From the NCBI GenBank assembly GCA_003164785.1, contig PLUE01000026.1:101920-165919 (forward strand): a DNA stretch of 64,000 nt. Direction: 5' to 3'. Under the pieces are notes generated by a model, which ran no database searches, was not told where the DNA came from, and saw only the letters and a list, made by a program, of their open reading frames with translations. Each line of letters begins with the position of its first letter. Within the stretch, counting starts at the first letter, position 1. This DNA is from Gammaproteobacteria bacterium. GTDB taxonomy: Bacteria > Pseudomonadota > Gammaproteobacteria > Steroidobacterales > Steroidobacteraceae. A program made the translations under genes and the position numbers. Positions 1 to 64,000 of the stretch are shown piece after piece.

Positions 1-140
1 GCCGCGTGCCTGGCAAGTTCCGTGACGCCGGTGTCGGCCGGATTCGATGGACCACTGACCGTCGTGCCCATGCCCTTCGGATTCTCGGTTCGCGTCGTTC
101 GCGCAGGCGCCTTGCCGCCTTTGGTGGTGCTCTTCTTCAT
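1..140 (-). CDS. small basic hypothetical protein, 3' end outside window
   Basis: The reverse strand opens with ATG at 140 and stays open to the left edge (46 codons seen). The visible N-terminus starts MKKSTTKGGKAPA and is rich in Lys, Thr, Arg and Gly with no hydrophobic signal, so it looks like a small cytosolic, possibly nucleic-acid-binding or disordered protein. No domain can be recognised in what is present. It points away from the next gene. Its downstream part, and therefore its family, is outside the window. Confidence 0.5.
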   Translation of the reverse strand, partial: MKKSTTKGGKAPARTTRTENPKGMGTTVSGPSNPADTGVTELARHA

Positions 141-532
141 GATTGACAATCCTCGATGATGTTGAGAGGTCGGCACGCGACCACTATGTGGCGGCGTTCG
201 AAAACCACTGTATCTCTTCGCATAGTGAGGATTCCATGTGCCGGTGTTTGACATAAGAGCCATTACGCCGCACGCGCTGTAGTTGAGTTCCTACGTCGCC
301 GATTGGGTATCTGGTCTTCCTATCTTGCCGACGCCGCCGAACTCATCGGCGTGGAAGCCGCAGGAAAATCATTGGAGTCGGTGTCCAAGCCGCTGCAGAG
401 CGCCGGATGACCAGGCATGGCGTAGGCCAAGTCCCACGCCCGTTGCAGGGGACTCCCCATGGCCGCGGAGAGGCGGCGCACGGTAGTTTGCGCGTGATCC
501 GCATTGCAACGAATAACACTCCAGGGAACAAC
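141..532. other. intergenic region without a supported gene
   Basis: About 390 bases between a leftward small gene and the DUF1328 gene. I see no RNA gene or convincing promoter pair. A start-less open frame with normal-looking codons runs from 252 to 407 on the plus strand (it would read [20 protein letters not shown] near its middle); it could be a decayed coding remnant, but nothing in it is recognisable. Confidence 0.4.
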
Positions 533-697
533 ATGCTTCATTACGCCGTCGTCTTTCTAGTCATCGCACTCATAGCCGCGGTTTTCGGCTTTGGTGGCAT
601 CGCCGCCGGCGCCGCCGGTATCGCCAAGATTCTCTTCGTCGTGTTTCTCATCGGCGCCATTATCTCGTTCGTGATGCACGGTCGAAGCCGGGTCTAA
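533..697 (+). CDS. DUF1328 family small membrane protein (YtjA-like)
   Basis: A 54-residue protein that is almost entirely two hydrophobic helices: a first helix after MLHYAVVF, a Gly/Ala-rich turn ([15 protein letters not shown]), a second helix, then a short basic tail ending GRSRV. This length and the central [13 protein letters not shown] signature are typical of the DUF1328/YtjA family of inner-membrane peptides, whose role is unknown, though members are often stress-linked. The start at 533 is chosen because the conserved N-terminus begins there and an AGGGAA ribosome-binding sequence lies 8 bases upstream; the frame extends further upstream without similarity. A strong hairpin follows the stop. 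Confidence 0.88.
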
Positions 698-721
698 GAA
701 CACCGCTTCGGTGGGCTTCGC

Positions 722-751
722 GGCGCACCGGTGATATCCCACCGGTGCGCC
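722..751. terminator. perfect 12-bp inverted repeat, possible terminator
   Basis: GGCGCACCGGTG is followed after 6 bases by its exact reverse complement, 25 bases past the DUF1328 stop and 40 bases before the glgX start. No U tract follows, so it is not a classical intrinsic terminator; it could be a Rho-assisted terminator, an RNA-stability element or an operator. Confidence 0.4.
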
Positions 752-791
752 GTCGATCTGGATCAATCAAGATTGAAAACGTGAGATTTGC

Positions 792-2918
792 GTGACAGAT
801 GTACATCGCGGGAAGGTCAGGGAAGGCAATGCCAGGGCGCATGGAGCCATATGGGACGGTAAGGGAACGAACTTCACCTTGTTTTCGGCCAACGCCACCA
901 AAGTCGAGGTCTGCCTGTTCGATTCGGCCGGCGGCACCGAACTGGAACGTATTGCACTGCCGGAATACACGGATCAGATCTGGCACGGGTACATCCCCGA
1001 GGTGGCGCCGGGAATGGTCTATGGATTTCGCGTATCCGGGCCTTATGCGCCGCTCGAGGGTCATCGGTTCAACCCCAACAAGCTGCTGCTCGACCCGTAT
1101 GCGCGAGGGCACATAGGCGAGGTGAAGTGGGGTCCCGAATGCTTCGGTTACACCGTGGGCGCCGAAGGCGACGACCTCACCTTCGACGAACGCGACAGCG
1201 CCCCCTTCGTGCCGAAGTGCGTCGTGGTGGATCCTAATTTCGACTGGAAGGGCCAGCCCCGCACACGGCAGGTGCCGTGGGACAAAACCATCATCTACGA
1301 GGCTCACGTCAAGGGCTTCACGAAATTGCATCCGGCGGTTCCCGAGCATCACAAGGGCACCTATGCGGGGCTTGCGACCAAGGAAGTGATTCAATACGTG
1401 AAGTCCCTCGGGGTCACGTCCATCGAGTTGCTGCCGATCCACACGTTCGTCAACGACAATCATCTCCTCGAGCAGGGCCTCACCAACTACTGGGGTTACA
1501 ATTCCATCGGCTTTTTTGCACCGGATCCGCGTTATGCGTCGGCGCCGGAGCAATGTCTGCGTGAATTCAAGGAGATGGTCGCCAGCTTCCACGATGCAGG
1601 GCTGGAGGTCATTCTGGACGTGGTCTACAACCATACGGCCGAGGGCAACGAACGCGGACCCACCCTGTCGTTCAAGGGAATCGACAATGCCTCCTACTAT
1701 CGACTGGTGCCCGACAAGAAGCGGTTCTATGTCAACCATACCGGCACGGGCAACACGCTGAACATCTCGCACCCGAACGTCATCGAGATGGTCACGGACA
1801 GCCTGCGTTATTGGGTCTCGGAATTGCACGTCGACGGCTTTCGCTTCGATCTGGGCACGATCCTGGCGCGCGAGACCAACGGCTTCGACAATCAGAGCGG
1901 TTTTCTGAAAGCCTGCAATCAGGATCCTGTGCTGCGAACGGTCAAGCTCATTGCCGAACCCTGGGACTGCGGTCCCGGCGGTTATCAGGTCGGCGGATTT
2001 CCGCCGGGCTGGACCGAATGGAACGATCGCTATCGCGACACGGTTCGAAATTTTTGGAAGGGCGCAGCCCCCGCCGGCGACATCACGCCTCGCCTGTGCG
2101 CATCGGCCGATATTTTCAATCATCTCGGTCGCCGGCCGTGGGCCTGCGCCAACTTCATCTCCGCGCACGATGGGTTCACGTTGAACGACACCGTGACCTA
2201 CAACGACAAGCACAACGATGCCAACGGCGAGGGAAACCGCGACGGCAGCAGCGATAATCGGTCCTGGAATTGCGGCGTCGAGGGTCCGACCGATGACCTG
2301 CAGATCAATGCGCTGCGAAGTCGCCAGATCCGCAATATGCTGGGGACGCTGCTGCTGTCTCAGGGCACGCCCATGTTGCTGGCCGGCGACGAGTTCGGCC
2401 GCACCCAGAATGGCAATAACAACGCCTATTGCCAGGATAACGAGATCAGCTGGTTCAACTGGGACTTCGATGACAAGGGAAGATCCCTCGTGCAGTTCGT
2501 CCAGAAACTCTGCGCGCTTCGCCATAAATATCCGATCCTGCGGCGGAACTTGTTCCTGACCGGTGACTACGACTCGGAGTTGGAGGTCAAGGATCTGACC
2601 TGGATCAACGCCTCCGGCGCAGAGATGAAGACGGAAGATTGGAGCGATCAGAACATGAAGTGCTTCGGCATGTTGATGGACGGGCACGCGCGTCCGACCG
2701 GTGTGCGCCAACGTGGCACCGAGGCGACCATGTTGCTGGTCATGAACGGACACCACGACTTGGTGGAGTTCACCTTGCCTGAAGGTCCGGGCAGCAACTT
2801 CTGGGCGCTCGAGGTCGATACCAATATCGCGAACGAGGAGCCGACGTTCAAAGGCGAGACCGGCAAAGTGTATGGAATGACGAGCCGCTCATTGGCGCTG
2901 TTCGTCCGCCGGGATTGA
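792..2918 (+). CDS. glgX: glycogen debranching enzyme GlgX
   Basis: A 708-residue GH13 protein of the isoamylase/GlgX type, which hydrolyses alpha-1,6 branches of phosphorylase-limited glycogen in the cytosol. An N-terminal CBM48-like beta domain (roughly residues 15-110) is followed by the (beta/alpha)8 catalytic domain. The four GH13 signatures are present: DVVYNHTAEG, GFRFDLG with nucleophile Asp353, IAEPWDCG with acid/base Glu389, and the SAHDGFTLND block. GNRDG, typical of isoamylases, follows. Length matches the family. The start used is GTG at 792, which puts MTDVHRG just before the conserved region; an ATG in another frame at 799 is spurious. No other glycogen gene is in the window. 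Its stop codon marks the breakpoint of the truncated cyclase on the other strand. Confidence 0.95.
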   Translation: MTDVHRGKVREGNARAHGAIWDGKGTNFTLFSANATKVEVCLFDSAGGTELERIALPEYTDQIWHGYIPEVAPGMVYGFRVSGPYAPLEGHRFNPNKLLLDPYARGHIGEVKWGPECFGYTVGAEGDDLTFDERDSAPFVPKCVVVDPNFDWKGQPRTRQVPWDKTIIYEAHVKGFTKLHPAVPEHHKGTYAGLATKEVIQYVKSLGVTSIELLPIHTFVNDNHLLEQGLTNYWGYNSIGFFAPDPRYASAPEQCLREFKEMVASFHDAGLEVILDVVYNHTAEGNERGPTLSFKGIDNASYYRLVPDKKRFYVNHTGTGNTLNISHPNVIEMVTDSLRYWVSELHVDGFRFDLGTILARETNGFDNQSGFLKACNQDPVLRTVKLIAEPWDCGPGGYQVGGFPPGWTEWNDRYRDTVRNFWKGAAPAGDITPRLCASADIFNHLGRRPWACANFISAHDGFTLNDTVTYNDKHNDANGEGNRDGSSDNRSWNCGVEGPTDDLQINALRSRQIRNMLGTLLLSQGTPMLLAGDEFGRTQNGNNNAYCQDNEISWFNWDFDDKGRSLVQFVQKLCALRHKYPILRRNLFLTGDYDSELEVKDLTWINASGAEMKTEDWSDQNMKCFGMLMDGHARPTGVRQRGTEATMLLVMNGHHDLVEFTLPEGPGSNFWALEVDTNIANEEPTFKGETGKVYGMTSRSLALFVRRD

Positions 2919-3258
2919 TTAGCTTGAATTGATCGAGATCGAGATGCAGCAATGCATGCCGGCAATCCGCATCGCCCCGCACGCTCTCGACGGCTGCGGC
3001 CAGTCGATTGTCGAACTCCCGGCGGTTGATGAGTCCGGTGAGCGCATCGTGGCTCGCCTGGTAATGCAGCGCCCGATGCACGCGCCGCTCGTCATCCATG
3101 CGGTCGTAATGCTCGCTGACGGCGCGCAGCAGTCCGTCCAGATCCATCTGGCCGTCGCGGCCGAGGGAATCCGTGATCTGCCCATGCAGCAAGCGGTTGA
3201 AACGCTCCAGCGGCGGCGGCTCGCTGCGAACCGCGGCTGAAATATCGCGTGACACCAA
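2919..3258 (-). pseudogene. truncated diguanylate cyclase (5' remnant of a GGDEF gene)
   Basis: Reading leftward from ATG 3258, the product starts MVSRDISAAV, has an acidic helical linker, then the opening of a GGDEF domain: ASHDALTGLINRREF followed by a beta strand ending LDLDQFKLIN. In intact GGDEF domains this strand continues with D-x-x-GHxxGD and the GG(D/E)EF loop. Here similarity stops at FKLIN, exactly at the glgX stop codon, and the frame runs on into the antisense of glgX. The catalytic loop and everything after it are missing, so no cyclase activity is possible. The 5' part has normal codon use, which points to a fairly recent deletion. It may still be expressed as a short protein. 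Confidence 0.8.
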
Positions 3259-3351
3259 GGATCTCCCCCGCTCTGAAAATGGCGGCGCCCCGGCACCGCA
3301 ACATCAGATGTTAGGGAGATCCCTCAATCGAGGCGTGACCCAGGTCTCGGT

Positions 3352-5175
3352 TTATGACGCCTGATCCATCGAATCGCGGCCGCCGCGTTTGCGCTGATTC
3401 TCCTGCAGATAGCGCTTGCGCAAACGGATGTGGTTCGGCGTCACCTCGATCAACTCATCGTCATCGATGAATTCCATGGCCTGTTCCAGCGAGAATCGAA
3501 TCGGCGGCGACAGCACCACCGCTTCGTCCTTGCCGGACGCCCGCATGTTGGTCAGCTTCTTGCCCTTCAACGGGTTGACCACGAGATCATCATCGCGATT
3601 GTTCATCCCGATGATCATGCCCTCGTACACTTCCTCGTTCGGCCCGATGCACAGACGACCGCGTTCCTGAAGACTGAACAACGAGTACGCCAACGCCACG
3701 CCCTGGCCGTTGCTGATCAGCACCCCGTTCGGACGCTGCCCCAACTCGCTCTTGTTCACCGGACCGTAATGATCGAAAACATGGTGCAGAAGGCCCGTGC
3801 CCCGGGTCATTGTGCGAAACTCGGTCTGGAAACCGATCAGGCCGCGCGAGGGAATGATGTAATCCAGACGCACCCGGCCACGGTCGGACTGCATGTCCTT
3901 CAGGTCGCCGCCCCGACTGCCCAGCGCCTGCATGATGGCGCCTTGCGCATCGGCGTCGGCATCCACCGTCACCTGCTCGTAGGGCTCGTTGGCCACGCCG
4001 TCGATCTGCTTGATGACGACGCGGGGACGCGAGACGGCCATTTCGAAGCCTTCACGCCGCATGTTCTCGAGCAGCACGCCCAGGTGCAACTCACCGCGAC
4101 CGAACACCATGAACTTGTCCGGATCGGCCGTGGGCTCGACCCGCAGCGCAACGTTGTGGATCGATTCCCGATCCAGCCGCTCGCGAATCTGACGGCTGGT
4201 GACGAACTTGCCGTCCCGACCCAGGAAGGGAGAGGTATTGACCTCGAAGGTCATGCTGATCGTCGGTTCATCGACGGTCAGGCTGGGCAACGCCTCGACA
4301 TTCAAAGGATCGCAGAGCGTATCGGACACCTTGGGCTCCGAAATGCCCGCGAAGGCGACGATGTCGCCGGCATACGCCTCGTCGACTTCGATCCTGTTCA
4401 GGCCATGGAACCCGAGCACCTGGGTGATCTTTTCCGAGCGCGTCTTGCCCTCGCGATCGATGACGGTGACGTTCATGCCCTTCTTCAGCGTGCCGCGCTT
4501 GATGCGGCCGACGCCGATGGCGCCAACGTAGGCGGAATAATCCAGCAACGTGACCTGCAGCTGCAACGGACCATCGACGTCGACGTCCGGCGGCGGGCAG
4601 TGATCGACGATGGTCTTGAACAGCGGCTGCATGTCGCCTTCGCGCACGCTCGAGTCGAGTCCGGCGAAACCGCGCAGCGCCGACGCATACACCACCGGGA
4701 AATCCAATTGCTCGTCGGTGGCGCCGAGACGATCGAACAAGTCGAACGTCTGATCCAAGACCCAGCCGGGGCGTGCCTCGTCGCGATCGACCTTGTTGAT
4801 GACGACGATGGGGCGCAGGCCGTGCTTGAACGCCTTCTGCGTCACGAACCGGGTTTGCGGCATCGGTCCGTCGACCGCATCGACCAGCAACAGCACGCAA
4901 TCCACCATGGCGAGCACGCGCTCGACTTCACCGCCGAAATCGGCGTGTCCCGGCGTATCGACGATGTTGATGTGAAAATCGTTCCATGTGATCGCGGTGT
5001 TCTTCGCGAGAATGGTGATGCCGCGCTCGCGCTCGATGGCATTCGAGTCCATGACCCGCTCCGTCAGCTCCTTGCGCGCGTCGAGCGTGCCGGATTGACG
5101 TAAAAGCTGGTCTACGAGGGTGGTCTTGCCATGATCGACGTGCGCGATGATGGCGATGTTGCGAATTTTCTGCAC
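3352..5175 (-). CDS. typA: translational GTPase TypA/BipA
   Basis: 607 residues, the same length as E. coli BipA. It is a ribosome-associated translation-factor GTPase of the EF-G family that helps late 50S assembly and adaptation to cold and stress. The G motifs are clear: [13 protein letters not shown] (G1), the RGITI switch I region, [11 protein letters not shown] (G3) and [10 protein letters not shown] (G4). EF-Tu-like domain II, two EF-G-like domains ([19 protein letters not shown] is typical) and the BipA-specific C-terminal domain, with [17 protein letters not shown], follow. It is transcribed away from the srkA/lipoprotein pair in the same direction, 59 bases after the lipoprotein stop region. 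Confidence 0.97.
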
Positions 5176-5234
5176 AGTGAGGTCCCGGGGAAACCGACCA
5201 TTATAGAGCCTTCTTCGGGCCCGCGCCTGAGTTT

Positions 5235-5771
5235 CTACCGGTTGGCGACCGGGACCGCTTCAACGCTCGGCGCCACGATGAGGGGTACCGCGAAAACCCG
5301 GGTCTCTGTCATGTCATCATGCTTCAGAGAAACGCTCAATTCCAGTAGCTGCACGCCCGCCACTGTCGGCGTCACGCTGACAGTCTGGCGATAGACCTGC
5401 GCCGGCTCGACCTCCGTCATCTCGACCCGGACGGGGGCACCCGCCAGCGTTAAGCCCTCGCCGCCAGCTAACTGCAAAGTGGCTGGATCCGCGATGATCT
5501 TCGGCAATACCGCAAGGATAATCGTCAGCGGCTGCCCCACCACGGGGCGCGCCGAGACGTCGAACTTGACCCCGACCGGCACGGTGGACTTGCCGATGGT
5601 CGCGGCCTCCACCATGCCGGCGGTGAGTTCATCGGGGCTTGGGCCGCGCTTCATGCCGAGGGGTATCTTCGATTGCGGGGTCACGCCCGCCTCAGGCGCA
5701 GGGCTCGCATCGCCATGGCACGCCGCCAGCAGCGCCACGGCACAGAGCAGCACGATTCTCCCTTTTTTCAT
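5235..5771 (-). CDS. small secreted lipoprotein of unknown function
   Basis: About 178 residues. Starting at the ATG at 5771 gives a textbook lipoprotein signal: MKKGRIVLLCAVALLAAC, with the lipidated Cys inside LAAC. The frame opens six codons earlier, but that would put acidic residues before the signal. The mature part is Pro/Ala-rich at first, then mainly beta-predicted with strands such as PVGVKFDVSARPVVGQPL and VSLKHDDMTETRVFAVPLIV, resembling an Ig-like or transthyretin-like sandwich. No catalytic motif is seen. It lies between srkA and typA, all on the same strand, and could share a transcript with srkA (30 bases apart). Confidence 0.75.
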   Translation of the reverse strand: MKKGRIVLLCAVALLAACHGDASPAPEAGVTPQSKIPLGMKRGPSPDELTAGMVEAATIGKSTVPVGVKFDVSARPVVGQPLTIILAVLPKIIADPATLQLAGGEGLTLAGAPVRVEMTEVEPAQVYRQTVSVTPTVAGVQLLELSVSLKHDDMTETRVFAVPLIVAPSVEAVPVANR

Positions 5772-5801
5772 CCGCCTATGATCCTCCAAAAACGCGACGC
5801 A

Positions 5802-6782
5802 TCACAACTCGAGCCGCGGTCCCTGCACTGCGGCCAGCTGGTCTTCGAGCGCGCGGTAGTGCTCCTCCCAGTAACGCGGTTCGGCGAACCAAGGGAACGC
5901 GCGCGGAAACGCCGGATCATCCCAGCGACGCGCCAGCCAGGCCGAATAATGAATCATTCGCAGGGCCCGCAGAGGTTCGATCAATGCCAGCTCGTTGCGA
6001 TCAAAGGGCAAAAACTGCTCATACCCCTTCAACAGATCGACCAATTCGGTGCGCATTTCCTGCTGGCTGCCGGACAGCAACATCCAGATATCCTGGATGG
6101 CCGGACCCGTGAGGCAATCGTCGAGATCGACGAAATGAGGCCCGAGATCCGTCCACAGGATGTTGCCGCGGTGGCAATCCCCCAGGATCCGTCCGAGACG
6201 CGCGCCACCCCACCCCTCGGCCTGCGCGTCGACTTCGTCCAGCAGCACGTCAGTCAAATCGGCGTACTTGGTCGCCAGATAGTCCGGCATCCAATCACCG
6301 TCGAGCACGAAGTCGCGGGCATTGCGCCCCAGATCGGGCAGACTCAATGCTTTGCGTTCGAAGAACCTCCCCGCGCGCCCGACGCCGTGTATGCGGCCCA
6401 GGAATCGACCCACCCATTCGCGGTCGGTCGCCGTCCCCAATTCAGGCCAGCGTCCACCGCGGCGGGGGAATACGGCGTAGCGGAAGCCGTGATGCGTATG
6501 CAGCGATTCGCCATCGCGCACGATGGGCGCGACCACCGGTATTTCCTGCTCCGCCAGTTCGGCGGAAAACGCATGCTCCTCGCGGATCGCCGCGTCGCTC
6601 CATCGACCCGGACGATAGAATTTGGCCACCACCGGCGCGCCATCCTCGATGCCGATCTGATAAACGCGGTTTTCGTAGCTGTTGAGGGCCAGGACGCGAC
6701 CATCGCAGCGGTTTCCCGCCGCTTCGAGCGCGTCGAGCACCGCCTCGGGCGATAATTCAGAATAGGGCGTGTCTGCGTTCAT
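5802..6782 (-). CDS. srkA: stress response kinase SrkA (YihE)
   Basis: 326 residues with the aminoglycoside-phosphotransferase/choline-kinase fold of SrkA, a cytosolic Ser/Thr kinase that protects gammaproteobacteria from programmed death during envelope and oxidative stress. Family marks are the N-terminal LNSYENRVYQIG block, VVAKFYRPGRW with the ATP-binding Lys, the catalytic GDCHRGNILW loop (H-G-D-x-N type variant) and the metal-binding VDLDDC. The C-terminal FPRAFPWFAEPRYWEEH block is also characteristic of YihE. It is divergent from glrK, with only 33 bases between the two starts, so the promoters of the two stress systems must overlap. Confidence 0.93.
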   Translation of the reverse strand: MNADTPYSELSPEAVLDALEAAGNRCDGRVLALNSYENRVYQIGIEDGAPVVAKFYRPGRWSDAAIREEHAFSAELAEQEIPVVAPIVRDGESLHTHHGFRYAVFPRRGGRWPELGTATDREWVGRFLGRIHGVGRAGRFFERKALSLPDLGRNARDFVLDGDWMPDYLATKYADLTDVLLDEVDAQAEGWGGARLGRILGDCHRGNILWTDLGPHFVDLDDCLTGPAIQDIWMLLSGSQQEMRTELVDLLKGYEQFLPFDRNELALIEPLRALRMIHYSAWLARRWDDPAFPRAFPWFAEPRYWEEHYRALEDQLAAVQGPRLEL

Positions 6783-6815
6783 GGCGCCACTCCGCGGCGG
6801 GATGCTGCTGTTAGA

Positions 6816-8294
6816 ATGCTTGTCATGCGATTGCCAAGACCCAAGTCATTGAGCGGATTGATGCTGATCGGTTTCACCGTCGTGGCGGCACCGCTGCTTT
6901 TTGCCATCGTGAATGCGGCCGTGCAAATGAATCGACTGTCGAATCGTAGTGAACAATTGGTGGTTCATGGCATGCAGAGTACGCGCAACAACCAGAGCAT
7001 GTTCGAGGAGATCGGTGCGCTCGAACGTGCCGCACGCCTATATCAGATCATCGGCAATGGGGAACTGCGCGACGTTTATACGAAAAATCACGATCGACTG
7101 GCGACCACCATCAACGAGTTGCTTACGCTTCCTTTGGACGCGGAAACGCAACGGGACGCCAAGGCACTCTTGGTCGAAGCCGATCGCCTGTCGACGGAGC
7201 TCGGGACCGCGCCGCCGAATTCCCCGCGCATGGCGGAAATCATCAACTCGTTTCCCCATCTGGCGGAAATGTCGGCCAGTGTCTCGAATCGCATCAGTGC
7301 GCACATCGACGGTGAACTGACCAGCCTGGAACTGGCGGCCGAACTCGCGCAGCGGAAGCTGTTCTGGCAGACGCTGTTGCTGGTGCCGATGACGTTGGCC
7401 GTGGTGGGCATGTTTACGTATTTGTTCGGCAGACCGATCCGGGCGATCGATCGCGCGATCGCCGAACTGGGCAGGGGCACGTTCTCGCGGCCCATTTCGA
7501 TCAAGGGCCCGGCCGACCTGGAGCGGCTCGCGACGCAGCTGGAATGGCTTCGAGGCCGCCTGCTGGAACTTGCGCAGGAGAAAAATCGCTTTCTGCGACA
7601 TATGTCGCATGAATTGAAAACGCCGCTTGCCAATATTCGTGAAGGAACCGAACTTCTGATGGACGGCGCGGTCGGTGAGTTGCAGAGCGCTCAACGTGAA
7701 GTGACTGCGATCTTGCGCGATAACGGCATGAAGTTGCAGCGGCTCATCGAAAACTTATTGTCCTTCAGCGCCTGGCAGGCGAAGAGCGTGGGGCTGGAGA
7801 TCACCGAGTTCAAATTACGACCGCTGGTCAAGTCGGTTCTCGAGAATCAACAGCTCCAACTCATTGCGCAGCGTGTTCGCCTGGACGTGCAGGTCGAGGA
7901 TCTCACGCCCTGGGCCGACCGCGGCAAGATGCGCTTGATTCTCGATAATTTGTTGTCGAATGCCATCAAATTTACCCCCCGCGGCGGCACAATCGCAATC
8001 GGCGCGCGCGGCGAACGGGAGCAACTAATTTTGGACGTCATGGACAGCGGACCCGGCGTACCCCCCGAAGAGAGAAACCGAATCTTCGAGGCGTTTTATC
8101 AGGGCAAGACACCGCAGGGTGGTCACGTGAAGGGGACCGGCATCGGCCTTTCGGTCGTGACCGAGTTCGTGAACGCGCACGGCGGCGGCATCGAAATCCT
8201 CGCAGCCAAACTGGGCGGGGCGCATTTTCGGGTGCGTTTGCCGCTCCGCCAGTCTGATCCAGCCTCGCGCGAGAAGACCCATGCCATTGTTTAG
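6816..8294 (+). CDS. glrK: sensor histidine kinase GlrK (QseE)
   Basis: 492 residues. A membrane helix lies near residues 15-35, a helical periplasmic domain of about 150 residues follows, a second helix (TLLLVPMTLAVVGMFTYLF) leads to a HAMP segment (FGRPIRAIDRAIAELGRG), then come HisKA with FLRHMSHELKTPLANIREG (phospho-acceptor His in SHELKTP) and HATPase_c with N box (LLSNAIKFT), G1 box (DSGPGVP) and G2 box (GTGIGLSV). The H-box block RHMSHELKTPLA-x-IREGTELL is the hallmark of GlrK. In enterobacteria GlrK phosphorylates GlrR to drive sigma-54 promoters, including that of rpoE. Gene order glrK-qseG-glrR supports the name. The ATG at 6825 is an alternative start. Confidence 0.9.
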   Translation: MLVMRLPRPKSLSGLMLIGFTVVAAPLLFAIVNAAVQMNRLSNRSEQLVVHGMQSTRNNQSMFEEIGALERAARLYQIIGNGELRDVYTKNHDRLATTINELLTLPLDAETQRDAKALLVEADRLSTELGTAPPNSPRMAEIINSFPHLAEMSASVSNRISAHIDGELTSLELAAELAQRKLFWQTLLLVPMTLAVVGMFTYLFGRPIRAIDRAIAELGRGTFSRPISIKGPADLERLATQLEWLRGRLLELAQEKNRFLRHMSHELKTPLANIREGTELLMDGAVGELQSAQREVTAILRDNGMKLQRLIENLLSFSAWQAKSVGLEITEFKLRPLVKSVLENQQLQLIAQRVRLDVQVEDLTPWADRGKMRLILDNLLSNAIKFTPRGGTIAIGARGEREQLILDVMDSGPGVPPEERNRIFEAFYQGKTPQGGHVKGTGIGLSVVTEFVNAHGGGIEILAAKLGGAHFRVRLPLRQSDPASREKTHAIV

Positions 8295-8901
8295 GCACGG
8301 ACGCCGCGCCGGATGCATCTTGATCGCGACGATCCTGTGCGGCTGTGGCGGCGGCCAGGCAACCCTCAGAACCGCGCCAGCCCCGCCGCCCAAACCTCAG
8401 CCCGACTTGAGCGCCGTCACGTCCCTGCTCGAACTGATGCACACGCTGCCCGAAGGAGACCCTGCCCGCCAGGCGGAGCTGTTCGATTCAGCCAAGGTCG
8501 CGGTCGCGGCGACACCCACCACGAGCAATAAACTTAGGTTTGCGCTGGCACTCGCCACACCCGGCCATGGCGGATCGGACCCCGTCGCTGCACAGCGACA
8601 GTTGGCAGAACTGCTCGCCATCCCTGAGACTCTGCTCCCCGTGGAACGGCTGCTCGCCATGGTCGAGCTTCAAGACGTCGACCAAAGACTCGTCCTGCAA
8701 GCCGAGAACAAGCAGCTGCGCGATGAAGCGCCGCGCGAGACCCACGAGAAACTGGCGGCGATCAACCGCCGGTTGACGGCCGAGTCGGACGACAATGTGC
8801 GGTTGCGCAAGGCGCTGGACGAAGCGCGAGCCAAGCTGGAGGCAGTCACCCATATCGAACGGTCCATCAACGATCGGGACACGAATGGGACGCATCCTTA
8901 A
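8281..8901 (+). CDS. QseG/YfhG-like outer-membrane lipoprotein of the Glr operon
   Basis: 206 residues, overlapping the end of glrK by 14 bases and ending just before glrR, the place always taken by qseG/yfhG in gammaproteobacteria. The N-terminus has a signal peptide ending ILCGCGGG (lipobox LCGC), then a Pro-rich spacer, a helical segment and a C-terminal coiled coil with regular heptads (ENKQLRDEAPRETHEKL, then DNVRLRKALDEARAKLE). Sequence similarity to enterobacterial QseG is weak by eye, so the assignment depends on position, lipobox and coiled coil. The expected role is an envelope protein that modulates the GlrK sensor. Confidence 0.72.
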   Translation: MPLFRHGRRAGCILIATILCGCGGGQATLRTAPAPPPKPQPDLSAVTSLLELMHTLPEGDPARQAELFDSAKVAVAATPTTSNKLRFALALATPGHGGSDPVAAQRQLAELLAIPETLLPVERLLAMVELQDVDQRLVLQAENKQLRDEAPRETHEKLAAINRRLTAESDDNVRLRKALDEARAKLEAVTHIERSINDRDTNGTHP

Positions 8902-8919
8902 TGTATGGAGAGGAATGAT

Positions 8920-10318
<1,399 letters not shown>

Positions 10319-10332
<14 letters not shown>

Positions 10333-11506
10333 AGAACTCCGTGATGCTCGCAACGACATACGCGAGCTGCTCCTCGGCGAGCTCCGGATAGATCGGCAAC
10401 GCCAACGTTTCCGCGGCGGCTCGTTCGGATTCCGGGAAGTCTCCGGCCTTGTAACCCAAGTACGCGAAACATTCCTGCACATGCAGCGGCACCGGGTAAT
10501 AGATCTCCGTCCCGATCTTGCGGTCGGTCAGGAACTTCCGTAGCTCGTCGCGACGTTCCACGCGGACGATGTACTGGTTGAAGATATGGCGCTGTCCAGG
10601 CACTGCGTGAGGCGTGACGACCACCTTGCGCCCCACGCCGGCCCCCAGCTCCGCTTTGGCAAACGCGCGATCGTAAAATGCTGCATTGCGCTGGCGGCCC
10701 TCCGTCCATCCATCCAGATACTTCAGCTTCACGCGCAGCACTGCCGCCTGCAACTCATCGATGCGAAAATTACCGCCGATCACCGCGTGGTAATACTTTG
10801 GCTTTCCGCCGTGGACCCGCAACACGCGCATTCGCTCAGCGAGTTCGGCATCTTGAGTGGTGCACAAGCCCGCATCGCCGAACGCACCGAGGTTCTTGCT
10901 CGGAAAGAACGAAAAGCAGCCAATATCGCCTATGGAACCCGCGCGCGTGCCGTTTTGGTACTCCGTGCCGATGGCTTGTGCGGCGTCCTCGATCACCCTC
11001 AGCCCATGGCGCCTGGCTATCGCCATCAACGGCGACATGTCGGCCGACTGACCATACAGATGTACGGGCATGATGGCCTTGATGCGCCCACCGGTGGCGC
11101 GATGAACGAGGCCGTGTTCGCCCTCGGTGCATTCCGCATCGATGAACAACTGCAGCGCGGTCGCGGATAGGTTGAATGTGAGCGGATCGATGTCGCAAAA
11201 CACCGGCCGAGCCCCGGTTCGCGCAATGGCGCCGGCGGTGGCGAAAAACGTGAAGGGCGACGTCAACACCTCGTCGCCGCTGCCGATTTCGAGAGCCATC
11301 AGGGCGAGCAAAAGGGCATCGGTGCCCGAGGAAACGCCGATTCCGTGCTCTGAACCGCAGTACCGTGAAAGCTCCTCCTCGAGCCCCCGTACGTGCTCGC
11401 CGAGAATGAATTGTTGGCTGGCGCACACTGACTCGATCAGCGGCATCACTTCGGTGCGGATCTGCGCAAATTGCGCCTTAAGATCCAGTAATGGAACGTT
11501 TGTCAT
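10319..11506 (-). CDS. DegT/DnrJ/EryC1/StrS-family sugar aminotransferase
   Basis: 395 residues, fold-type I PLP enzyme that aminates keto-sugar nucleotides (WecE/ArnB/DesV type). It has the [12 protein letters not shown]-terminus, [13 protein letters not shown] phosphate-binding block, [12 protein letters not shown] with the PLP-ring Asp, and [14 protein letters not shown] with the Schiff-base Lys. The C-terminal [14 protein letters not shown] is typical of the family. In this locus it would supply an amino sugar for the exopolysaccharide; substrate cannot be told from sequence. It is divergent from the WcaJ-like gene, with 159 bases between starts for shared regulation. Confidence 0.9.
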
Positions 11507-11665
11507 GGGTCGCTACAATAACATTAAGACGGTCAATTTAACTTTTGTAGAAATAGGTCACGCATGCTTCACCGCCGATAACTGATAATGTGCCTAAGAT
11601 TATGTTGCCCTTCAGCCTCCGTCGGTCATTGTCGTGCTAGATGATGCCGGTTAAATGGACAAGAG

Positions 11666-13072
11666 ATGACTCAGCCGGTTCTTGCTAAACAGAGCTTCTT
11701 GATCGCGATATTGGCCGGCGTCCAGGCGATCATGCCCGCCATCGTGGCGGTGGCATCCTTGTATGCGACCATCGTCCTGTTCGGTGATTCCTTCGACCCG
11801 TCCTCGTCCGCGATCGTGATCGTCGCGGTGCTGTGTCTCGTGCTGGTGCAGCCGCCCCGCGAGGTCAGTTCGCAGATCACCTCGCCGCGGATCTCCGCCG
11901 TGGTCGACGTGATTTTCAGGTGGCTGCTGATTTTGGCGGTGCTGCTGGCCATCGGTTACGTGACGAAATCACCGTTGCAGGTGTATCCGCGCCGGGTGTT
12001 CCTGACCTGGGCCGCGACGACGCCGGTGGCGTTGATCTTCGCTACGCTGGCGATGCAGGAAGTCATGCGCCGCTTCCTGCTGAACGCGTTCGACAGCCGC
12101 AGCGCCATCATCGCCGGCTACAACAGCAGCAGCCTCGAACTCGCGCGGCGCTTGAAGAGCAACCCAGGCATGCGCCTCGAGGTGTCCGGGTTCTTCGATG
12201 ATCGCAGCAGCGAACGTCTGGGAATGGAGCCGGACGCCAAACTCATCGGCAGCCTCAGCGATCTCGGAACCTATGTGAAGGAGCACCGGACGGACGTGAT
12301 CTTCCTGGCTCTGCCGATCCGCCATTTGAAGCGCGTGATGGATTTGCTGGACGACCTCCGCGACACCACCGCATCCATCTATTTCGTGCCGGACATCTTC
12401 GTCTTCGACCTGATCCAGGCACGCTCGGGGGACATTCACGGCATCCCGGTCGTCGCGATGTGCGAGACGCCGTTTTACGGCTATCGCGGTGTGGCCAAGC
12501 GGCTCACCGATATCGGACTGTCCGTCATGATTCTATTGATGTTATTGCCGCTCCTGGCGTTGGTCGCCGTGATGGTGAAAACGTCATCGCCCGGTCCGAT
12601 CATTTTCAAGCAGCGCCGCTATGGGCTCGACGGACGCGAAATCGCGGTCTACAAGTTTCGAACCATGCGCGTCACGGAAGACGGCGCCCAGATACGCCAG
12701 GCGTCGCGCACCGACAACCGCATCACACGCGTGGGCGGCCTGTTGCGGCGGACCTCGCTCGACGAGTTGCCGCAGTTGATCAACGTGTTGCAGGGGCGCA
12801 TGAGCTTGGTCGGCCCGCGGCCGCACGCGGTCGCGCACAACGAGGAATACCGCAAGCTCATCAAGGGCTACATGGTCCGCCACAAGGTGCTGCCGGGAAT
12901 CACGGGCCTCGCGCAGGTCAACGGTTGCCGCGGCGAGACCGCGGAACTGAAGGATATGGAGGCGCGCGTCAATTTCGACCTCGACTACCTGCGCCACTGG
13001 TCGCCCATGCTCGACATCAAGATCATTCTGTTGACCGTCGTGAGGGTCTTTCGGGACGACAAGGCTTATTGA
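11666..13072 (+). CDS. undecaprenyl-phosphate phosphoglycosyltransferase (WcaJ-like EPS initiator)
   Basis: 468 residues. Four N-terminal membrane helices precede a CoA-binding-like Rossmann domain (FDSRSAIIAGYNSSSLELARRL), a fifth helix (LSVMILLMLLPLLALVAVMV) and the catalytic bacterial sugar transferase domain. The signatures PGPIIFKQRRYGLDGREI, VYKFRTMRV, TSLDELPQLINVL, SLVGPRPHA and PGITGLAQVNGCRG are all present. Enzymes of this large polytopic class transfer a hexose-1-phosphate, usually glucose, to undecaprenyl phosphate and start the repeat unit. Its C-terminus overlaps the convergent PPTase gene by 7 bases. Confidence 0.92.
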   Translation: MTQPVLAKQSFLIAILAGVQAIMPAIVAVASLYATIVLFGDSFDPSSSAIVIVAVLCLVLVQPPREVSSQITSPRISAVVDVIFRWLLILAVLLAIGYVTKSPLQVYPRRVFLTWAATTPVALIFATLAMQEVMRRFLLNAFDSRSAIIAGYNSSSLELARRLKSNPGMRLEVSGFFDDRSSERLGMEPDAKLIGSLSDLGTYVKEHRTDVIFLALPIRHLKRVMDLLDDLRDTTASIYFVPDIFVFDLIQARSGDIHGIPVVAMCETPFYGYRGVAKRLTDIGLSVMILLMLLPLLALVAVMVKTSSPGPIIFKQRRYGLDGREIAVYKFRTMRVTEDGAQIRQASRTDNRITRVGGLLRRTSLDELPQLINVLQGRMSLVGPRPHAVAHNEEYRKLIKGYMVRHKVLPGITGLAQVNGCRGETAELKDMEARVNFDLDYLRHWSPMLDIKIILLTVVRVFRDDKAY

Positions 13073-13764
13073 CCGGGCGGCGCGGTCATCGCGGCATCGG
13101 CTGCCGCAGCGACGCCAGCCGAGACGAATTGTTCATGAAACAGATAGCGGCCGGGCGGCATGACCGCGTATCGGCTGAATCGGAGGTCGCGCATCGCGTG
13201 AGTTCGGAAAACACCCGTGGATTCGCCCCAATCCGGCACCTCGATGCGCAGATCATGAAAGTCGAGCCATTCGGTGACCAACGGATATTGGCATTTGTAG
13301 AACGCTTCCTTGGCCGAGAACAACAGGGTCACCGCCGCTGGCCGCTCATCGGCGGCGAGCGACGCCACCCAGGCAAGTTCTTCCTCGCGGCAAATGGTCG
13401 ACCAGATATCGGGCGTCGGGGCGCCGACGCGTTCACTGTCCAGACCCAGGGCGAGGATATCGGTGCGTGCGGCCACGGCCGCCGCACAGAGACCGGTCGT
13501 GTGCGTAATGCTACCGACGTAGCCGGCCGGCCAGAGCGGCTGGCGATCGTCGGCCGCCCGCAGCGCGAACCCATGGACACCGAAATGTGCCAGTGCCGCT
13601 CGCGCACAGGCACGCCCTGCAGCAAACTCTTGAAGTCGTTTAAGCCGTGCGTGGGCCACATAATGAGCCTCGTCGGCAAGTAGCTCAGCGGGATCGCCGG
13701 GCTCGCGACTTTCGACGACGACTACAGGCGCCGGAAAAAGAACGCTTAGTGCGGCCGAGTGCAA
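13066..13764 (-). CDS. 4'-phosphopantetheinyl transferase (EntD/Sfp superfamily)
   Basis: 232 residues. It shows the two signature blocks: GLDSER (normally G-[ILV]-D-x-E) and FSAKEAFYKCQYP (F/W-x-x-KE-x-x-x-K), which hold the Mg2+ and CoA-binding residues, and an upstream GSITHTTGLCAAAVA block. The order resembles EntD of enterobactin synthesis. It should convert the four carrier domains encoded just to its right (15.8-27 kb) to holo form. It is divergent from the first NRPS gene, about 147 bases separating the two preferred starts, so both probably fire from one intergenic region. Confidence 0.9.
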   Translation of the reverse strand: MHSAALSVLFPAPVVVVESREPGDPAELLADEAHYVAHARLKRLQEFAAGRACARAALAHFGVHGFALRAADDRQPLWPAGYVGSITHTTGLCAAAVAARTDILALGLDSERVGAPTPDIWSTICREEELAWVASLAADERPAAVTLLFSAKEAFYKCQYPLVTEWLDFHDLRIEVPDWGESTGVFRTHAMRDLRFSRYAVMPPGRYLFHEQFVSAGVAAAADAAMTAPPGQ

Positions 13765-13910
13765 GGAAGACTTTGACGGAAACTACGAAATGATCGACAC
13801 ATTATCTATGATCCCGTGTGACTTTAAGGTCCCAGACTACGCTACTCTTGGGGGCGATCGACGCACCAGCCCCAGGGAAAGGCGGTTCACGTGACTTCGG
13901 CGATGCACTT

Positions 13911-15830
13911 ATGATGAAAGTCCAACATTCGATCCACTCGACGTTTTCTGCGGTGGCCGCGCGACTGTGGGATCAAACCGCACTCATCGGCGATGATCAA
14001 CCGGTCACGTATGGCGAACTCGACCGACAGTCGGACGGAATTGCCCTTTATCTGCAACGTCATGGCGTTCGCCGTGGCGACCGGGTGGGTCTTTACTCTC
14101 AGCGATCGATCGAGGCCGTGGCGGCCATGCTGGGCATCCTCAAAGCGGGCGCCGCTTATGTGCCGTTCGATCCATCGTACCCCGCGAATCTTCTCAAATA
14201 CGTCTACCAGGATTGCTCGCCCTCGTTGATGTTGGTGCAAGCATCATTATCCGACGGGACCGTCTTCTGGGAAGAAGCCGTTCATGACCTCGGTCGGGCG
14301 CGCGACCCGCTCGAATCGTCCACGGCTCGGTCATTGCCGGATGTCGGGCCCGAGGACGCCGCCTACCTCATGTACACATCGGGATCCACGGGACATCCGA
14401 AGGGCGTGCTCATCCCCCACCGAGGCGTTGTTCGCCTGGTGATCGATAATCCCTTCGCAACCATGGGCCCGGATCAGGTGCATTTACAGTTGGCTCCCTT
14501 GGCCTTCGATGCGTCCACCTTCGAGATCTGGGGGGCGCTGCTCAATGGGGGCAAGCTGGCAGTCGTGCCGGCACCCCACCCGTCGCTCGACGACGTGGCA
14601 GACGCCATTGCCCGCCATGGAGTGACCACATTGTGGCTGACGGCAGGCCTGTTCCATCTGATGGTGGACCACCGATTGGACGGATTGACACCGCTGAGAC
14701 AACTCCTGGCGGGGGGTGACGTCCTGTCCCCGTCGCATATCGCGAAGGCTCAACAGGCATTGCCCGATTGCCAGTTCATCAACGGCTATGGGCCCACGGA
14801 GAACACGACGTTCACGTGTTGCTACCGGATTCCGCGCGGTCCGGCCACCGGCTCGATTCCGATCGGAATGCCGATCGCTCACACCCAGGTCTACGTCATG
14901 AACGAGGCGCAGCAGGTGGTGGCGGACGGCCAGGAAGGCGAACTGTACGCGGGCGGCGAGGGTCTGGCGCTGGGCTATTGGAATCGGCCCGACCTGACCG
15001 CCGAGCGCTTCGTGGCGGACCTTAACGATCCAGGCGGCCGGGCAAAGCTGTACCGCACCGGCGATCGCGTGCGTCGGCGCAGCGACGGCAATATCGAATT
15101 CCTCGGAAGAGTCGATCGGCAGGTCAAGATCAACGGCAAGCGCGTCGAGTTGGATGAAATCGAGGCCTGTCTGCGCCGCAATCCGCTGATCGAGGACGCC
15201 GCGGTGACCTCCCCTGCCGGACAACCCGGCGAGCGGCGCATCCATGCCTACGTGAAATTACACACGCATGTCCCGCCGACCCCCGGGGTGACCGACATCG
15301 AGGCAGGTCAGTCCATCCGGGCGTTCCTCAAGCAAGAACTGCCGGATTACATGGTTCCCGCCACGGTCACGGTCATGGATGCCCTGCCTTTGTCGCCGAC
15401 CGGCAAGGTCGACCGCTCGAAACTGATCCCTCCGCAAACCGCTGCCGCTGCCGCGCCGCAGGTCGCGGCCGGAAATGAGATCGAAGCCGCGCTGCTGACG
15501 ATATGGCGCCAGATTCTCGGCACGAATTCGGTGGGCGTCGACGATAACTTTTTCGATTTGGGCGGCACGTCGCTTCAACTCATCGCCGTGCACGCGACAA
15601 TCAGCGCCTCTATGAAAATCGCCGTGACGGTCGTCGATCTGTTTGAATATCCACGTATCAGCGCCCTTGCCGCACGCCTGGCGGACCTCGGAGGCGTGGG
15701 GGCGACGCATCCCGGTCGCACCGCGCCAACGGCCGTGAGCGGCGCAGCGATCAGCGCGGAGGAACGCGCCCGGCGGCAGCAGGCCGCTCTGGCCCGCGCA
15801 CGCGCCAATCCGAGGCGAAACGTACGATGA
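13911..15830 (+). CDS. NRPS loading protein, adenylation-carrier (A-T)
   Basis: About 639 residues, with no condensation domain, as expected for an initiation module. The adenylation domain has complete core motifs: YTSGSTGHPKGV (A3), NGYGPTENTTF (A5), YRTGDRVRR (A7) and PLSPTGKVDRSKL with the catalytic Lys (A10). The carrier domain has FFDLGGTSLQL with the phosphopantetheine Ser554. By hand alignment to GrsA, the pocket reads about D-A-F-L-L-G-G-T-F-K, which is closest to codes I associate with Val/Leu/Ile, so a branched aliphatic amino acid is the best guess. The very basic C-terminus (ARARANPRRNVR) may dock with the acidic start of the next protein. The frame opens at GTG 13818; ATG 13911 is preferred because it lets a divergent promoter fit. 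Confidence 0.9.
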   Translation: MMKVQHSIHSTFSAVAARLWDQTALIGDDQPVTYGELDRQSDGIALYLQRHGVRRGDRVGLYSQRSIEAVAAMLGILKAGAAYVPFDPSYPANLLKYVYQDCSPSLMLVQASLSDGTVFWEEAVHDLGRARDPLESSTARSLPDVGPEDAAYLMYTSGSTGHPKGVLIPHRGVVRLVIDNPFATMGPDQVHLQLAPLAFDASTFEIWGALLNGGKLAVVPAPHPSLDDVADAIARHGVTTLWLTAGLFHLMVDHRLDGLTPLRQLLAGGDVLSPSHIAKAQQALPDCQFINGYGPTENTTFTCCYRIPRGPATGSIPIGMPIAHTQVYVMNEAQQVVADGQEGELYAGGEGLALGYWNRPDLTAERFVADLNDPGGRAKLYRTGDRVRRRSDGNIEFLGRVDRQVKINGKRVELDEIEACLRRNPLIEDAAVTSPAGQPGERRIHAYVKLHTHVPPTPGVTDIEAGQSIRAFLKQELPDYMVPATVTVMDALPLSPTGKVDRSKLIPPQTAAAAAPQVAAGNEIEAALLTIWRQILGTNSVGVDDNFFDLGGTSLQLIAVHATISASMKIAVTVVDLFEYPRISALAARLADLGGVGATHPGRTAPTAVSGAAISAEERARRQQAALARARANPRRNVR

Positions 15831-18800
15831 GCGCCATGGACGACCAAGATCGACCGAACGAGGAGCAACCGAACGAGATCCCAGGTGCGGTCGCGATCAT
15901 CGGCATGGCGGGCCGATGGCCCGGGGCAGCGTCGGTGGGCGAATTTTGGCGCAACCTCGTCGGCGGGGTGGAGTCGATCACACGCTTCACTGACGCCGAG
16001 CTCGAGGACAACTTCGGTCCCGAGGACCGCGCCGCGGCCAATTTCGTCAGAGCGCGACCGATCATCAAGGACGTCGATCAATTCGACGCGGAATTCTTTG
16101 GCATGTATGCCAAAGAAGCCGAACTGACGGACCCGCAACATCGGCTATTTCTGGAATGCTCCTGGCAGGCGCTGGAAGACGCCGGCTATGACCCGGGCGC
16201 GTATAACGGTGCCATCGGGGTGTTCGCCGGCTGCAGCATCAACACCTATTTTCTCAACAACGTACTCGGTCAACGGCGGACCGCCGAGGACTTCGTCAGC
16301 AACTATCAGGTGGGTCATTACCCGATGCTGCTGGGCGCCGGTTATGATTTCCTCTCGACCCGCGTATCCTACAAGCTGGACCTGCGGGGTCCGAGCTTTA
16401 TGATGTCGACGGCCTGCTCGACCTCGCTGCTGGCGGTGGCTCAGGCCTGTCAAAGTTTGCTGCTATACCAGTCGGACATGGCGCTCGCGGGCGGCGTGTC
16501 GGTCACGTTTCCGCAAAAGCGCGGTTACCAACACCTCGAGGGAGGCATGGTGTCCGCCGATGGGACGTGCCGCCCCTTCGACGCCGAGGCCACCGGCACG
16601 ATTTTCGGAGACGGCGCCGGTGTCGTCGTCTTGAAAAGACTCGAGGACGCGCTGGCGGATGGCGATCACATTTATGCGGTGGTTCGCGGCTCCGGCATCA
16701 ACAATGATGGCGCATCGAAGGTAGGCTTCACCGCCCCCAGTGTCACGGGCCAGGCGGCCGTGATCGAAATGGCGCACGCCGGCGCCGGCGTCGAGCCACG
16801 TTCGATCAGCTATGTGGAATGTCATGGGACGGCCACGCCGCTGGGGGATCCCATCGAGGTCGCGGGCTTGACCAAGGCGTTCGCCGCCGGCACCGACGAT
16901 CTGCAATTCTGTGCACTGGGTTCGGTGAAGGGAAACGTGGGTCACTTGGACGCCGCCGCCGGAATCACCGGGCTCATCAAGACCGCCCTGTCGTTGCAGC
17001 ACCGCATGTTGCCGCCGTCGCTCCACTACAAACGCGCCAACCCGCAGATCGATTTCGCCAAGACGCCGTTCTTCGTCAATGCGTCGCTGACGCCGTGGCC
17101 GGCCGCGGTGACCCCGCGGCGCGCAGGCGTCAGTGCCTTCGGCGTGGGTGGCACCAACGTGCACCTGGTCCTCGAGGAGTCGCCGGATCTCGCCAAGGCT
17201 CCAGACTCCTCGACCGGCTCGATCGCGCCCTCGCAATTGCTGGTGCTGTCGGCACGCAGCGCCGCGGCGCTCGATGCCTCCCGGCAGCGCCTTGCGGCGC
17301 ATCTGACCGAACATCCCATGCCGCTCGCGGATGTCGCGTATTCGCTTCAAGTGGGACGCCGTGCGTTCGATCATCGTTTGAGCATCGTCGCCCGTGATGT
17401 TGACGATGCAGCGCAAAAACTCGGCAAAGCGGGTGCACCCGTCGCCGACCTGGGGCGCATCAAGCGCGGCGAAATCGTCTTCATGTTTCCCGGCCAGGGT
17501 GCGCAGTATCCCGGCATGGGGCGGGATCTGTTCGAACGCGAGCCTGTGTTTCGGGCCGGCATCGAGCGCTGCGCCGCGATCCTGAAGCCCTTGATGGTCG
17601 ACGCTCTGGTGGATCTGCTATATCCGGCGGATCGGTCGCCGGAGGCGAACGCGCGCCTCATGATGACGGTCGCCGCGCAGCCGGCGATTTTCAGCGTCGA
17701 ATATGCCCTGGCGAGCCTGTGGATGAGTTGGGGCATCCAACCCACTGCCATGATCGGCCACAGCATCGGCGAGTTCGTCTGCGCGGTGCTTGCCGGCGTG
17801 ATGTCCCTGGAAGACGCGCTCGCCGTCGTGGCGGCGCGCGGTCGCTTGATGCAGTCGCTGCCCGGCGGCGGCATGCTCGCCGTGCGTCTGCCGGAAGCCG
17901 AGCTGAGTCTCCTGCTCGATTCCGCGCTCAGCCTCGCCGCCATCAACGGGCCCGCGTTGTGCGTCGTGGCCGGCCCATTCGATGCCGTGAATGCGCTCGA
18001 ACAGAAGCTCACGGCCAGCGGCGTCGTGACGCGGCGGCTGCACACCTCTCATGCCTTTCATTCGGCCATGGTCGAGCCGGTCATCGAACCGCTGCACGAG
18101 CAGCTGCGCGCCATCGTCCTGTCGACTCCGCGGATTCCCTATGTGTCCTGCGTGACCGGCGACTGGGTCCGGCCGGACCAGGCCATGTCCGCCGGGTATT
18201 GGGCCCGGCACGCACGCGAACCCGTGCGCTTCGCCGACGGCATCGCCAAAGTCAGCGCATCCGACGCAGCCATCTTGCTGGAGGTCGGACCGGGCGCTGC
18301 TCTATCGACGCTGGCGACGCAGGCCACGCGAGCCCGTGGCGTACCGGTCGTGACCTCGATGCAGGACTCGAGCCGCGAGCGTGACGACCGCGATTGTCTG
18401 CTGGACGCCCTGGGCCGGCTGTGGACCCGTGGCGTGACGCCGAATTGGTCCGCGACTCATGATGGAAGGCGGGCGCGCGTGTCGCTGCCGACGTATCCGT
18501 TCGAACGCAGTCGCCATTGGATCGATGCACCGAAGATCAATCGGGAAACGCCCGCCGTGCCGATGGCCGGGGCGTCCGTGACGACACCACCTCAACTTAC
18601 CATGCAGGATGAGAGCGCGATGACCCAGATTCCCGCGAATGACCGAATCACGGAAATCAGCACGGCGATTGCCGCCATCTTCGAAGAGCTGTCGGGCGAA
18701 AGGCCGGCCGCCACCGACACGCACACGACTTTCCTCGAGATGGGCTACGACTCGTTGTTTTTGACCCAGGTGGCTCAGAAGATCCAGAGTCAGATGAAGG

Positions 18801-21800
18801 TGAAGGTCACGTTCAGGCAGCTGCTCGGAGAATTGTCGACCGTACCCGCGCTCGCGGGCTTCTTGGCGGAGAAACTTCCTGCGTCGGCGGCGCCCAGGGC
18901 TGCGCCCGCCGCCGCGGCCGTGGCCCCCGTGCTCGCGCATCCGGCCCCCGCGGCGATCGTCGGTCAGCCTGGCGTGGAAGCCCTGTTCCGCGATCAGTTG
19001 CAGGCCATGTCGCAGCTCCTGAATCGTCAGTTCGAAGTGCTTCAGGGTCTCGGTGGCCAGCCTGTGGCGATAACTCCGCCGGTCGGCGCCGCGCCGGCCA
19101 CTCTGCCGGCAGCACTGCCGGCGGCCAGTGCAGCGCGAGCCGCCGGTGCCGCTTCGACGACGTCCGCTCCGGTGACGTCCGCTCCGGCGGCCGGTTCGAG
19201 CCCTGACGCAGCACCCTCGCGCTTCGCGGTGTTCATGCAAGGGAAAGGCAATACTGACAACCACGTGACGCCGGAGCAACGTCGGCACATCGATGCGCTC
19301 ATCGAGCGATACACCAAGAAAACCCAGGGGTCCAAGAACTACACCCAGGCGCATCGGTCGGTTCTCGCCGATCCGCGCGCCGCCGCCGGTTTTCGTACCG
19401 AGTGGAAAGAGATGGTGTACCCCATCGTCAACACGACCTCGGCCGGGTCGAAAATCTACGACGTCGACGGCAACGAGTACATCGACATTCTGAACGGCTT
19501 CGGCCAGACCGCCTTCGGCCATGCGCCGCCGTTCGTCACCGCCGCGCTCAAGGCGCAGCTCGATCGCGGTTTCGCCATCGGCCCTCAGGCCGACATGGCG
19601 GGCCAGGTCGCCGAGCTGTTCTGCGAACTCACCGGCAACGACCGCATGACGTTCTGCAACACCGGTTCGGAAGCCGTCATGGCGGCCATGCGCCTGGCGC
19701 GTACGGTGACCGGTCGGGAAAAGATCGTGATTTTCAACGGTGACTATCACGGTCAATTCGACGAGGTTCTGGTCAAGGGTGTGCAGCGCAGCGGTGCGGA
19801 GCCTCGCTCGCAGCCCGTCGCCCCCGGCATTCCGGCCACCCAGGTCGCCAACATGATCGTGCTCGACTATGGCACGCCGCAGTCCCTGCAATGGATCCGC
19901 GACAATGCCGAGGATCTCGCTGCTGTGATCGTGGAGCCGGTGCAAAGCCGTCATCCGCACACGCGGCCTTTCGAGTTCTTGCGCGAGGTCCGCAAGATTA
20001 CCGAGGCGTCGGGCACTGCCTTCGTGATGGACGAGGTGGTCACCGGATTTCGCGTTCACGCTGGCGGCATGCAGGCGGTTCTCGGCATTCGCGCCGACCT
20101 CGCCACGTACGGCAAAGTCGTCGGCGGCGGAATGCCGATCGGCGTTCTCGCGGGCAACCGGAAATTCATGGACGCGCTGGACGGCGGCCAATGGGCCTTC
20201 GGCGACGACTCGTTTCCCGAAGTCGGCGTCACCTTCTTCGCCGGCACGTTCGTGCGCCATCCCCTGGTGCTGGCTTCCATGTGGTCGGTGCTCAACCACA
20301 TCAAGGATACCGGCCCATCGCTGCAGGAAAACCTCGCACAGAAAACCGCGGTATTGGTGGGCCGCCTGACCGACTTGTTTGAAAGCCACGGCGTGGCCAC
20401 CAAGATCGAGAGTTACTCGAGTTGGTTCTACTTCCACTTTCACAACGAGCATCCGTTGGCGCCGCTGTTCTACTACCATATGCGCGAGCGCGGCATTCAC
20501 ATCCAGGAAAGCTTCCCGTGCTTCATGACCACGGCGCATTCGGACAGCGACTTCGAGAAGATCTACCGCGCTTTCGAGCAAAGTCTCGAGGCGTTGCAGT
20601 CGGTGGGCATCCTCGGCACCGGGCGATCCGCCATGGCCGCACAGGCCGGACACGTGCCCGCGGACGCCTCCGGTACCGACGTGCCCCTGACCGAGAGTCA
20701 GCTCGAGATATGGCTGTCGGCGCAACTCGGTGACGATGCGTCCTGCGCGTTCAATGAATCGGTCAGCCTGCGGATGCATGGACGCCTGAACGCCGACGCA
20801 CTACAGAAGTCCCTGGACCTCATCTTCGCTCGCCACGACGCGCTGCGCGCCACGTTCAGCCCGACGGGCGAAGCGATGCACATGTCGGCCACGAAGCCGT
20901 TCGACTACGCGCTCGTCGATCTTTCCAACCGATCGCCCGCCGAAGCCGAGATCGTGTTCTCGGAACTGCTGGATGCGGACGCGCGCTCCGCGTTCGACCT
21001 GGTCGCGGGACCCTGTGTGCGCGGCACCCTCGTCCGGCTGGCGGGTGACACGCATGCATTCGTCCTCACCGCGCATCACATCATCTGCGACGGCTGGTCG
21101 ATCAACGTCATCGTCAATGAACTCGCCGACATTTACGGCGCCTTGTGCCGTGGGGAAAGCCCCGAACTGCCCGCCGCGCTGCAGTACAGCGAATATGCCC
21201 GCATGCAGGCCAACCGCGACGGCAACGAATTGGCCAAGGTCGAGGCGTTTTGGCTGGGGGAATTCGCCGTCGCGCCGGCGCCGCTGGAATTGCCGACCGA
21301 CCGTCCGCGTCCGACGGTGAAATCCTTCAATGGCGCGAGCCTCTGCCGTCGCATCGACGCGAAGCTGTATCAGGCCGTCAAAAAGGCCGGCGCGCGCCAG
21401 GGCAGTACGCTGTTCGTCACGCTCCTGGCGGCGTGCCAGGCGCTCATGGGCCGTCTTGCGGATCAGGCCGAAGTGGTGGTCGGCGTTCCCACCGCCGGTC
21501 AATCGCTTCTCGAGGATCAGATACTCGTGGGCCATTGCGTCAACTTCCTGCCGATTCGCGGCGCTTGGACGCGCGACACGACGGTGTCGGATTACTTGTC
21601 CGCCACCGCGAAGCGTGTCCTCGATGCCTACGAGCATCAGGACTACACCTTCGGAACGCTGGTTCGCAAATTGAACACGGCGCGCGAACCGGGGCGCCTG
21701 CCGCTCGCCGAGGTTCAGTTCAATCTCGAGCGCCTTGCGGACCGCATCGATCTGCCCGGCATGACCATGAACGTGTCGCCCAACGCGAAGGCCTTCGTGA

Positions 21801-23848
21801 ACTTCGATCTGTTCCTGAACGTGATCGAATCGGCCGACGGTCTGCGGATGGATTGCGATTACAACACCGATCTGTTCGATGCTGGCACGGTGGCCCATTG
21901 GCTCGATTGCTATCAAGCACTGCTCGAGGCGATCGTCGCGGACGCCGCCCAGCCGATCAGCCGGGCGTCCTGCCTGCCTGCGGGCGAAAGAGCAGAACTC
22001 ATCGAGCGCATGAATGACACGGCCGCCGAGTACCCGCGCGATCGCAGCGTGCACGCACTGATCGAGGCCCAAGCACGGGCCGTGCCGCGCTCGATCGCCG
22101 CGCAGTTCGGCGACGTCAGCATCAACTACGAAACGCTGGACCGGCGCGCCAACCAGATGGCCAACGTCCTGCGCGAGCGCATCGGCCCCGTTTCCGGCAA
22201 GCTCGTCGGCGTTTCCGTGGAGCGGTCGCTCGACATGCTGGTGGCGCTGATCGCGGTGATGAAGGCCGGGTGCGCTTACGTGCCGCTCGATCCCATGCAT
22301 CCGGCGGCTCGCCTGCGTTACATCCTCGGCGAGGCCGAAGTCGCCGCGCTGATCTCGGACGGCTCGGAAAACGCCGCGCTGGTTGCCGATGGAACCCCGT
22401 TGCTCGATGTCAGGCGCGACGCAGCCGTCATCGCGGCGGCCTCACCCATCGCACCTGCCGTGCAGGCGAGCCCGGACAGCCTGGCCTATGTGATCTATAC
22501 CTCCGGCTCCACCGGCAAGCCGAAGGGAGTCGAGATCTCGCATCGTGCGGTGGTGAATTTACTGACTTCCATGGCCCGCAATCCCGGATTGACGGCCAAC
22601 GATGTCCTGTACGCGGTGACCACCATCTCCTTCGATATCGCGGGTCTCGAACTCTTCCTGCCCCTGATCGTCGGCGGCAAGGTGGTGATCGCCGAGCGCG
22701 ACGCGGTGATCGACGGCTTCCGGCTGCTCAAGAATCTGGAAACCGTGGGGGCCACTGCGATGCAGGCCACGCCGGCAAGCTGGCGACTGCTGCTCGAAGC
22801 TGACTTCAAGGCGCCGCCGGCATTCAAGATGTTGTGCGGCGGCGAAGCGTTGCCCCGCGACCTCGCCAACCGGTTGTTGGAAGGCTCCGGCGAATTGTGG
22901 AACATGTACGGTCCTACCGAGACCACGATATGGTCGTCATGCACGCGGGTCGAAGCGGGGACGACGCCGATCACCGTGGGTGGACCGATTGCCAACACGC
23001 AATTTTACATCTTGGACCGCAATGACCAACCCGTGCCCAAAGGCATCCCCGGTCAATTGCATATCGGAGGCGACAGCGTGGCGCGTGGTTATTACAAGCG
23101 AGTGGCGCTGACCGCGGAGAAATTCGTGGCGAACCCGTTCGCCGCCGGCCGCATGTACCGCACCGGCGATCTGGCGCGTTGGTTGCCGGACGGATCCCTG
23201 CAAGTGATGGGACGAATCGACCACCAGGTGAAGCTGCGCGGCTTCCGCATCGAATTGGGCGAAATCGAATCGGTGCTGACGGCCAAGGGCAACCTCAGTG
23301 CGGCCAGCGTCGTGCTGCGGGAAGACGTTCCCGGCACCGCACGTTTGGTTGCCTATTACGTTGAAAAGCCTGAAAATCCTCGTTCAGGCGAGGCATTGCG
23401 GGCGCTCCTCGCTGAGGATATGCCCGAATACATGATACCGTCTGCGTGGGTGCGGCTGGATGCTCTGCCCCTGTCGCCCAACGGTAAGCTCGATCGTGCC
23501 GCGCTGCCGATGCCGGATGGGATACAGATCGCCAACGAACTGTTTGTCGAGCCCTCCACCGCGACGGAAGTGGCACTGACCAAGATATTTGGGGAGGTAT
23601 TGAATTTGGAACGCGTCGGCGCAACGTCGGATCTCCTGAAAATGGGAGCGGACTCCATTCAATTGTTCCAAATCACCGCGCGCGCCAATCGTGCCGGCAT
23701 CAAGATAACGGCCCGGCAGTTGCTTCAGCACCGTAATGCAGCGGCGCTGGGCGCGGTGGCGGATCTCGGCGCGGAGAGTCCCTCGGCCGATACCCATGCG
23801 CAATTACCTTCGCTGGGTCAATTCAAACGCAATCGACGCACGAGCTGA
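15827..23848 (+). CDS. hybrid PKS-NRPS: KS-AT-ACP-aminotransferase-C-A-T
   Basis: 2673 residues; its ATG overlaps the previous stop (ATGA). Domains: ketosynthase (about 20-450; Cys197, His333, His373 in TACSTS, ECHGTA and NVGHLD); acyltransferase (about 555-860; Ser646 in GHSIGE, and HAFH, the malonyl-CoA signature); carrier (Ser976 in MGYDSLF); Ala/Pro-rich linker; class III PLP aminotransferase (about 1150-1600; Lys1430 in TYGKVVGGG, EVVTGFR before it) as in mycosubtilin and microcystin synthetases; condensation domain with intact HHIICDGWS (about 1625-2065); adenylation domain with intact YTSGSTGKPKG, MYGPTETTIW, YRTGDLAR and SPNGKLDR; carrier Ser2610. No KR, DH or ER is present. The A pocket by hand is about D-I-L-?-L-G-M-I-W-K, close to glycine codes. 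Expected work: extend the loaded amino acid with malonate, transaminate the beta-keto group, add glycine. Confidence 0.95.
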   Translation: MSAMDDQDRPNEEQPNEIPGAVAIIGMAGRWPGAASVGEFWRNLVGGVESITRFTDAELEDNFGPEDRAAANFVRARPIIKDVDQFDAEFFGMYAKEAELTDPQHRLFLECSWQALEDAGYDPGAYNGAIGVFAGCSINTYFLNNVLGQRRTAEDFVSNYQVGHYPMLLGAGYDFLSTRVSYKLDLRGPSFMMSTACSTSLLAVAQACQSLLLYQSDMALAGGVSVTFPQKRGYQHLEGGMVSADGTCRPFDAEATGTIFGDGAGVVVLKRLEDALADGDHIYAVVRGSGINNDGASKVGFTAPSVTGQAAVIEMAHAGAGVEPRSISYVECHGTATPLGDPIEVAGLTKAFAAGTDDLQFCALGSVKGNVGHLDAAAGITGLIKTALSLQHRMLPPSLHYKRANPQIDFAKTPFFVNASLTPWPAAVTPRRAGVSAFGVGGTNVHLVLEESPDLAKAPDSSTGSIAPSQLLVLSARSAAALDASRQRLAAHLTEHPMPLADVAYSLQVGRRAFDHRLSIVARDVDDAAQKLGKAGAPVADLGRIKRGEIVFMFPGQGAQYPGMGRDLFEREPVFRAGIERCAAILKPLMVDALVDLLYPADRSPEANARLMMTVAAQPAIFSVEYALASLWMSWGIQPTAMIGHSIGEFVCAVLAGVMSLEDALAVVAARGRLMQSLPGGGMLAVRLPEAELSLLLDSALSLAAINGPALCVVAGPFDAVNALEQKLTASGVVTRRLHTSHAFHSAMVEPVIEPLHEQLRAIVLSTPRIPYVSCVTGDWVRPDQAMSAGYWARHAREPVRFADGIAKVSASDAAILLEVGPGAALSTLATQATRARGVPVVTSMQDSSRERDDRDCLLDALGRLWTRGVTPNWSATHDGRRARVSLPTYPFERSRHWIDAPKINRETPAVPMAGASVTTPPQLTMQDESAMTQIPANDRITEISTAIAAIFEELSGERPAATDTHTTFLEMGYDSLFLTQVAQKIQSQMKVKVTFRQLLGELSTVPALAGFLAEKLPASAAPRAAPAAAAVAPVLAHPAPAAIVGQPGVEALFRDQLQAMSQLLNRQFEVLQGLGGQPVAITPPVGAAPATLPAALPAASAARAAGAASTTSAPVTSAPAAGSSPDAAPSRFAVFMQGKGNTDNHVTPEQRRHIDALIERYTKKTQGSKNYTQAHRSVLADPRAAAGFRTEWKEMVYPIVNTTSAGSKIYDVDGNEYIDILNGFGQTAFGHAPPFVTAALKAQLDRGFAIGPQADMAGQVAELFCELTGNDRMTFCNTGSEAVMAAMRLARTVTGREKIVIFNGDYHGQFDEVLVKGVQRSGAEPRSQPVAPGIPATQVANMIVLDYGTPQSLQWIRDNAEDLAAVIVEPVQSRHPHTRPFEFLREVRKITEASGTAFVMDEVVTGFRVHAGGMQAVLGIRADLATYGKVVGGGMPIGVLAGNRKFMDALDGGQWAFGDDSFPEVGVTFFAGTFVRHPLVLASMWSVLNHIKDTGPSLQENLAQKTAVLVGRLTDLFESHGVATKIESYSSWFYFHFHNEHPLAPLFYYHMRERGIHIQESFPCFMTTAHSDSDFEKIYRAFEQSLEALQSVGILGTGRSAMAAQAGHVPADASGTDVPLTESQLEIWLSAQLGDDASCAFNESVSLRMHGRLNADALQKSLDLIFARHDALRATFSPTGEAMHMSATKPFDYALVDLSNRSPAEAEIVFSELLDADARSAFDLVAGPCVRGTLVRLAGDTHAFVLTAHHIICDGWSINVIVNELADIYGALCRGESPELPAALQYSEYARMQANRDGNELAKVEAFWLGEFAVAPAPLELPTDRPRPTVKSFNGASLCRRIDAKLYQAVKKAGARQGSTLFVTLLAACQALMGRLADQAEVVVGVPTAGQSLLEDQILVGHCVNFLPIRGAWTRDTTVSDYLSATAKRVLDAYEHQDYTFGTLVRKLNTAREPGRLPLAEVQFNLERLADRIDLPGMTMNVSPNAKAFVNFDLFLNVIESADGLRMDCDYNTDLFDAGTVAHWLDCYQALLEAIVADAAQPISRASCLPAGERAELIERMNDTAAEYPRDRSVHALIEAQARAVPRSIAAQFGDVSINYETLDRRANQMANVLRERIGPVSGKLVGVSVERSLDMLVALIAVMKAGCAYVPLDPMHPAARLRYILGEAEVAALISDGSENAALVADGTPLLDVRRDAAVIAAASPIAPAVQASPDSLAYVIYTSGSTGKPKGVEISHRAVVNLLTSMARNPGLTANDVLYAVTTISFDIAGLELFLPLIVGGKVVIAERDAVIDGFRLLKNLETVGATAMQATPASWRLLLEADFKAPPAFKMLCGGEALPRDLANRLLEGSGELWNMYGPTETTIWSSCTRVEAGTTPITVGGPIANTQFYILDRNDQPVPKGIPGQLHIGGDSVARGYYKRVALTAEKFVANPFAAGRMYRTGDLARWLPDGSLQVMGRIDHQVKLRGFRIELGEIESVLTAKGNLSAASVVLREDVPGTARLVAYYVEKPENPRSGEALRALLAEDMPEYMIPSAWVRLDALPLSPNGKLDRAALPMPDGIQIANELFVEPSTATEVALTKIFGEVLNLERVGATSDLLKMGADSIQLFQITARANRAGIKITARQLLQHRNAAALGAVADLGAESPSADTHAQLPSLGQFKRNRRTS

Positions 23849-23861
23849 TTGAGAATCGCCC

Positions 23862-26800
23862 ATGGGCAAGCCAGCGAACAATGTGATCGGCCGGGAAAGC
23901 AAACCATTGGCGGTTGCCGAGGACGGCGCCGCGAGTGCGGCGTCGGCTGAGCTATTGGACGCAGCCGACACCATGGAGACGGAGCGCACCGACTTCCCCT
24001 GTTCCGTGGCACAGGAGCGCTTTTGGCTGCTGGACAGACTGGATCCCGGCGATTCATCGTACAACGTCGCGGTTCGGTGGCGCCTGGAAGGCCGGATCGC
24101 GACCGATCTGCTCGAGCAGTCATGGTTCAAGATCATCGAGCGTCATGAAGTCCTGCGGACCGTGTTCCTCGAGGTCAATGGCCAGCCCATTCAACGGGTG
24201 ATGCCAACTGCGCGCTTTCGGCTGAATGAGATCGATCTCAGCAATCTATCTCCCGAATTGCAGCAAACCGAAGGCGACCGCATCGGGGTCATCGAGGCCC
24301 GCGCGCCGTTCGACCTGGCTTCCGGCCCGCTCATTCGCGCCACGCTGCTGCGATTTTCGCCCACCATGTCGATCATCTTGGTCACCACTCACCAAATCGT
24401 GTCGGATGGTTGGTCGATCGGCATCATGGCGCGCGAAATGGGCCTCATCTATGAGGCCCTGCGCCGCGACAAGCCGATCGACCTCGAACCGCTGCCGATT
24501 CAATATGCCGACTACTCGGAATGGCAGCTGGAGTGGCTGAAAGCGCGCGGCACCGAGGCCGAAACGGCCTACTGGACCCAGCAGCTCGCGGGCATCAAGC
24601 CTTTCAAGGTGCTGCCGGACCGGCCCCGCCCGGCCATGCCGACCACGAACGGCGCTATCGCCTCGCGGGTGCTGCCGCGCGAACTCACCAACTGCGCACA
24701 GGCGTTGAGCGCAGAACGCGGCGCGACCCTGTTCGCCACCGCATTTGCGGCACTGTGTGCGACATTGGCGCGCTTCACCGGCGAGAACGAAATCGTCGTC
24801 GGCACCCAGGTATCCGGCCGTGACCAAGTCGAGCTCGAGCCGATGGTAGGCCAGTTCGTCAACTCGCTGATCCTGCGCAACGACTTGAGCGGCAACCCGA
24901 CGTTCGGCACCATCATCGACCGGGTGCGCGACACGATCGCCCAGGCGCTCGAATATCGGCACATACCCATCGAACGTTTGCTCGGAATGGTCAAGAGCGG
25001 CCGCAGCGATGCCAGTACCCCGGCGATTTCCGTCAACTTCATCTTTCAAAAGACGTTCATAACGAACACGGTGTACGACGACTTCACCCTGATCGACATG
25101 CCGTCGCTGCCGGCTGGCGCAATTTACGATCTGAATCTCTTCATGGTCGAGCGACCCGACGGTTGGCGTTTTTCCTGCCAGTACAATACGGATCAGTTCG
25201 AAGCGGCGACCGCCGAACGCTTGCTTGCCTACTTCGAAATTCTGTTGCAGAGCGCCGTATCCAACGCGTCGCAGAGGCTCTCGGACCTCGCGCTGAGCTC
25301 GCCGGACGAATCACGGCAGCTCCTCGCCGCGTTGAACGACACACGTACCTTGTATCCGCGGGAACTGAGCCTGGTTCAACTGTTCGAGGCGCAGGTTGGA
25401 CGCGCGCCGGACTCGGTGGCGGTGGCGTGCGGCGATCGCCAGATGACTTACGCGGAGCTGAACGCATCGGCAAATCGTTTCTCGGCGTATCTCCGTCACG
25501 AGGGCGTGGCGCGCGGATCCCGCGTCGGCGTCTGTCTGCTGCCCTCGATGGAGCTGCCGGTTTGTGTCCTCGCGGTTCTCAAGGCGGGCGCGACTTACGT
25601 GCCGCTCGATCCCACCGATCCGCCGCTGCGGACGGCCGAAATGATCCGTGCATCCGGCACTACCGCCGTGATCGGCCAGCGGCTGCAGCGCTCAGGGGTG
25701 TCGGAAGTGCCGGTTCACCTGATCGAGGTCGAAGCAGCGCTTGCGTACCGCAAGGACGCCGCCGGGCCCGTGGCGGGAGCCGCGACGCCGAACTCCGACG
25801 GCATCGCCTGCACCATTTTCACCTCGGGCCGCGATGACGCGTCGCGAATAGTCAACATCTCGCACCGTAATCTGACGAACTTGATCTATTCGATGGCAAA
25901 ACGGCCGGGCGTGGGCGTGCGCGACGTCGTGGTCGCCGTCTCTCCGATCACCACCAGTCGATCGGTGTTCGAGTTGTTCCTCCCGCTGATTACCGGAGCC
26001 CGATTGGTCGTCGCGCTTCAAAAGGAGCTCTCGGCGGGTCGCGCCCTGCTGCATCTTCTGCAGCGTAGCGGCGCCACCGTCATGTATGGCGCGCCCCAGG
26101 ATTGGACCGCGCTGCTGGAAGCCAACTGGATCGGGTACCCGGCGCTCAAAATGCTCTGTTCTGCGAACGATGCGAACCCGCGCCTCATCGAACGGCTGTC
26201 GACGATCGGCGGCGAACTGTGGTCGTTGTTTGGCCAGCCTGAGGCCGGAATCTGGTCTGCGATTCGCCAGCTGAAGCCGCATGATCTGTTCGCCGGACTC
26301 GGCGAGCCGATCGCCAACACGTCGTTGTACGTCCTGGGCGCCTCCCTGCGGCCCGCCCCGGTGGGTGCGGTGGGCGAATTGTACATCGGCGGCGATGGGC
26401 TCACGGAGAACGCGCTGGCCGCATCCATCGTTTCCGAGTCCGGCGCGAAACTCTACCCAACCGGCGTGCTCAGCCGGCTCCAGGCCAATGGCCAGATCGA
26501 ATATCTCGATCGCAAGGATGACCGCTTCAGCGTCCGCGGACGATCGGTCGAACCCACGGAAATCGAACAGATCCTGCTGCGTCATCCGGCCGTCGTCGAG
26601 GCCGCCGTTGCGCACATCAAGGATGCCTCGGGAGACAGCTCGATCCGCGCGTTCATCGTGACGCGTCGTGCCAGGACGAAGGATGCAGCGCGATCCGATG
26701 CCGCCCGCCTGACCGCGGATCTGCAGGCGTCGGTCAAGGAGTCTCTGCCGGAGTACCTCGTACCGGCGTCCATCGCTGTCCGGGACTCGCTGCCGCATCT

Positions 26801-27956
26801 GGCCACGGGAGCCGTGGACCGGCGTGCCCTGCAGAGCGCCACGTCACGCTCGAACTCCGGGACTGCGCAGACGGCTCCGTCCGGCGAAATCGAGGAGCGC
26901 CTGGCTGCGATCTGGACTTCGATGCTCGGCATCGAGTCGGTCGGCGCCAACGAGAACTTCTTCGAGATGGGCGGCCACTCGTTGCTGGCGGCCCGCATGT
27001 TGACGCAGGTAGAGCGCGAGTTCGGACGGCGGATCAAGCTGGCAACCCTGTTCCTTGCGCCCACCCTGGCGGAATTTGCCAAGGTCCTGACGCAAACGGA
27101 CCTGCGCGAATTCGATTTTCGCCAGGTGGTCAAGATTCAACCCCATGGGTCGAAGCGGCCCCTGATCGTCATCAACAACACGGGCATCTATTACGGGCTC
27201 GCCAAGAATCTTGGTCCCGAGCAGCCGGTGTATTCCCTGCAGCTGTTCGATCCCTCGGTCAGGGACTCGTCGCTGCCGGACACCTTGGAAGACATTGCCG
27301 CAGGCTACGTGGGATTGATACGCCGCGTGCAGCCGCAGGGGCCGTACGATTTGATGGGCTGGTGTGTCGCCGGTGCGCTGGCCTTCGAGATCGCCCGACA
27401 ACTCGCCGACGAGAAACAGGAGATTTCCCATCTGTTTCTCATCGATTCGTGGGTGCCGGGATATTTCAAGCGCCTGCCGAAACTGCGTGGCATCGTAGCG
27501 GTGTATTCGCTGCGCGCCGCGTTGATATTCGCCGATTGGCGCCGGGTATTGACCAGCCAGATCTCGATGCGCCGCTTCATCACGCAACGCACGATATACA
27601 AACGGTTGCGCCGCCTTTTCACGCGCTCGAACGCAGCGGTGATGCCGGAAGAAGAGCAAGCCAGCCCCGAGACCTACGATCAGTGGCTATTGGCGTACCT
27701 GCAGCGGGTGACTAACAACTACTCGCCGCGCCCCTACGAAGGCAAGGTCACACTGCTGCGCAGCCGCCTCGAACCCACCGGCCTGTTTTTTCAGGATGAT
27801 GCGGGGTGGGGAGCGTTCGCGTCTTCGGGCGTCAACGTTCGATTCGTCGACGGCAATCACTTCACCATGTTTCAGGATCCGGGCTCCACTCAAATGGCCA
27901 TGCATGTCGCCGCGGCCTTGGAGAGCCCCGAGAATCCGGCGCCCGCCGGCGAGTAA
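23862..27956 (+). CDS. terminal NRPS protein C*-A*-T-TE with degenerate C and A domains
   Basis: 1364 residues, 13 bases after the previous stop. The condensation domain (about 40-480) has THQIVSDGWS: the catalytic second His of HHxxxDG is Gln178. The adenylation domain (about 485-990) has lost key motifs: A3 reads FTSGRDDASR without the P-loop-like Gly/Ser/Lys pattern, A4 lacks the Asp that binds the amino group (TTSRSVFEL where FDIAGLEL is expected), A5 is FGQPEAGIW instead of YGPTE, A7 is YPTGVLS instead of YRTGD, and A10 is ATGAVDR with Ala for Lys. The carrier is intact (GGHSLLA, Ser1040). The thioesterase (about 1095-1360) has GWCVAG, so Cys1168 replaces the usual Ser, with His1333 in GNHFTMF. 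It should hold the chain and release it, but probably cannot activate its own amino acid. Confidence 0.93.
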   Translation: MGKPANNVIGRESKPLAVAEDGAASAASAELLDAADTMETERTDFPCSVAQERFWLLDRLDPGDSSYNVAVRWRLEGRIATDLLEQSWFKIIERHEVLRTVFLEVNGQPIQRVMPTARFRLNEIDLSNLSPELQQTEGDRIGVIEARAPFDLASGPLIRATLLRFSPTMSIILVTTHQIVSDGWSIGIMAREMGLIYEALRRDKPIDLEPLPIQYADYSEWQLEWLKARGTEAETAYWTQQLAGIKPFKVLPDRPRPAMPTTNGAIASRVLPRELTNCAQALSAERGATLFATAFAALCATLARFTGENEIVVGTQVSGRDQVELEPMVGQFVNSLILRNDLSGNPTFGTIIDRVRDTIAQALEYRHIPIERLLGMVKSGRSDASTPAISVNFIFQKTFITNTVYDDFTLIDMPSLPAGAIYDLNLFMVERPDGWRFSCQYNTDQFEAATAERLLAYFEILLQSAVSNASQRLSDLALSSPDESRQLLAALNDTRTLYPRELSLVQLFEAQVGRAPDSVAVACGDRQMTYAELNASANRFSAYLRHEGVARGSRVGVCLLPSMELPVCVLAVLKAGATYVPLDPTDPPLRTAEMIRASGTTAVIGQRLQRSGVSEVPVHLIEVEAALAYRKDAAGPVAGAATPNSDGIACTIFTSGRDDASRIVNISHRNLTNLIYSMAKRPGVGVRDVVVAVSPITTSRSVFELFLPLITGARLVVALQKELSAGRALLHLLQRSGATVMYGAPQDWTALLEANWIGYPALKMLCSANDANPRLIERLSTIGGELWSLFGQPEAGIWSAIRQLKPHDLFAGLGEPIANTSLYVLGASLRPAPVGAVGELYIGGDGLTENALAASIVSESGAKLYPTGVLSRLQANGQIEYLDRKDDRFSVRGRSVEPTEIEQILLRHPAVVEAAVAHIKDASGDSSIRAFIVTRRARTKDAARSDAARLTADLQASVKESLPEYLVPASIAVRDSLPHLATGAVDRRALQSATSRSNSGTAQTAPSGEIEERLAAIWTSMLGIESVGANENFFEMGGHSLLAARMLTQVEREFGRRIKLATLFLAPTLAEFAKVLTQTDLREFDFRQVVKIQPHGSKRPLIVINNTGIYYGLAKNLGPEQPVYSLQLFDPSVRDSSLPDTLEDIAAGYVGLIRRVQPQGPYDLMGWCVAGALAFEIARQLADEKQEISHLFLIDSWVPGYFKRLPKLRGIVAVYSLRAALIFADWRRVLTSQISMRRFITQRTIYKRLRRLFTRSNAAVMPEEEQASPETYDQWLLAYLQRVTNNYSPRPYEGKVTLLRSRLEPTGLFFQDDAGWGAFASSGVNVRFVDGNHFTMFQDPGSTQMAMHVAAALESPENPAPAGE

Positions 27957-27984
27957 CGCTCTCGGGGCGTCGAGGAGCGACGGG

Positions 27985-28917
27985 CTAGTGGGCGGGCGGT
28001 GTCCACACCTGGTACGGCGGCGGTGCCGGACGTCGCTTCGCCATCGAACGTACGACCGCCACGCCATCTTCGGCCGCCAATTTGATCCTGTCGCGCCAAT
28101 CTGACGCGCGCGGCGTCGCTGGATGCAACCCCAGCTTTCGCAGGCGGCGGTTGAATCGATGCAGCTTCTCCAAGCGGTCGATCGAGCGCAGTTCGTAGTT
28201 CACGCTGAGCGCCACCGAGACGTTGTCACGGTTTTGAACCCAGTGCGGGGCGCAGGGCGGAACGTGCACGCCATATCCGGCGTGCAGGTCGTACTTGTTG
28301 CATTCGTCCTGGCGCTCGGGCCGGTACACCGCGCAATTCCTGCTGATCGCAAAGAAATCCTCGCGCTCACGCTCGGTCACCAAGGTGCGATCCGTATGAT
28401 CGAAAATATGGAACCACTTGTCGCCCGTCACCTGCAGCAGGAAATTCGTTTCCGAGTCCATGTGATAGGGCGTGATCCGTCCGGGCGAACTGACCAGAAT
28501 CAACACCTCGCCAATGGTCACGTCGGAGCGCATATGCTCGCCGGACAGCTCGATCATCGTCGCCAGAACGCTTTGCAATACGGGCGCGAAGACCGGATCC
28601 TGCTCCGTGTGCTTCAATATCACGATCGAATTGTTGTGCTCGATGTTGATGATCGTGTCTTGCAACGACTGTCGACCGATCGTGCCATCCGACCAGGTGT
28701 TGTTCACCGCCACCGGGCCGTTCGACCAATAATGTTCGCCGTGGTCGGGCATGCGGCGGGTGAGTTCGACCAAGCTCGGGATCTCGAACAGCGGATTGCC
28801 CGTGAGTTCGTGCTTGAACATGAAATTCGCGCGATTGTAATTGCGACGGAACTGACCTTGAGGGTCTGTGACGGTCACCAGACGCTCGGGCGCACGTTCA
28901 ATCGATACTGCGTTCAT
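27985..28917 (-). CDS. JmjC/cupin-like (Fe(II)/2-oxoglutarate-type) protein
   Basis: 310 residues related to the cupin-like and JmjC proteins often labelled transcription factor jumonji. The core has the double-stranded beta-helix pattern: SPGRITPYHMDSETNFLLQ with an HxD pair that would bind Fe(II), VTGDKWFHIFD, and a distal His in YGVHVPPCAPHWV. It is convergent with the NRPS operon (28 bases between stops) and sits between it and the flippase gene. A hydroxylase tailoring the NRPS/PKS product, or a sugar, is the most economical role, but this is inference: some members act on proteins or polysaccharide precursors. No membrane segment or signal peptide is seen. Confidence 0.72.
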   Translation of the reverse strand: MNAVSIERAPERLVTVTDPQGQFRRNYNRANFMFKHELTGNPLFEIPSLVELTRRMPDHGEHYWSNGPVAVNNTWSDGTIGRQSLQDTIINIEHNNSIVILKHTEQDPVFAPVLQSVLATMIELSGEHMRSDVTIGEVLILVSSPGRITPYHMDSETNFLLQVTGDKWFHIFDHTDRTLVTEREREDFFAISRNCAVYRPERQDECNKYDLHAGYGVHVPPCAPHWVQNRDNVSVALSVNYELRSIDRLEKLHRFNRRLRKLGLHPATPRASDWRDRIKLAAEDGVAVVRSMAKRRPAPPPYQVWTPPAH

Positions 28918-29023
28918 CAGCGGATCTCCCCTTCAGAATAGCCAAGCCAGAGGCACTTTACTGCAGGACGGTTCGGTCGAGCGCTGACGCATGCCACGAT
29001 TCGATATTTTACATAACGTTCCG

Positions 29024-30469
29024 TCACGCACGCCCGGGTAGGCGGCTGACGAATTGGGCAACGATGGTGGGCATCGTCAGCTTCACCATTAGCACATATA
29101 CCACGGCTCCGGCAAGGACCAAAATCGGCAATGCGGCGGCGTCCGAAATGAGCGGTTCCAGCAACAAACGCAGCAGCGACACCCCCACTCCCATGGTCAC
29201 GCTCGCCGCCAATGCCGGCCACTGGGGTAGGAACACCGACGAAGCCGGGATCGCGCAATTGCGTTTCAGCAGGCTGACCGACAGAGGCAGCAAGAAGAAG
29301 GGACGGGCCGCGATTCCCGCCGAGGCTGCCACCAGACCGAGCGGCGCGCATACCACCACCGCGAGTACGGTCGTCACCGTTTGGGCCACCGAGACCACCG
29401 CTTCCGTCCGTTGGAAGTTCATCGCGAGCAGCACGGCCCCGCAGATGTACTGGGTGACCAAGGCCGCGCAGGTCAGGAGCATCAACTGCGCGGGCACGAT
29501 GGCTCCCGCCCATCGCGGGTCGAGCCACACATGGAACAGCGTCGGTACGATGGCCGCGCCGCCGACACATAGGGGAAAGCAAAACAAGGTCAGCAGGGTC
29601 AATATCCTCTGCAGCGCCGCCTCGAGCCCGACCCGGTCATTCACGTACTTGCGCAACTCGATCCGGGCGACCACATACCGCGGGACGACCGCAACTTCCA
29701 TCAGGATATCCCCCAGCCGCGCGGCCAGGCTGAACAGGCCCAATTCCGTCGAGCCCCAGTACAAACCCAATATGACCCTCGGGATCTGCTGACTTCCCCA
29801 GGACAGAAACTTCGATAGCATCGATGGTGCGGCGAATTGCACCAAATCGTGGAAGTGCCTGCCGGAGAACCTCATGCTGAACTTGAGTGGAACGGCGTAC
29901 CAGAGGACGACCAACGAAACCAGCCGGGTGACGATGGCCTGCCATACCAAGGCCCACACTCCGGCGCCGGTCAGAGTCAGCGCCAGACCGATCACTCCTC
30001 CCACCACCAGGCTGCCGATCGAGCGCAGCGCCAAGGGTTGGAATTGCATCTCGCGCTTGGTGGCGGCGGTCGGAGCGGCGGCGAACGCACTGATTGCCGG
30101 CAGAATGGCCATCCAGCGCAGCATGCGGGCGAGCTCAGGATCGCCGAACCAGCCGGCGATCCGATCCGCACCGAAGAAAACGGCGATGCCGATCACCACG
30201 GACAACGCCACGTTGGCGGCGGTCATGGTCGAAAAGTGTTCATCGTCGATCTTGCGAATCGAGATCAAGGATTCCGCGGCAGCCTCTCCCGGCACGTATT
30301 CGCAAAAACCGACGAACACCATGACGATCGAAATCAGACCGAACGCCCGCGGGCCGAGCACCGGCGCCTGAATTGCGAACAACAGCAGCGCAAAAACCTG
30401 GGAAAATACCGTCTTCGTAGTCAGCCACGAAGTCGGCGATAATTTCGCGAAAACTTTCATGCGGGACAT
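29024..30469 (-). CDS. Wzx-type polysaccharide flippase
   Basis: 481 residues with about 12-14 hydrophobic segments and the MATE/MVF-like layout of the Polysacc_synt_3 (WzxC/AmsL) branch of lipid-linked oligosaccharide flippases. Typical blocks are the N-terminal AIQAPVLGPRAFGLISIVMV, the middle FAAPSMLSKFLSWGSQQIPRVILG and the LYWGSTELGLFSLAARLGD stretch. It would move the undecaprenyl-linked repeat unit across the inner membrane. It is transcribed leftward, away from the Wza-Wzz-kinase operon whose start lies about 240 bases away. A second flippase-like gene lies at 43.4 kb, so the locus may make two glycans or use one flippase for a sub-unit. Confidence 0.88.
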   Translation of the reverse strand: MSRMKVFAKLSPTSWLTTKTVFSQVFALLLFAIQAPVLGPRAFGLISIVMVFVGFCEYVPGEAAAESLISIRKIDDEHFSTMTAANVALSVVIGIAVFFGADRIAGWFGDPELARMLRWMAILPAISAFAAAPTAATKREMQFQPLALRSIGSLVVGGVIGLALTLTGAGVWALVWQAIVTRLVSLVVLWYAVPLKFSMRFSGRHFHDLVQFAAPSMLSKFLSWGSQQIPRVILGLYWGSTELGLFSLAARLGDILMEVAVVPRYVVARIELRKYVNDRVGLEAALQRILTLLTLFCFPLCVGGAAIVPTLFHVWLDPRWAGAIVPAQLMLLTCAALVTQYICGAVLLAMNFQRTEAVVSVAQTVTTVLAVVVCAPLGLVAASAGIAARPFFLLPLSVSLLKRNCAIPASSVFLPQWPALAASVTMGVGVSLLRLLLEPLISDAAALPILVLAGAVVYVLMVKLTMPTIVAQFVSRLPGRA

Positions 30470-30705
30470 CTGGCGAAGGGGGCTTTCGAAATGGTATCCG
30501 ATGCTCGGTGGGTATTCAGTGACCGGGTCGCACTAATGCAAACCACCGTCAACACGGATTCGCCAGCGCGGTGAGGCGAATGTAGCGGACTGTCGATCAA
30601 TGCCTTTCCTCACCGGTCAATGATAGTAATATATTCATCGTCGAGTTGCGCTATAACGGATATTTCTAGAATATGTTAAACAACGGGATCCAGGTGGTGC
30701 ATTCG

Positions 30706-31563
30706 ATGACTCGCTGGTTTGGAGGCAGGCGAGCATTGGGCTTGCTTTGCGCGATCTTCCTGGGAGCAGTTGTTGGAGCCGGCCAACCTGCGGTCGCCGC
30801 GGACCCCCAGACTCCAGGCGACAAGCCCGACAAGGCCCCGCTTCTGCAGCTGGGACCCGGGGACAGCGTCAGCATCCAGGTATACGGCCAACCGGACATG
30901 AGTTCCACCGTTTACGTGGGCGACGACGGCAACATTTCCATTCCGCTGGCCGGCAACGTCCAGGTGACGGGGCTATCCCCGGCTCAGGCCAGCGGTCGCA
31001 TAGAGAATGCCTTGAAGACCGGGAAAATCCTCGTGGACCCGCATGTCTCAGTGACGGTCACCCAGTCTAGAAGTCAACGTGTCTCGGTGCTGGGCCAGGT
31101 CGGCACGCCGGGGCGCTTCCCGATCGAATCGAACACCTCGATCTTCGATCTGCTCGCCCAGGCCGGCGGTGTGACGAGCACCGGTTCGGACATGATCTAC
31201 ATCATTCGACAGGACAAGGACGGAAAGGAAACCCGCTATCCGGTCGATTTGAAGGGTTTGGCGAATGGCGCTGGAGCGTTACCATCGATCGCGCTGCGAG
31301 GCGGAGACTCGGTTTTCGTACCGAAGGCCGAGCAGTTTTCGATCTATGGCGAGGTCTCGACGCCCGGCCGCTACCGCGTCGAGCCGGGAATGACGGTGAT
31401 CGAGGCGATTGCGAAGGCAGGGGGCATCACCCAGCGCGGCAGTCAGCGCCGGGTGGAGATCAAGCGCAAGCTTCCGAATGGAAACTACTCGCACGTGAAG
31501 GCCAAATTTGGGGACTTGGTGCAGCCCGATGACGTCATTCAGGTCAAGGAGAGCATTTTTTGA
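30706..31563 (+). CDS. Wza-like outer-membrane polysaccharide export protein (EpsE type)
   Basis: About 285 residues. A signal peptide (MTRWFGGRRALGLLCAIFL, cleavage near AVAAD) precedes the poly-export domain (LGPGDSVSIQVYGQPDMSSTV) and two SLBB domains (SVLGQVGTPGRFPIES and SIYGEVSTPGRYRVEP). No lipobox Cys follows the signal, so this is the non-lipidated EpsE variant rather than E. coli-type Wza. The ATG at 30673 in frame has no ribosome-binding site; the ATG at 30706 has AGGTGG about 9 bases upstream and places the signal peptide correctly. It is first gene of a tightly packed export and chain-length operon, the next gene overlapping its stop. Confidence 0.9.
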   Translation: MTRWFGGRRALGLLCAIFLGAVVGAGQPAVAADPQTPGDKPDKAPLLQLGPGDSVSIQVYGQPDMSSTVYVGDDGNISIPLAGNVQVTGLSPAQASGRIENALKTGKILVDPHVSVTVTQSRSQRVSVLGQVGTPGRFPIESNTSIFDLLAQAGGVTSTGSDMIYIIRQDKDGKETRYPVDLKGLANGAGALPSIALRGGDSVFVPKAEQFSIYGEVSTPGRYRVEPGMTVIEAIAKAGGITQRGSQRRVEIKRKLPNGNYSHVKAKFGDLVQPDDVIQVKESIF

Positions 31564-33014
31564 AGTCGCGTCGAAACTTACCCGTGCTGGCGGTTGCAAA
31601 TCCAGTGACCATGGCCGTCAGTCATGCGCAGCCGGCCCAGCAGGAGTCCGAATCGCCGGGTCTGTCCGCCCTGCAAATCTTCTCGATCGTGCGTGCGTAT
31701 GCCTGGCAGACGCTCGTCATAGTTGGCGTCATATCCGTGCTGACGGCGGGTCTCATCAAGATGATGCCCAAGACCTATACGGCGACGGCGACGTTGATGG
31801 TGAGCCCGGAGGGCAACGATCCACTTGCAACCAACCAGGCGAACGCCACACCGCTGTTCAATTACATGTCGACGGAATCGCAGCTCATGCTGAGCGCGGA
31901 AGTGCTGCTGCCTCTCATCGACAAATTGAATCTCGCGCAGGACAAGAACTACACCGCAGGCTATGCCGGCGACGGGAGCACGCTGCGCGATTACATTCGT
32001 GAGAACCTGATAAAGTCCTTGGACATCCAGCTCGGAGCATTCGGCAGCCAGCTCATCTACATCAGCGCGTCGGCGCGCAATCCGCAACTCGCCGCCCAGA
32101 TAGCCAATACGCTGGCGGACGTCTATTTGAATCAGCAGCGCGGCCGTGTGTCCGGCCCGGCGAGCGAGCGGGCGAAGCGCTACGCACTGGAGCTCGCCGA
32201 ACTGAAGGACAAGGTTCGGGTGGCCCAGGATCAGGTGACCGCATTCCGCCAACGCACAGGCGTGACCAACACCACCGAGAAGAACAACAACGTCGAGCAG
32301 GCCCTCCTCGGCAGTCTCCAAGCGCAGCTGCAGGACGCCTCCAACGCGCGCCGCGCGGCGGAAGTCAAGGCGGCGGCGGAACAGAGCGCGACAAGCGCGG
32401 CGGGCACACCCGCGGTGCAGAGCATGAAAGCGCTGCTCAACACGCAGCAGACGCAACTGGCGCAACTGCGCACCACCTACGGAGCGCAACATCCGAAAGT
32501 CATGGAGCTCGAGAGCCAGATCCATGCGACCCAGCGTAATTTGGATGTCGAGATGCACGGCGTTGCGGCGACGAATTCAGCGGATCTCATGGCGGCACAG
32601 CAGCTCGAGGCCAAGATGCGCGTTGCCGTCGAAGAACAAAGGAACAAGGTGCTCGGCGTCAACAAGCTGCAGGACGATGGCACCAAGTACGAGCTGGAAC
32701 TCGAATCGGCCCAGTCGGTCTACAAACGGGCGCTCGACGGGTACGACCAGATCATGTTCGCTTCGGGCGCACACAGCGCGAACATCAGCGTCGTGAGCGC
32801 CGCCGTTCCGCCCCAGAAGGTCACCAAACCCAACAAGCCGAAGCTGCTGCTTATGGGCATTATGGCCGGCATTTTCGTCGGCCTTCTCGCGCCGCTTCTC
32901 TATGAACTCTTCGTCAACCGGCGAATCCGGACGCGTGATGATTTCGAGCGTAGCTTCAACATCCCGGTGCTGATCGAGTTCGATCGCATCGTCTCATTCC
33001 CAACTACCGTATGA
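31560..33014 (+). CDS. Wzz-family chain-length determinant (EpsF type)
   Basis: 484 residues. One membrane helix near the N-terminus (TLVIVGVISVLTAGLIKMM) and one near the C-terminus (KLLLMGIMAGIFVGLLAPLLYELF) flank a long periplasmic coiled coil. YTATATLMVSPEGND after the first helix and PPQKVTKPNKPKLLL before the second are typical of polysaccharide co-polymerases. The start codon is TTG at 31560, overlapping the previous stop, with AAGGAG 7 bases upstream; no ATG gives a full N-terminus. It should set glycan length together with the polymerase and the adjacent kinase. Confidence 0.9.
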   Translation: MKSRRNLPVLAVANPVTMAVSHAQPAQQESESPGLSALQIFSIVRAYAWQTLVIVGVISVLTAGLIKMMPKTYTATATLMVSPEGNDPLATNQANATPLFNYMSTESQLMLSAEVLLPLIDKLNLAQDKNYTAGYAGDGSTLRDYIRENLIKSLDIQLGAFGSQLIYISASARNPQLAAQIANTLADVYLNQQRGRVSGPASERAKRYALELAELKDKVRVAQDQVTAFRQRTGVTNTTEKNNNVEQALLGSLQAQLQDASNARRAAEVKAAAEQSATSAAGTPAVQSMKALLNTQQTQLAQLRTTYGAQHPKVMELESQIHATQRNLDVEMHGVAATNSADLMAAQQLEAKMRVAVEEQRNKVLGVNKLQDDGTKYELELESAQSVYKRALDGYDQIMFASGAHSANISVVSAAVPPQKVTKPNKPKLLLMGIMAGIFVGLLAPLLYELFVNRRIRTRDDFERSFNIPVLIEFDRIVSFPTTV

Positions 33015-33940
33015 ACTCCCCATCACCGGCAGATTACGACCGTGCCGATTCCGTCGAGTTGAGCGCGGCGCTGATCTCCGAGCTCGGCCTCTCCGACGTG
33101 TCCGTTCAAAGGATCTATGAGTTCATGCAATCCATGGACACGAACTTTCCGGATGCCGCAGCGCGTCTTGGAATCCTGAGGCCGGAAGCGATTGCTGAAG
33201 CACTCATCAAGATCCGGACCCAGCGGCCGCCGGAAGATGTGGGCATGATCGAGTCGGCGATACGCCGAATCGCTTCCGACAGACGAGTAGTGCTTCGTCA
33301 AGGCGAGCGCGTCACACCCGGCCCGCATTTGATTCTTGCGCATGATTCCGACAACCCGCGCAGCGAACGTCTGAGGGCGCTGCGCACGGAATTGCTGCTG
33401 CTGCACGAGGCAGGACGCGGCGCCAACATGGTCGCCATATTGAGCCCGGGTTCCGGAGAGGGGCGATCCCAGCTGTGCGCCGAGTTGGCGATTTCCTTCG
33501 CTCAGCTCGGGCGACGTACGCTCCTGGTGGACACCGACATGCGCAAGCCGCAACAACACGTCCTGTTTGGGGCATCCTACGGAGATGGGCTGTCGCAGGC
33601 GATTGCCCGGAACGAGAAGCCGTGCTACCACCCGGTCGCCGGTTTGCCGACCATGCATCTGTTGACTGCCGGGCCGATCCCCAAGAATCCCTTGGAACTG
33701 CTGTCCGACGGACGATTCAGCAATCTTCTCGCCGAATGGCAGAACTCCTACGAGTTCATCGTGCTCGACACGCCGCCGGTTGCGCAATGCGCGGACGGGC
33801 TCGCGGTGGCAACCATGGCGGCGCGCGCGCTCGTGCTGAGCCGGGCCAAGCACACGACCTATCGAAGTACGAAGGCTTTGCTTCGCCGGCTCGAGAGTAC
33901 GCAGTCGAGATTGCTCGGAGCTGTGATCAACCATTTTTGA
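33011..33940 (+). CDS. EpsG-type chain-length tyrosine kinase (BY-kinase family)
   Basis: 309 residues, starting in an ATGA overlap with the Wzz gene. A 110-residue N-terminal helical domain, reminiscent of type II secretion GspE-like N-termini, precedes a MinD/BY-kinase ATPase domain: Walker A-like SPGSGEGRSQLCAELA, Walker A' LLVDTDMRKPQQH and Walker B EFIVLDTPPVAQCADG. The GEGRS form with Arg for Lys is usual in EpsG proteins, so it is not a defect. There is no Tyr-rich C-terminal tail; the protein ends GAVINHF, so tail autophosphorylation as in Wzc is not expected. Cytosolic partner of the membrane Wzz protein. Confidence 0.87.
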   Translation: MNSPSPADYDRADSVELSAALISELGLSDVSVQRIYEFMQSMDTNFPDAAARLGILRPEAIAEALIKIRTQRPPEDVGMIESAIRRIASDRRVVLRQGERVTPGPHLILAHDSDNPRSERLRALRTELLLLHEAGRGANMVAILSPGSGEGRSQLCAELAISFAQLGRRTLLVDTDMRKPQQHVLFGASYGDGLSQAIARNEKPCYHPVAGLPTMHLLTAGPIPKNPLELLSDGRFSNLLAEWQNSYEFIVLDTPPVAQCADGLAVATMAARALVLSRAKHTTYRSTKALLRRLESTQSRLLGAVINHF

Positions 33941-33959
33941 TCGGCCTCGTTGCCGATCG

Positions 33960-34880
33960 ATGATCTCTATGAACACGGTCAGCCTGTGTATTGCTACTTA
34001 CCGCCGGCCGGAACGCCTGGCGGCGTTGCTCGAGGATCTAACCCGTCAGAGACTGTTGCCGGACGAGGTTGTGGTGGTCGACAACGATCCCGGGGCGAGC
34101 GCGCAAAGCGTCGTCGAGGAGCGCCTCCGTCTGGGCGCACCCTTCCCCATCCGCTACGCGATGCAACCGCAAAAAAACATTTCTCTGACGCGTAACAAAA
34201 CCGTGGAACTTGCGGGCAGCGAATGGCTCGCGTTCATCGACGACGATGAACGGGCGCCGGCGGCCTGGCTGGCACAGCTCATGGCCGCCGCAGAGCGCTT
34301 TGGCGCTCACGGCGTGCTGGGTCCGGTGGATCCGGTGGTGCCGCCCTCCGCGCCCGGTTGGATCCGCCGTGGACGCTTCTACGACTTTCCGCGCATGGCG
34401 ACCGGCACCGTCATTCCACCCAATCGACTGCGCTTCGGCAACGTGCTGCTGCAGGCATCCCTTGTGCGCCCCATGGAAGGACCGTTCGATCCGTCGCTGG
34501 GGCTGACCGGCGGCGAGGACGGTGACTTATTGTCGCGCCTGGTGCTGGGCGGCGCCCGCATCGTATGGTGCGATGAAGCGATGGTGAGTGAACCCGTCGA
34601 AACATCGCGTTTGTCGCTGCAATGGCTGCTACGCCGCGCACTCAGCGGCGGTCAGGATTTCGCACGGCACGCGCTCGCAGGTCGTTATGGTGCGATGCCC
34701 TTCGGCAGGCGGGCGATGTTCTTTTTGCGCGCCTTGGTGCAGGCTATGGCGGCAGCAGGACTCGCGCTCGTCATTTGGCCACTGGGGAGACATCATGCGG
34801 CGCGCTGGCTCACCACGCTTTCGGCGAATATCGGGAAATTGTCGGTGTTGTGGGGCTGGCGATACCGCGAATATGCGTGA
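33960..34880 (+). CDS. GT2 family glycosyltransferase
   Basis: 306 residues, GT-A fold. It starts SLCIATYRRPERLAALL, with the nucleotide-binding VVVDNDP strand, the metal-binding DxD as IDDDERAP, and an acceptor-side GGEDGDLLSRL block with the likely catalytic base in GGED. One C-terminal hydrophobic stretch (FFLRALVQAMAAAGLALVI) may anchor it to the inner membrane. It lies 19 bases after the kinase gene and 3 bases before the next GT2 gene, all in one operon, so it should build the EPS repeat unit. Sugar specificity cannot be read from sequence. Confidence 0.88.
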   Translation: MISMNTVSLCIATYRRPERLAALLEDLTRQRLLPDEVVVVDNDPGASAQSVVEERLRLGAPFPIRYAMQPQKNISLTRNKTVELAGSEWLAFIDDDERAPAAWLAQLMAAAERFGAHGVLGPVDPVVPPSAPGWIRRGRFYDFPRMATGTVIPPNRLRFGNVLLQASLVRPMEGPFDPSLGLTGGEDGDLLSRLVLGGARIVWCDEAMVSEPVETSRLSLQWLLRRALSGGQDFARHALAGRYGAMPFGRRAMFFLRALVQAMAAAGLALVIWPLGRHHAARWLTTLSANIGKLSVLWGWRYREYA

Positions 34881-34883
34881 CCT

Positions 34884-36074
34884 GTGATCACGCTGGTCAC
34901 CATATTCCTGACCCTGCTCGGCCTGCCCGCGGCGCTGGCCTGCGCCTATCTCCTGATCGCGACGCTGATGTCGGCCGCTCCGAGAATGCCGCCGCCGTCG
35001 GCACGCCGATTGCGCTTCGACGTGTTCGTGCCGGCCTATAACGAAGAGTCGGTCATCGCCCGGGTGGTCGGCAGCCTCAAGCGGCTGGACTGGCCCGCCG
35101 ATCGTTTCCGGGTTATCGTCATCGCGGATAACTGCAGCGATTCCACGTCGCGCGTCGCGACGGCCGCCGGCGCCTCCGTCTGCGCGCGCAGCAATTTGAC
35201 CGAGCGCGGCAAGGGTTACGCGCTGGCCTATGCGTTCGCGCAAAGTGCCGACGAAGCATGGGCCGACGCGGTGGTCGTCATCGATGCCGACTCGGAAGCG
35301 TCCGCGAATCTGCTCGAGGCGTTTGCGACGCGCATCGAACGCGGCGCTCATGCCATCCAGGCGCATTACGGCGTGCTGAACCCGTTCGCATCATGGCGCA
35401 CCCGCCTGATGACGATCGCACAGGCCGCCTTTCACATCGTTCGCTCGCGCGCCCGCGAGCGGCTCGGCGTGTCGTGCGGCATCCGCGGCAACGGCTGGTG
35501 CGTCACGCACGCCCTGCTGAAGCGGGTTCCTTACCAGGCATTCTCGCTGGCGGAAGACATCGAATACGGAATCGAGCTGGGACTTGCCGGTCAACGTGTC
35601 GAATATGCTGACGAAGCGCATACGAATGCAGACATGGTCTCCGGCGAGCAGATTGCCGGCAAACAGCGGCAGCGCTGGGAGAACGGCAGGCTGCATCTGA
35701 TTCGCACCGAGACCGCGGCATTGCTGCGCGCGGCGCTGCGCAAGCGCAGCCGGGTGTGCCTCGATCTCGCGCTCGACCTGCTGGTGCTGCCCCTGTCCTA
35801 CATCTGCCTGAACGTCGCGGCGTTCATCGTGGCGGTAGGTCTCGCGGCGTGGCTCGAGCCGCAACTGCGGGTGTGGCTTTGGATCAGCCTCGGCTGCGCG
35901 ACGAGCATCGTGCTCTACGTCCTGCGTGGCTGGCAATTGAGCGGCATCGGCGCGCGCGGATTATTGGATCTCGCGCGCGCACCCGGATTTCTTTTGTGGA
36001 AAATAATTTTAATGTTCAAGAGCCGGGCCTCGAAGGAATGGATTCGGACCGAGCGCGAGAAGCCGAAGGCGTAG
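34884..36074 (+). CDS. membrane-bound processive-type GT2 glycosyltransferase
   Basis: 396 residues starting with GTG at 34884, almost touching the previous gene. An N-terminal helix, a GT-A catalytic domain and two to three C-terminal helices give the BcsA/hyaluronan-synthase-like layout. D,D,D,QxxRW motifs are seen: IADNCSD, VVIDADSEA, SLAEDIEYG and KQRQRWENG. Such enzymes often make beta-linked glucan or related chains, but monofunctional members with this layout also occur in EPS clusters. It is the last gene of the operon from 30.7 kb; about 235 bases without genes follow. Confidence 0.87.
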   Translation: MITLVTIFLTLLGLPAALACAYLLIATLMSAAPRMPPPSARRLRFDVFVPAYNEESVIARVVGSLKRLDWPADRFRVIVIADNCSDSTSRVATAAGASVCARSNLTERGKGYALAYAFAQSADEAWADAVVVIDADSEASANLLEAFATRIERGAHAIQAHYGVLNPFASWRTRLMTIAQAAFHIVRSRARERLGVSCGIRGNGWCVTHALLKRVPYQAFSLAEDIEYGIELGLAGQRVEYADEAHTNADMVSGEQIAGKQRQRWENGRLHLIRTETAALLRAALRKRSRVCLDLALDLLVLPLSYICLNVAAFIVAVGLAAWLEPQLRVWLWISLGCATSIVLYVLRGWQLSGIGARGLLDLARAPGFLLWKIILMFKSRASKEWIRTEREKPKA

Positions 36075-36211
36075 TCTCCCGCCCCCATCCTGCAGAACCG
36101 CGCGCAATGACGCGGAATTTCATCGTCCCTTAACTTATTTCCACTGTGGAGATGTACACCCGTCGCCATTTCCAGACACGATTTTGGGCGTAAGTCGCTG
36201 ATCCGAGACAA

Positions 36212-36240
36212 TTGCGACACAAATTCATTGCCCGTAAAAC
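36212..36240 (+). promoter_or_regulatory. possible sigma-70-type promoter
   Basis: TTGCGA and TAAAAC with a 17-base spacer, about 70 bases upstream of the start of the secreted multidomain protein at 36310. Both hexamers are imperfect, so this rests mostly on spacing and position in the only sizeable gap before that gene. Confidence 0.3.
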
Positions 36241-36309
36241 GCATCTCGTGTTCCGCATTCGTCCTCAAAGCGAAGCGGGTTGCCTCCCCCAAACACTCGA
36301 GTGCCATCC

Positions 36310-38007
36310 ATGTCAAAACGAGCAAATCTATATCTTTGTGCCGCGGTCTCGGCCGCCACCACCCTGTCGGCAACGGCGGCGACGTACGAAACGCCGTACA
36401 TGGCGAGTTTCTCGCCGACGTCGGGAGCGGCGGGAACCGTGATTACGGTATCGGGCTCGGGATTCAAGGGATTGAACGGAGCGTCGATTGGCAACGGTCA
36501 TGATTCCACGGTCCTGGTCGTCAGCGACACGGTGGCGAAGGTCACCGTGCCCAGCGATGCCACCACCGGGCAACTCGCGATTCACAATGCCGCCAATTGG
36601 TCTTGGTCCGCCAGCGCATTCACGGTCACCAAGGGAACCACCACGCCCGTGTCGACGCCGACGTCCCCGTCATCGAAGTCGGCAACCATTTCCGGCGCCG
36701 TCGCCGGGCCGACTGGTGCCTCGGTCAAACTGTCGGGCGCCGCGACCCGGATCGCCACCGCGAACTCGAGCGGCGGCTACTCGTTCACCGACGTCGCGGA
36801 CGGCACCTACACCCTGGCCCCGACCACCGCGGGACATGTCTTCACTCCCTCGAGCGTGGCGGCCAAGGTGACTGGCGCTGCCGTCACCGGCGTAAACTTC
36901 GCCGGCGTGGCGACATCCTCCGCCACCTACACGCTCACGGGCACCGTCTCCGGCAGTACCGTCGCGGGCGTCATGGTCACCTTGAACGGCAGCAACATCG
37001 GGGCGGCGGCAACGGATCTCAGCGGGAATTACAGCTTCTCCGGCCTGGCGAGCGGCACGTACACGGTGAGCGCGTCGCTGGCGGGCCATACGCTGAGTCA
37101 GGCCAAGATCGTCGCCATCGCCAAGGTCGACTCCACCGCGAACAACTTCACGTCCGAAGCCACGCCGAGCGGCGCGGTCACGCTGGCCACGATCAGTCCG
37201 CTGGGTCAAGCGACGGTCGGCAGTGCGTACTCGCACACCGTGGTCAAAACCATCAGCGGCGGCAATGGCGCCTATCACTATCAAACGGGCGCCCTGTCCA
37301 CGGGCACGCCGCCCGTCGGCATGTACGTCAACCCAAATGGCAACCTGAGCGGAACGCCGGGCAACGCCGGTACGTACACGTTCGAGGTGTGCGCCGCGGA
37401 TTCCGCGGGTCATGTGACGTCCGCCTGCACGCCGACCACCATCAAGGTCGTCGCGCCGTCCACCGCGTCCACGCCGCCGGTTACACCGCCGGTCACTCCC
37501 CCGGTTACCCCGCCGGTCACGCCGCCCCCCGTGACGCCGCCGGCATCCGGCACCTCGTGGGTGTACTACAACGGCGCGTTTGACTGGCCCGGCGATTACT
37601 CCTTCGTTGCCTCTCCGAACTACTCGGACACGAGCGGCGAGCCGCTGACCGGCACCAGGGACATCAAGGTTACGCTGGAAGGAGCCTGGGGCGGATGGCT
37701 GCCGTTCGCACAGAACTGGAGCTTCAACTCGAAGCCGTACACCAAGCTCACCTTCGCGTTGAAGCCGACGGTTGCGAATCAGAAATGGCAGGTGTTCTTC
37801 GTCAAAGTAGGCGATATTCCGGTCGGCATCTCCTTGGATGTAGCAAACTACGGGCCGGCGCCGGTGGCGGGCAAATGGGCGACCTACACGATTCCCCTGC
37901 AGGACCTCGGTGTATTAGGATCCACGATCTATAAATTCGGCATCCAGGATGAAACGGGACTCTCCAACAACTCATGGTTTGTGGACAACGTAGGTTTCGC
38001 ACCGTAG
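36310..38007 (+). CDS. secreted modular protein: TIG, two CarboxypepD-reg-like repeats, PIG-like domain, C-terminal CBM-like domain
   Basis: About 565 residues. A signal peptide (MSKRANLYLCAAVSAATTLSATAA) is followed by an IPT/TIG domain (YMASFSPTSGAAGTVITVSG) nearly the same as those of the GH5 protein at 50.3 kb, two prealbumin-like repeats (SGAVAGPTGASVKLSG and LTGTVSGSTVAGVMVTLNG), a putative Ig domain (GTPPVGMYVNPNGNLSGTPG), a TPPVTPPV proline linker and a 145-residue C-terminal beta domain from SWVYYNGAFDWPGDY on. That last domain, aromatic-rich and ending NSWFVDNVGFAP, looks like a carbohydrate-binding module and recurs at the end of the protein at 55.9 kb. No catalytic residues are evident. 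The start at 36310 puts the signal peptide first; the frame opens 10 codons earlier. Confidence 0.8.
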   Translation: MSKRANLYLCAAVSAATTLSATAATYETPYMASFSPTSGAAGTVITVSGSGFKGLNGASIGNGHDSTVLVVSDTVAKVTVPSDATTGQLAIHNAANWSWSASAFTVTKGTTTPVSTPTSPSSKSATISGAVAGPTGASVKLSGAATRIATANSSGGYSFTDVADGTYTLAPTTAGHVFTPSSVAAKVTGAAVTGVNFAGVATSSATYTLTGTVSGSTVAGVMVTLNGSNIGAAATDLSGNYSFSGLASGTYTVSASLAGHTLSQAKIVAIAKVDSTANNFTSEATPSGAVTLATISPLGQATVGSAYSHTVVKTISGGNGAYHYQTGALSTGTPPVGMYVNPNGNLSGTPGNAGTYTFEVCAADSAGHVTSACTPTTIKVVAPSTASTPPVTPPVTPPVTPPVTPPPVTPPASGTSWVYYNGAFDWPGDYSFVASPNYSDTSGEPLTGTRDIKVTLEGAWGGWLPFAQNWSFNSKPYTKLTFALKPTVANQKWQVFFVKVGDIPVGISLDVANYGPAPVAGKWATYTIPLQDLGVLGSTIYKFGIQDETGLSNNSWFVDNVGFAP

Positions 38008-38044
38008 GGACTTCCCGACCCGCCCCGTCCTCACCGGAGGACGG

Positions 38045-39028
38045 ATGGCGGGTCACTTGAAACTGCGAGTTCTCGTGCTCGGCGCCGAGCACTTCGCGAC
38101 CGCCAAGGTGCAAGCCACCTTGGCGGCCAGCGATTGGGCAATGCCCATCACCCTCTCACGGGATGAGGACGCTCTTTCCGATCGGCATTTGGACGGAATC
38201 GACGCGATTTTCAACGGAACGGCCGGCAAGCCCGCCACGATTGCGGCCACCGCGCGGCAGCTCTACGGCGCTCTGGAGCGCACGGGCGCCGAGATGCGGG
38301 TCATCCAGTTGAGCTCCATGACCGTATACGGTTCATTGCAGGGCGAGGCGCTCGAAAGCGCGCCGCTGCGTGCGGATCTAGGTCCCTACGGGGAGGCCCA
38401 GATACGCGGCGAGGAATTCGCGAGGAAGTATCCACGCAGCGTGATCTTGCGCCCTGGCTGCGAATACGGCCCCGACAGTCCGGAGTGGACGGTGCGCATT
38501 GCTCGTCTACTCGAGGCCCGGCGCCTGGGCGACCTTGGCGCGGCCGGCGACGGGGTGTGCAATCTTCTGTTCGTGGATGACTTGATCGCCGCGGTCAGTG
38601 CTTCGTTGCGAGCACCCGGCATCGAAGGCCAGGCGTTCAATCTCGCGATGCGTTCTCCGCCGACGTGGAATGAATATTTCATTCGTTTTGCACAGGCGCT
38701 GGGAGCCGTGCCGGTGACCAGAGTCGGCGCGCGGCGCCTCAGGGCCGAAGCGAAAGTTCTCGCGCCCGTATTGAGAGGCTTGGAAATGATCGAGCGTCGG
38801 CTGCGTGGAGCCTCCTCACCGGCGACGTCGCGATGGTGTCCACCCGCACTGACTGCCTCGCTGCTCGCGCTTTGCGGTCAGGACATCGCACTCAATGTCG
38901 GCAAGGCGGAGCGGGCACTGGGAATGGTTTGGACGCCTCTGGACGCCGGGTTGCACATGGCAGCACAGCCGTTTTTCAACGGTCACCCAATGGGGAGCAC
39001 ATCGATGCGGCGAAACTCGATCGGGTGA
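38045..39028 (+). CDS. NAD-dependent epimerase/dehydratase-like protein lacking the active-site Lys
   Basis: 327 residues of the extended SDR family, with CCGGAGG a few bases upstream of ATG 38045. The opening LRVLVLGAEHFATAKV has only a weak GxxGxxG nucleotide motif. The Ser is present (VIQLSSMTVYG) and the Tyr follows in GPYGEAQIRGEEF, but the YxxxK signature is YGEAQ, Gln replacing the catalytic Lys. ILRPGCEYGPDS and NLLFVDDLIAAV fit sugar epimerases. Either it is a non-catalytic or altered enzyme, or the chemistry is different. It overlaps the convergent DUF1080 gene by 46 bases. Confidence 0.75.
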   Translation: MAGHLKLRVLVLGAEHFATAKVQATLAASDWAMPITLSRDEDALSDRHLDGIDAIFNGTAGKPATIAATARQLYGALERTGAEMRVIQLSSMTVYGSLQGEALESAPLRADLGPYGEAQIRGEEFARKYPRSVILRPGCEYGPDSPEWTVRIARLLEARRLGDLGAAGDGVCNLLFVDDLIAAVSASLRAPGIEGQAFNLAMRSPPTWNEYFIRFAQALGAVPVTRVGARRLRAEAKVLAPVLRGLEMIERRLRGASSPATSRWCPPALTASLLALCGQDIALNVGKAERALGMVWTPLDAGLHMAAQPFFNGHPMGSTSMRRNSIG

Positions 39029-39783
39029 CCATTCGACTGGATGGAAATGTAACCTGATGTGAGCGCTTTATCGCCCGTGACTGCGATTAGCTTGCGCGCA
39101 TCCGGATCCTGGTCATCGAGCGTAACGTCCGTGTACTCGACCACGAGTTCGCCGTTGACGATCTGCCGGACACGCCTTCCACCGTCGATTTCGGCCAGAA
39201 TCGTGACCCATTGATCTCCCGCGATTTTCACGTCGCTCACCTTCGAGCACTTGTCTGCCAACGGCACCCCGCCGATCTTCAAACGCGTCCCGTTTTCGCA
39301 CACATCACCGGTCGGGTGATGGCCCAGCAAGCGGTCGCCCACGATGTCGAACTCGACCGAAACGGGAAACTGTTGCGCCCTGCGCATGGTCTGCGGTGCC
39401 TGACTATGCAGCTGAATGCCGCTGTTCTCATAGGCCCACGAGGGCGCCCCCGCCGTCAGTTTGCCGACAAATCGATACTCGGCCCGCAACCAGTAGTGCG
39501 AAAGCCTCGTCTTGGAAAATAGGCTGCCGAATCTCCCCTGGAACCTGTCGTATCCATCATACGACACGGTCAGCAGGCCATTTCGTACTCGAAAGGTGTC
39601 CGCATAATTCACGCCCGCGTCGAAACCCGCGATCTTGACATCCCAATCATCCAGGTCCTTGCCATTGAACAAGCTCAGCCATTGGCCCGCGGGTTCAGCC
39701 ACTCGCTCCCGGGGTTTCTTGGCGCATGCCGAAACCGAGAGCAACGATATCGCCACCGTCACCAAGGCGAGCGCACGGATCAT
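38983..39783 (-). CDS. DUF1080 lipoprotein (3-keto-disaccharide hydrolase family)
   Basis: 266 residues. The signal ends ISLLSVSAC, so it should be a lipoprotein. The body is a single concanavalin-like beta sandwich of the DUF1080 family: WLSLFNGKDLDDWDVK at the start, NYADTFRVRNGLLTVSYDGY, NSGIQLHSQAP in the middle and SGYISIQSNGHPIEFRRIDV at the end. DUF1080 members cleave 3-keto-glycosides made by FAD-dependent 3-dehydrogenases. It is the last of three leftward genes with overlapping ends (GMC oxidoreductase, Tat-signal protein, this one), exactly the partners such a pathway needs. Confidence 0.88.
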   Translation of the reverse strand: MIRALALVTVAISLLSVSACAKKPRERVAEPAGQWLSLFNGKDLDDWDVKIAGFDAGVNYADTFRVRNGLLTVSYDGYDRFQGRFGSLFSKTRLSHYWLRAEYRFVGKLTAGAPSWAYENSGIQLHSQAPQTMRRAQQFPVSVEFDIVGDRLLGHHPTGDVCENGTRLKIGGVPLADKCSKVSDVKIAGDQWVTILAEIDGGRRVRQIVNGELVVEYTDVTLDDQDPDARKLIAVTGDKALTSGYISIQSNGHPIEFRRIDVLPIG

Positions 39784-40226
39784 GTTGCGACGGGTCGCGC
39801 GAACGGGTTCTGGCAGGGGCGCATGGGATCGTAATAGGCGATATAACCGATTTTTCGCGATTCATCGGCACCATTGATGAAGAAATCACTGGACAGCAAA
39901 TAGGTAGCGACCAGCTGATCCTCGGCTTTGCCGACGCGACCGCGCGCGTCGGTGGACCGGTAGAAGCGCTTGAAGGACGGCGAAACCGCCGACAGGAAGT
40001 GATATCGCAGCCGGCCCCAGGTTGGAATTTTTTTGGCAAAAATGGCGCCGGTGACGTCCTTGGAGAACGCGCGCACGCCGCCGTCGTCGAGATCCAAATA
40101 GCTCAATCGCCGGCGCAACACTGACGCGATCTCGGCTTCGATCGCGAGCGGGGAGCCTTCCCAGCCGAGCGCGGCCAGGCCCGCCACGCCGATCGCACTC
40201 AAGACCAACCGGCGCCGCGTGATCAT
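39780..40226 (-). CDS. Tat-signal small protein, probable partner of the GMC oxidoreductase
   Basis: About 148 residues. Starting at ATG 40226 gives MITRRRLVLSAIGVAGLAAL, a twin-arginine-type signal, and an ATGA overlap with the end of the GMC gene; the frame opens 11 codons upstream without merit. The mature part is helical (IASVLRRRLSYLDLDDGGVRAF, then a segment ending YIAYYDPMRPC). The layout, position and signal resemble the small hitch-hiker subunit (gluconate 2-dehydrogenase subunit 3 type) that exports signal-less GMC dehydrogenases, but I do not see the family's motifs clearly. Its stop overlaps the start of the DUF1080 gene. Confidence 0.7.
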   Translation of the reverse strand: MITRRRLVLSAIGVAGLAALGWEGSPLAIEAEIASVLRRRLSYLDLDDGGVRAFSKDVTGAIFAKKIPTWGRLRYHFLSAVSPSFKRFYRSTDARGRVGKAEDQLVATYLLSSDFFINGADESRKIGYIAYYDPMRPCQNPFARPVAT

Positions 40227-41671
40227 GTGGCGGGCCCGAGAAGATGATCGGCGGCCCATAGGGACAGCGCTGATACCGTCAGTGTCGGATAGGCGGGACT
40301 GGCCGTAGGGTACGCGCTCGCCCCAAGAACCAGCAGATTGCGGTACTGGTGATGCACCAGGTGGCGGTCCACGACGCTGGTGGCGGGGTCGTCGCCCATC
40401 ACGACGGTGCCCTGGATGTGAGCGGCCGTGGTCCCCAGTGAAGTCCCCACCAAGCGTTCGATCGGCAACGCCTGCGACAGGGTGTCGAGCATGCGAGGTA
40501 TTTGGTCGGCAGCCCTCTGGGCATATTCGGAGTAGCCCGAAAAATTGACCCGCGCCACCGACGGATTGCCGCGGCTTACGGTGACCGTATTGTCGTCGCT
40601 CGGGATGTCATCGAACAAAAAGCCAAGTATTACCCGTTCGTTCCATCGCCCACGTTCCAAACGCAACGCATCGTCGAACCGGTACGCAAAAGGTGAACTC
40701 CAGGTTTCGATCATGCACGCGGCATGGTCACGGCGATGCTCGCCCTCGTAGAACAAATAGCCCAGCCCGCTGAGCACCGTGCTGCCGTTGTAGCACTTCA
40801 CGCCTTTCAGATCGAGCGTGGCGTAGACCGGCATCTGTTCATGAAGTCGCCGCCCGATCAACGGGTGGGTGAAGCCGGAGCGCAGCAAGATATGCGGATT
40901 GAACAACGCGCTGGCACCGAGCACGATCAGATCGCCGGTCACCCGTTCGACGCTCCCGGCGTGCACGAAGTTGACCGCATGGGCGACCCCGGCCGCCGTC
41001 TCCACCGTTTGCACTTCGCAGCGCAGCCGCAGAGTGACGCGCGCATCCTGATAGATCTTCGACAAACCGTTCTGGATGGTGAATTTGGCGTCGACCGGAC
41101 ACAGCCCGCATATGCCGCTAGCGCAGCAGATTCCCCGTTGGCCCGTTGCGACGCTCGCCCGAGCCGTCGACATCTGATACCAGCCATCCGGAAACCGTTG
41201 CTTCAACAGGATATCAGGATCGGAGAACCGATGCGGGACCAGGGGCGCCTGCCGCGTGCGGGGCATGGGACTGTCCGACGGCCCGGAGACGAGCATCACT
41301 TGCTCGACGGTGCCGTAATGGGATTCCAGGTCATCGTACGCAATGGGCCAATCGAAACCTACGCCATAGCGAGATTTGAGCTTGAAATCGCCGGGCATCA
41401 TCCGCGTCGTGCCGCCCATCCAGCACTTGGAATTGCCGCCGAAGCCTGGGCTCGTGTACCACTCCTTGCCGGGAGTCTGGTTGTCCATCAAGTCGTCGGG
41501 ATCGATGCTGGTGTGGCGCCGATTCGCCAGCTGCCACGCCTTGGTGTCCTCGTTGCCACGCTCGAGCACGAGTACCTTGACATTTTTCGGCGCTCTTTCC
41601 AAATAACGCATCAAAAAGAACGAGGACGCGAAGCCCGTGCCTATGATGACTAAGTCGTGGTTGGGGGACAC
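40223..41671 (-). CDS. GMC-family FAD oxidoreductase (sugar dehydrogenase type)
   Basis: 482 residues starting with GTG at 41671. FAD-binding Rossmann motif HDLVIIGTGFASSFFLMRYLE, GFGGNSKCWMGGTTRM (the second FAD block), a Cys-rich CCASGICGLCPVD insert and the C-terminal GMC block with LGASAYPTASPAYPTLTVSALSL. The Cys cluster near residues 185-195 is seen in several membrane-linked GMC dehydrogenases. It has no signal peptide, which fits export together with the Tat-signal protein that follows. Relatives oxidise sugar C1 or C3 hydroxyls or long-chain alcohols; with a DUF1080 partner, glycoside C3 oxidation is the favoured guess. Confidence 0.85.
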   Translation of the reverse strand: MSPNHDLVIIGTGFASSFFLMRYLERAPKNVKVLVLERGNEDTKAWQLANRRHTSIDPDDLMDNQTPGKEWYTSPGFGGNSKCWMGGTTRMMPGDFKLKSRYGVGFDWPIAYDDLESHYGTVEQVMLVSGPSDSPMPRTRQAPLVPHRFSDPDILLKQRFPDGWYQMSTARASVATGQRGICCASGICGLCPVDAKFTIQNGLSKIYQDARVTLRLRCEVQTVETAAGVAHAVNFVHAGSVERVTGDLIVLGASALFNPHILLRSGFTHPLIGRRLHEQMPVYATLDLKGVKCYNGSTVLSGLGYLFYEGEHRRDHAACMIETWSSPFAYRFDDALRLERGRWNERVILGFLFDDIPSDDNTVTVSRGNPSVARVNFSGYSEYAQRAADQIPRMLDTLSQALPIERLVGTSLGTTAAHIQGTVVMGDDPATSVVDRHLVHHQYRNLLVLGASAYPTASPAYPTLTVSALSLWAADHLLGPAT

Positions 41672-41811
41672 GTATGCTTAATGCCGTTTTTCGGAGATTG
41701 CACAAGGGTGTTTCCGCGCTCGGGGGCGAAGCACATTGCGATCAAATTCACCTGGACAGAGCATAACAGAATGCCGCGGCGCACACGCCGCATGTAAGCA
41801 AATTGCCACAA

Positions 41812-43203
41812 CTATCTTCGCCTCGGACCGGTGGGCGCCGCACGGGGTTGAGTCGAGCGCGCTTCGAGCAGGCCGCGCGACAGCGAAAATGTGGCGAGGG
41901 TCACCACTGCGATCGCGAACGCCGAATTTACGGCGAACCAGGTGCTCTCCGATAAATTCGTGATGGCTTGTTGGAAAAAGATCGCGAGAAAGAGCATGCC
42001 TTGGCCGCGGTCGAATTTCATCAACTGCAGCGATTGGTACACCCACGAAACGAGATAACCGATCAGGCAGAACAACCCCACGAACCCGAGATCGTTGACA
42101 ACCTCCAGATAGCCGTTGTGCGACTGGGTGGGATAGAAGTACATCCGCCCCAAGAACACGTACGAGGGGGAAGCCGGCGTGGGACCGGTCCAATAGGCGC
42201 CATAGCCCGAGCCGAGCAGCGGCGCGAGTTGCACGTGCTCCTTGATGATGTCCCAGATTGCCGAACGGTTCGAGAACGTCATGTCCTTGCCGGTCAGCGA
42301 GGTAATGGGATCGAGCAACATGCTCATGCCGGGGATGACATTCAGGACCGCGAGGGCATAGATCACCACCAGCGACGCAAACGCCGACACGATGTAGGGC
42401 ATGAAACGGCGCAGGCTCTTCGGGGCGACCATCACCATCAACATGTAAAAAGTTGACAAGGTAGTCGACATCAGTGAGGTGGAGCTGCGCGACAGCAGCA
42501 CACAGGCAAAGGACAGCGCGATGAACGGGAATGCCACCCACCATTTCTTTTCGTTGTTGAACCACGCATGCAGCCAGAGCACGACGCCGAAGCTCGCGAG
42601 GATGCCGAACTGGTTTTTCTGAGACGTCAACCCGCGCCAAGAGTTCTTCAAGGTTCCCTCGCCCACCTCGACGCCATATTGGGGATATGCCAGCGCGAAG
42701 ATGATCGACCCGATCAACAACGCGGTGATCACCGGACGCAGCACGTCCTGAAACCGCGTCCGGTTCCACCCGTAGATCGTGAATGCGAGACAGACGACCG
42801 CAATGGACAGGACGGATACATACCTGTTGGTCGTTGCCGAGGGCTCGATGGACCAGATGATGCTGAGCGGCACGAGACCGAGAAAACACAGGAAAAATGC
42901 ATTCAGAGCACGAATCTCGAGCCACGCCAGCCGCATCTTCCAGAGCACGATGACCGTGCTCACGATCATGAGCCCGAGCTTGATTGTCCTCGCCAACGGA
43001 TTCGGGGCGGCCATGTCCGCTTCGGCCAGAATCAGATCGCCCGTAAAATATTGGAGCGGCACCGCGAGATAGACGATCAAAACCCAAATCATGACCGTGG
43101 TGATCAGCGACCCACGGCTTTGCGGTGCAAGGGCCCGGCCGCCCGCCGGGGGGGCCGCCGGAGGCGTTCGGCGCAGCGAACGGCGAGTAAGCGGAATATT
43201 CAT
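41812..43203 (-). CDS. Wzy-type polysaccharide polymerase (O-antigen ligase family)
   Basis: 463 residues with about 11-12 membrane helices. The large periplasmic loop with LTSQKNQFGILASFGV, the SRSSTSLMSTTLS helix and the SHNGYLEVVNDLGFVGL block (the His of the Wzy_C/WaaL pattern) place it in the O-antigen ligase/polymerase family. In a Wzx/Wzy locus with Wzz and a kinase it should be the block polymerase of the EPS. It is divergent from the second flippase gene. Its proline/alanine-rich N-terminus (TPPAAPPAGGRAL) is cytosolic and probably disordered. Confidence 0.9.
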   Translation of the reverse strand: MNIPLTRRSLRRTPPAAPPAGGRALAPQSRGSLITTVMIWVLIVYLAVPLQYFTGDLILAEADMAAPNPLARTIKLGLMIVSTVIVLWKMRLAWLEIRALNAFFLCFLGLVPLSIIWSIEPSATTNRYVSVLSIAVVCLAFTIYGWNRTRFQDVLRPVITALLIGSIIFALAYPQYGVEVGEGTLKNSWRGLTSQKNQFGILASFGVVLWLHAWFNNEKKWWVAFPFIALSFACVLLSRSSTSLMSTTLSTFYMLMVMVAPKSLRRFMPYIVSAFASLVVIYALAVLNVIPGMSMLLDPITSLTGKDMTFSNRSAIWDIIKEHVQLAPLLGSGYGAYWTGPTPASPSYVFLGRMYFYPTQSHNGYLEVVNDLGFVGLFCLIGYLVSWVYQSLQLMKFDRGQGMLFLAIFFQQAITNLSESTWFAVNSAFAIAVVTLATFSLSRGLLEARSTQPRAAPTGPRRR

Positions 43204-43425
43204 GGCTTAGCCTAATGCATCTTTAGAGAACACAAATTGACCGACCGCGACATTTTAGGTGCTTTCGATCGCGCGAATGCACGGCAGTATGAGACGCACC
43301 TCACGACACTGCCCATTGACGATTTTATCCGTGAAGGCGACACTATTAACATATGCGCGTCTCGACAAACCACGCGGAGCGATCTTGAACAGCAGCTCGG
43401 AACCCTTCGACATCAGAAGGCGCGT

Positions 43426-44727
43426 GTGAATGCCCAGGAAGCGGTTGCCCCCCCGGGGCGGGTGAGACTGCTTAAACAGTTTTCAACAACAGTCGTCGAC
43501 CAAGTCGTGCTGTCCGGCGCGAGCTTCATCGTGGGATTGCTACTGATTCGTCAGACGAGCGACGCCGATTACGGCATGTTCGTTCTGGTTCAATCGGCGA
43601 TCGCTCTGCTGATTTCAGCGCAAATGGCCTGGTTGTCCAATCCCCTCGCCGTGTTGGCCCCCGCCAAGCCCCATGCGCTTCGAGCTCTGATGGTCGGCGC
43701 CGTCGACTCGAGCCAACGCCGCTTTCTACAGCGTGCGGCCGCCGTTGCGATGCTGGTCCCGCTGATCGGCTACTTCGCGGGCTTTTGGAGCGGACTCGAA
43801 TCGATGGTGATTGCTCTGGGTGTCGCGGCCTGCTGGGCGGCCCTGCGTCGCGAATATCTGCGCGGCGTGTTGCTGATCTTCGGCCGGCCGCATTCCATGC
43901 TGAATGCCGACTTGGTGAACGTGGCCGTGCTGCTGGTCGGAGCGGTGATCGCCGCGTACGGGCCGAGGCCGGCGGTTCCGTGGGCAGTGGGTGCGCTGAT
44001 CGTGTCGGCAATGGCCGGCGAATTTGCCGCCCGGCGTTCGCTGGGCAAGAACCCGGGCTTGATGACCGGCGATCCGAGCCCGTTTTGGCGGGAAATGCGC
44101 CCACTGGCAATCTGGGCCACCGTCGGCGCCCTCACCTATTGGGTCTACAATCAAAGCTACAACTATGTGCTGGCGAGCCGCATCGATCTACGCGCGGTTG
44201 CGGACGTGAATGCGGCGCGGCTGCTCCTCATGCCGACCATCGTGCTCACGGTCGGTGTCAAAACCTTGCTGGTTCCGACGGCGGCAGCTTGGCTCGCCGA
44301 GTCGACGATCGGACGATTGGCGCGACGGTTGCTGGTTTTCGCAACCGGGATTGCCTTGATCGATGTGGTCTACTGCCTGTTGCTATGGGTATTCAGGGAT
44401 TTGCTGACCCACAACCTGATGCACAAAACCATCGGCAATCGCGATGAACTGCTGATCCTATGGGCCATCCTGTCATTGATCGCTCTCTACCGGGACCTGC
44501 TGCAGACCGGTTTGTTCGCCTTGCACAAGTTCAAGTCGTTGGCGGGGGTGACGGCGATCAGTGCGGTCGTGTCCCTGGCCATCATGTGGCTGGGCATCAA
44601 GAGCTGGGGGCCGGCCGCGGCCCTCATCGGCCAGGTCACCGGCGAGACCATCAACCTCGTCGGCGTATTGGTCCTGCTGGGAGTGGCGCATCGCACCGAG
44701 AGGAGCGGGGCGCCTCGCTCGAGGTAA
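43426..44727 (+). CDS. second Wzx-like flippase
   Basis: About 433 residues from GTG 43426, which has AGAAGG 5 bases upstream; the frame is open from TTG 43237, but the 63 extra residues are hydrophilic and look unlike a flippase. Some 12 helices follow: FSTTVVDQVVLSGASFIVGLLLIRQTSDADYGMFVL is the typical opening of polysaccharide-transporter family members, and a C-terminal polysaccharide-synthesis half follows. It is divergent from the polymerase gene and 158 bases before a GMC oxidoreductase gene. Its sequence is clearly different from the flippase at 29 kb, so the two are not recent duplicates. Confidence 0.8.
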   Translation: MNAQEAVAPPGRVRLLKQFSTTVVDQVVLSGASFIVGLLLIRQTSDADYGMFVLVQSAIALLISAQMAWLSNPLAVLAPAKPHALRALMVGAVDSSQRRFLQRAAAVAMLVPLIGYFAGFWSGLESMVIALGVAACWAALRREYLRGVLLIFGRPHSMLNADLVNVAVLLVGAVIAAYGPRPAVPWAVGALIVSAMAGEFAARRSLGKNPGLMTGDPSPFWREMRPLAIWATVGALTYWVYNQSYNYVLASRIDLRAVADVNAARLLLMPTIVLTVGVKTLLVPTAAAWLAESTIGRLARRLLVFATGIALIDVVYCLLLWVFRDLLTHNLMHKTIGNRDELLILWAILSLIALYRDLLQTGLFALHKFKSLAGVTAISAVVSLAIMWLGIKSWGPAAALIGQVTGETINLVGVLVLLGVAHRTERSGAPRSR

Positions 44728-44885
44728 GGCTGGGACCGGGATCCGGTCACACCCCGACGAGTCGAACTGAAACTCGCGATCGACCACATTATGCTACGGT
44801 GCAGCAAGCGAAACCCGTGTCAAAGTGAATTTCCGGGGGTGGTTGAATTGGTGGACCTAGTACTACGGATGCGGGTGCGGTCGAC

Positions 44886-46571
44886 GTGATCATCGATGCG
44901 AATGATTTGTCCCATGGAGATTTGCTGTCGGCCGATGTGTGCATCGTCGGCGCGGGAGCGGCCGGCATCAGCATGGCCCTCGACCTGGCCGACAGTGCGC
45001 TCGACGTCATCGTTCTCGAATCCGGCGGCCTGAAGCGCGAGCAAGCGGTTCAGAATCTATATTCGGGTACCGTCAGCGATGGGCGCCTCCACAGCCCGCC
45101 CGATCGCTATCGCCAACGTCGTTTCGGCGGAACCACCACCATTTGGGGCGGCCGCTGCATGCCGCTCGATCCCATCGATTTCGAGCAGCGGGACTTCATG
45201 CCCCACAGCGGATGGCCCATCGAGCGCGAGGCGCTGATGCCCTACTACCCTGGGGCCAATCGGCTGTGCGAGGCGGGCGAATTCGCGTATACCGCCGCCG
45301 CAGCGTTCGCGTTGCCGCTTCGGCCGATGATCGCGGGCTTCGAAAGTCCCTACTTCACCACGGATACCCTGGAGCGTTTCAGCTGCCCCACTGATTTCGG
45401 CGCTCGCTACGGACGGCGGCTTCGCGCCGCCCGGAACATCCGGGTGATCTTGCACAGCAATGTCACCGCCATCGAACTCGATCCGGCCGGCACTCGGGTA
45501 GCATCGGTCGCCATCCGCACCCTCGGCGGCAAGGTGCTGAGCGCACGCGCGGCGCAGTTCGTCTTGGCGGCCGGTGGCCTCGAGGTCGCCCGGCTGCTGC
45601 TGGCCAGCCGGAGCGTGCAAGCCCGAGGGATCGGAAACACACACGATCTGGTCGGCCGGTATTACATGTGCCACCTGGCCGGGACCGTCGGCGCGTTGAA
45701 CATCAATCGGCCGCTCGACGCCGTCTGGCATGGGTACGACATATCGGACGAAGGCATCTATTGTCGACGCCGCATTGCATTGACGGCTGATGCTCAACGT
45801 CAGTACCGGATCGGAAACTTCGTCGCGCGACTGCACCATCCTCGAATCACCGATCCGGCGCATCGCAATGCGATTCTGTCGCTGTTGTTTCTGGCCAAAT
45901 TCGTCATTCCCTACGAATACGGCAAGCGCTTGCACGGCGGAGAAGGTGCAAGCCTGAGTACGTGGCTCGCACATGTCCGCAACGTCGCGGCCGGTCCGCT
46001 GGACGCTGCGCAGTTTGCCATGCACATGCTGAAGGATCGCAAGCTGGCGGAGCGGAAATTTCCATCCATCATCATCAAACCGAAGGCCAATCTGTTCAGC
46101 CTGGATTTCCATGCAGAGCAACAGCCGAACCCCGTGAGCCGCGTCACGCTAATGAACGAGGTGGACGCCGTCGGCATGCCCAAACTGAACGTGGACTGGC
46201 AATATACGAGCACCGACGTCACGACGGTCGAGCGCGCGGTGGCGCTGTTCGCGGAAGAGATTCACCGCACCGGCCTAGGTACCTTTGTCTACGATCCAGC
46301 CAGCATCGTGTTCGAGATGACGCGCTACGGCGCGTATGGAGGCCACCACATCGGCACGGCACGGATGGGCAACGACCCGCGGTCCAGCGTCGTCGACGCA
46401 GACTGCCGCGTACATGGTGTGGACAATCTATCCATCGCCAGCGCCGCGGTGTTCCCAACCTCGAGCCAGGCCAACCCAACCCTGACCATCGTCGCGCTGG
46501 CGCTGCGTCTGGCCGCCAGATTGCGCGCCGAGGCGAAGGCCGCGATCTCAATCAGACAGTCGTTTGCGTAA
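44886..46571 (+). CDS. GMC-family FAD oxidoreductase, second copy
   Basis: 561 residues from GTG 44886. Rossmann motif VCIVGAGAAGISMALDLADS, RRFGGTTTIWGGRCMPLDP (second FAD block), and the C-terminal active-site region GGHHIGTARMGNDP followed by FPTSSQANPTLTIVALALR, which supply the His/Asn pair typical of GMC enzymes. It is about 80 residues longer than the GMC protein at 40-41.7 kb and lacks that protein's Cys-rich insert, so it belongs to a different branch; GHH-type ends like this occur in glycoside and inositol dehydrogenases. No signal peptide and no small subunit beside it. Its 3' end overlaps the convergent acyltransferase gene by 24 bases. Confidence 0.86.
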   Translation: MIIDANDLSHGDLLSADVCIVGAGAAGISMALDLADSALDVIVLESGGLKREQAVQNLYSGTVSDGRLHSPPDRYRQRRFGGTTTIWGGRCMPLDPIDFEQRDFMPHSGWPIEREALMPYYPGANRLCEAGEFAYTAAAAFALPLRPMIAGFESPYFTTDTLERFSCPTDFGARYGRRLRAARNIRVILHSNVTAIELDPAGTRVASVAIRTLGGKVLSARAAQFVLAAGGLEVARLLLASRSVQARGIGNTHDLVGRYYMCHLAGTVGALNINRPLDAVWHGYDISDEGIYCRRRIALTADAQRQYRIGNFVARLHHPRITDPAHRNAILSLLFLAKFVIPYEYGKRLHGGEGASLSTWLAHVRNVAAGPLDAAQFAMHMLKDRKLAERKFPSIIIKPKANLFSLDFHAEQQPNPVSRVTLMNEVDAVGMPKLNVDWQYTSTDVTTVERAVALFAEEIHRTGLGTFVYDPASIVFEMTRYGAYGGHHIGTARMGNDPRSSVVDADCRVHGVDNLSIASAAVFPTSSQANPTLTIVALALRLAARLRAEAKAAISIRQSFA

Positions 46572-47606
46572 TCTCGCGCACGGCCGCTCGACCGTCACGT
46601 AGATCAGCCAGGCCACGGCGAAGGCGATGGCAAACGCGAGCAAAGCCTGCACGATAGGGCCGGCGGAGGGCAGCTCACGTTGTACCTGCATCAGAGCGGC
46701 CAGATGCAGCAGGTACAGTGAATAGGACAGCAGCCCGATGAACGCGAGCGCGCGATTGTTCAGCCACGCAAAACCCCCCCAGGCATGGTAACGGATCGCG
46801 GCGACGAACAAGACAGTCAGGGCGGCGCCCTGCAGTGAGTAGCGCAGCGTCTCTCTGAACTGATCGCCGCGCACGACGAGGCATACCGCCAGGGTCAACA
46901 ACGCTGACGGCACATACGCATATTTCCAGCGCCGTTCATGCAGCGGCACCTCGTCCATCACCGGATTCTTCCACACGGCGAGTGCGCAGCCGAATAATAT
47001 GGAATCGATTCGGGTGTCGCTCGCGAGATAGGTTCGGCGGACCGCGACATGCCAACCGAAGACCAGGTAGACGCGCCACAGCAGCACGATCAAGCACAGA
47101 CTCCACAGGAACATGGCTTGTTTGCGCGCGGTCCATCCGATCCTCTGCATACCGATGAACAGCCAGGGGAACACGAGATAGAAGTGTTCCTCCACCGCCA
47201 GCGACCAATAGACTCCCGTGCCCGACGGTTGGCCCTCGAAGCCATGACTGACGATCCAATAATTTGTGTATTGCAGCATTTGCGCGATTACCGCGGGCGC
47301 GTACAGAGTACCCGGCGGATCAATCGCCAAACTCAGCAGGATGGCCCCAACTAGCACCAGGTAGAACGGCGGTAGGATCCGCAGGGTGCGGCGTAACACG
47401 AAGTGACGAACACTGATGTGCGCGTTCTTCTCGAACTCGGCGCGCAGCAACGTGGTTATGAGAAATCCGCTCAGGAAAAAGAAAATGGTCACGCCAAAGC
47501 CGCCCGGGACGAATTGTTCCAGGCCCGCATGCGCAACGAAGACGAGCAAGAAGCTGACCGCTCGCAGGCCATCGAGCGACGGGATGTGGCGAATCGATTT
47601 CGACAC
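46548..47606 (-). CDS. acyltransferase 3 family (OafA-like) sugar O-acyltransferase
   Basis: 352 residues. The preferred start is GTG 47606, one base into the stop codon of the upstream GT26 gene (TAGTG), giving MSKSIRHIPSLDGLRAVSFLLVFVAH; the frame stays open much further upstream but only as a shadow of the GT26 gene. The conserved R/H motifs are present: SLDGLRA with the catalytic-type His in FVAHAG, FFLSGFLIT, RRTLRILPPFY and WSLAVEEHFYLVFPW. Ten or so membrane helices. It should add acetyl or another short acyl group to the lipid-linked repeat unit or the polymer. Confidence 0.9.
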   Translation of the reverse strand: MSKSIRHIPSLDGLRAVSFLLVFVAHAGLEQFVPGGFGVTIFFFLSGFLITTLLRAEFEKNAHISVRHFVLRRTLRILPPFYLVLVGAILLSLAIDPPGTLYAPAVIAQMLQYTNYWIVSHGFEGQPSGTGVYWSLAVEEHFYLVFPWLFIGMQRIGWTARKQAMFLWSLCLIVLLWRVYLVFGWHVAVRRTYLASDTRIDSILFGCALAVWKNPVMDEVPLHERRWKYAYVPSALLTLAVCLVVRGDQFRETLRYSLQGAALTVLFVAAIRYHAWGGFAWLNNRALAFIGLLSYSLYLLHLAALMQVQRELPSAGPIVQALLAFAIAFAVAWLIYVTVERPCARLRKRLSD

Positions 47607-48457
47607 TATGGCCGAGGGATTTCCTGCGTGATGCCAACCGCGGGAGTGAGTTCGAACTTCAACCGGGGCAGAAGGAAGAATATACGGGGTCCGCGAACCA
47701 GGTACCGCCTGGCCAGTCGGCCAGGATCGTGCAGCAAGCGATACAGCCATTCGAAACCGGCACGCTGAATCCACTTCGGCGCGCGGCGCTCGCCGCCCGT
47801 CAGGAAATTGATCGAGGCCCCGACGCACAACGCCAAACCACGCGCGCGGCCGCGGATTTGCAGCGCCCGGGCCAGCAATTCCTGCTGGGGACATCCCACG
47901 GCCAACAGGCAGAATCGAAACGGACTCTCGTCTTCGATAAAGCGCAGGCAGGCCTCCACCTCGGCGGGATCGTGGATGAACCCCATCGGCGGGTTCAGAT
48001 GCCGCAATCCACGCAATCCATAGCGGGCGCGGAGTATCTTCGCCTGCTCCTCGGTTCCGCCGACCACGACGATCTTGTCATCCGGCTGGATGACGTTGTC
48101 GAATAAGTGGGCAGTCACGTCGCTGCCCGGGGCCGTCGGCAAGCGTAGGCCCGCACTCAACCGCAAGACATAGGCTAGAAAACGGCTGTCGAGCAGGACA
48201 AATTGCGCGGTGCGGTACAAGTCGCGAAACGACACGTCGTCACAAAAGCGGATCAAGTGGTCGACATTGGGGGTGACGGCGTAACCGTATGTTTCCGAAC
48301 CATAATCGGCGGCAATCTGCATGAATTTTGACAAATTGCAGTCGCTGAACCGCATTGTCATGGGCGGAGCGCGATCAGTCACGCCGGTCAGCGATTTGTC
48401 GGGATTTAGCATCGGATTGCAGGTAAAACCAGCCTCGAGGCCGCCGTGGCCCAACAC
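47606..48457 (-). CDS. WecG/TagA/CpsF family (GT26) glycosyltransferase
   Basis: Up to 283 residues. Family blocks: GYAVTPNVDHLIRFCDD, LLDSRFLAYVLRL with the D of the substrate site, PGSDVTAHLF, LLAVGCPQQELLA, CVGASINFLTGGERRAPKWIQRAGFEWLYRLL and DPGRLARRYLVRGP. Members such as GumM and WecG transfer a sugar to the lipid-linked intermediate; GumM, of xanthan synthesis, is the closest functional parallel in an EPS setting. The start is uncertain: GTG 48457 gives the longest frame, but ATG 48412 or ATG 48361 would fit the family length of about 250 better. It is translationally coupled to the acyltransferase gene downstream. Confidence 0.88.
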   Translation of the reverse strand: MLGHGGLEAGFTCNPMLNPDKSLTGVTDRAPPMTMRFSDCNLSKFMQIAADYGSETYGYAVTPNVDHLIRFCDDVSFRDLYRTAQFVLLDSRFLAYVLRLSAGLRLPTAPGSDVTAHLFDNVIQPDDKIVVVGGTEEQAKILRARYGLRGLRHLNPPMGFIHDPAEVEACLRFIEDESPFRFCLLAVGCPQQELLARALQIRGRARGLALCVGASINFLTGGERRAPKWIQRAGFEWLYRLLHDPGRLARRYLVRGPRIFFLLPRLKFELTPAVGITQEIPRP

Positions 48458-48498
48458 TTATATACCATATGCAAGAGCTTTCGATACCACCCGCAGCA

Positions 48499-49710
48499 TT
48501 AGCGGGCCGGACGAAACTGCTTCACCAACAATTCGACGCCGACCATATTACTGTTGAACGAGTTCAGCGGCACGTTTGAATGGCGAGTTTGGTATCGAGC
48601 ATACGGCCTGATTGACAGCCAGTGAAGCACCTGATAAGTGGCCTCGACGTTCGCGGTCTGGAAATGGTCCGTGCGCTCGATGAACAGAGCGCCATCGGGA
48701 TTTTCGGGGTACTTGGAAAGGGTGTAGCCATAGCCGGCCTTTAATCCGATTTTGTAGGTCACCTGCCAGTTCAGCGACGTCGACGCGGTCGTATCGATCT
48801 CGTTCCCGCCGGTGGTCAGATAGGTGCTGAGTTCACGGTTCACCAGCACACTCAGCGATGTTTTCCCACTGAGGCTATGCAGATAGCCAAGGCTGCCTGT
48901 GATACCCGAGAGGCCGGCGTTGGTCGGATCGACCCGCTTGGTGTACCCCAAGGTACCGTTGAAATTGGTGAGCCCGGAGACCGTGTAGGCGGCCGCCAAA
49001 TTCGCACTGAACTGGTGGTAATTGGGCGTCAATGCGAGAGGGTCGTTTCGATACTTGCCTTCCAGATAGCCGGCATCGACGCCCGCCGACAGATTGGTGA
49101 CGCCGAGGTAGCGCAAACCCTCGCGCACCGAATCCTCGTGCAAGCTCAAGCCGGGAACATCGTTGCGGGGTGAGTCCAGTACGTGGTCTTTGGCGGCCGT
49201 TTCCAACCGCCATTCCGGCGTCACGTTGACGTTGAAAGCCAGATTCGCAGTATTCTCGGTCTCGAGAATGAGTGAGGTCGACGCGGTCACGTCTTGGAAC
49301 TGAACCATGCGTTGCTCATGCCGGTACTCGACCGTGCCATCGAGCAATCGTGAGAGCTTCCATTTCAATCCGCCATCGAACAGCTCCTCGTTATGGCTCA
49401 GTTCCGTCAGATCCTGATAATCGAAGCGTCGAAATTCAGCCGTCCCGAAAAATCTCTCCTGATCGATCAAATACGTGCCTTCGACCCCGGCGCGCTCCTC
49501 AAAAAACGTATCGGCGTAGGTCGGTCCGTGCTTGCCGAGTGGCGCCGCACTGCCGCTGGGGATGTCGAAAACGTTCGTGTTGTATTCGATATCCTCCGCC
49601 GCATACGGCGTCAGCGTCCCGTCCGCCACGGCGGCCCGCCCGCTCATGGCGATCAAACATGCCCCCATCCGGATTGCGCGTAGAAGACGCGGATTCATTG
49701 TTGTTGTCAT
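48499..49710 (-). CDS. EpsL-like outer-membrane beta-barrel protein of EPS biosynthesis
   Basis: 403 residues. A signal peptide (MNPRLLRAIRMGACLIAMSG, cleavage near RAAVADG) precedes TLTPYAAEDIEYNTNVFDIP, and then a long run of alternating amphipathic beta strands with aromatic girdle residues, ending in VGVELLVKQFRPAR. The N-terminal block and the 16-18-strand barrel pattern match the EpsL family that accompanies EpsE/EpsF/EpsG export systems. It probably forms an outer-membrane pore or secretion aid for the polymer. No exosortase or PEP-CTERM gene, often found with EpsL, is in the window. Confidence 0.8.
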   Translation of the reverse strand: MTTTMNPRLLRAIRMGACLIAMSGRAAVADGTLTPYAAEDIEYNTNVFDIPSGSAAPLGKHGPTYADTFFEERAGVEGTYLIDQERFFGTAEFRRFDYQDLTELSHNEELFDGGLKWKLSRLLDGTVEYRHEQRMVQFQDVTASTSLILETENTANLAFNVNVTPEWRLETAAKDHVLDSPRNDVPGLSLHEDSVREGLRYLGVTNLSAGVDAGYLEGKYRNDPLALTPNYHQFSANLAAAYTVSGLTNFNGTLGYTKRVDPTNAGLSGITGSLGYLHSLSGKTSLSVLVNRELSTYLTTGGNEIDTTASTSLNWQVTYKIGLKAGYGYTLSKYPENPDGALFIERTDHFQTANVEATYQVLHWLSIRPYARYQTRHSNVPLNSFNSNMVGVELLVKQFRPAR

Positions 49711-50325
49711 GATGGCAATTTGGGCTCAGCCCGCCCCTGTTTTCAAGGAATTTGTTCACGGTATCGGCCCAGCAGCATCCTTCTCCATCACCGGCCCGCA
49801 AGAAGACCAACACGCAGCAATAATATCATAACCTCTCCGACGGCCGGCCGCAGGACGCGCCAGCGCCGCCGCGGCCCGCGACCTGTTCGTCACCACCGGA
49901 CCACACGCACCGGTCAGTCTTGGATTTCCCGCCGAAGACCTCGACCGATGGTTGCCCAATCTTTATCCGATGGATGTGTCGAGCCCTGACCGATAGGCAT
50001 CCGCCGATACGCGGCGCATCGCTCCGTTGCCGAGTCGCGTTCACCGCAAGGTGCAATAAATCGGACGCAGCCCTCAGTTTGAGCACGAGCGTGCGGGGTG
50101 CTGGCCTGAGATAAGGTCGTGGGGGTCCGTTGTGGGCTCATGCGCGCTTGCGCGCAGTGCAACATCGTGCGTCTCAACTCGCTGTTTTCGTGATGTTTTA
50201 TACCGCTCGTGTCGCCGAACTCAGACAACAACGGGGCGCGATGTCGGACGGTAGAGACGCTTTGTTCGAGGTCGGGATCGCGACGATAAAGGTCGCACAC
50301 CAGAACCACCGACAGGACGTTTCCC
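49711..50325. other. 615-base intergenic region upstream of the GH5 gene
   Basis: Separates the leftward EpsL-like gene from the rightward TIG-GH5 gene, so it should carry both promoters. A start-less open frame with coding-like third-position bias runs from 49832 to 49996 on the plus strand (it includes DLFVTTGPHAPVSLGF and ends MDVSSPDR); it may be the tail of a lost gene. I recognise no RNA or mobile element here. Confidence 0.45.
50262..50290 (+). promoter_or_regulatory. possible sigma-70-type promoter of the TIG-GH5 gene
   Basis: TTGTTC and GATAAA with a 17-base spacer, ending 35 bases before the start codon at 50326, which has AGGA 8-9 bases upstream. The hexamers are weak matches. Confidence 0.25.
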
Positions 50326-52278
50326 ATGAACACAGCCCCGAAGACCTTCACTCACTTGAGTGCCGCGATCGGCCTCACCTTGGCTGTTTCGACGGCGTAT
50401 GCGGCGAGCACGCTGCAACCATACATGTCGAACTTCACGCCGGCGAGCGGCGCGCCGGGGACGGTCATCACGGTGACCGGCTCCGGGTTCACGGGCCTGA
50501 CCTCGGCCTGGCTCGGCCAGGCGCACGATGCGGCGGTGAGCGTGGTAAGCGACACGCAGGCGAAGATCACGGTACCGAAGGACGCCTCGAGCGGCCAGGT
50601 GGCCCTGTTCAACAGTGCGCACGCCTCGTTCTCTGGGAGCAACTTCACGGTCAAGGCGGCGGCGGTGGCGGCGACGGCGACGGCGACGGCGGAGCAGCCG
50701 TATATGAGCGGCTTCACGCCGTTCACCGGCCCGGTAGGCACGGTGGTGACGGTGACGGGGTCCGGGTTTACGGGTCTGAGTTCGGCGTGGCTGGGCCAGG
50801 CGCATGATGCGGGGTTAAGCGTGGTGAGCGACACGGTGGTGAAGATCACGGTGCCGGCGGATGCCACGACCGGCCAGATTGCCCTGTTCAACGCGAAGCA
50901 CTCCTCGTTCGCCGGCACCTCGTTCCTGGTGACCAAGTCGACCAGTAACGCGCCGACGCCGGTGAGCGGCACCGGCACGGCCTCGGGCACGAGCAGCACG
51001 GGGAGCAAGGGCACGACCACCGCGGGCACCACTACCACGGGAACGACCGGCACGACGAGCACGGGCACCGCCGGCACGGGGACCACGAGCAGCGGCACGA
51101 CCACGGGCAGCACCACGGGCACGGGCGCCACGGGAACCACGGGCACGAGCACCACGAGCACGGCGAGCACGGGCCTGAAGGTGAGCGTCTCGGGCGATCA
51201 CTTCATCGACGGCACGGGCAAGACGGTGCAGTTGCGCGGCGTGAACTTGAGCGGTCTGGAGTTCGTCGCGGTCCAGGGCTGGGATCCGGCCGACCCCTGG
51301 GGCGGCCAGCTCGGTGCGAATGGTCCGAACTTCGCTGCCATGAAGACCTGGAACATCAACACCGTGCGCATTCCCTTGAACGAGGCCTCCTGGTTGGGCT
51401 ACACCTGCGTCGATGCGGCCGGTGTGTCGCACGATCCGGATCCGGGCAAGAACTACCAGGCCACCGTCGAACAGACCGTCACCGCGGCCGCTGCCGCCGG
51501 CCTGTATGTGGTGCTGGACCTGCATCTGAGCGCGCCGAAGAACTTCTGCCCCCTCGCCCAGAACCCCATGGCCGATGCCGATAACTCGCTCGCCTTCTGG
51601 AAGTCCATTGCCACCCAGTTCAAGGGCAACGCCAACGTCTTGTTCGAACTGTTCAACGAACCGTACCTGTACTGGCTCGCCACCCCGGGCACCGAGTGGC
51701 AGACCGAGATGCAGGGCGGCTCGATCACCCAGTACGTCACCGGCGGCACCCCCTACCAGGCCGCCTACACCTGGAAGGTCGCCAGCATGCAGGACATGCT
51801 CAACACCGTGCGCGCCACCGGCGCCACCAACCCGGTCCTGATCTCCGGCATCGCCTGGGCCGGGGACTTGAGCCAGTGGCTCGCCAACAAGCCGAAGGAC
51901 CCGTTGAACCAGATCGGCGCCGTGTGGCACGCCTACCCCGCCTTCGGCACCACCTTCGGCACCGCCGCCTACACCCTGCCGGGCGGCGGCCAGGCCTCCT
52001 ACGCCAATGCCCAATCCATCCTCAGCGCCGGCATCCCGGTGTTCATCACTGAAAGCGGCGATCAGAACTCCCCCGGCACCACCAGCGCCCCGTTCGAGTC
52101 CACCCTCCTGCCCTGGGCCGACCAAGCCGGTGCCTCCTACCTGGGCTGGGCCTGGGACATCTGGCAGGATGCCAGCAACGTGCTCATCAAGGATGCCAAC
52201 GGCACCCCCACCGACGGCTACGGCGTGTACTTCAAGGCCCACTTGATCTGCGTCGCCACCAGCTCGAACTGCAAATAG
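50326..52278 (+). CDS. secreted GH5 endoglucanase with two TIG domains and Thr/Gly linker
   Basis: 650 residues. Signal peptide (LSAAIGLTLAVSTAYA), two IPT/TIG domains (about 30-110 and 123-205) that are near copies of each other (PGTVITVTGSGFTGL and VGTVVTVTGSGFTGL), a 75-residue linker of Thr, Gly and Ser repeats, then a GH5 (beta/alpha)8 domain: HFIDGTGKTVQLRGVNLSG at the start, acid/base Glu445 in LFELFNEPY, nucleophile Glu576 in VFITESGD, and YLGWAWDIW near the end. It should cut beta-1,4-glucan or the locus's own polymer outside the cell. The catalytic part is about 97 percent identical in DNA to the gene starting at 63043 where both are visible. A clear terminator follows. Confidence 0.93.
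   Translation: MNTAPKTFTHLSAAIGLTLAVSTAYAASTLQPYMSNFTPASGAPGTVITVTGSGFTGLTSAWLGQAHDAAVSVVSDTQAKITVPKDASSGQVALFNSAHASFSGSNFTVKAAAVAATATATAEQPYMSGFTPFTGPVGTVVTVTGSGFTGLSSAWLGQAHDAGLSVVSDTVVKITVPADATTGQIALFNAKHSSFAGTSFLVTKSTSNAPTPVSGTGTASGTSSTGSKGTTTAGTTTTGTTGTTSTGTAGTGTTSSGTTTGSTTGTGATGTTGTSTTSTASTGLKVSVSGDHFIDGTGKTVQLRGVNLSGLEFVAVQGWDPADPWGGQLGANGPNFAAMKTWNINTVRIPLNEASWLGYTCVDAAGVSHDPDPGKNYQATVEQTVTAAAAAGLYVVLDLHLSAPKNFCPLAQNPMADADNSLAFWKSIATQFKGNANVLFELFNEPYLYWLATPGTEWQTEMQGGSITQYVTGGTPYQAAYTWKVASMQDMLNTVRATGATNPVLISGIAWAGDLSQWLANKPKDPLNQIGAVWHAYPAFGTTFGTAAYTLPGGGQASYANAQSILSAGIPVFITESGDQNSPGTTSAPFESTLLPWADQAGASYLGWAWDIWQDASNVLIKDANGTPTDGYGVYFKAHLICVATSSNCK
51175..51634 (+). repeat. 460-bp direct repeat, copy 1 (GH5 coding)
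   Basis: Aligns without gaps to 63541-64000 with about 12 mismatches counted by eye. It begins at the linker/GH5 junction; the linkers upstream are compositionally alike but not the same. The repeat probably continues beyond the right window edge. Confidence 0.93.
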
Positions 52279-52328
52279 CTCCGACGCAGCAGCCCGGGGA
52301 TGCACGCTCATCCCCCGGTCTCTCGATC

Positions 52329-52356
52329 AAGCCGGCCTCTGCGCCGGCTTCTTTTT
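52329..52356 (+). terminator. intrinsic terminator after the TIG-GH5 gene
   Basis: AAGCCGGC, six-base loop, GCCGGCTT, then CTTTTT: an 8-bp GC-rich stem followed by a U tract, 50 bases after the stop at 52278. The next gene starts only 28 bases later. Confidence 0.85.
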
Positions 52357-52384
52357 AACCGCCGCGCCCTGCACAATGGGTCGC

Positions 52385-53581
52385 ATGAAACCCATACCAT
52401 GGCTGGTCTCCATCCTCCTCGGCTTGTCGGGGTACTCCATCTCCTACGCGGATACGCTCGCGCCGGTATCCGCCATCCACATCAGCGGCAATCACTTCGT
52501 GGATGGCTCGGGCCAGACGATACAACTCCGAGGCGCCAGCATCAGCGGACTCGAAACCGTCGCCGTCCAGGGGTGGGATCCCTCGAATCCGTGGGGATCA
52601 CAGTCCGGCGAAGCAACTCCAAACTGGAAGTTGCTGAAGAACTGGAACATGAACATCGTCCGATTGCCGCTGAACGAAGCGTCCTGGCTCGGATATAAGT
52701 GCGCCGACGCAACTGGCGCACTGCGCGACCCGGATCCCGGACATAACTACCAAGCAACGGTCAAGCAAGGCGTGGCGGAAGCCACCGCCGCCGGTCTGTA
52801 TGTCATCATCGATCTCCACTTGACCGCGCCCAAGAATTTCTGCCCATTGGCGCAGAATCCGATGGCCGACGCAGAGAACTCCATCAGTTTCTGGAAATCC
52901 GTGGCGACGACGTTCAAGGGCTATCCGAACGTGCTGTTCGAGTTGTTCAATGAACCGTTCATGTACTGGCTCGCCACACCGAATACCGAATGGCAGGCGG
53001 CGATGCAGGGCGGCATGGTGACTCAGTACGTCACCGGCGCCCCGACTCCCTACCAGGCGGCGTACTCCTGGAAAACTGCCGGCATGCAGCAAATGCTCGA
53101 TACGGTACGCGCTACGGGAGCGACGAACCCTGTGCTGATTGCGGGCATACAATGGTCGGGCGATCTCAGTAAGTGGCTGGACAATGCGCCGAAAGATTCG
53201 CTCAAACAGATCGCGGCGGTATGGCATCCCTATCCCGCCTACGGCACGACCTGGGGCACCATGCCTTACACCTTACCGAGCGGCGGTGCTGCTGCCTACG
53301 CGAATGCACAAGCCATATTGAACGCCGGCATCCCCGTGATTCTCACCGAAACCGGTGATCGCAATGCACCGGGCACGGTCGGCGCTCCGTTCATGTCCAA
53401 ATTGCTGCCGTGGGCGGATAAAGCCGGCGTTTCCTACCTCGGATGGACTTGGGACGTTTGGCAAAATGGCGATTTCGTCCTGATCAAGGACAAGAGCGGC
53501 ACCCCTAGCGATGGCTATGGCGTGTACTTCAAACAGCATCTTGGATGTGTGTCGAAGAGCCCGGCGGCTGCCTGCCCTTGA
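52385..53581 (+). CDS. secreted single-domain GH5 endoglucanase
   Basis: 398 residues from ATG 52385 (another ATG three codons upstream is possible). Signal peptide MKPIPWLVSILLGLSGYSISYA, then directly the GH5 domain: HFVDGSGQTIQLRGASISG, acid/base Glu190 in LFELFNEPF, nucleophile Glu322 in VILTETGDR, and YLGWTWDVW. It is a paralogue of the GH5 domain just upstream, clearly homologous over its whole length but well diverged, without TIG domains or linker. A small hairpin (CCCGTGC/GCACGGG, 53585-53602) follows the stop. Since the upstream terminator leaves no room for an ordinary promoter, it may depend on read-through. Confidence 0.92.
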   Translation: MKPIPWLVSILLGLSGYSISYADTLAPVSAIHISGNHFVDGSGQTIQLRGASISGLETVAVQGWDPSNPWGSQSGEATPNWKLLKNWNMNIVRLPLNEASWLGYKCADATGALRDPDPGHNYQATVKQGVAEATAAGLYVIIDLHLTAPKNFCPLAQNPMADAENSISFWKSVATTFKGYPNVLFELFNEPFMYWLATPNTEWQAAMQGGMVTQYVTGAPTPYQAAYSWKTAGMQQMLDTVRATGATNPVLIAGIQWSGDLSKWLDNAPKDSLKQIAAVWHPYPAYGTTWGTMPYTLPSGGAAAYANAQAILNAGIPVILTETGDRNAPGTVGAPFMSKLLPWADKAGVSYLGWTWDVWQNGDFVLIKDKSGTPSDGYGVYFKQHLGCVSKSPAAACP

Positions 53582-53660
53582 CGGCCCGTGCACCCGCACG
53601 GGGGTATGAATAGGCTACGAGTTTAATTCATGCCAACTTGGTCGCGCGGCAATCTAAAAT

Positions 53661-53700
53661 GCACGGCACTATAACCGTGCTGCGCGCACTCACTGTGCGC
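53661..53700. other. two tandem small hairpins in the leader of the acyltransferase gene
   Basis: GCACGG...CCGTGC (53661-53680) and GCGCAC...GTGCGC (53684-53700), 30-70 bases before the TTG start at 53730. They could be a terminator pair for the GH5 gene or a leader structure; no U tract is present. Confidence 0.3.
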
Positions 53701-53729
53701 GACCATGCCACCGAGAGGGAGAAAGTACG

Positions 53730-55715
53730 TTGTCGCTTTGGCCGCAAACGGGACGGAAAGATGCAGTAAGACGGGCGCAGCAAGCGACCAATGTTAGTCG
53801 AGGTGATGACAGGCTCGAGCCTTCCGCGACCGGTTATCGGACGGATATCGACGGATTGCGGGCTATCGCGGTGCTTCCCGTCGTCGCCTATCACATCAGT
53901 CCCCGCCTTGTGCCTGGCGGATTCATCGGCGTGGATATCTTCTTCGTCATCTCAGGGTTTCTGATTACGCAGCTGCTCATTAGAGACATCGAGCGCGGCA
54001 AATTCTCGATCGCATCATTCTACGATCGGCGCATCCGCCGCATTTTTCCGGCTCTGCTTCTCGTCCTGTTGACGACCTATGTACTCGGCGCGATTTATTG
54101 CCTGCCGGCCGAGATGGTTGATCTGTCCAAGAGCATAGTCGCCGCGGTGCTGTCCGTTTCGAATTTCTTTTTCTGGATGGGCTCGGGCTACTTCGATGCG
54201 CCAGCCATCTCCAAACCTCTCGTGCATACCTGGTCGCTCGCCGTCGAAGAACAGTTTTATATATTTTGGCCGATTTTTTTATTCCTCGGACATCGATATT
54301 TCAAGCCGAAACTTTTGTGGGCGATGCTCGCTGTCGCGGCTGCCTCCTTCGCCTTGAGTGTGGCGGGTGTGTTTGCATTTCCGAACGCCACCTTCTATCT
54401 GCCATTCACACGCATTTGGGAACTCGCGGCCGGAGGATGTCTTGCCTACGGAGGCTTGCCGGCTCCTTTGAGCACTTTCTGGCGAAACGCCGCCGGATTG
54501 TGCGGCATGGCACTGATCGCAGGGTCGGTCTTTCTAATCAATTCCGACCTTCCGTTTCCAGGACCTCTCGCGCTGCCCCCTTGCGCCGGTGCGTTCTTGA
54601 TCATACTGTCCGGACGCGATGGTCAGTCGCTGGTGGGACGGCTTCTATCTTTGCCACCTTTGGTGTTCGTCGGGCTGATCTCCTACTCCCTTTACTTGTG
54701 GCATTGGCCAATAATCTCCTTTCAAAAGGACTATACGTTTCTCTTCAGCGGCATGTCGGAAATGATGAGCAAGCTCGTGGTCATCGCCGTCTCCTTCGTC
54801 GCGGGCATTCTCTCCTGGCGCTTCGTCGAACAGCCGTTTCGCAAAGGTCCACTACGACCCTCCAACCGAGTGCTCCGGCAGGAAGCCTTGGGGGCCGTCG
54901 TGCTCATTCTCGGCCTCGCTGCGGTCGCATGGTATTCAGCAGGATTTCCGTCGAGGTATTCACCGCGGGAGCTCGAGATAGCTCGTTATTTGCAGTACGA
55001 CGCCGTTGCGATGTTCCGTGCCAACCGCTGTTTTTTCTCCGCCCCTGGGATCGAATGGTCATTCAGCCCCGAGTGCCTAACCCTGTCGAAAACCAAGCCG
55101 AACTACCTCCTTCTGGGAGACAGCCACGCCGCCGAACTTCACGCTGCCTTCTCGGCCACTTTCGACAAGATCAATTTCCTGCAGGCCACGGCAACCGGAT
55201 GTTTCCCAACCGTGGTTCACAGCCTATCGGAGTCGCGAAAATGCTCGGCAGCCATCGATCCCATATACGCCGATTTTCTGTTGCATAAGCCGATCGACCG
55301 CGTGTTGCTGGTGGCGCGCTAGAAGCCGACGCTGCTGGCGAACATCGGGATCACGCTCGATTGGTACAAGGACCACCATATTCCGGTCACGCTTTTCGGG
55401 CCCACGGCTCTTTACGATTCCGCGGTACCGAGACTCCTGGTCAATTCACTGCGCAATCCGCATTCGGTCTTTCCAGATCTTCATCTGGACCCCTCGATGC
55501 GTGCCCTGGACCGCGCAATGTCGGACTTGGCCGAGGCCCACGGCGTCGATTTCGTCTCGCTGCTCGATCTGCAGTGTGTTGGCGGCTCATGCCTGATGAA
55601 CGTCGAGCCGGGGGCGTCGCCGTTGATCTTCGACCAGGAACATTACACCACTGACGGCGCAATGCTCATGGCCAAGAAACTCCAGGCCAGCGGCATGGGA
55701 TGGCGCGAACCGTGA
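53730..55715 (+). pseudogene. OafA-type acyltransferase with SGNH domain, interrupted by an in-frame amber codon
   Basis: TTG start with GGGAGA upstream. An acyltransferase-3 membrane domain (DIDGLRAIAVLPVVAYH, FFVISGFLITQLL, RRIRRIFPALL, HTWSLAVEEQFYIFWP) is followed by an SGNH hydrolase domain that begins YLLLGDSHAAELH. After RVLLVAR the codon at 55320-55322 is TAG, and the same frame continues without a break to 55715 with KPTLLANIGITLDWY and the final block FDQEHYTTDGAML, which holds the Asp and His of the SGNH triad. In relatives a Trp often follows this Arg, so TGG to TAG is likely. The truncated product (530 residues) keeps the membrane domain and the GDS Ser but loses the catalytic Asp/His. 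Base composition is a little AT-richer than its neighbours. Confidence 0.85.
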
Positions 55716-55818
55716 TGATTTTCGGATTGCGCTTCGGAGCCGCCGCTTACCATAAGGCGAGCAACATCCACTCCTAGGCCGGCGCTGCAAGTTCACGCGG
55801 TCGCGTTACAGCGACACT

Positions 55819-55847
55819 TTGCGCCACCGGCGTTCAACGCCTATAAC
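55819..55847 (+). promoter_or_regulatory. likely sigma-70-type promoter of the modular lipoprotein gene
   Basis: TTGCGC and TATAAC with a 17-base spacer; transcription would start near 55854, 28 bases before the ATG at 55882, which has AAAAGGA as ribosome-binding site. Spacing and the good -10 box support it. Confidence 0.45.
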
Positions 55848-55881
55848 AGCGCCACGAACTAGCTCGCCGGAAAAGGATGTG

Positions 55882-58056
55882 ATGTTGCAAACGACTCGCG
55901 TATTGACGCCGATGGCGCTCGCCGCCTGCCTTTCGCTGATTGCCTGTGGCGGCGGGGGAACAGCGTTTTCCACTAGCGGCAGTGCCGCCACTGCGGCGGC
56001 GGCGAGCACGGCTGCGGCGAGCGCCAACGCTTATGCGATTTCAGGCGTGGTGACCGGAAGCTCCACGGCCACATTGAATCTTACGGGCTCTGCCACCGCA
56101 TCGACCGGCTTGGATTCGGCCGGCAATTACACATTCAACTCGGTGGTCCCGGGCAACTACATCGTTGTGCCGGCTCAGACGGGCTTTCTGTTCAGCCCCG
56201 TGAGCCGCGCCGAGCTGGTATCGAACGCTTCATTGACCGACGTCGTCTTTGCAGCCACCGCCAACACCGGGCCGACCTACGCCATCTCCGGGACCGTCAG
56301 TGGCAGCGTCATCGCGGGCGTCCAGATCACATTGAATGGCAGCAACATTGGATCGACTGTCACCGACCTCGGCGGTAACTACACCTTCTCCGGATTGATC
56401 GCCGGCACCTATACCGTGAATGCCGCGCTCGCCGGTTATTCCGTTTCGACGCCGCTCATCGTCAGCGTCGACGACGCGGATTCCACCGCCGATAACTTCA
56501 CCGACGCGGCGGCGACATCCGACGCCATTACATTCACCCCGGTTGCGGTTCTTGCGCCCGCTGCCGTTGGCAGCGCCTACTCGGCCAGCGTGGTGCAAGC
56601 GACGACCGGCGGAACAGCGCCCTATCACTACCAATCCGGCGCATTGGACGCGGGTACACCGCCGCTGGGCATGATCGTCAACCCCAACGGCGATGTGACC
56701 GGCACGCCGAGGGTGGTCGGGGTCTATGACTTCGACGTCTGCGCAGTCGATTCCGCAGGCCAGACCTCGGCTTGCAAGCCAACTTCCATCACCGTAGTGG
56801 CGCCGACGGCGACACAGCCAACATCGCCGACGACACCAACCCCGGCGGCAACGGAATCGCTTGGCGCAAGTCCCGCATCGATCACGGCTGGCGGCAGTTC
56901 GATGCTGACGTGGTCCAGCACGAACGCCACGTCGTGCACGGCGTCTGGCGGCTGGGCGGGGAGCAAGGCGACCGCCGGAACCCTGAGCATCTCGCCGGCT
57001 AGTACGACCACCTACACGCTGGCGTGTGCGGGCGCCGGTGGCACGAGTAAGACGTCGGTGGCCGTGACGGTGAATCCGGCGATCGCGGCGGTCGCTCCAA
57101 CGCTGACTCTGTCAACCAACGAGACGACGCTGACCCCTGGCAGCCCATCGACGCTGGTCTGGTCTAGCAAAAATGCCGCGTCTTGCACAGCGAGCGGCGG
57201 ATGGACCGGCTCGAAGGCCGCAAGCGGCACACTGAGCGTGACGCCGACAGTAACCACAGTTTATTCGTTGTCGTGCACCAATGCAGGCGGCTCGGCCAAC
57301 GCTTCCACCAAGATCTCCGTGACTGCCGCGACGCCCGCGCCCACGGTCAACTTGGCCGCCAGCCCGACCACCGTCACCGCGGGACAGCACACCACCTTGA
57401 CCTGGTCCAGCAGCAACGCCGACTCCTGTACGGCGAGCAATGCGTGGACAGGGTCACAAGCGGACAGCGGCACTCGCAGCGTTTCCCCTGCCGCCACGTC
57501 GACCTATGCACTCAGTTGCTCGGGTGCCGGCGGCACGACTCAGGTATCCGCCGAATTGACCGTCAATGCGGCAGCGGTCACCTCCGTGCCGGCGTCCGGC
57601 ACTTCTTGGGTGTACTACAACGGCAATTTCGACTGGCCTGGCGATTATTCGTTCGTTGCGTCGCCAAACTATTCGGATACGACCGGTGAACCGCTGAGCG
57701 GCACGGAAGACATCAAGGTTACTCTGGAAGGAGCCTGGGGCGGATGGCTGCCGTTCGCACAAAACTGGAATTTCAATTCGAAGCCGTACACGAAACTCAC
57801 CTTCGCGTTGAAGCCGACGGTTGCGAATCAGAAATGGCAGGTGTTCTTCGTCAAAGTGGGCGATGTTCCGGTCGGCATCTCCTTGGACGTAGCAAACTAC
57901 GGGCCGGCGCCGGTTGTCGGAATATGGGCGACCTACACCATTCCGCTCGCCGACCTCGGGGTACTCGGCACGTCGATCTACAAGTTCGGCATCCAGGATG
58001 AGACGGGTTTGCCGAGCAACTCCTGGTACGTCGATAACGTTGGCTTCGTGCCCTGA
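55882..58056 (+). CDS. surface lipoprotein with prealbumin-like, Ig-like and C-terminal CBM-like domains
   Basis: About 724 residues. The signal ends LACLSLIACGGGG (lipobox LIAC). Then come an Ala/Ser-rich spacer, two CarboxypepD-reg-like repeats (ISGVVTGSSTATLNLTG and ISGTVSGSVIAGVQITLNG), a putative Ig domain (GTPPLGMIVNPNGDVTGTP), three 85-90-residue Ig-like repeats each with LTWSSTNATSCTASGGW-type cores, and a C-terminal domain from SWVYYNGNFDWPGDY to NSWYVDNVGFVP. The first half and the last domain parallel the protein at 36.3 kb; the Ig repeats are an expansion. No catalytic site is seen. It is probably a cell-surface polysaccharide-binding or matrix protein. The upstream in-frame ATG at 55819 lies inside the predicted promoter and is rejected. 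Confidence 0.8.
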   Translation: MLQTTRVLTPMALAACLSLIACGGGGTAFSTSGSAATAAAASTAAASANAYAISGVVTGSSTATLNLTGSATASTGLDSAGNYTFNSVVPGNYIVVPAQTGFLFSPVSRAELVSNASLTDVVFAATANTGPTYAISGTVSGSVIAGVQITLNGSNIGSTVTDLGGNYTFSGLIAGTYTVNAALAGYSVSTPLIVSVDDADSTADNFTDAAATSDAITFTPVAVLAPAAVGSAYSASVVQATTGGTAPYHYQSGALDAGTPPLGMIVNPNGDVTGTPRVVGVYDFDVCAVDSAGQTSACKPTSITVVAPTATQPTSPTTPTPAATESLGASPASITAGGSSMLTWSSTNATSCTASGGWAGSKATAGTLSISPASTTTYTLACAGAGGTSKTSVAVTVNPAIAAVAPTLTLSTNETTLTPGSPSTLVWSSKNAASCTASGGWTGSKAASGTLSVTPTVTTVYSLSCTNAGGSANASTKISVTAATPAPTVNLAASPTTVTAGQHTTLTWSSSNADSCTASNAWTGSQADSGTRSVSPAATSTYALSCSGAGGTTQVSAELTVNAAAVTSVPASGTSWVYYNGNFDWPGDYSFVASPNYSDTTGEPLSGTEDIKVTLEGAWGGWLPFAQNWNFNSKPYTKLTFALKPTVANQKWQVFFVKVGDVPVGISLDVANYGPAPVVGIWATYTIPLADLGVLGTSIYKFGIQDETGLPSNSWYVDNVGFVP

Positions 58057-58082
58057 CGGGGGCTTTTAGCTCATGTCGTCCA

Positions 58083-58205
58083 GGCGGCACCCCCAACCTG
58101 GCCGCCTACACCTGGCAGGTCGCCAGCATGCAGGATATGCTCAACACCGTGCGCGGCACCGCCGCCCCGGGCTGGGGGACCGCCGGCATACCGGTCATCG
58201 GCTGA
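58083..58205 (+). pseudogene. relic of a GH5 gene with internal deletion
   Basis: Read in frame it gives GGTPNLAAYTWQVASMQDML followed by NTVRGTAAPGWGTAGIPVIG and TGA. The first part matches the GH5 proteins at 50.3 kb and 52.4 kb (GGTPYQAAYTWKVASMQDML there) at both DNA and protein level; AGIPVI matches a strand some 80 residues further on. So about 25 codons of one helix and a few of a later strand remain, joined by a deletion. It begins 27 bases after the modular lipoprotein stop. No start codon or catalytic residue is left. Confidence 0.85.
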
Positions 58206-58215
58206 ACTTGGGCCG

Positions 58216-59706
58216 CTAGGCGAATATCGCTGGCAATCGACCGCGCTTCCGATACATCCAGACCACGAGCACGACGAATGGCACCGTGGTGCAGACGCCC
58301 GTGAGCGTGGCCTTCGCCACCACCATGCTCAAAAATCCATGGTCGCGGATCAGATCGAGCGGCGCACAAAGGCGCGCTGTGATGCTCAAAAGCATGATCA
58401 GCCATAGAAGTTCCCCAACGTCGGCCATGATGAGCAGCGCGACCGGCATGCAGACATACCATGGCCAATAATCCGGTGATGTAAGCAGCGCATACACAAC
58501 CGAGATCCAGGCGAAGGCGCGCGCCAAACCCACCGCGTCCTTCACACGCAGGCTGATCCACGCGATGAATCCCAGGAGGGGCAGCGTCACCAGCGCAAGC
58601 GTCAAGGGGCCGGCGTGCGCCGCCAGGGGCGATCGCCGCAGGACCCAATTCACTGCGCCGAACGGCGAGGCAGAACTCATGGGTTGCCCACGCTGCAACA
58701 GCCCATCGAACGAATGAACGCCTGCCCAAAGAGGCGCATAGAGAATCGCGGCGATGGCCGCCGTCGTCACCAGTGCGATGAGCACATCTAGCGCGAGTTG
58801 CCCGGCACTGCGTCGCAACCGCCATAAATAAATCAACTGAGCCGGAAAAAACAGAATCGACACATACTTGGTCAGAAACCCCAGCAACTGAGCGATCATG
58901 GATGCCGTCGGCCGCCGCGTGGCGCAGGCCGCAAGACCGGCGACGACAAACAGCACCATCACCGCATCGTTGTGACCTTCACCGGCAAATTCGGCCAAAA
59001 TCAACGGATTCCACAGATAGGCAAGCGTTCCGAATAGCTGGCACGATGGCCGCACTGCCCCGAGGAACACCCAGATGAAAAATGCAGTCGCGAGACTCGC
59101 AGCCGCGACCACGGACTTGAGCAGGATCAGGGCGGTCGGCACATCGATGCCGCTCAGCTTCATGATGGTGACTTCGATCTGTGTCCAAACGATGCCGTAC
59201 GGCGTGATGCCGATCTCGCCGTGCCATCCAAACGCCGCCAAGCTTGGTCCGATCGCCGTGTGGGCGGCGGCATCCGCCGGCCGCAACAAGGGGTTACTGC
59301 CCGGAATGACGCCCAAAAAGCCATGCGCCATGTAGCTGAATACATCTTCCGACAGCGACGGAGTCCAGACGACCAAGAGCACGCTGAGGACGCACGGTAT
59401 GGCGACGGCGCACAGGCGCGCGCGGCCGACCAATTCGCCACGGCTGCACATCGATAAAACCTGCCGATAGGCAACGAAGATACAGCCGGTGACGAACAGG
59501 TACAGCGCCATCTGCAGCAAAAGATTCCTGATGCCGTAACCTTGACCGCCACCATGAAAAAGGGCCTGCATCACCCCGTTATTTGCTGTGTACAATGCAA
59601 CCGTCACGGCACCAATCGCCAGAATGCGGGTATGCGGATTGAAGGAATTGCGGATACTGTGATGAGCGTCAGTGGTTACGCTTGCGGTCATGTAATACCT
59701 TGGCAA
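58216..59706 (-). CDS. GT-C type polyprenyl-phosphate-sugar-dependent membrane glycosyltransferase
   Basis: 496 residues with about 12-13 helices. After the first two helices the loop TPSLSEDVFSYMAHGFLGVIPGSNPLL carries the acidic residues expected for a GT-C catalytic loop; FGTLAYLWNPLILAEFAGEGHNDAVMVLF is a typical block of the MptB/GT87-like mannosyltransferases. Such enzymes use polyprenyl-phosphate sugar as donor on the periplasmic side. The gene next to it, divergent at 59.9 kb, makes just such a donor, which supports the pairing. It could add a side-chain sugar to the EPS. An alternative start (MTASV) lies five codons in. Confidence 0.8.
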   Translation of the reverse strand: MPRYYMTASVTTDAHHSIRNSFNPHTRILAIGAVTVALYTANNGVMQALFHGGGQGYGIRNLLLQMALYLFVTGCIFVAYRQVLSMCSRGELVGRARLCAVAIPCVLSVLLVVWTPSLSEDVFSYMAHGFLGVIPGSNPLLRPADAAAHTAIGPSLAAFGWHGEIGITPYGIVWTQIEVTIMKLSGIDVPTALILLKSVVAAASLATAFFIWVFLGAVRPSCQLFGTLAYLWNPLILAEFAGEGHNDAVMVLFVVAGLAACATRRPTASMIAQLLGFLTKYVSILFFPAQLIYLWRLRRSAGQLALDVLIALVTTAAIAAILYAPLWAGVHSFDGLLQRGQPMSSASPFGAVNWVLRRSPLAAHAGPLTLALVTLPLLGFIAWISLRVKDAVGLARAFAWISVVYALLTSPDYWPWYVCMPVALLIMADVGELLWLIMLLSITARLCAPLDLIRDHGFLSMVVAKATLTGVCTTVPFVVLVVWMYRKRGRLPAIFA

Positions 59707-59858
59707 GCAAACGGGCAGAGGCTGATTTCGATTGCGACAAAAGCCTCGCGCCCCTCAGGGTTGCGCCTCACACGTCGCCGATTGTAGAAAACCATGAATA
59801 CCCACCCACAATTATTTTGCGACGATGCACTATCTTATAGAGATTGTAAGGCACCTCA

Positions 59859-60998
59859 ATGACGATGACCATGACCGACACCACAGACTCGGGTGAACCC
59901 GGTACGACAGCGATTTCTTCCGTGCCTACGGTTACGGTCGTAGTACCGACCTATCACGAAGTCGAGAACCTTCCGCACCTCGTTGCGCGACTGCAGCTGG
60001 TCCGCAGTGCGGGCGCATTCGAGCTGGAATTGATCCTCATGGACGATGACAGCCGCGATGGGAGCGCGGAACTCGTCGCTTCGCTCGGTGCGCCATGGGT
60101 ACGGCTCGTGACGCGCAAGGTCAATCGAGGCCTGAGTTATGCGGTTCTTGATGGATTGAAGCTGTCGACACGCGACTTGCTGGTCGTCATGGACGCCGAC
60201 CTGAGCCATCCGCCCGAGAAAATCCCCGAGATGCTTGCTGCGGTGTTGAATGGCGCAGACGTTGCCGTGGGCTCGCGCTTCGCGGAGGGCGGCACGACGG
60301 CGGACGATTGGGGCCTGTTCCGATGGCTGAACAGCCGGGTCGCAACCCTGCTGGCATTTCCCCTGACCTCAGTCAGCGACCCCATGAGTGGCTTTTTCGC
60401 AATGCGGCGATCCACCTTCATGAGCGGACAAGACTTCAATCCCGTGGGCTACAAGATCCTGCTGGAGCTGATCATCAAGTGCCGCAGCAAGCTGGTGGTC
60501 GATGTACCCATTCATTTCGACAACCGCCGCTATGGCGAGAGCAAGCTGTCGTTTCGGGAACAGCTCCGGTACGTTCAACATCTGCGTCGTCTGTACATCT
60601 ACAAGTACGGGACGTGGTCTCATCTGGTGCAGTTTCTGCTCGTCGGCGTGTCCGGACTCGCGATCAATCTGCTCGCGCTCACCGCACTGCTGGCTGCGGG
60701 ATTCCCTGAAAAGACGGCCATTGCCGGCGCCATCGTGATATCCATGCTGTGGAACTTCTTCCTCAACCGCCGCTTCAGCTTTTCGTATGCCCGCGAACGA
60801 TCGATCGTGAAACAATTCATCGGGTTCGTCGCAGCCTGTTCGATCGGCGCGATTGTCAACTATTTCACCACCGTCAGCCTGTGGAATATCATCCATTACA
60901 AGCAGCTCGCGGCAATCGTCGGCGTGCTCGCCGGAACATTCTTCAATTTTGCCGCCAACCGGTTCGTCATCTTCAGAATCAAACACATAAAAGCTTGA
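59859..60998 (+). CDS. polyprenyl-phosphate sugar synthase (DPM1-like GT2) fused to a GtrA domain
   Basis: 379 residues. The GT2 part (about 22-240) has VTVVVPTYHEVENLPHLV, LMDDDSRDGS, VVMDADLSHPPEKIPEML (DxD) and VGSRFAEGGTTADDWGLFR, all typical of dolichyl/polyprenyl-phosphate mannose or glucose synthases, plus DPMSGFFAMRR. The C-terminal 130 residues have four helices of the GtrA family (FLLVGVSGLAINLL, WNFFLNRRFSF, FAANRFVIFRIK), which is thought to flip or present the lipid-linked sugar. The fusion is known in many bacteria. It is the donor maker for the adjacent GT-C enzyme; the two starts lie 152 bases apart. Confidence 0.92.
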   Translation: MTMTMTDTTDSGEPGTTAISSVPTVTVVVPTYHEVENLPHLVARLQLVRSAGAFELELILMDDDSRDGSAELVASLGAPWVRLVTRKVNRGLSYAVLDGLKLSTRDLLVVMDADLSHPPEKIPEMLAAVLNGADVAVGSRFAEGGTTADDWGLFRWLNSRVATLLAFPLTSVSDPMSGFFAMRRSTFMSGQDFNPVGYKILLELIIKCRSKLVVDVPIHFDNRRYGESKLSFREQLRYVQHLRRLYIYKYGTWSHLVQFLLVGVSGLAINLLALTALLAAGFPEKTAIAGAIVISMLWNFFLNRRFSFSYARERSIVKQFIGFVAACSIGAIVNYFTTVSLWNIIHYKQLAAIVGVLAGTFFNFAANRFVIFRIKHIKA

Positions 60999-61001
60999 AG
61001 A

Positions 61002-62951
61002 TCACGTTATCGACGAGAAGCTGATGAGGTTGACGACGAGGAGCGTCAATACCATCAGCACCGCTGAAACGCAGACAAGACCGAGGTGCATACGGCGCCA
61101 GCGAGGCATCCTCGAGCGCGGCGCCTCGATCGACTGACGGGACGAGACGATGATCAATACCAAACAGGTTGGGATTGTCAGGAACGCACACACCCGCACG
61201 ATGTTCAACGGCCATGCGATTCCCGAAAAATAAGGGATTCCGAACGCACTGAGACCGAACAAGGCAAATACACCGCAACCGACGACGGCCACGTATCCAG
61301 CAACGGCCAGACGTATGCGAAGACTGATTGCATGGCGCGGGATCAGCACGAGCAATACCCCCGAGGCGGCAATGAGCACCAGCACGGCCAACAAGCGGGG
61401 CAAGACCCGAGGATCCTCCAACAGGCTGGGTCGTTCGTACGCCGAGGGCCGGTCGGACACACTCAGGATGATCTTGTTCGTCTCGGAATTGCGTATGAAG
61501 GAAAACGTTTCCAGGTAATCCGGATTGCCGAATGTACCCGGGGCAATCTCGACGAAACCATCCTTGCCGTCGAGCCGCATCGATTGCGCGCCCCGCTCGA
61601 CCCGCACGGTCGTTGGATGCATCAAGGTGCGCAAACGAGAAAATCCGTGATGATGTCGGGCATAGTCGACGTAAAGGCCCAGATAGGGTTTCCAAGCGTC
61701 GTTCCAAGCAGGCACCGGGTAGTGCGTGCAGCCTTCGCATGCCACGAACGGCTTCAACATCGCATCGGTGATCTGCTCATAGGGCGGGGGCAACCGAGCC
61801 TGCTTCAAGTCGAACCGGGTTCGTACGTCGCCGTAGCAATAGAAAATTCCCGCGCTCTCGGGAAGATCGATCGCCAGGAGACAGCGAATGCCCGCTCCCA
61901 CGCCACCGTGTACAAACAAGGTCTTCGACCCGCTGCGCACCGCGTCGAACAACAATCCGTGAGCCGATCCTCGCGGACCATTGCTCTGCAAAATCTCGAA
62001 CATCACGTCACGCATGCGCTGCGTAATCACGTTCTGGTCCGCGGAAGGGCCCAGTAGCGCCATGAGGAACTTCGCCATATCGCTCATCGTCGACACCGCC
62101 ACGCCGTCCAAGACCGCGGCGCCGGCGGAATTGAGATGTGACGGAGGATCCCAATTCGCCGGAGTGCTGGGCTGGAAAGACAACACCCGATGCGACAGGG
62201 ATGTCGCGGGTGCCGAGAGGAATGTGTTGTCCATGGCGAGCGGTCGAAGAATCGATTCGTCGACGTACTGTGAGAAGGGCTTCCCGGTCAACTCGCTCAC
62301 CATGTAGGCCAATAATTTCGGTCCATAGCTGTCATACGACGAGAACCGCCCCGGATTTCGAAAGTAACCCGGAAACTGCTGCGCGAAATAACGCTGCGGG
62401 TCGGACGCCAAAGCCCCCGCACCGAAGCCGGTCTCGTCGAGTCCTGCGCTGTGCGTCGCCACCTCGCGGATCGTCACCTCACGACCGAATGCCAACGGCA
62501 GCTTGTAATGCTTCAAATAGCGATTCACCGGATCATCGATGCTCGTGATCGAGCCCTGCGCGACGAGTTGCGCGACGGCCGCGGCGGTAAACACTTTCTT
62601 CACGGAATTGAGTTCGATCAGGGTGGTGTCGATGCCGAAAGGCACCGTCGAGGCAAGATCCTCCACGCCATAGGCGGGCGCCAGCGCCAGGCGACCGTCG
62701 TGCACCAACACCGCTGCCGCAAACGAGGAACGGCGGTCGCGCACCAGGCCTCCGAGCGTGTTGTCCGTCTGCTCCCTGACTCTTGCTTCAAGCAGCTCGG
62801 ACGCGCCGCCGGCATGAACTGAAAGCGCCATTCCTCCAGTCGCAAGCAGCAGCAGAACTGTCCGCGCGAAACTCGGCACGAGTGAGTGCCCCATCACCTT
62901 GTCTATAACCAACCCGCCCCAGCGTCTTCCCTGCAAGCTTGTGAACTCCAT
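61002..62951 (-). CDS. membrane-anchored serine hydrolase of the class C beta-lactamase/esterase family
   Basis: 649 residues. An N-terminal signal or anchor (RTVLLLLATGGMALSVHA) is followed by a beta-lactamase-like domain: SxxK as ELNSVKKVFTAAA, the second-motif Tyr in SSYDSYGPKLLAYMV, THSAGLDETGF, and HGG in LFVHGGVGAGIR in place of KTG. Then a C-terminal accessory beta domain and four membrane helices (VLPRLLAVLVLIAASGVLLVL onward). The layout is that of penicillin-binding-protein-like esterases and peptidases rather than true beta-lactamases. It is convergent with the GtrA-fusion gene, with 3 bases between stops. Substrate unknown; a deacylase acting on the polysaccharide is possible. MGHSLVPSF, 19 codons in, is a likely alternative start. 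Confidence 0.82.
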   Translation of the reverse strand: MEFTSLQGRRWGGLVIDKVMGHSLVPSFARTVLLLLATGGMALSVHAGGASELLEARVREQTDNTLGGLVRDRRSSFAAAVLVHDGRLALAPAYGVEDLASTVPFGIDTTLIELNSVKKVFTAAAVAQLVAQGSITSIDDPVNRYLKHYKLPLAFGREVTIREVATHSAGLDETGFGAGALASDPQRYFAQQFPGYFRNPGRFSSYDSYGPKLLAYMVSELTGKPFSQYVDESILRPLAMDNTFLSAPATSLSHRVLSFQPSTPANWDPPSHLNSAGAAVLDGVAVSTMSDMAKFLMALLGPSADQNVITQRMRDVMFEILQSNGPRGSAHGLLFDAVRSGSKTLFVHGGVGAGIRCLLAIDLPESAGIFYCYGDVRTRFDLKQARLPPPYEQITDAMLKPFVACEGCTHYPVPAWNDAWKPYLGLYVDYARHHHGFSRLRTLMHPTTVRVERGAQSMRLDGKDGFVEIAPGTFGNPDYLETFSFIRNSETNKIILSVSDRPSAYERPSLLEDPRVLPRLLAVLVLIAASGVLLVLIPRHAISLRIRLAVAGYVAVVGCGVFALFGLSAFGIPYFSGIAWPLNIVRVCAFLTIPTCLVLIIVSSRQSIEAPRSRMPRWRRMHLGLVCVSAVLMVLTLLVVNLISFSSIT

Positions 62952-63042
62952 CGCACAAATAAAAAAGTCGTCTTAAGGAGACAGTTTATGCAAATCGCGG
63001 CTCGCGTATAAAATGAGTGTACAGACCAATAGAGACTACTAG

Positions 63043-64000
63043 ATGCAAAAAACTATAATATTCTTCGGGATGACTCTTGCCATGGTGGCGAACCTCTCAG
63101 CATGCGGTGGCGGGTCATCGAGCGGCACCGCAGTCAGCGCGCCCGCCGCCGCCACGAGCGGCTCAACATCCTCTGCTGCCGCTACCGCAACGGCGGCAAC
63201 AGGTCAGGCGAGCGCCCCCGCCACGGTCACGACGACTATGACGGCTGCCGCCTCCACAGCCAGCGCCAGCGGCTCGGTCAGCACAACTGTGACGCCCGTC
63301 ACGGTAACTACCCCTGCGACGACGATTGCTGCTGCGCCGAAAGCCGCCACCACGGGCACGAGCACGGGTACCACGACCGGCGCGACCGGCACCAGCACGA
63401 CCAGCACGGGCGCCAAGAGCACCGCGAGCGGCACCACCAGCACGGCGAGCACCGGTAGCAAGAGCACGACCACCGGCACCACGACCGAGACGAGCAGCAC
63501 CAGCACGGCGAGCACGAGCACCACGGGCACGAGCACGGGCCTGAAAGTGACGGTGTCGGGCGATCACTTCATCGACGGCACGGGCAAGACCGTGCAGTTG
63601 CGCGGCGTGAACTTGAGCGGTCTGGAGTTCGTCGCGGTCCAGGGCTGGGATCCGGCCGACCCCTGGGGCGGCCAGGTCGGTGCGAATGGTCCGAACTTCG
63701 CTGCCATGAAGACCTGGAACATCAACACCGTGCGCATCCCCTTGAACGAGGCCTCCTGGTTGGGCTACACCTGCGTCGATGCGGCCGGTGAGTCGCACGA
63801 TCCGGATCCGGGCAAGAACTACCAGGCCACCGTCGAACAGGCCGTCACCGCGGCCGCTGCCGCCGGCATGTACGTGGTGCTGGACCTGCATCTGAGCGCG
63901 CCGAAGAACTTCTGCCCCCTCGCCCAGAACCCCATGGCCGATGCCGATAACTCGCTCGCCTTCTGGAAGTCCATCGCCACCCAGTTCAAGGGCAACGCCA
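63043..64000 (+). CDS. GH5 endoglucanase lipoprotein, 3' end outside window
   Basis: 319 codons visible from ATG 63043. The signal ends MVANLSACGGG (lipobox LSAC), so this copy is lipid-anchored. A spacer of about 145 residues, first Ala/Ser/Thr-rich, then Thr/Ser/Gly repeats with Lys and Glu interspersed, joins to a GH5 domain beginning LKVTVSGDHFIDGTGKTV. The visible GH5 part is almost the same as that of the protein at 50.3 kb; the NEP acid/base and the nucleophile lie beyond the window. A TATAAAAT box lies at 63007-63014. The cell thus makes at least three GH5 forms: TIG-linked secreted, bare secreted and lipid-anchored. Confidence 0.92.
   Translation, partial: MQKTIIFFGMTLAMVANLSACGGGSSSGTAVSAPAAATSGSTSSAAATATAATGQASAPATVTTTMTAAASTASASGSVSTTVTPVTVTTPATTIAAAPKAATTGTSTGTTTGATGTSTTSTGAKSTASGTTSTASTGSKSTTTGTTTETSSTSTASTSTTGTSTGLKVTVSGDHFIDGTGKTVQLRGVNLSGLEFVAVQGWDPADPWGGQVGANGPNFAAMKTWNINTVRIPLNEASWLGYTCVDAAGESHDPDPGKNYQATVEQAVTAAAAAGMYVVLDLHLSAPKNFCPLAQNPMADADNSLAFWKSIATQFKGNA
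63541..64000 (+). repeat. 460-bp direct repeat, copy 2 (GH5 coding)
   Basis: Second copy of the repeat at 51175-51634, same orientation, about 97 percent identical by eye; several of the differences are silent. It reaches the window edge. Confidence 0.93.

Follow-up and report, generated by a model that had tools for sequence, protein, structure and literature searches.

Results

The last module of a PKS-NRPS assembly line found in the 64-kb window (the whole stretch of 64,000 nucleotides that was analysed) belongs to a protein family in which the catalytic residues of the adenylation (A) domain are lost in all members scored, while the A fold is predicted to remain. As these residues are lost family-wide while the condensation (C), T and TE domains are conserved, we give about an even chance to the reading that this terminal module adds no amino acid and serves as a hand-over and release module in which the former A domain is a pseudo-adenylation scaffold.

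A terminal module with an intact frame

The terminal NRPS protein (P0001) is encoded on the forward strand at 23862..27956 by an open frame of 1364 aa, which starts 13 bases past the stop of the preceding PKS-NRPS gene. Pfam recognizes Condensation, AMP-binding, AMP-binding_C, PP-binding and Thioesterase domains. On this strand, the C domain (23988..25325) contains the motif HQIVSDG (24390..24410), of the HQxxxDG type, in which Gln replaces the second His. It is followed by the A core (25359..26540), an A fold without catalytic residues which includes the degenerate A3 stretch FTSGRDDASRIV (25818..25853, containing FTSGRDDASR), and by the A C-terminal subdomain (26541..26861), where TGAVDR replaces the A10 Lys motif. 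The Pfam-defined T domain (26889..27095) carries a GGHSL phosphopantetheine site, and the TE domain (27114..27917) a Cys nucleophile (GWCVAG) together with Asp and His. Promoter and terminator scans gave counts no higher than those of shuffled sequences, and no tRNA was found in the window.

The A motifs were located by aligning the sequence with the A domain of the protein encoded upstream, which is intact. A5 corresponds to FGQPE (26229-26243), A7 to YPTGV (26454-26468) and A10 to TGAVDR (26805-26822), and the A4 Asp position is occupied by Ser, within TTSRS (25950-25973). The A3 loop with its Lys, the A4 Asp, the A7 Asp and the A10 Lys are all missing from this copy. A preliminary description of this DNA had stated that every core motif was damaged; this is correct for A3, A4, A5, A7 and A10, while the stretches that we take to be A1 (MTYAEL), A2 (LKAGATYVPLD) and A9 (LPEYLVP) look intact. 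Its view that the domain looks dead is borne out by the motif losses found in the window and by the score against NCBIfam TIGR01733 (amino acid adenylation), which at 254.1 bits lies below the cut-off (317.4 bits), whereas 415.2 and 421.7 bits are reached by the two A domains encoded upstream.

Loss of A-domain catalytic residues across the family

Including the window copy, the family comprises 107 members among the matches listed. The A3 Lys is present in none of 101 members and the A5 Pro in none of 106, and the A10 Lys persists in 3 of 100; the A4 Asp is retained by 61/106 and the A7 Asp by 57/105. Loss of the Asp that holds the substrate amino group, as first described, is hence true of the window copy and not a trait of the family. 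Across the 107 members, none keeps all seven of the key A residues scored, and the best two keep five. The preliminary description had proposed a search for orthologues, in which intact motifs would have marked this copy as a lone decaying allele; no ortholog with intact motifs was found, and the same A3 and A10 losses recur through the family. The loss is old and common to the family, and not a matter of one decaying allele. A domains outside the family, which were taken from the same homology searches and are not a random sample, are canonical (A3 Lys 112/112, A4 Asp 111/112, A7 Asp 113/113, A10 Lys 114/114). In the nearest outside group, of C-C-A-T-TE organization and ~43-45% identity, the C motif and the A domain are both intact in the sequences examined; the Gln of the C motif and the A loss occur together.

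Since the losses are common to the family and the frames are intact, a sequencing or frame error as the origin of the damaged motifs is ruled out. The earlier statement that P0001 is kept as a protein holds: its single frame is unbroken, and conservation of the C, T and TE domains extends across the family. The A core is present in all 98 members with full C, T and TE domains, three of which (L004, L006 and P0135) lack the A C-terminal subdomain, a loss which occurred in at least two places in the tree. No family protein with the altered C domain and TE but without the A core was found in these 98 members among the matches listed. Retention of the core in 98/98 while the subdomain is lost in three suits a scaffold role. 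A search of plasmid records returned 299 matches, all below 60% identity (best 33%), with no family member among the 8 of 299 listed. Neither a description of this family nor the term HQxxxDG was found in the titles, abstracts and passages searched, from a literature collection that takes in a minority of subscription journals.

Conservation of the flanking domains

In 104/104 family members, Gln takes the place of the second His in the C motif. Among 118 C domains from outside the family, the residue at this position is His in 116, Ala in 2 and Gln in none. The other motif residues (His, Asp and Gly) are invariant (104/104). The phosphopantetheine Ser of the T domain is conserved in 102/103 members (the remaining one, P0043, is a fragment of 1034 aa that lacks the PP-binding domain), and the TE residues are conserved throughout (Cys 103/103, Asp 101/101, His 101/101). 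The preliminary description had the flanking C, T and TE domains keeping their folds, which stands for the C fold, T and TE and has to be amended for the C motif. This altered C domain and the exopolysaccharide (EPS) setting described below are new beyond that description. The TE Cys nucleophile was considered as a special feature and rejected: it is shared with AB3403 (GWC in its sequence) and, in the published excerpts available, with ObiF, and is not distinctive because Cys is likewise the residue in 22/27 TEs from other families.

The domains are conserved to different degrees. Mean pairwise identity among the 98 full-length members is 76.7% for C, the best-conserved domain of the module, 69.7% for T, 63.9% for TE, 50.1% for the A core and 37.5% for the A subdomain. 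The degenerate A domain diverges much faster than the intact upstream glycine-type A domain (core identity 26-49% vs 62-77%, lower in 15/15 genome pairs). Identity of the altered C domain is 60-77% vs 56-72% for the upstream C domain and is higher in 15/15 genome pairs.

The upstream assembly line

P0001 is preceded on the forward strand by a PKS-NRPS protein with the Pfam organization KS-AT-ACP-aminotransferase-C-A-T (P0002, 15827..23848). Its A code, DILQLGMIWK, presumably specifies glycine and is identical in 7/7 genomes examined. An A-T starter protein (P0003, 13818..15830, forward strand, Pfam; A code DAFWLGGTFK) lies ahead of it, next to a 4'-phosphopantetheinyl transferase on the reverse strand (13066..13764, Pfam 4PPT_N and ACPS). 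In L004, the PKS carries the A-T protein as a fusion at its front, the arrangement expected of a starter module; this weakens the stand-alone A-T as a dedicated trans-loader of the P0001 T domain. The only A-T found in G007 is on another contig, and in P0042 a live A domain is fused directly ahead of the altered C domain. In G000, the genome that contains the window, only two A domains exceed the TIGR01733 cut-off, the starter and the preceding glycine-type A domain; there are also two each in G007, G014, G021 and G363, and six in G011.

An exopolysaccharide locus

The synthetase genes sit inside an EPS locus. Before the assembly line are a DegT/DnrJ/EryC1 aminotransferase (10319..11506, reverse strand, Pfam) and a WcaJ undecaprenyl-phosphate glucose phosphotransferase (11666..13072, forward strand; TIGR03023, 494.6 bits, cut-off 410.75). 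After it come a cupin-like protein (27985..28917, reverse strand; a weak Pfam Cupin_8 match, 23.0 bits vs a cut-off of 27.4), a Wzx/MOP-type flippase (29024..30469, reverse strand, Pfam), EPS export, chain-length, kinase and glycosyltransferase genes (30673..36074, forward strand) and a Wzy-type polymerase/O-antigen ligase (41812..43203, reverse strand, Pfam Wzy_C). The designations EpsE, EpsF, EpsG, EpsD-like and EpsU-like for the former are family names, most scores being below curated cut-offs.

The flippase co-occurs with the module. A Wzx-type flippase is near the module in 8/8 genomes with flanking sequence, and a close copy was found, of 60 genomes searched, in exactly the five with the module (G000, G007, G011, G014 and G021), a count which does not equal independent events because the genomes are relatives. 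EpsE and the EpsU-like transferase are present also in genomes without the module. A Wzx/Wzy-type polysaccharide locus surrounds the module in several genomes: WcaJ, DegT, EpsE-G and Wzy are found in the G007 locus, and most of these in G363 too. Cupin relatives are near the module in L001, L004, L006 and L022, and none was found near it in L002 or L024. The same slot was examined for an acylation cassette in two EPS loci without the NRPS, with a mixed outcome. In G001 it holds hydrolases, a GH2-like protein, DUF1839 and an acyl-CoA-dehydrogenase-like protein; no carrier, AMP ligase or other carrier-dependent cassette was found there, which weakens the reading of this place as an acylation slot. 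In G004 it holds an AMP-binding protein, a 3-oxoacyl-ACP-reductase-like protein and a long-chain-acyl-CoA synthetase, and a motif scan gave one candidate carrier-like short frame elsewhere in the locus. The PPTase is kept in both genomes.

Discussion

In the hand-over and release mechanism that we favor, the starter A-T and the KS-AT-ACP-aminotransferase-C-A-T protein would build a short glycine-ended chain. The altered C domain would take this chain from the glycine carrier without any longer coupling it to an amino acid bound to the T domain of the module, and the chain would then reach T and the TE Cys. The TE would transfer the chain to a sugar of the EPS, for which an amino sugar formed by the DegT aminotransferase is one candidate, and the Wzx-type flippase would move the acylated lipid-linked unit. 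The degenerate A domain would be retained as the platform that lets T swing to and fro between the C and TE domains. What would likely be delivered to an EPS sugar is a short amino-polyketide-glycine chain, acceptor and product both being putative. In favor of this reading are the family-wide A loss, its joint occurrence with the Gln of the C motif, the contrast in divergence between the domains, the P0042 fusion, which supports the order of the proteins, the flippase link to EPS genes and a precedent in the HQxxxDM-type C domain of streptothricin ORF18 (below). The fuller picture of a PKS-NRPS line decorating EPS, with a last module acting as a sugar acylation station around its pseudo-adenylation scaffold, a C domain with Gln at its catalytic site accepting a sugar or a bare carrier thiol in place of an aminoacyl carrier, and a matching flippase, is put forward tentatively. 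Several points speak against a hand-over role. By analogy, Gln at the second His need not abolish amide formation; the T Ser is kept, as it would be in a loaded carrier; a best-conserved C domain would fit an active condensing enzyme too; and partial retention of the A4 Asp, the A7 Asp and, in three members, the A10 Lys may point the same way.

The comparisons with trans-loaded modules, ORF18 and the X domain are drawn from excerpts of PMC11546977, PMC8949500, PMC6668435, PMC12400406 and PMC4351081. Compared with canonical elongating C-A-T-TE modules (AB3403, 4zxh; EntF, 5ja1; SrfA-C, 2vsq), the T Ser and the TE catalytic triad are all in place, while the catalytic A3, A7 and A10 residues are absent from the window copy and the C motif has Gln instead of being HHxxxDG.

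The preliminary description had offered two alternatives, loading of the carrier in trans or a module that only passes the chain to the TE. The latter fits better because the second His of the C motif is lost in 104/104 members, while the trans-loaded CmnI keeps HHXXXD in the source excerpts. Loading of T by the preceding glycine-type A domain, with a C domain that still makes an amide and so adds one extra residue, is the lesser fit, with a probability well short of that of the favored reading. Trans complementation is described, in the excerpts, for albicidin (dead A) and for capreomycin CmnI (no A), the latter being a module shown to be trans-loaded, and the present module resembles both as part of an assembly line that lacks a functional A domain in cis, next to an intact, conserved T. 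Since no A domain in G000 other than the preceding one and that of the starter exceeds the cut-off, the glycine-type A is the only obvious trans donor, and its code is unchanged in the seven genomes. Against this, the C motif is not intact as it is in CmnI, and neither a conserved stand-alone loader for T nor any dedicated loader is evident here.

It appears rather unlikely that the C domain itself couples the chain with a free amino sugar while T and TE hold or edit the chain. According to the excerpts, streptothricin ORF18 is a C domain plus PCP without an A domain, and its HQxxxDM-type C domain is active and couples an aminoglycoside with a chain bound to a carrier; HQ in the motif and a sugar context, here the EPS setting with its DegT aminotransferase, are shared. 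The motif ends in DG here (Gly 104/104) and not DM, the likeness rests on the description of ORF18 and not on its sequence, and the degenerate A core and the TE exist only here; a fully conserved TE triad (101-103 of 101-103) would be hard to explain if the C domain released the chain. It is improbable that the C domain is a non-catalytic platform that recruits, for instance, the cupin-like protein for tailoring: glycopeptide X domains are, in the excerpts, C-type domains with an altered HHxxxDG motif that recruit oxygenases, and the cupin-like gene stands beside the module in the window and near it in four further loci, but the His, Asp and Gly of the motif do not vary in this family, and there is no constant oxygenase partner, as L002 and L024 illustrate. 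Least probable of all, a decaying relic without a present role would account for an A domain that erodes in many ways and has repeatedly lost its subdomain, but not for intact frames or for the conservation of C, T and TE, with catalytic residues that do not vary, in a broad family.

An A domain without activity tends to be regarded either as an oddity akin to a pseudogene or as a sign that a trans-loader is needed. In this family the trait is fixed and goes with one invariant substitution in the C domain, beside fully conserved T and TE domains. The role of the second His in C domains is debated and its mutation does not always abolish activity, according to the excerpt of a review, and the altered C domain offers a simple test of this role. 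If the hand-over reading is true, the family would be a natural case of an NRPS module that has exchanged elongation for hand-over, of use in engineering the release or grafting of chains, and assembly-line chemistry would be tied to exopolysaccharide modification.

Organization of the module and loss of adenylation residues

The terminal NRPS protein, P0001 (C*-A*-T-TE), is encoded by a single gene (23862-27956, + strand; 1364 aa), separated from the stop of the preceding gene by 13 bases. Pfam assigns its Condensation, AMP-binding, AMP-binding_C, PP-binding and Thioesterase domains to residues 43-488, 508-848, 900-983, 1012-1075 and 1109-1351, respectively. By the same profiles, the products of the two preceding genes are an A-T protein (13818-15830) and a PKS-NRPS (15827-23848) composed of KS, AT, carrier, class-III aminotransferase, C, A and T domains. 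The damage to the A* motifs is as reported in the preliminary description, but not every motif is affected, as A1, A2 and A9 look intact.

Relatives of P0001 were collected by two protein searches, with residues 480-1100 and 40-490 as queries (best 120 rows each; genome loci added), and family membership was defined as at least 65% identity over C*, or at least 60% over the TE where a C* match was absent. At least 107 members were obtained, including the window copy, with a sharp gap to all other matches listed, at 45% identity or less; among these 107, eight fall below 1190 aa in length, and two pairs share at least 95% identity. Residues were counted on the family alignment, excluding rows gapped at the site. 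Among the family members listed, A3 Lys (0/101) and A5 Pro (0/106) are never kept, A3 Thr is kept in 5/106 members and A10 Lys in 3/100 (P0063, P0131 and P0143), while A7 Asp, A4 Asp and A5 Glu are kept in 57/105, 61/106 and 79/106, respectively. In contrast, the T domain Ser is present in 102/103 of these members, and the TE Cys, Asp and His in 103/103, 101/101 and 101/101. The preliminary description had left room for a lone decaying allele among intact orthologues; none of the family members listed keeps all seven A* residues scored and only two keep five, which makes the loss a family trait rather than that of one allele. Judged from sequence, loss of A* catalysis and conservation of C*, T and TE are established, as are the gene order and the exopolysaccharide (EPS) setting.

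An altered condensation motif

While C* had been taken as normal, its motif is actually HQxxxDG. Among the matches listed, the second His is replaced by Gln in 104/104 family members, all 104 retaining the flanking His, Asp and Gly. In C domains outside the family, the same site is His (116/118) or Ala (2/118); the nearest outside group consists of C-C-A-T-TE proteins, whose second C domain is the best match to C* (43-45%). The loss of amino-acid loading is thus accompanied by a change in the C active site. According to one review, streptothricin ORF18, which couples an aminoglycoside with a beta-lysine chain tethered to a carrier, has the motif HQxxxDM, differing from the family HQxxxDG, and its Gln to Ala mutation weakened the enzyme; the same source describes the role of the second His as debated, its mutation not always abolishing activity. 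Because ORF18 works with HQ and there is no agreement on what the second His does, the Gln site of C* is best read as changed rather than dead.

Exopolysaccharide setting

The assembly line sits within an EPS locus, preceded by WcaJ, DegT aminotransferase and PPTase genes and followed by genes for a Wzx-type flippase, EpsE, EpsF, EpsG, two glycosyltransferases and a Wzy-type protein. In all eight genomes with available flank (the window, L001, G007 = L002, L004, G363 = L006, G011, G014 and G021; locus L005 is without flank), the flippase lies no more than about 7 kb from the module. Among 60 genomes (G000, the window's genome, and 59 relatives), module matches (55-100%) occur in G000, G007, G011, G014 and G021, and flippase matches in the same five (47-100%) and in G025 (27%). 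Excluding G000, the flippase accompanies the module in 4/4 genomes versus 0/55 (bare-draw chance 2.2e-6, the genomes being non-independent relatives). As EpsE (13/60) and an EpsU-like transferase (9/60) are present in some module-free genomes as well, the module is tracked by the flippase, not by the whole EPS locus.

In G001 and G004, the corresponding locus (DegT, WcaJ, PPTase) holds other genes in the NRPS place, including acyl-activating enzymes in G004 and none in G001. These loci without NRPS (L037, G001:C36, 9655-20000; L039, G004:C6, 12667-17586) keep the PPTase, and different gene sets fill their space from PPTase to EpsE. Two further features of the G004 EPS locus (L040), near 13956 and 14768, are a short carrier-like frame and another frame bearing an HAD/FkbH-like stretch (by eye). 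Just upstream of the window's EPS locus lie an APH-type phosphotransferase family protein (5802-6782) and, within 5802-10332, a histidine kinase and a sigma-54 response regulator; a similar regulator precedes the G001 locus. The EPS neighborhood at 30673-58825, conserved in L027, L030 and L038, holds two GMC oxidoreductases (that at 40223 with 79% identity in G363), acyltransferase-3 proteins, two GH5-type proteins and a DUF1080 protein. A PAF-acetylhydrolase-like protein immediately follows the module in L001 (14033-15514) and L004 (16929-18278) and is absent from the window.

Substrate codes and proposed role

A-domain codes were read on the alignment. The upstream A domain has the code DILQLGMIWK in 7/7 genomes, which we take to be glycine. 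Starter A-T codes are DAFWLGGTFK in five cases, including the window, and DFWNIGMVHK in three (L034, L035 and L036, from G011, G021 and G007), presumably valine-like and threonine, respectively; the starter unit may thus differ between lineages. The starter is fused to the PKS in L004, and in G007 lies on a different contig from the module. In the family member P0042, a live A domain is fused immediately ahead of C*, suggesting that the glycine-type module feeds C*.

Loading of T in trans by this glycine-type A domain is the chief rival explanation, though a doubtful one: the second His is missing from C*, whereas CmnI, the capreomycin module loaded in trans, retains it. G011 has six A domains above the TIGR01733 cut-off; G000, G007, G014, G021 and G363 have two each. 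Both of those in the window's genome lie in this assembly line, so a trans-loader would have to be either one of them or unlike an NRPS A domain. Direct acylation of a sugar by C*, a third reading, is improbable.

Dead A domains and trans-complementation are already known. Our literature search, which covered few subscription journals, returned no description of a family coupling a dead A domain, an HQ C domain and an EPS locus. Our favored reading, at roughly even chances, is that the terminal module is a non-elongating hand-over and release module, in which C* would hand the chain over and the TE would release it onto an EPS sugar, with the flippase taking a part in the pathway.
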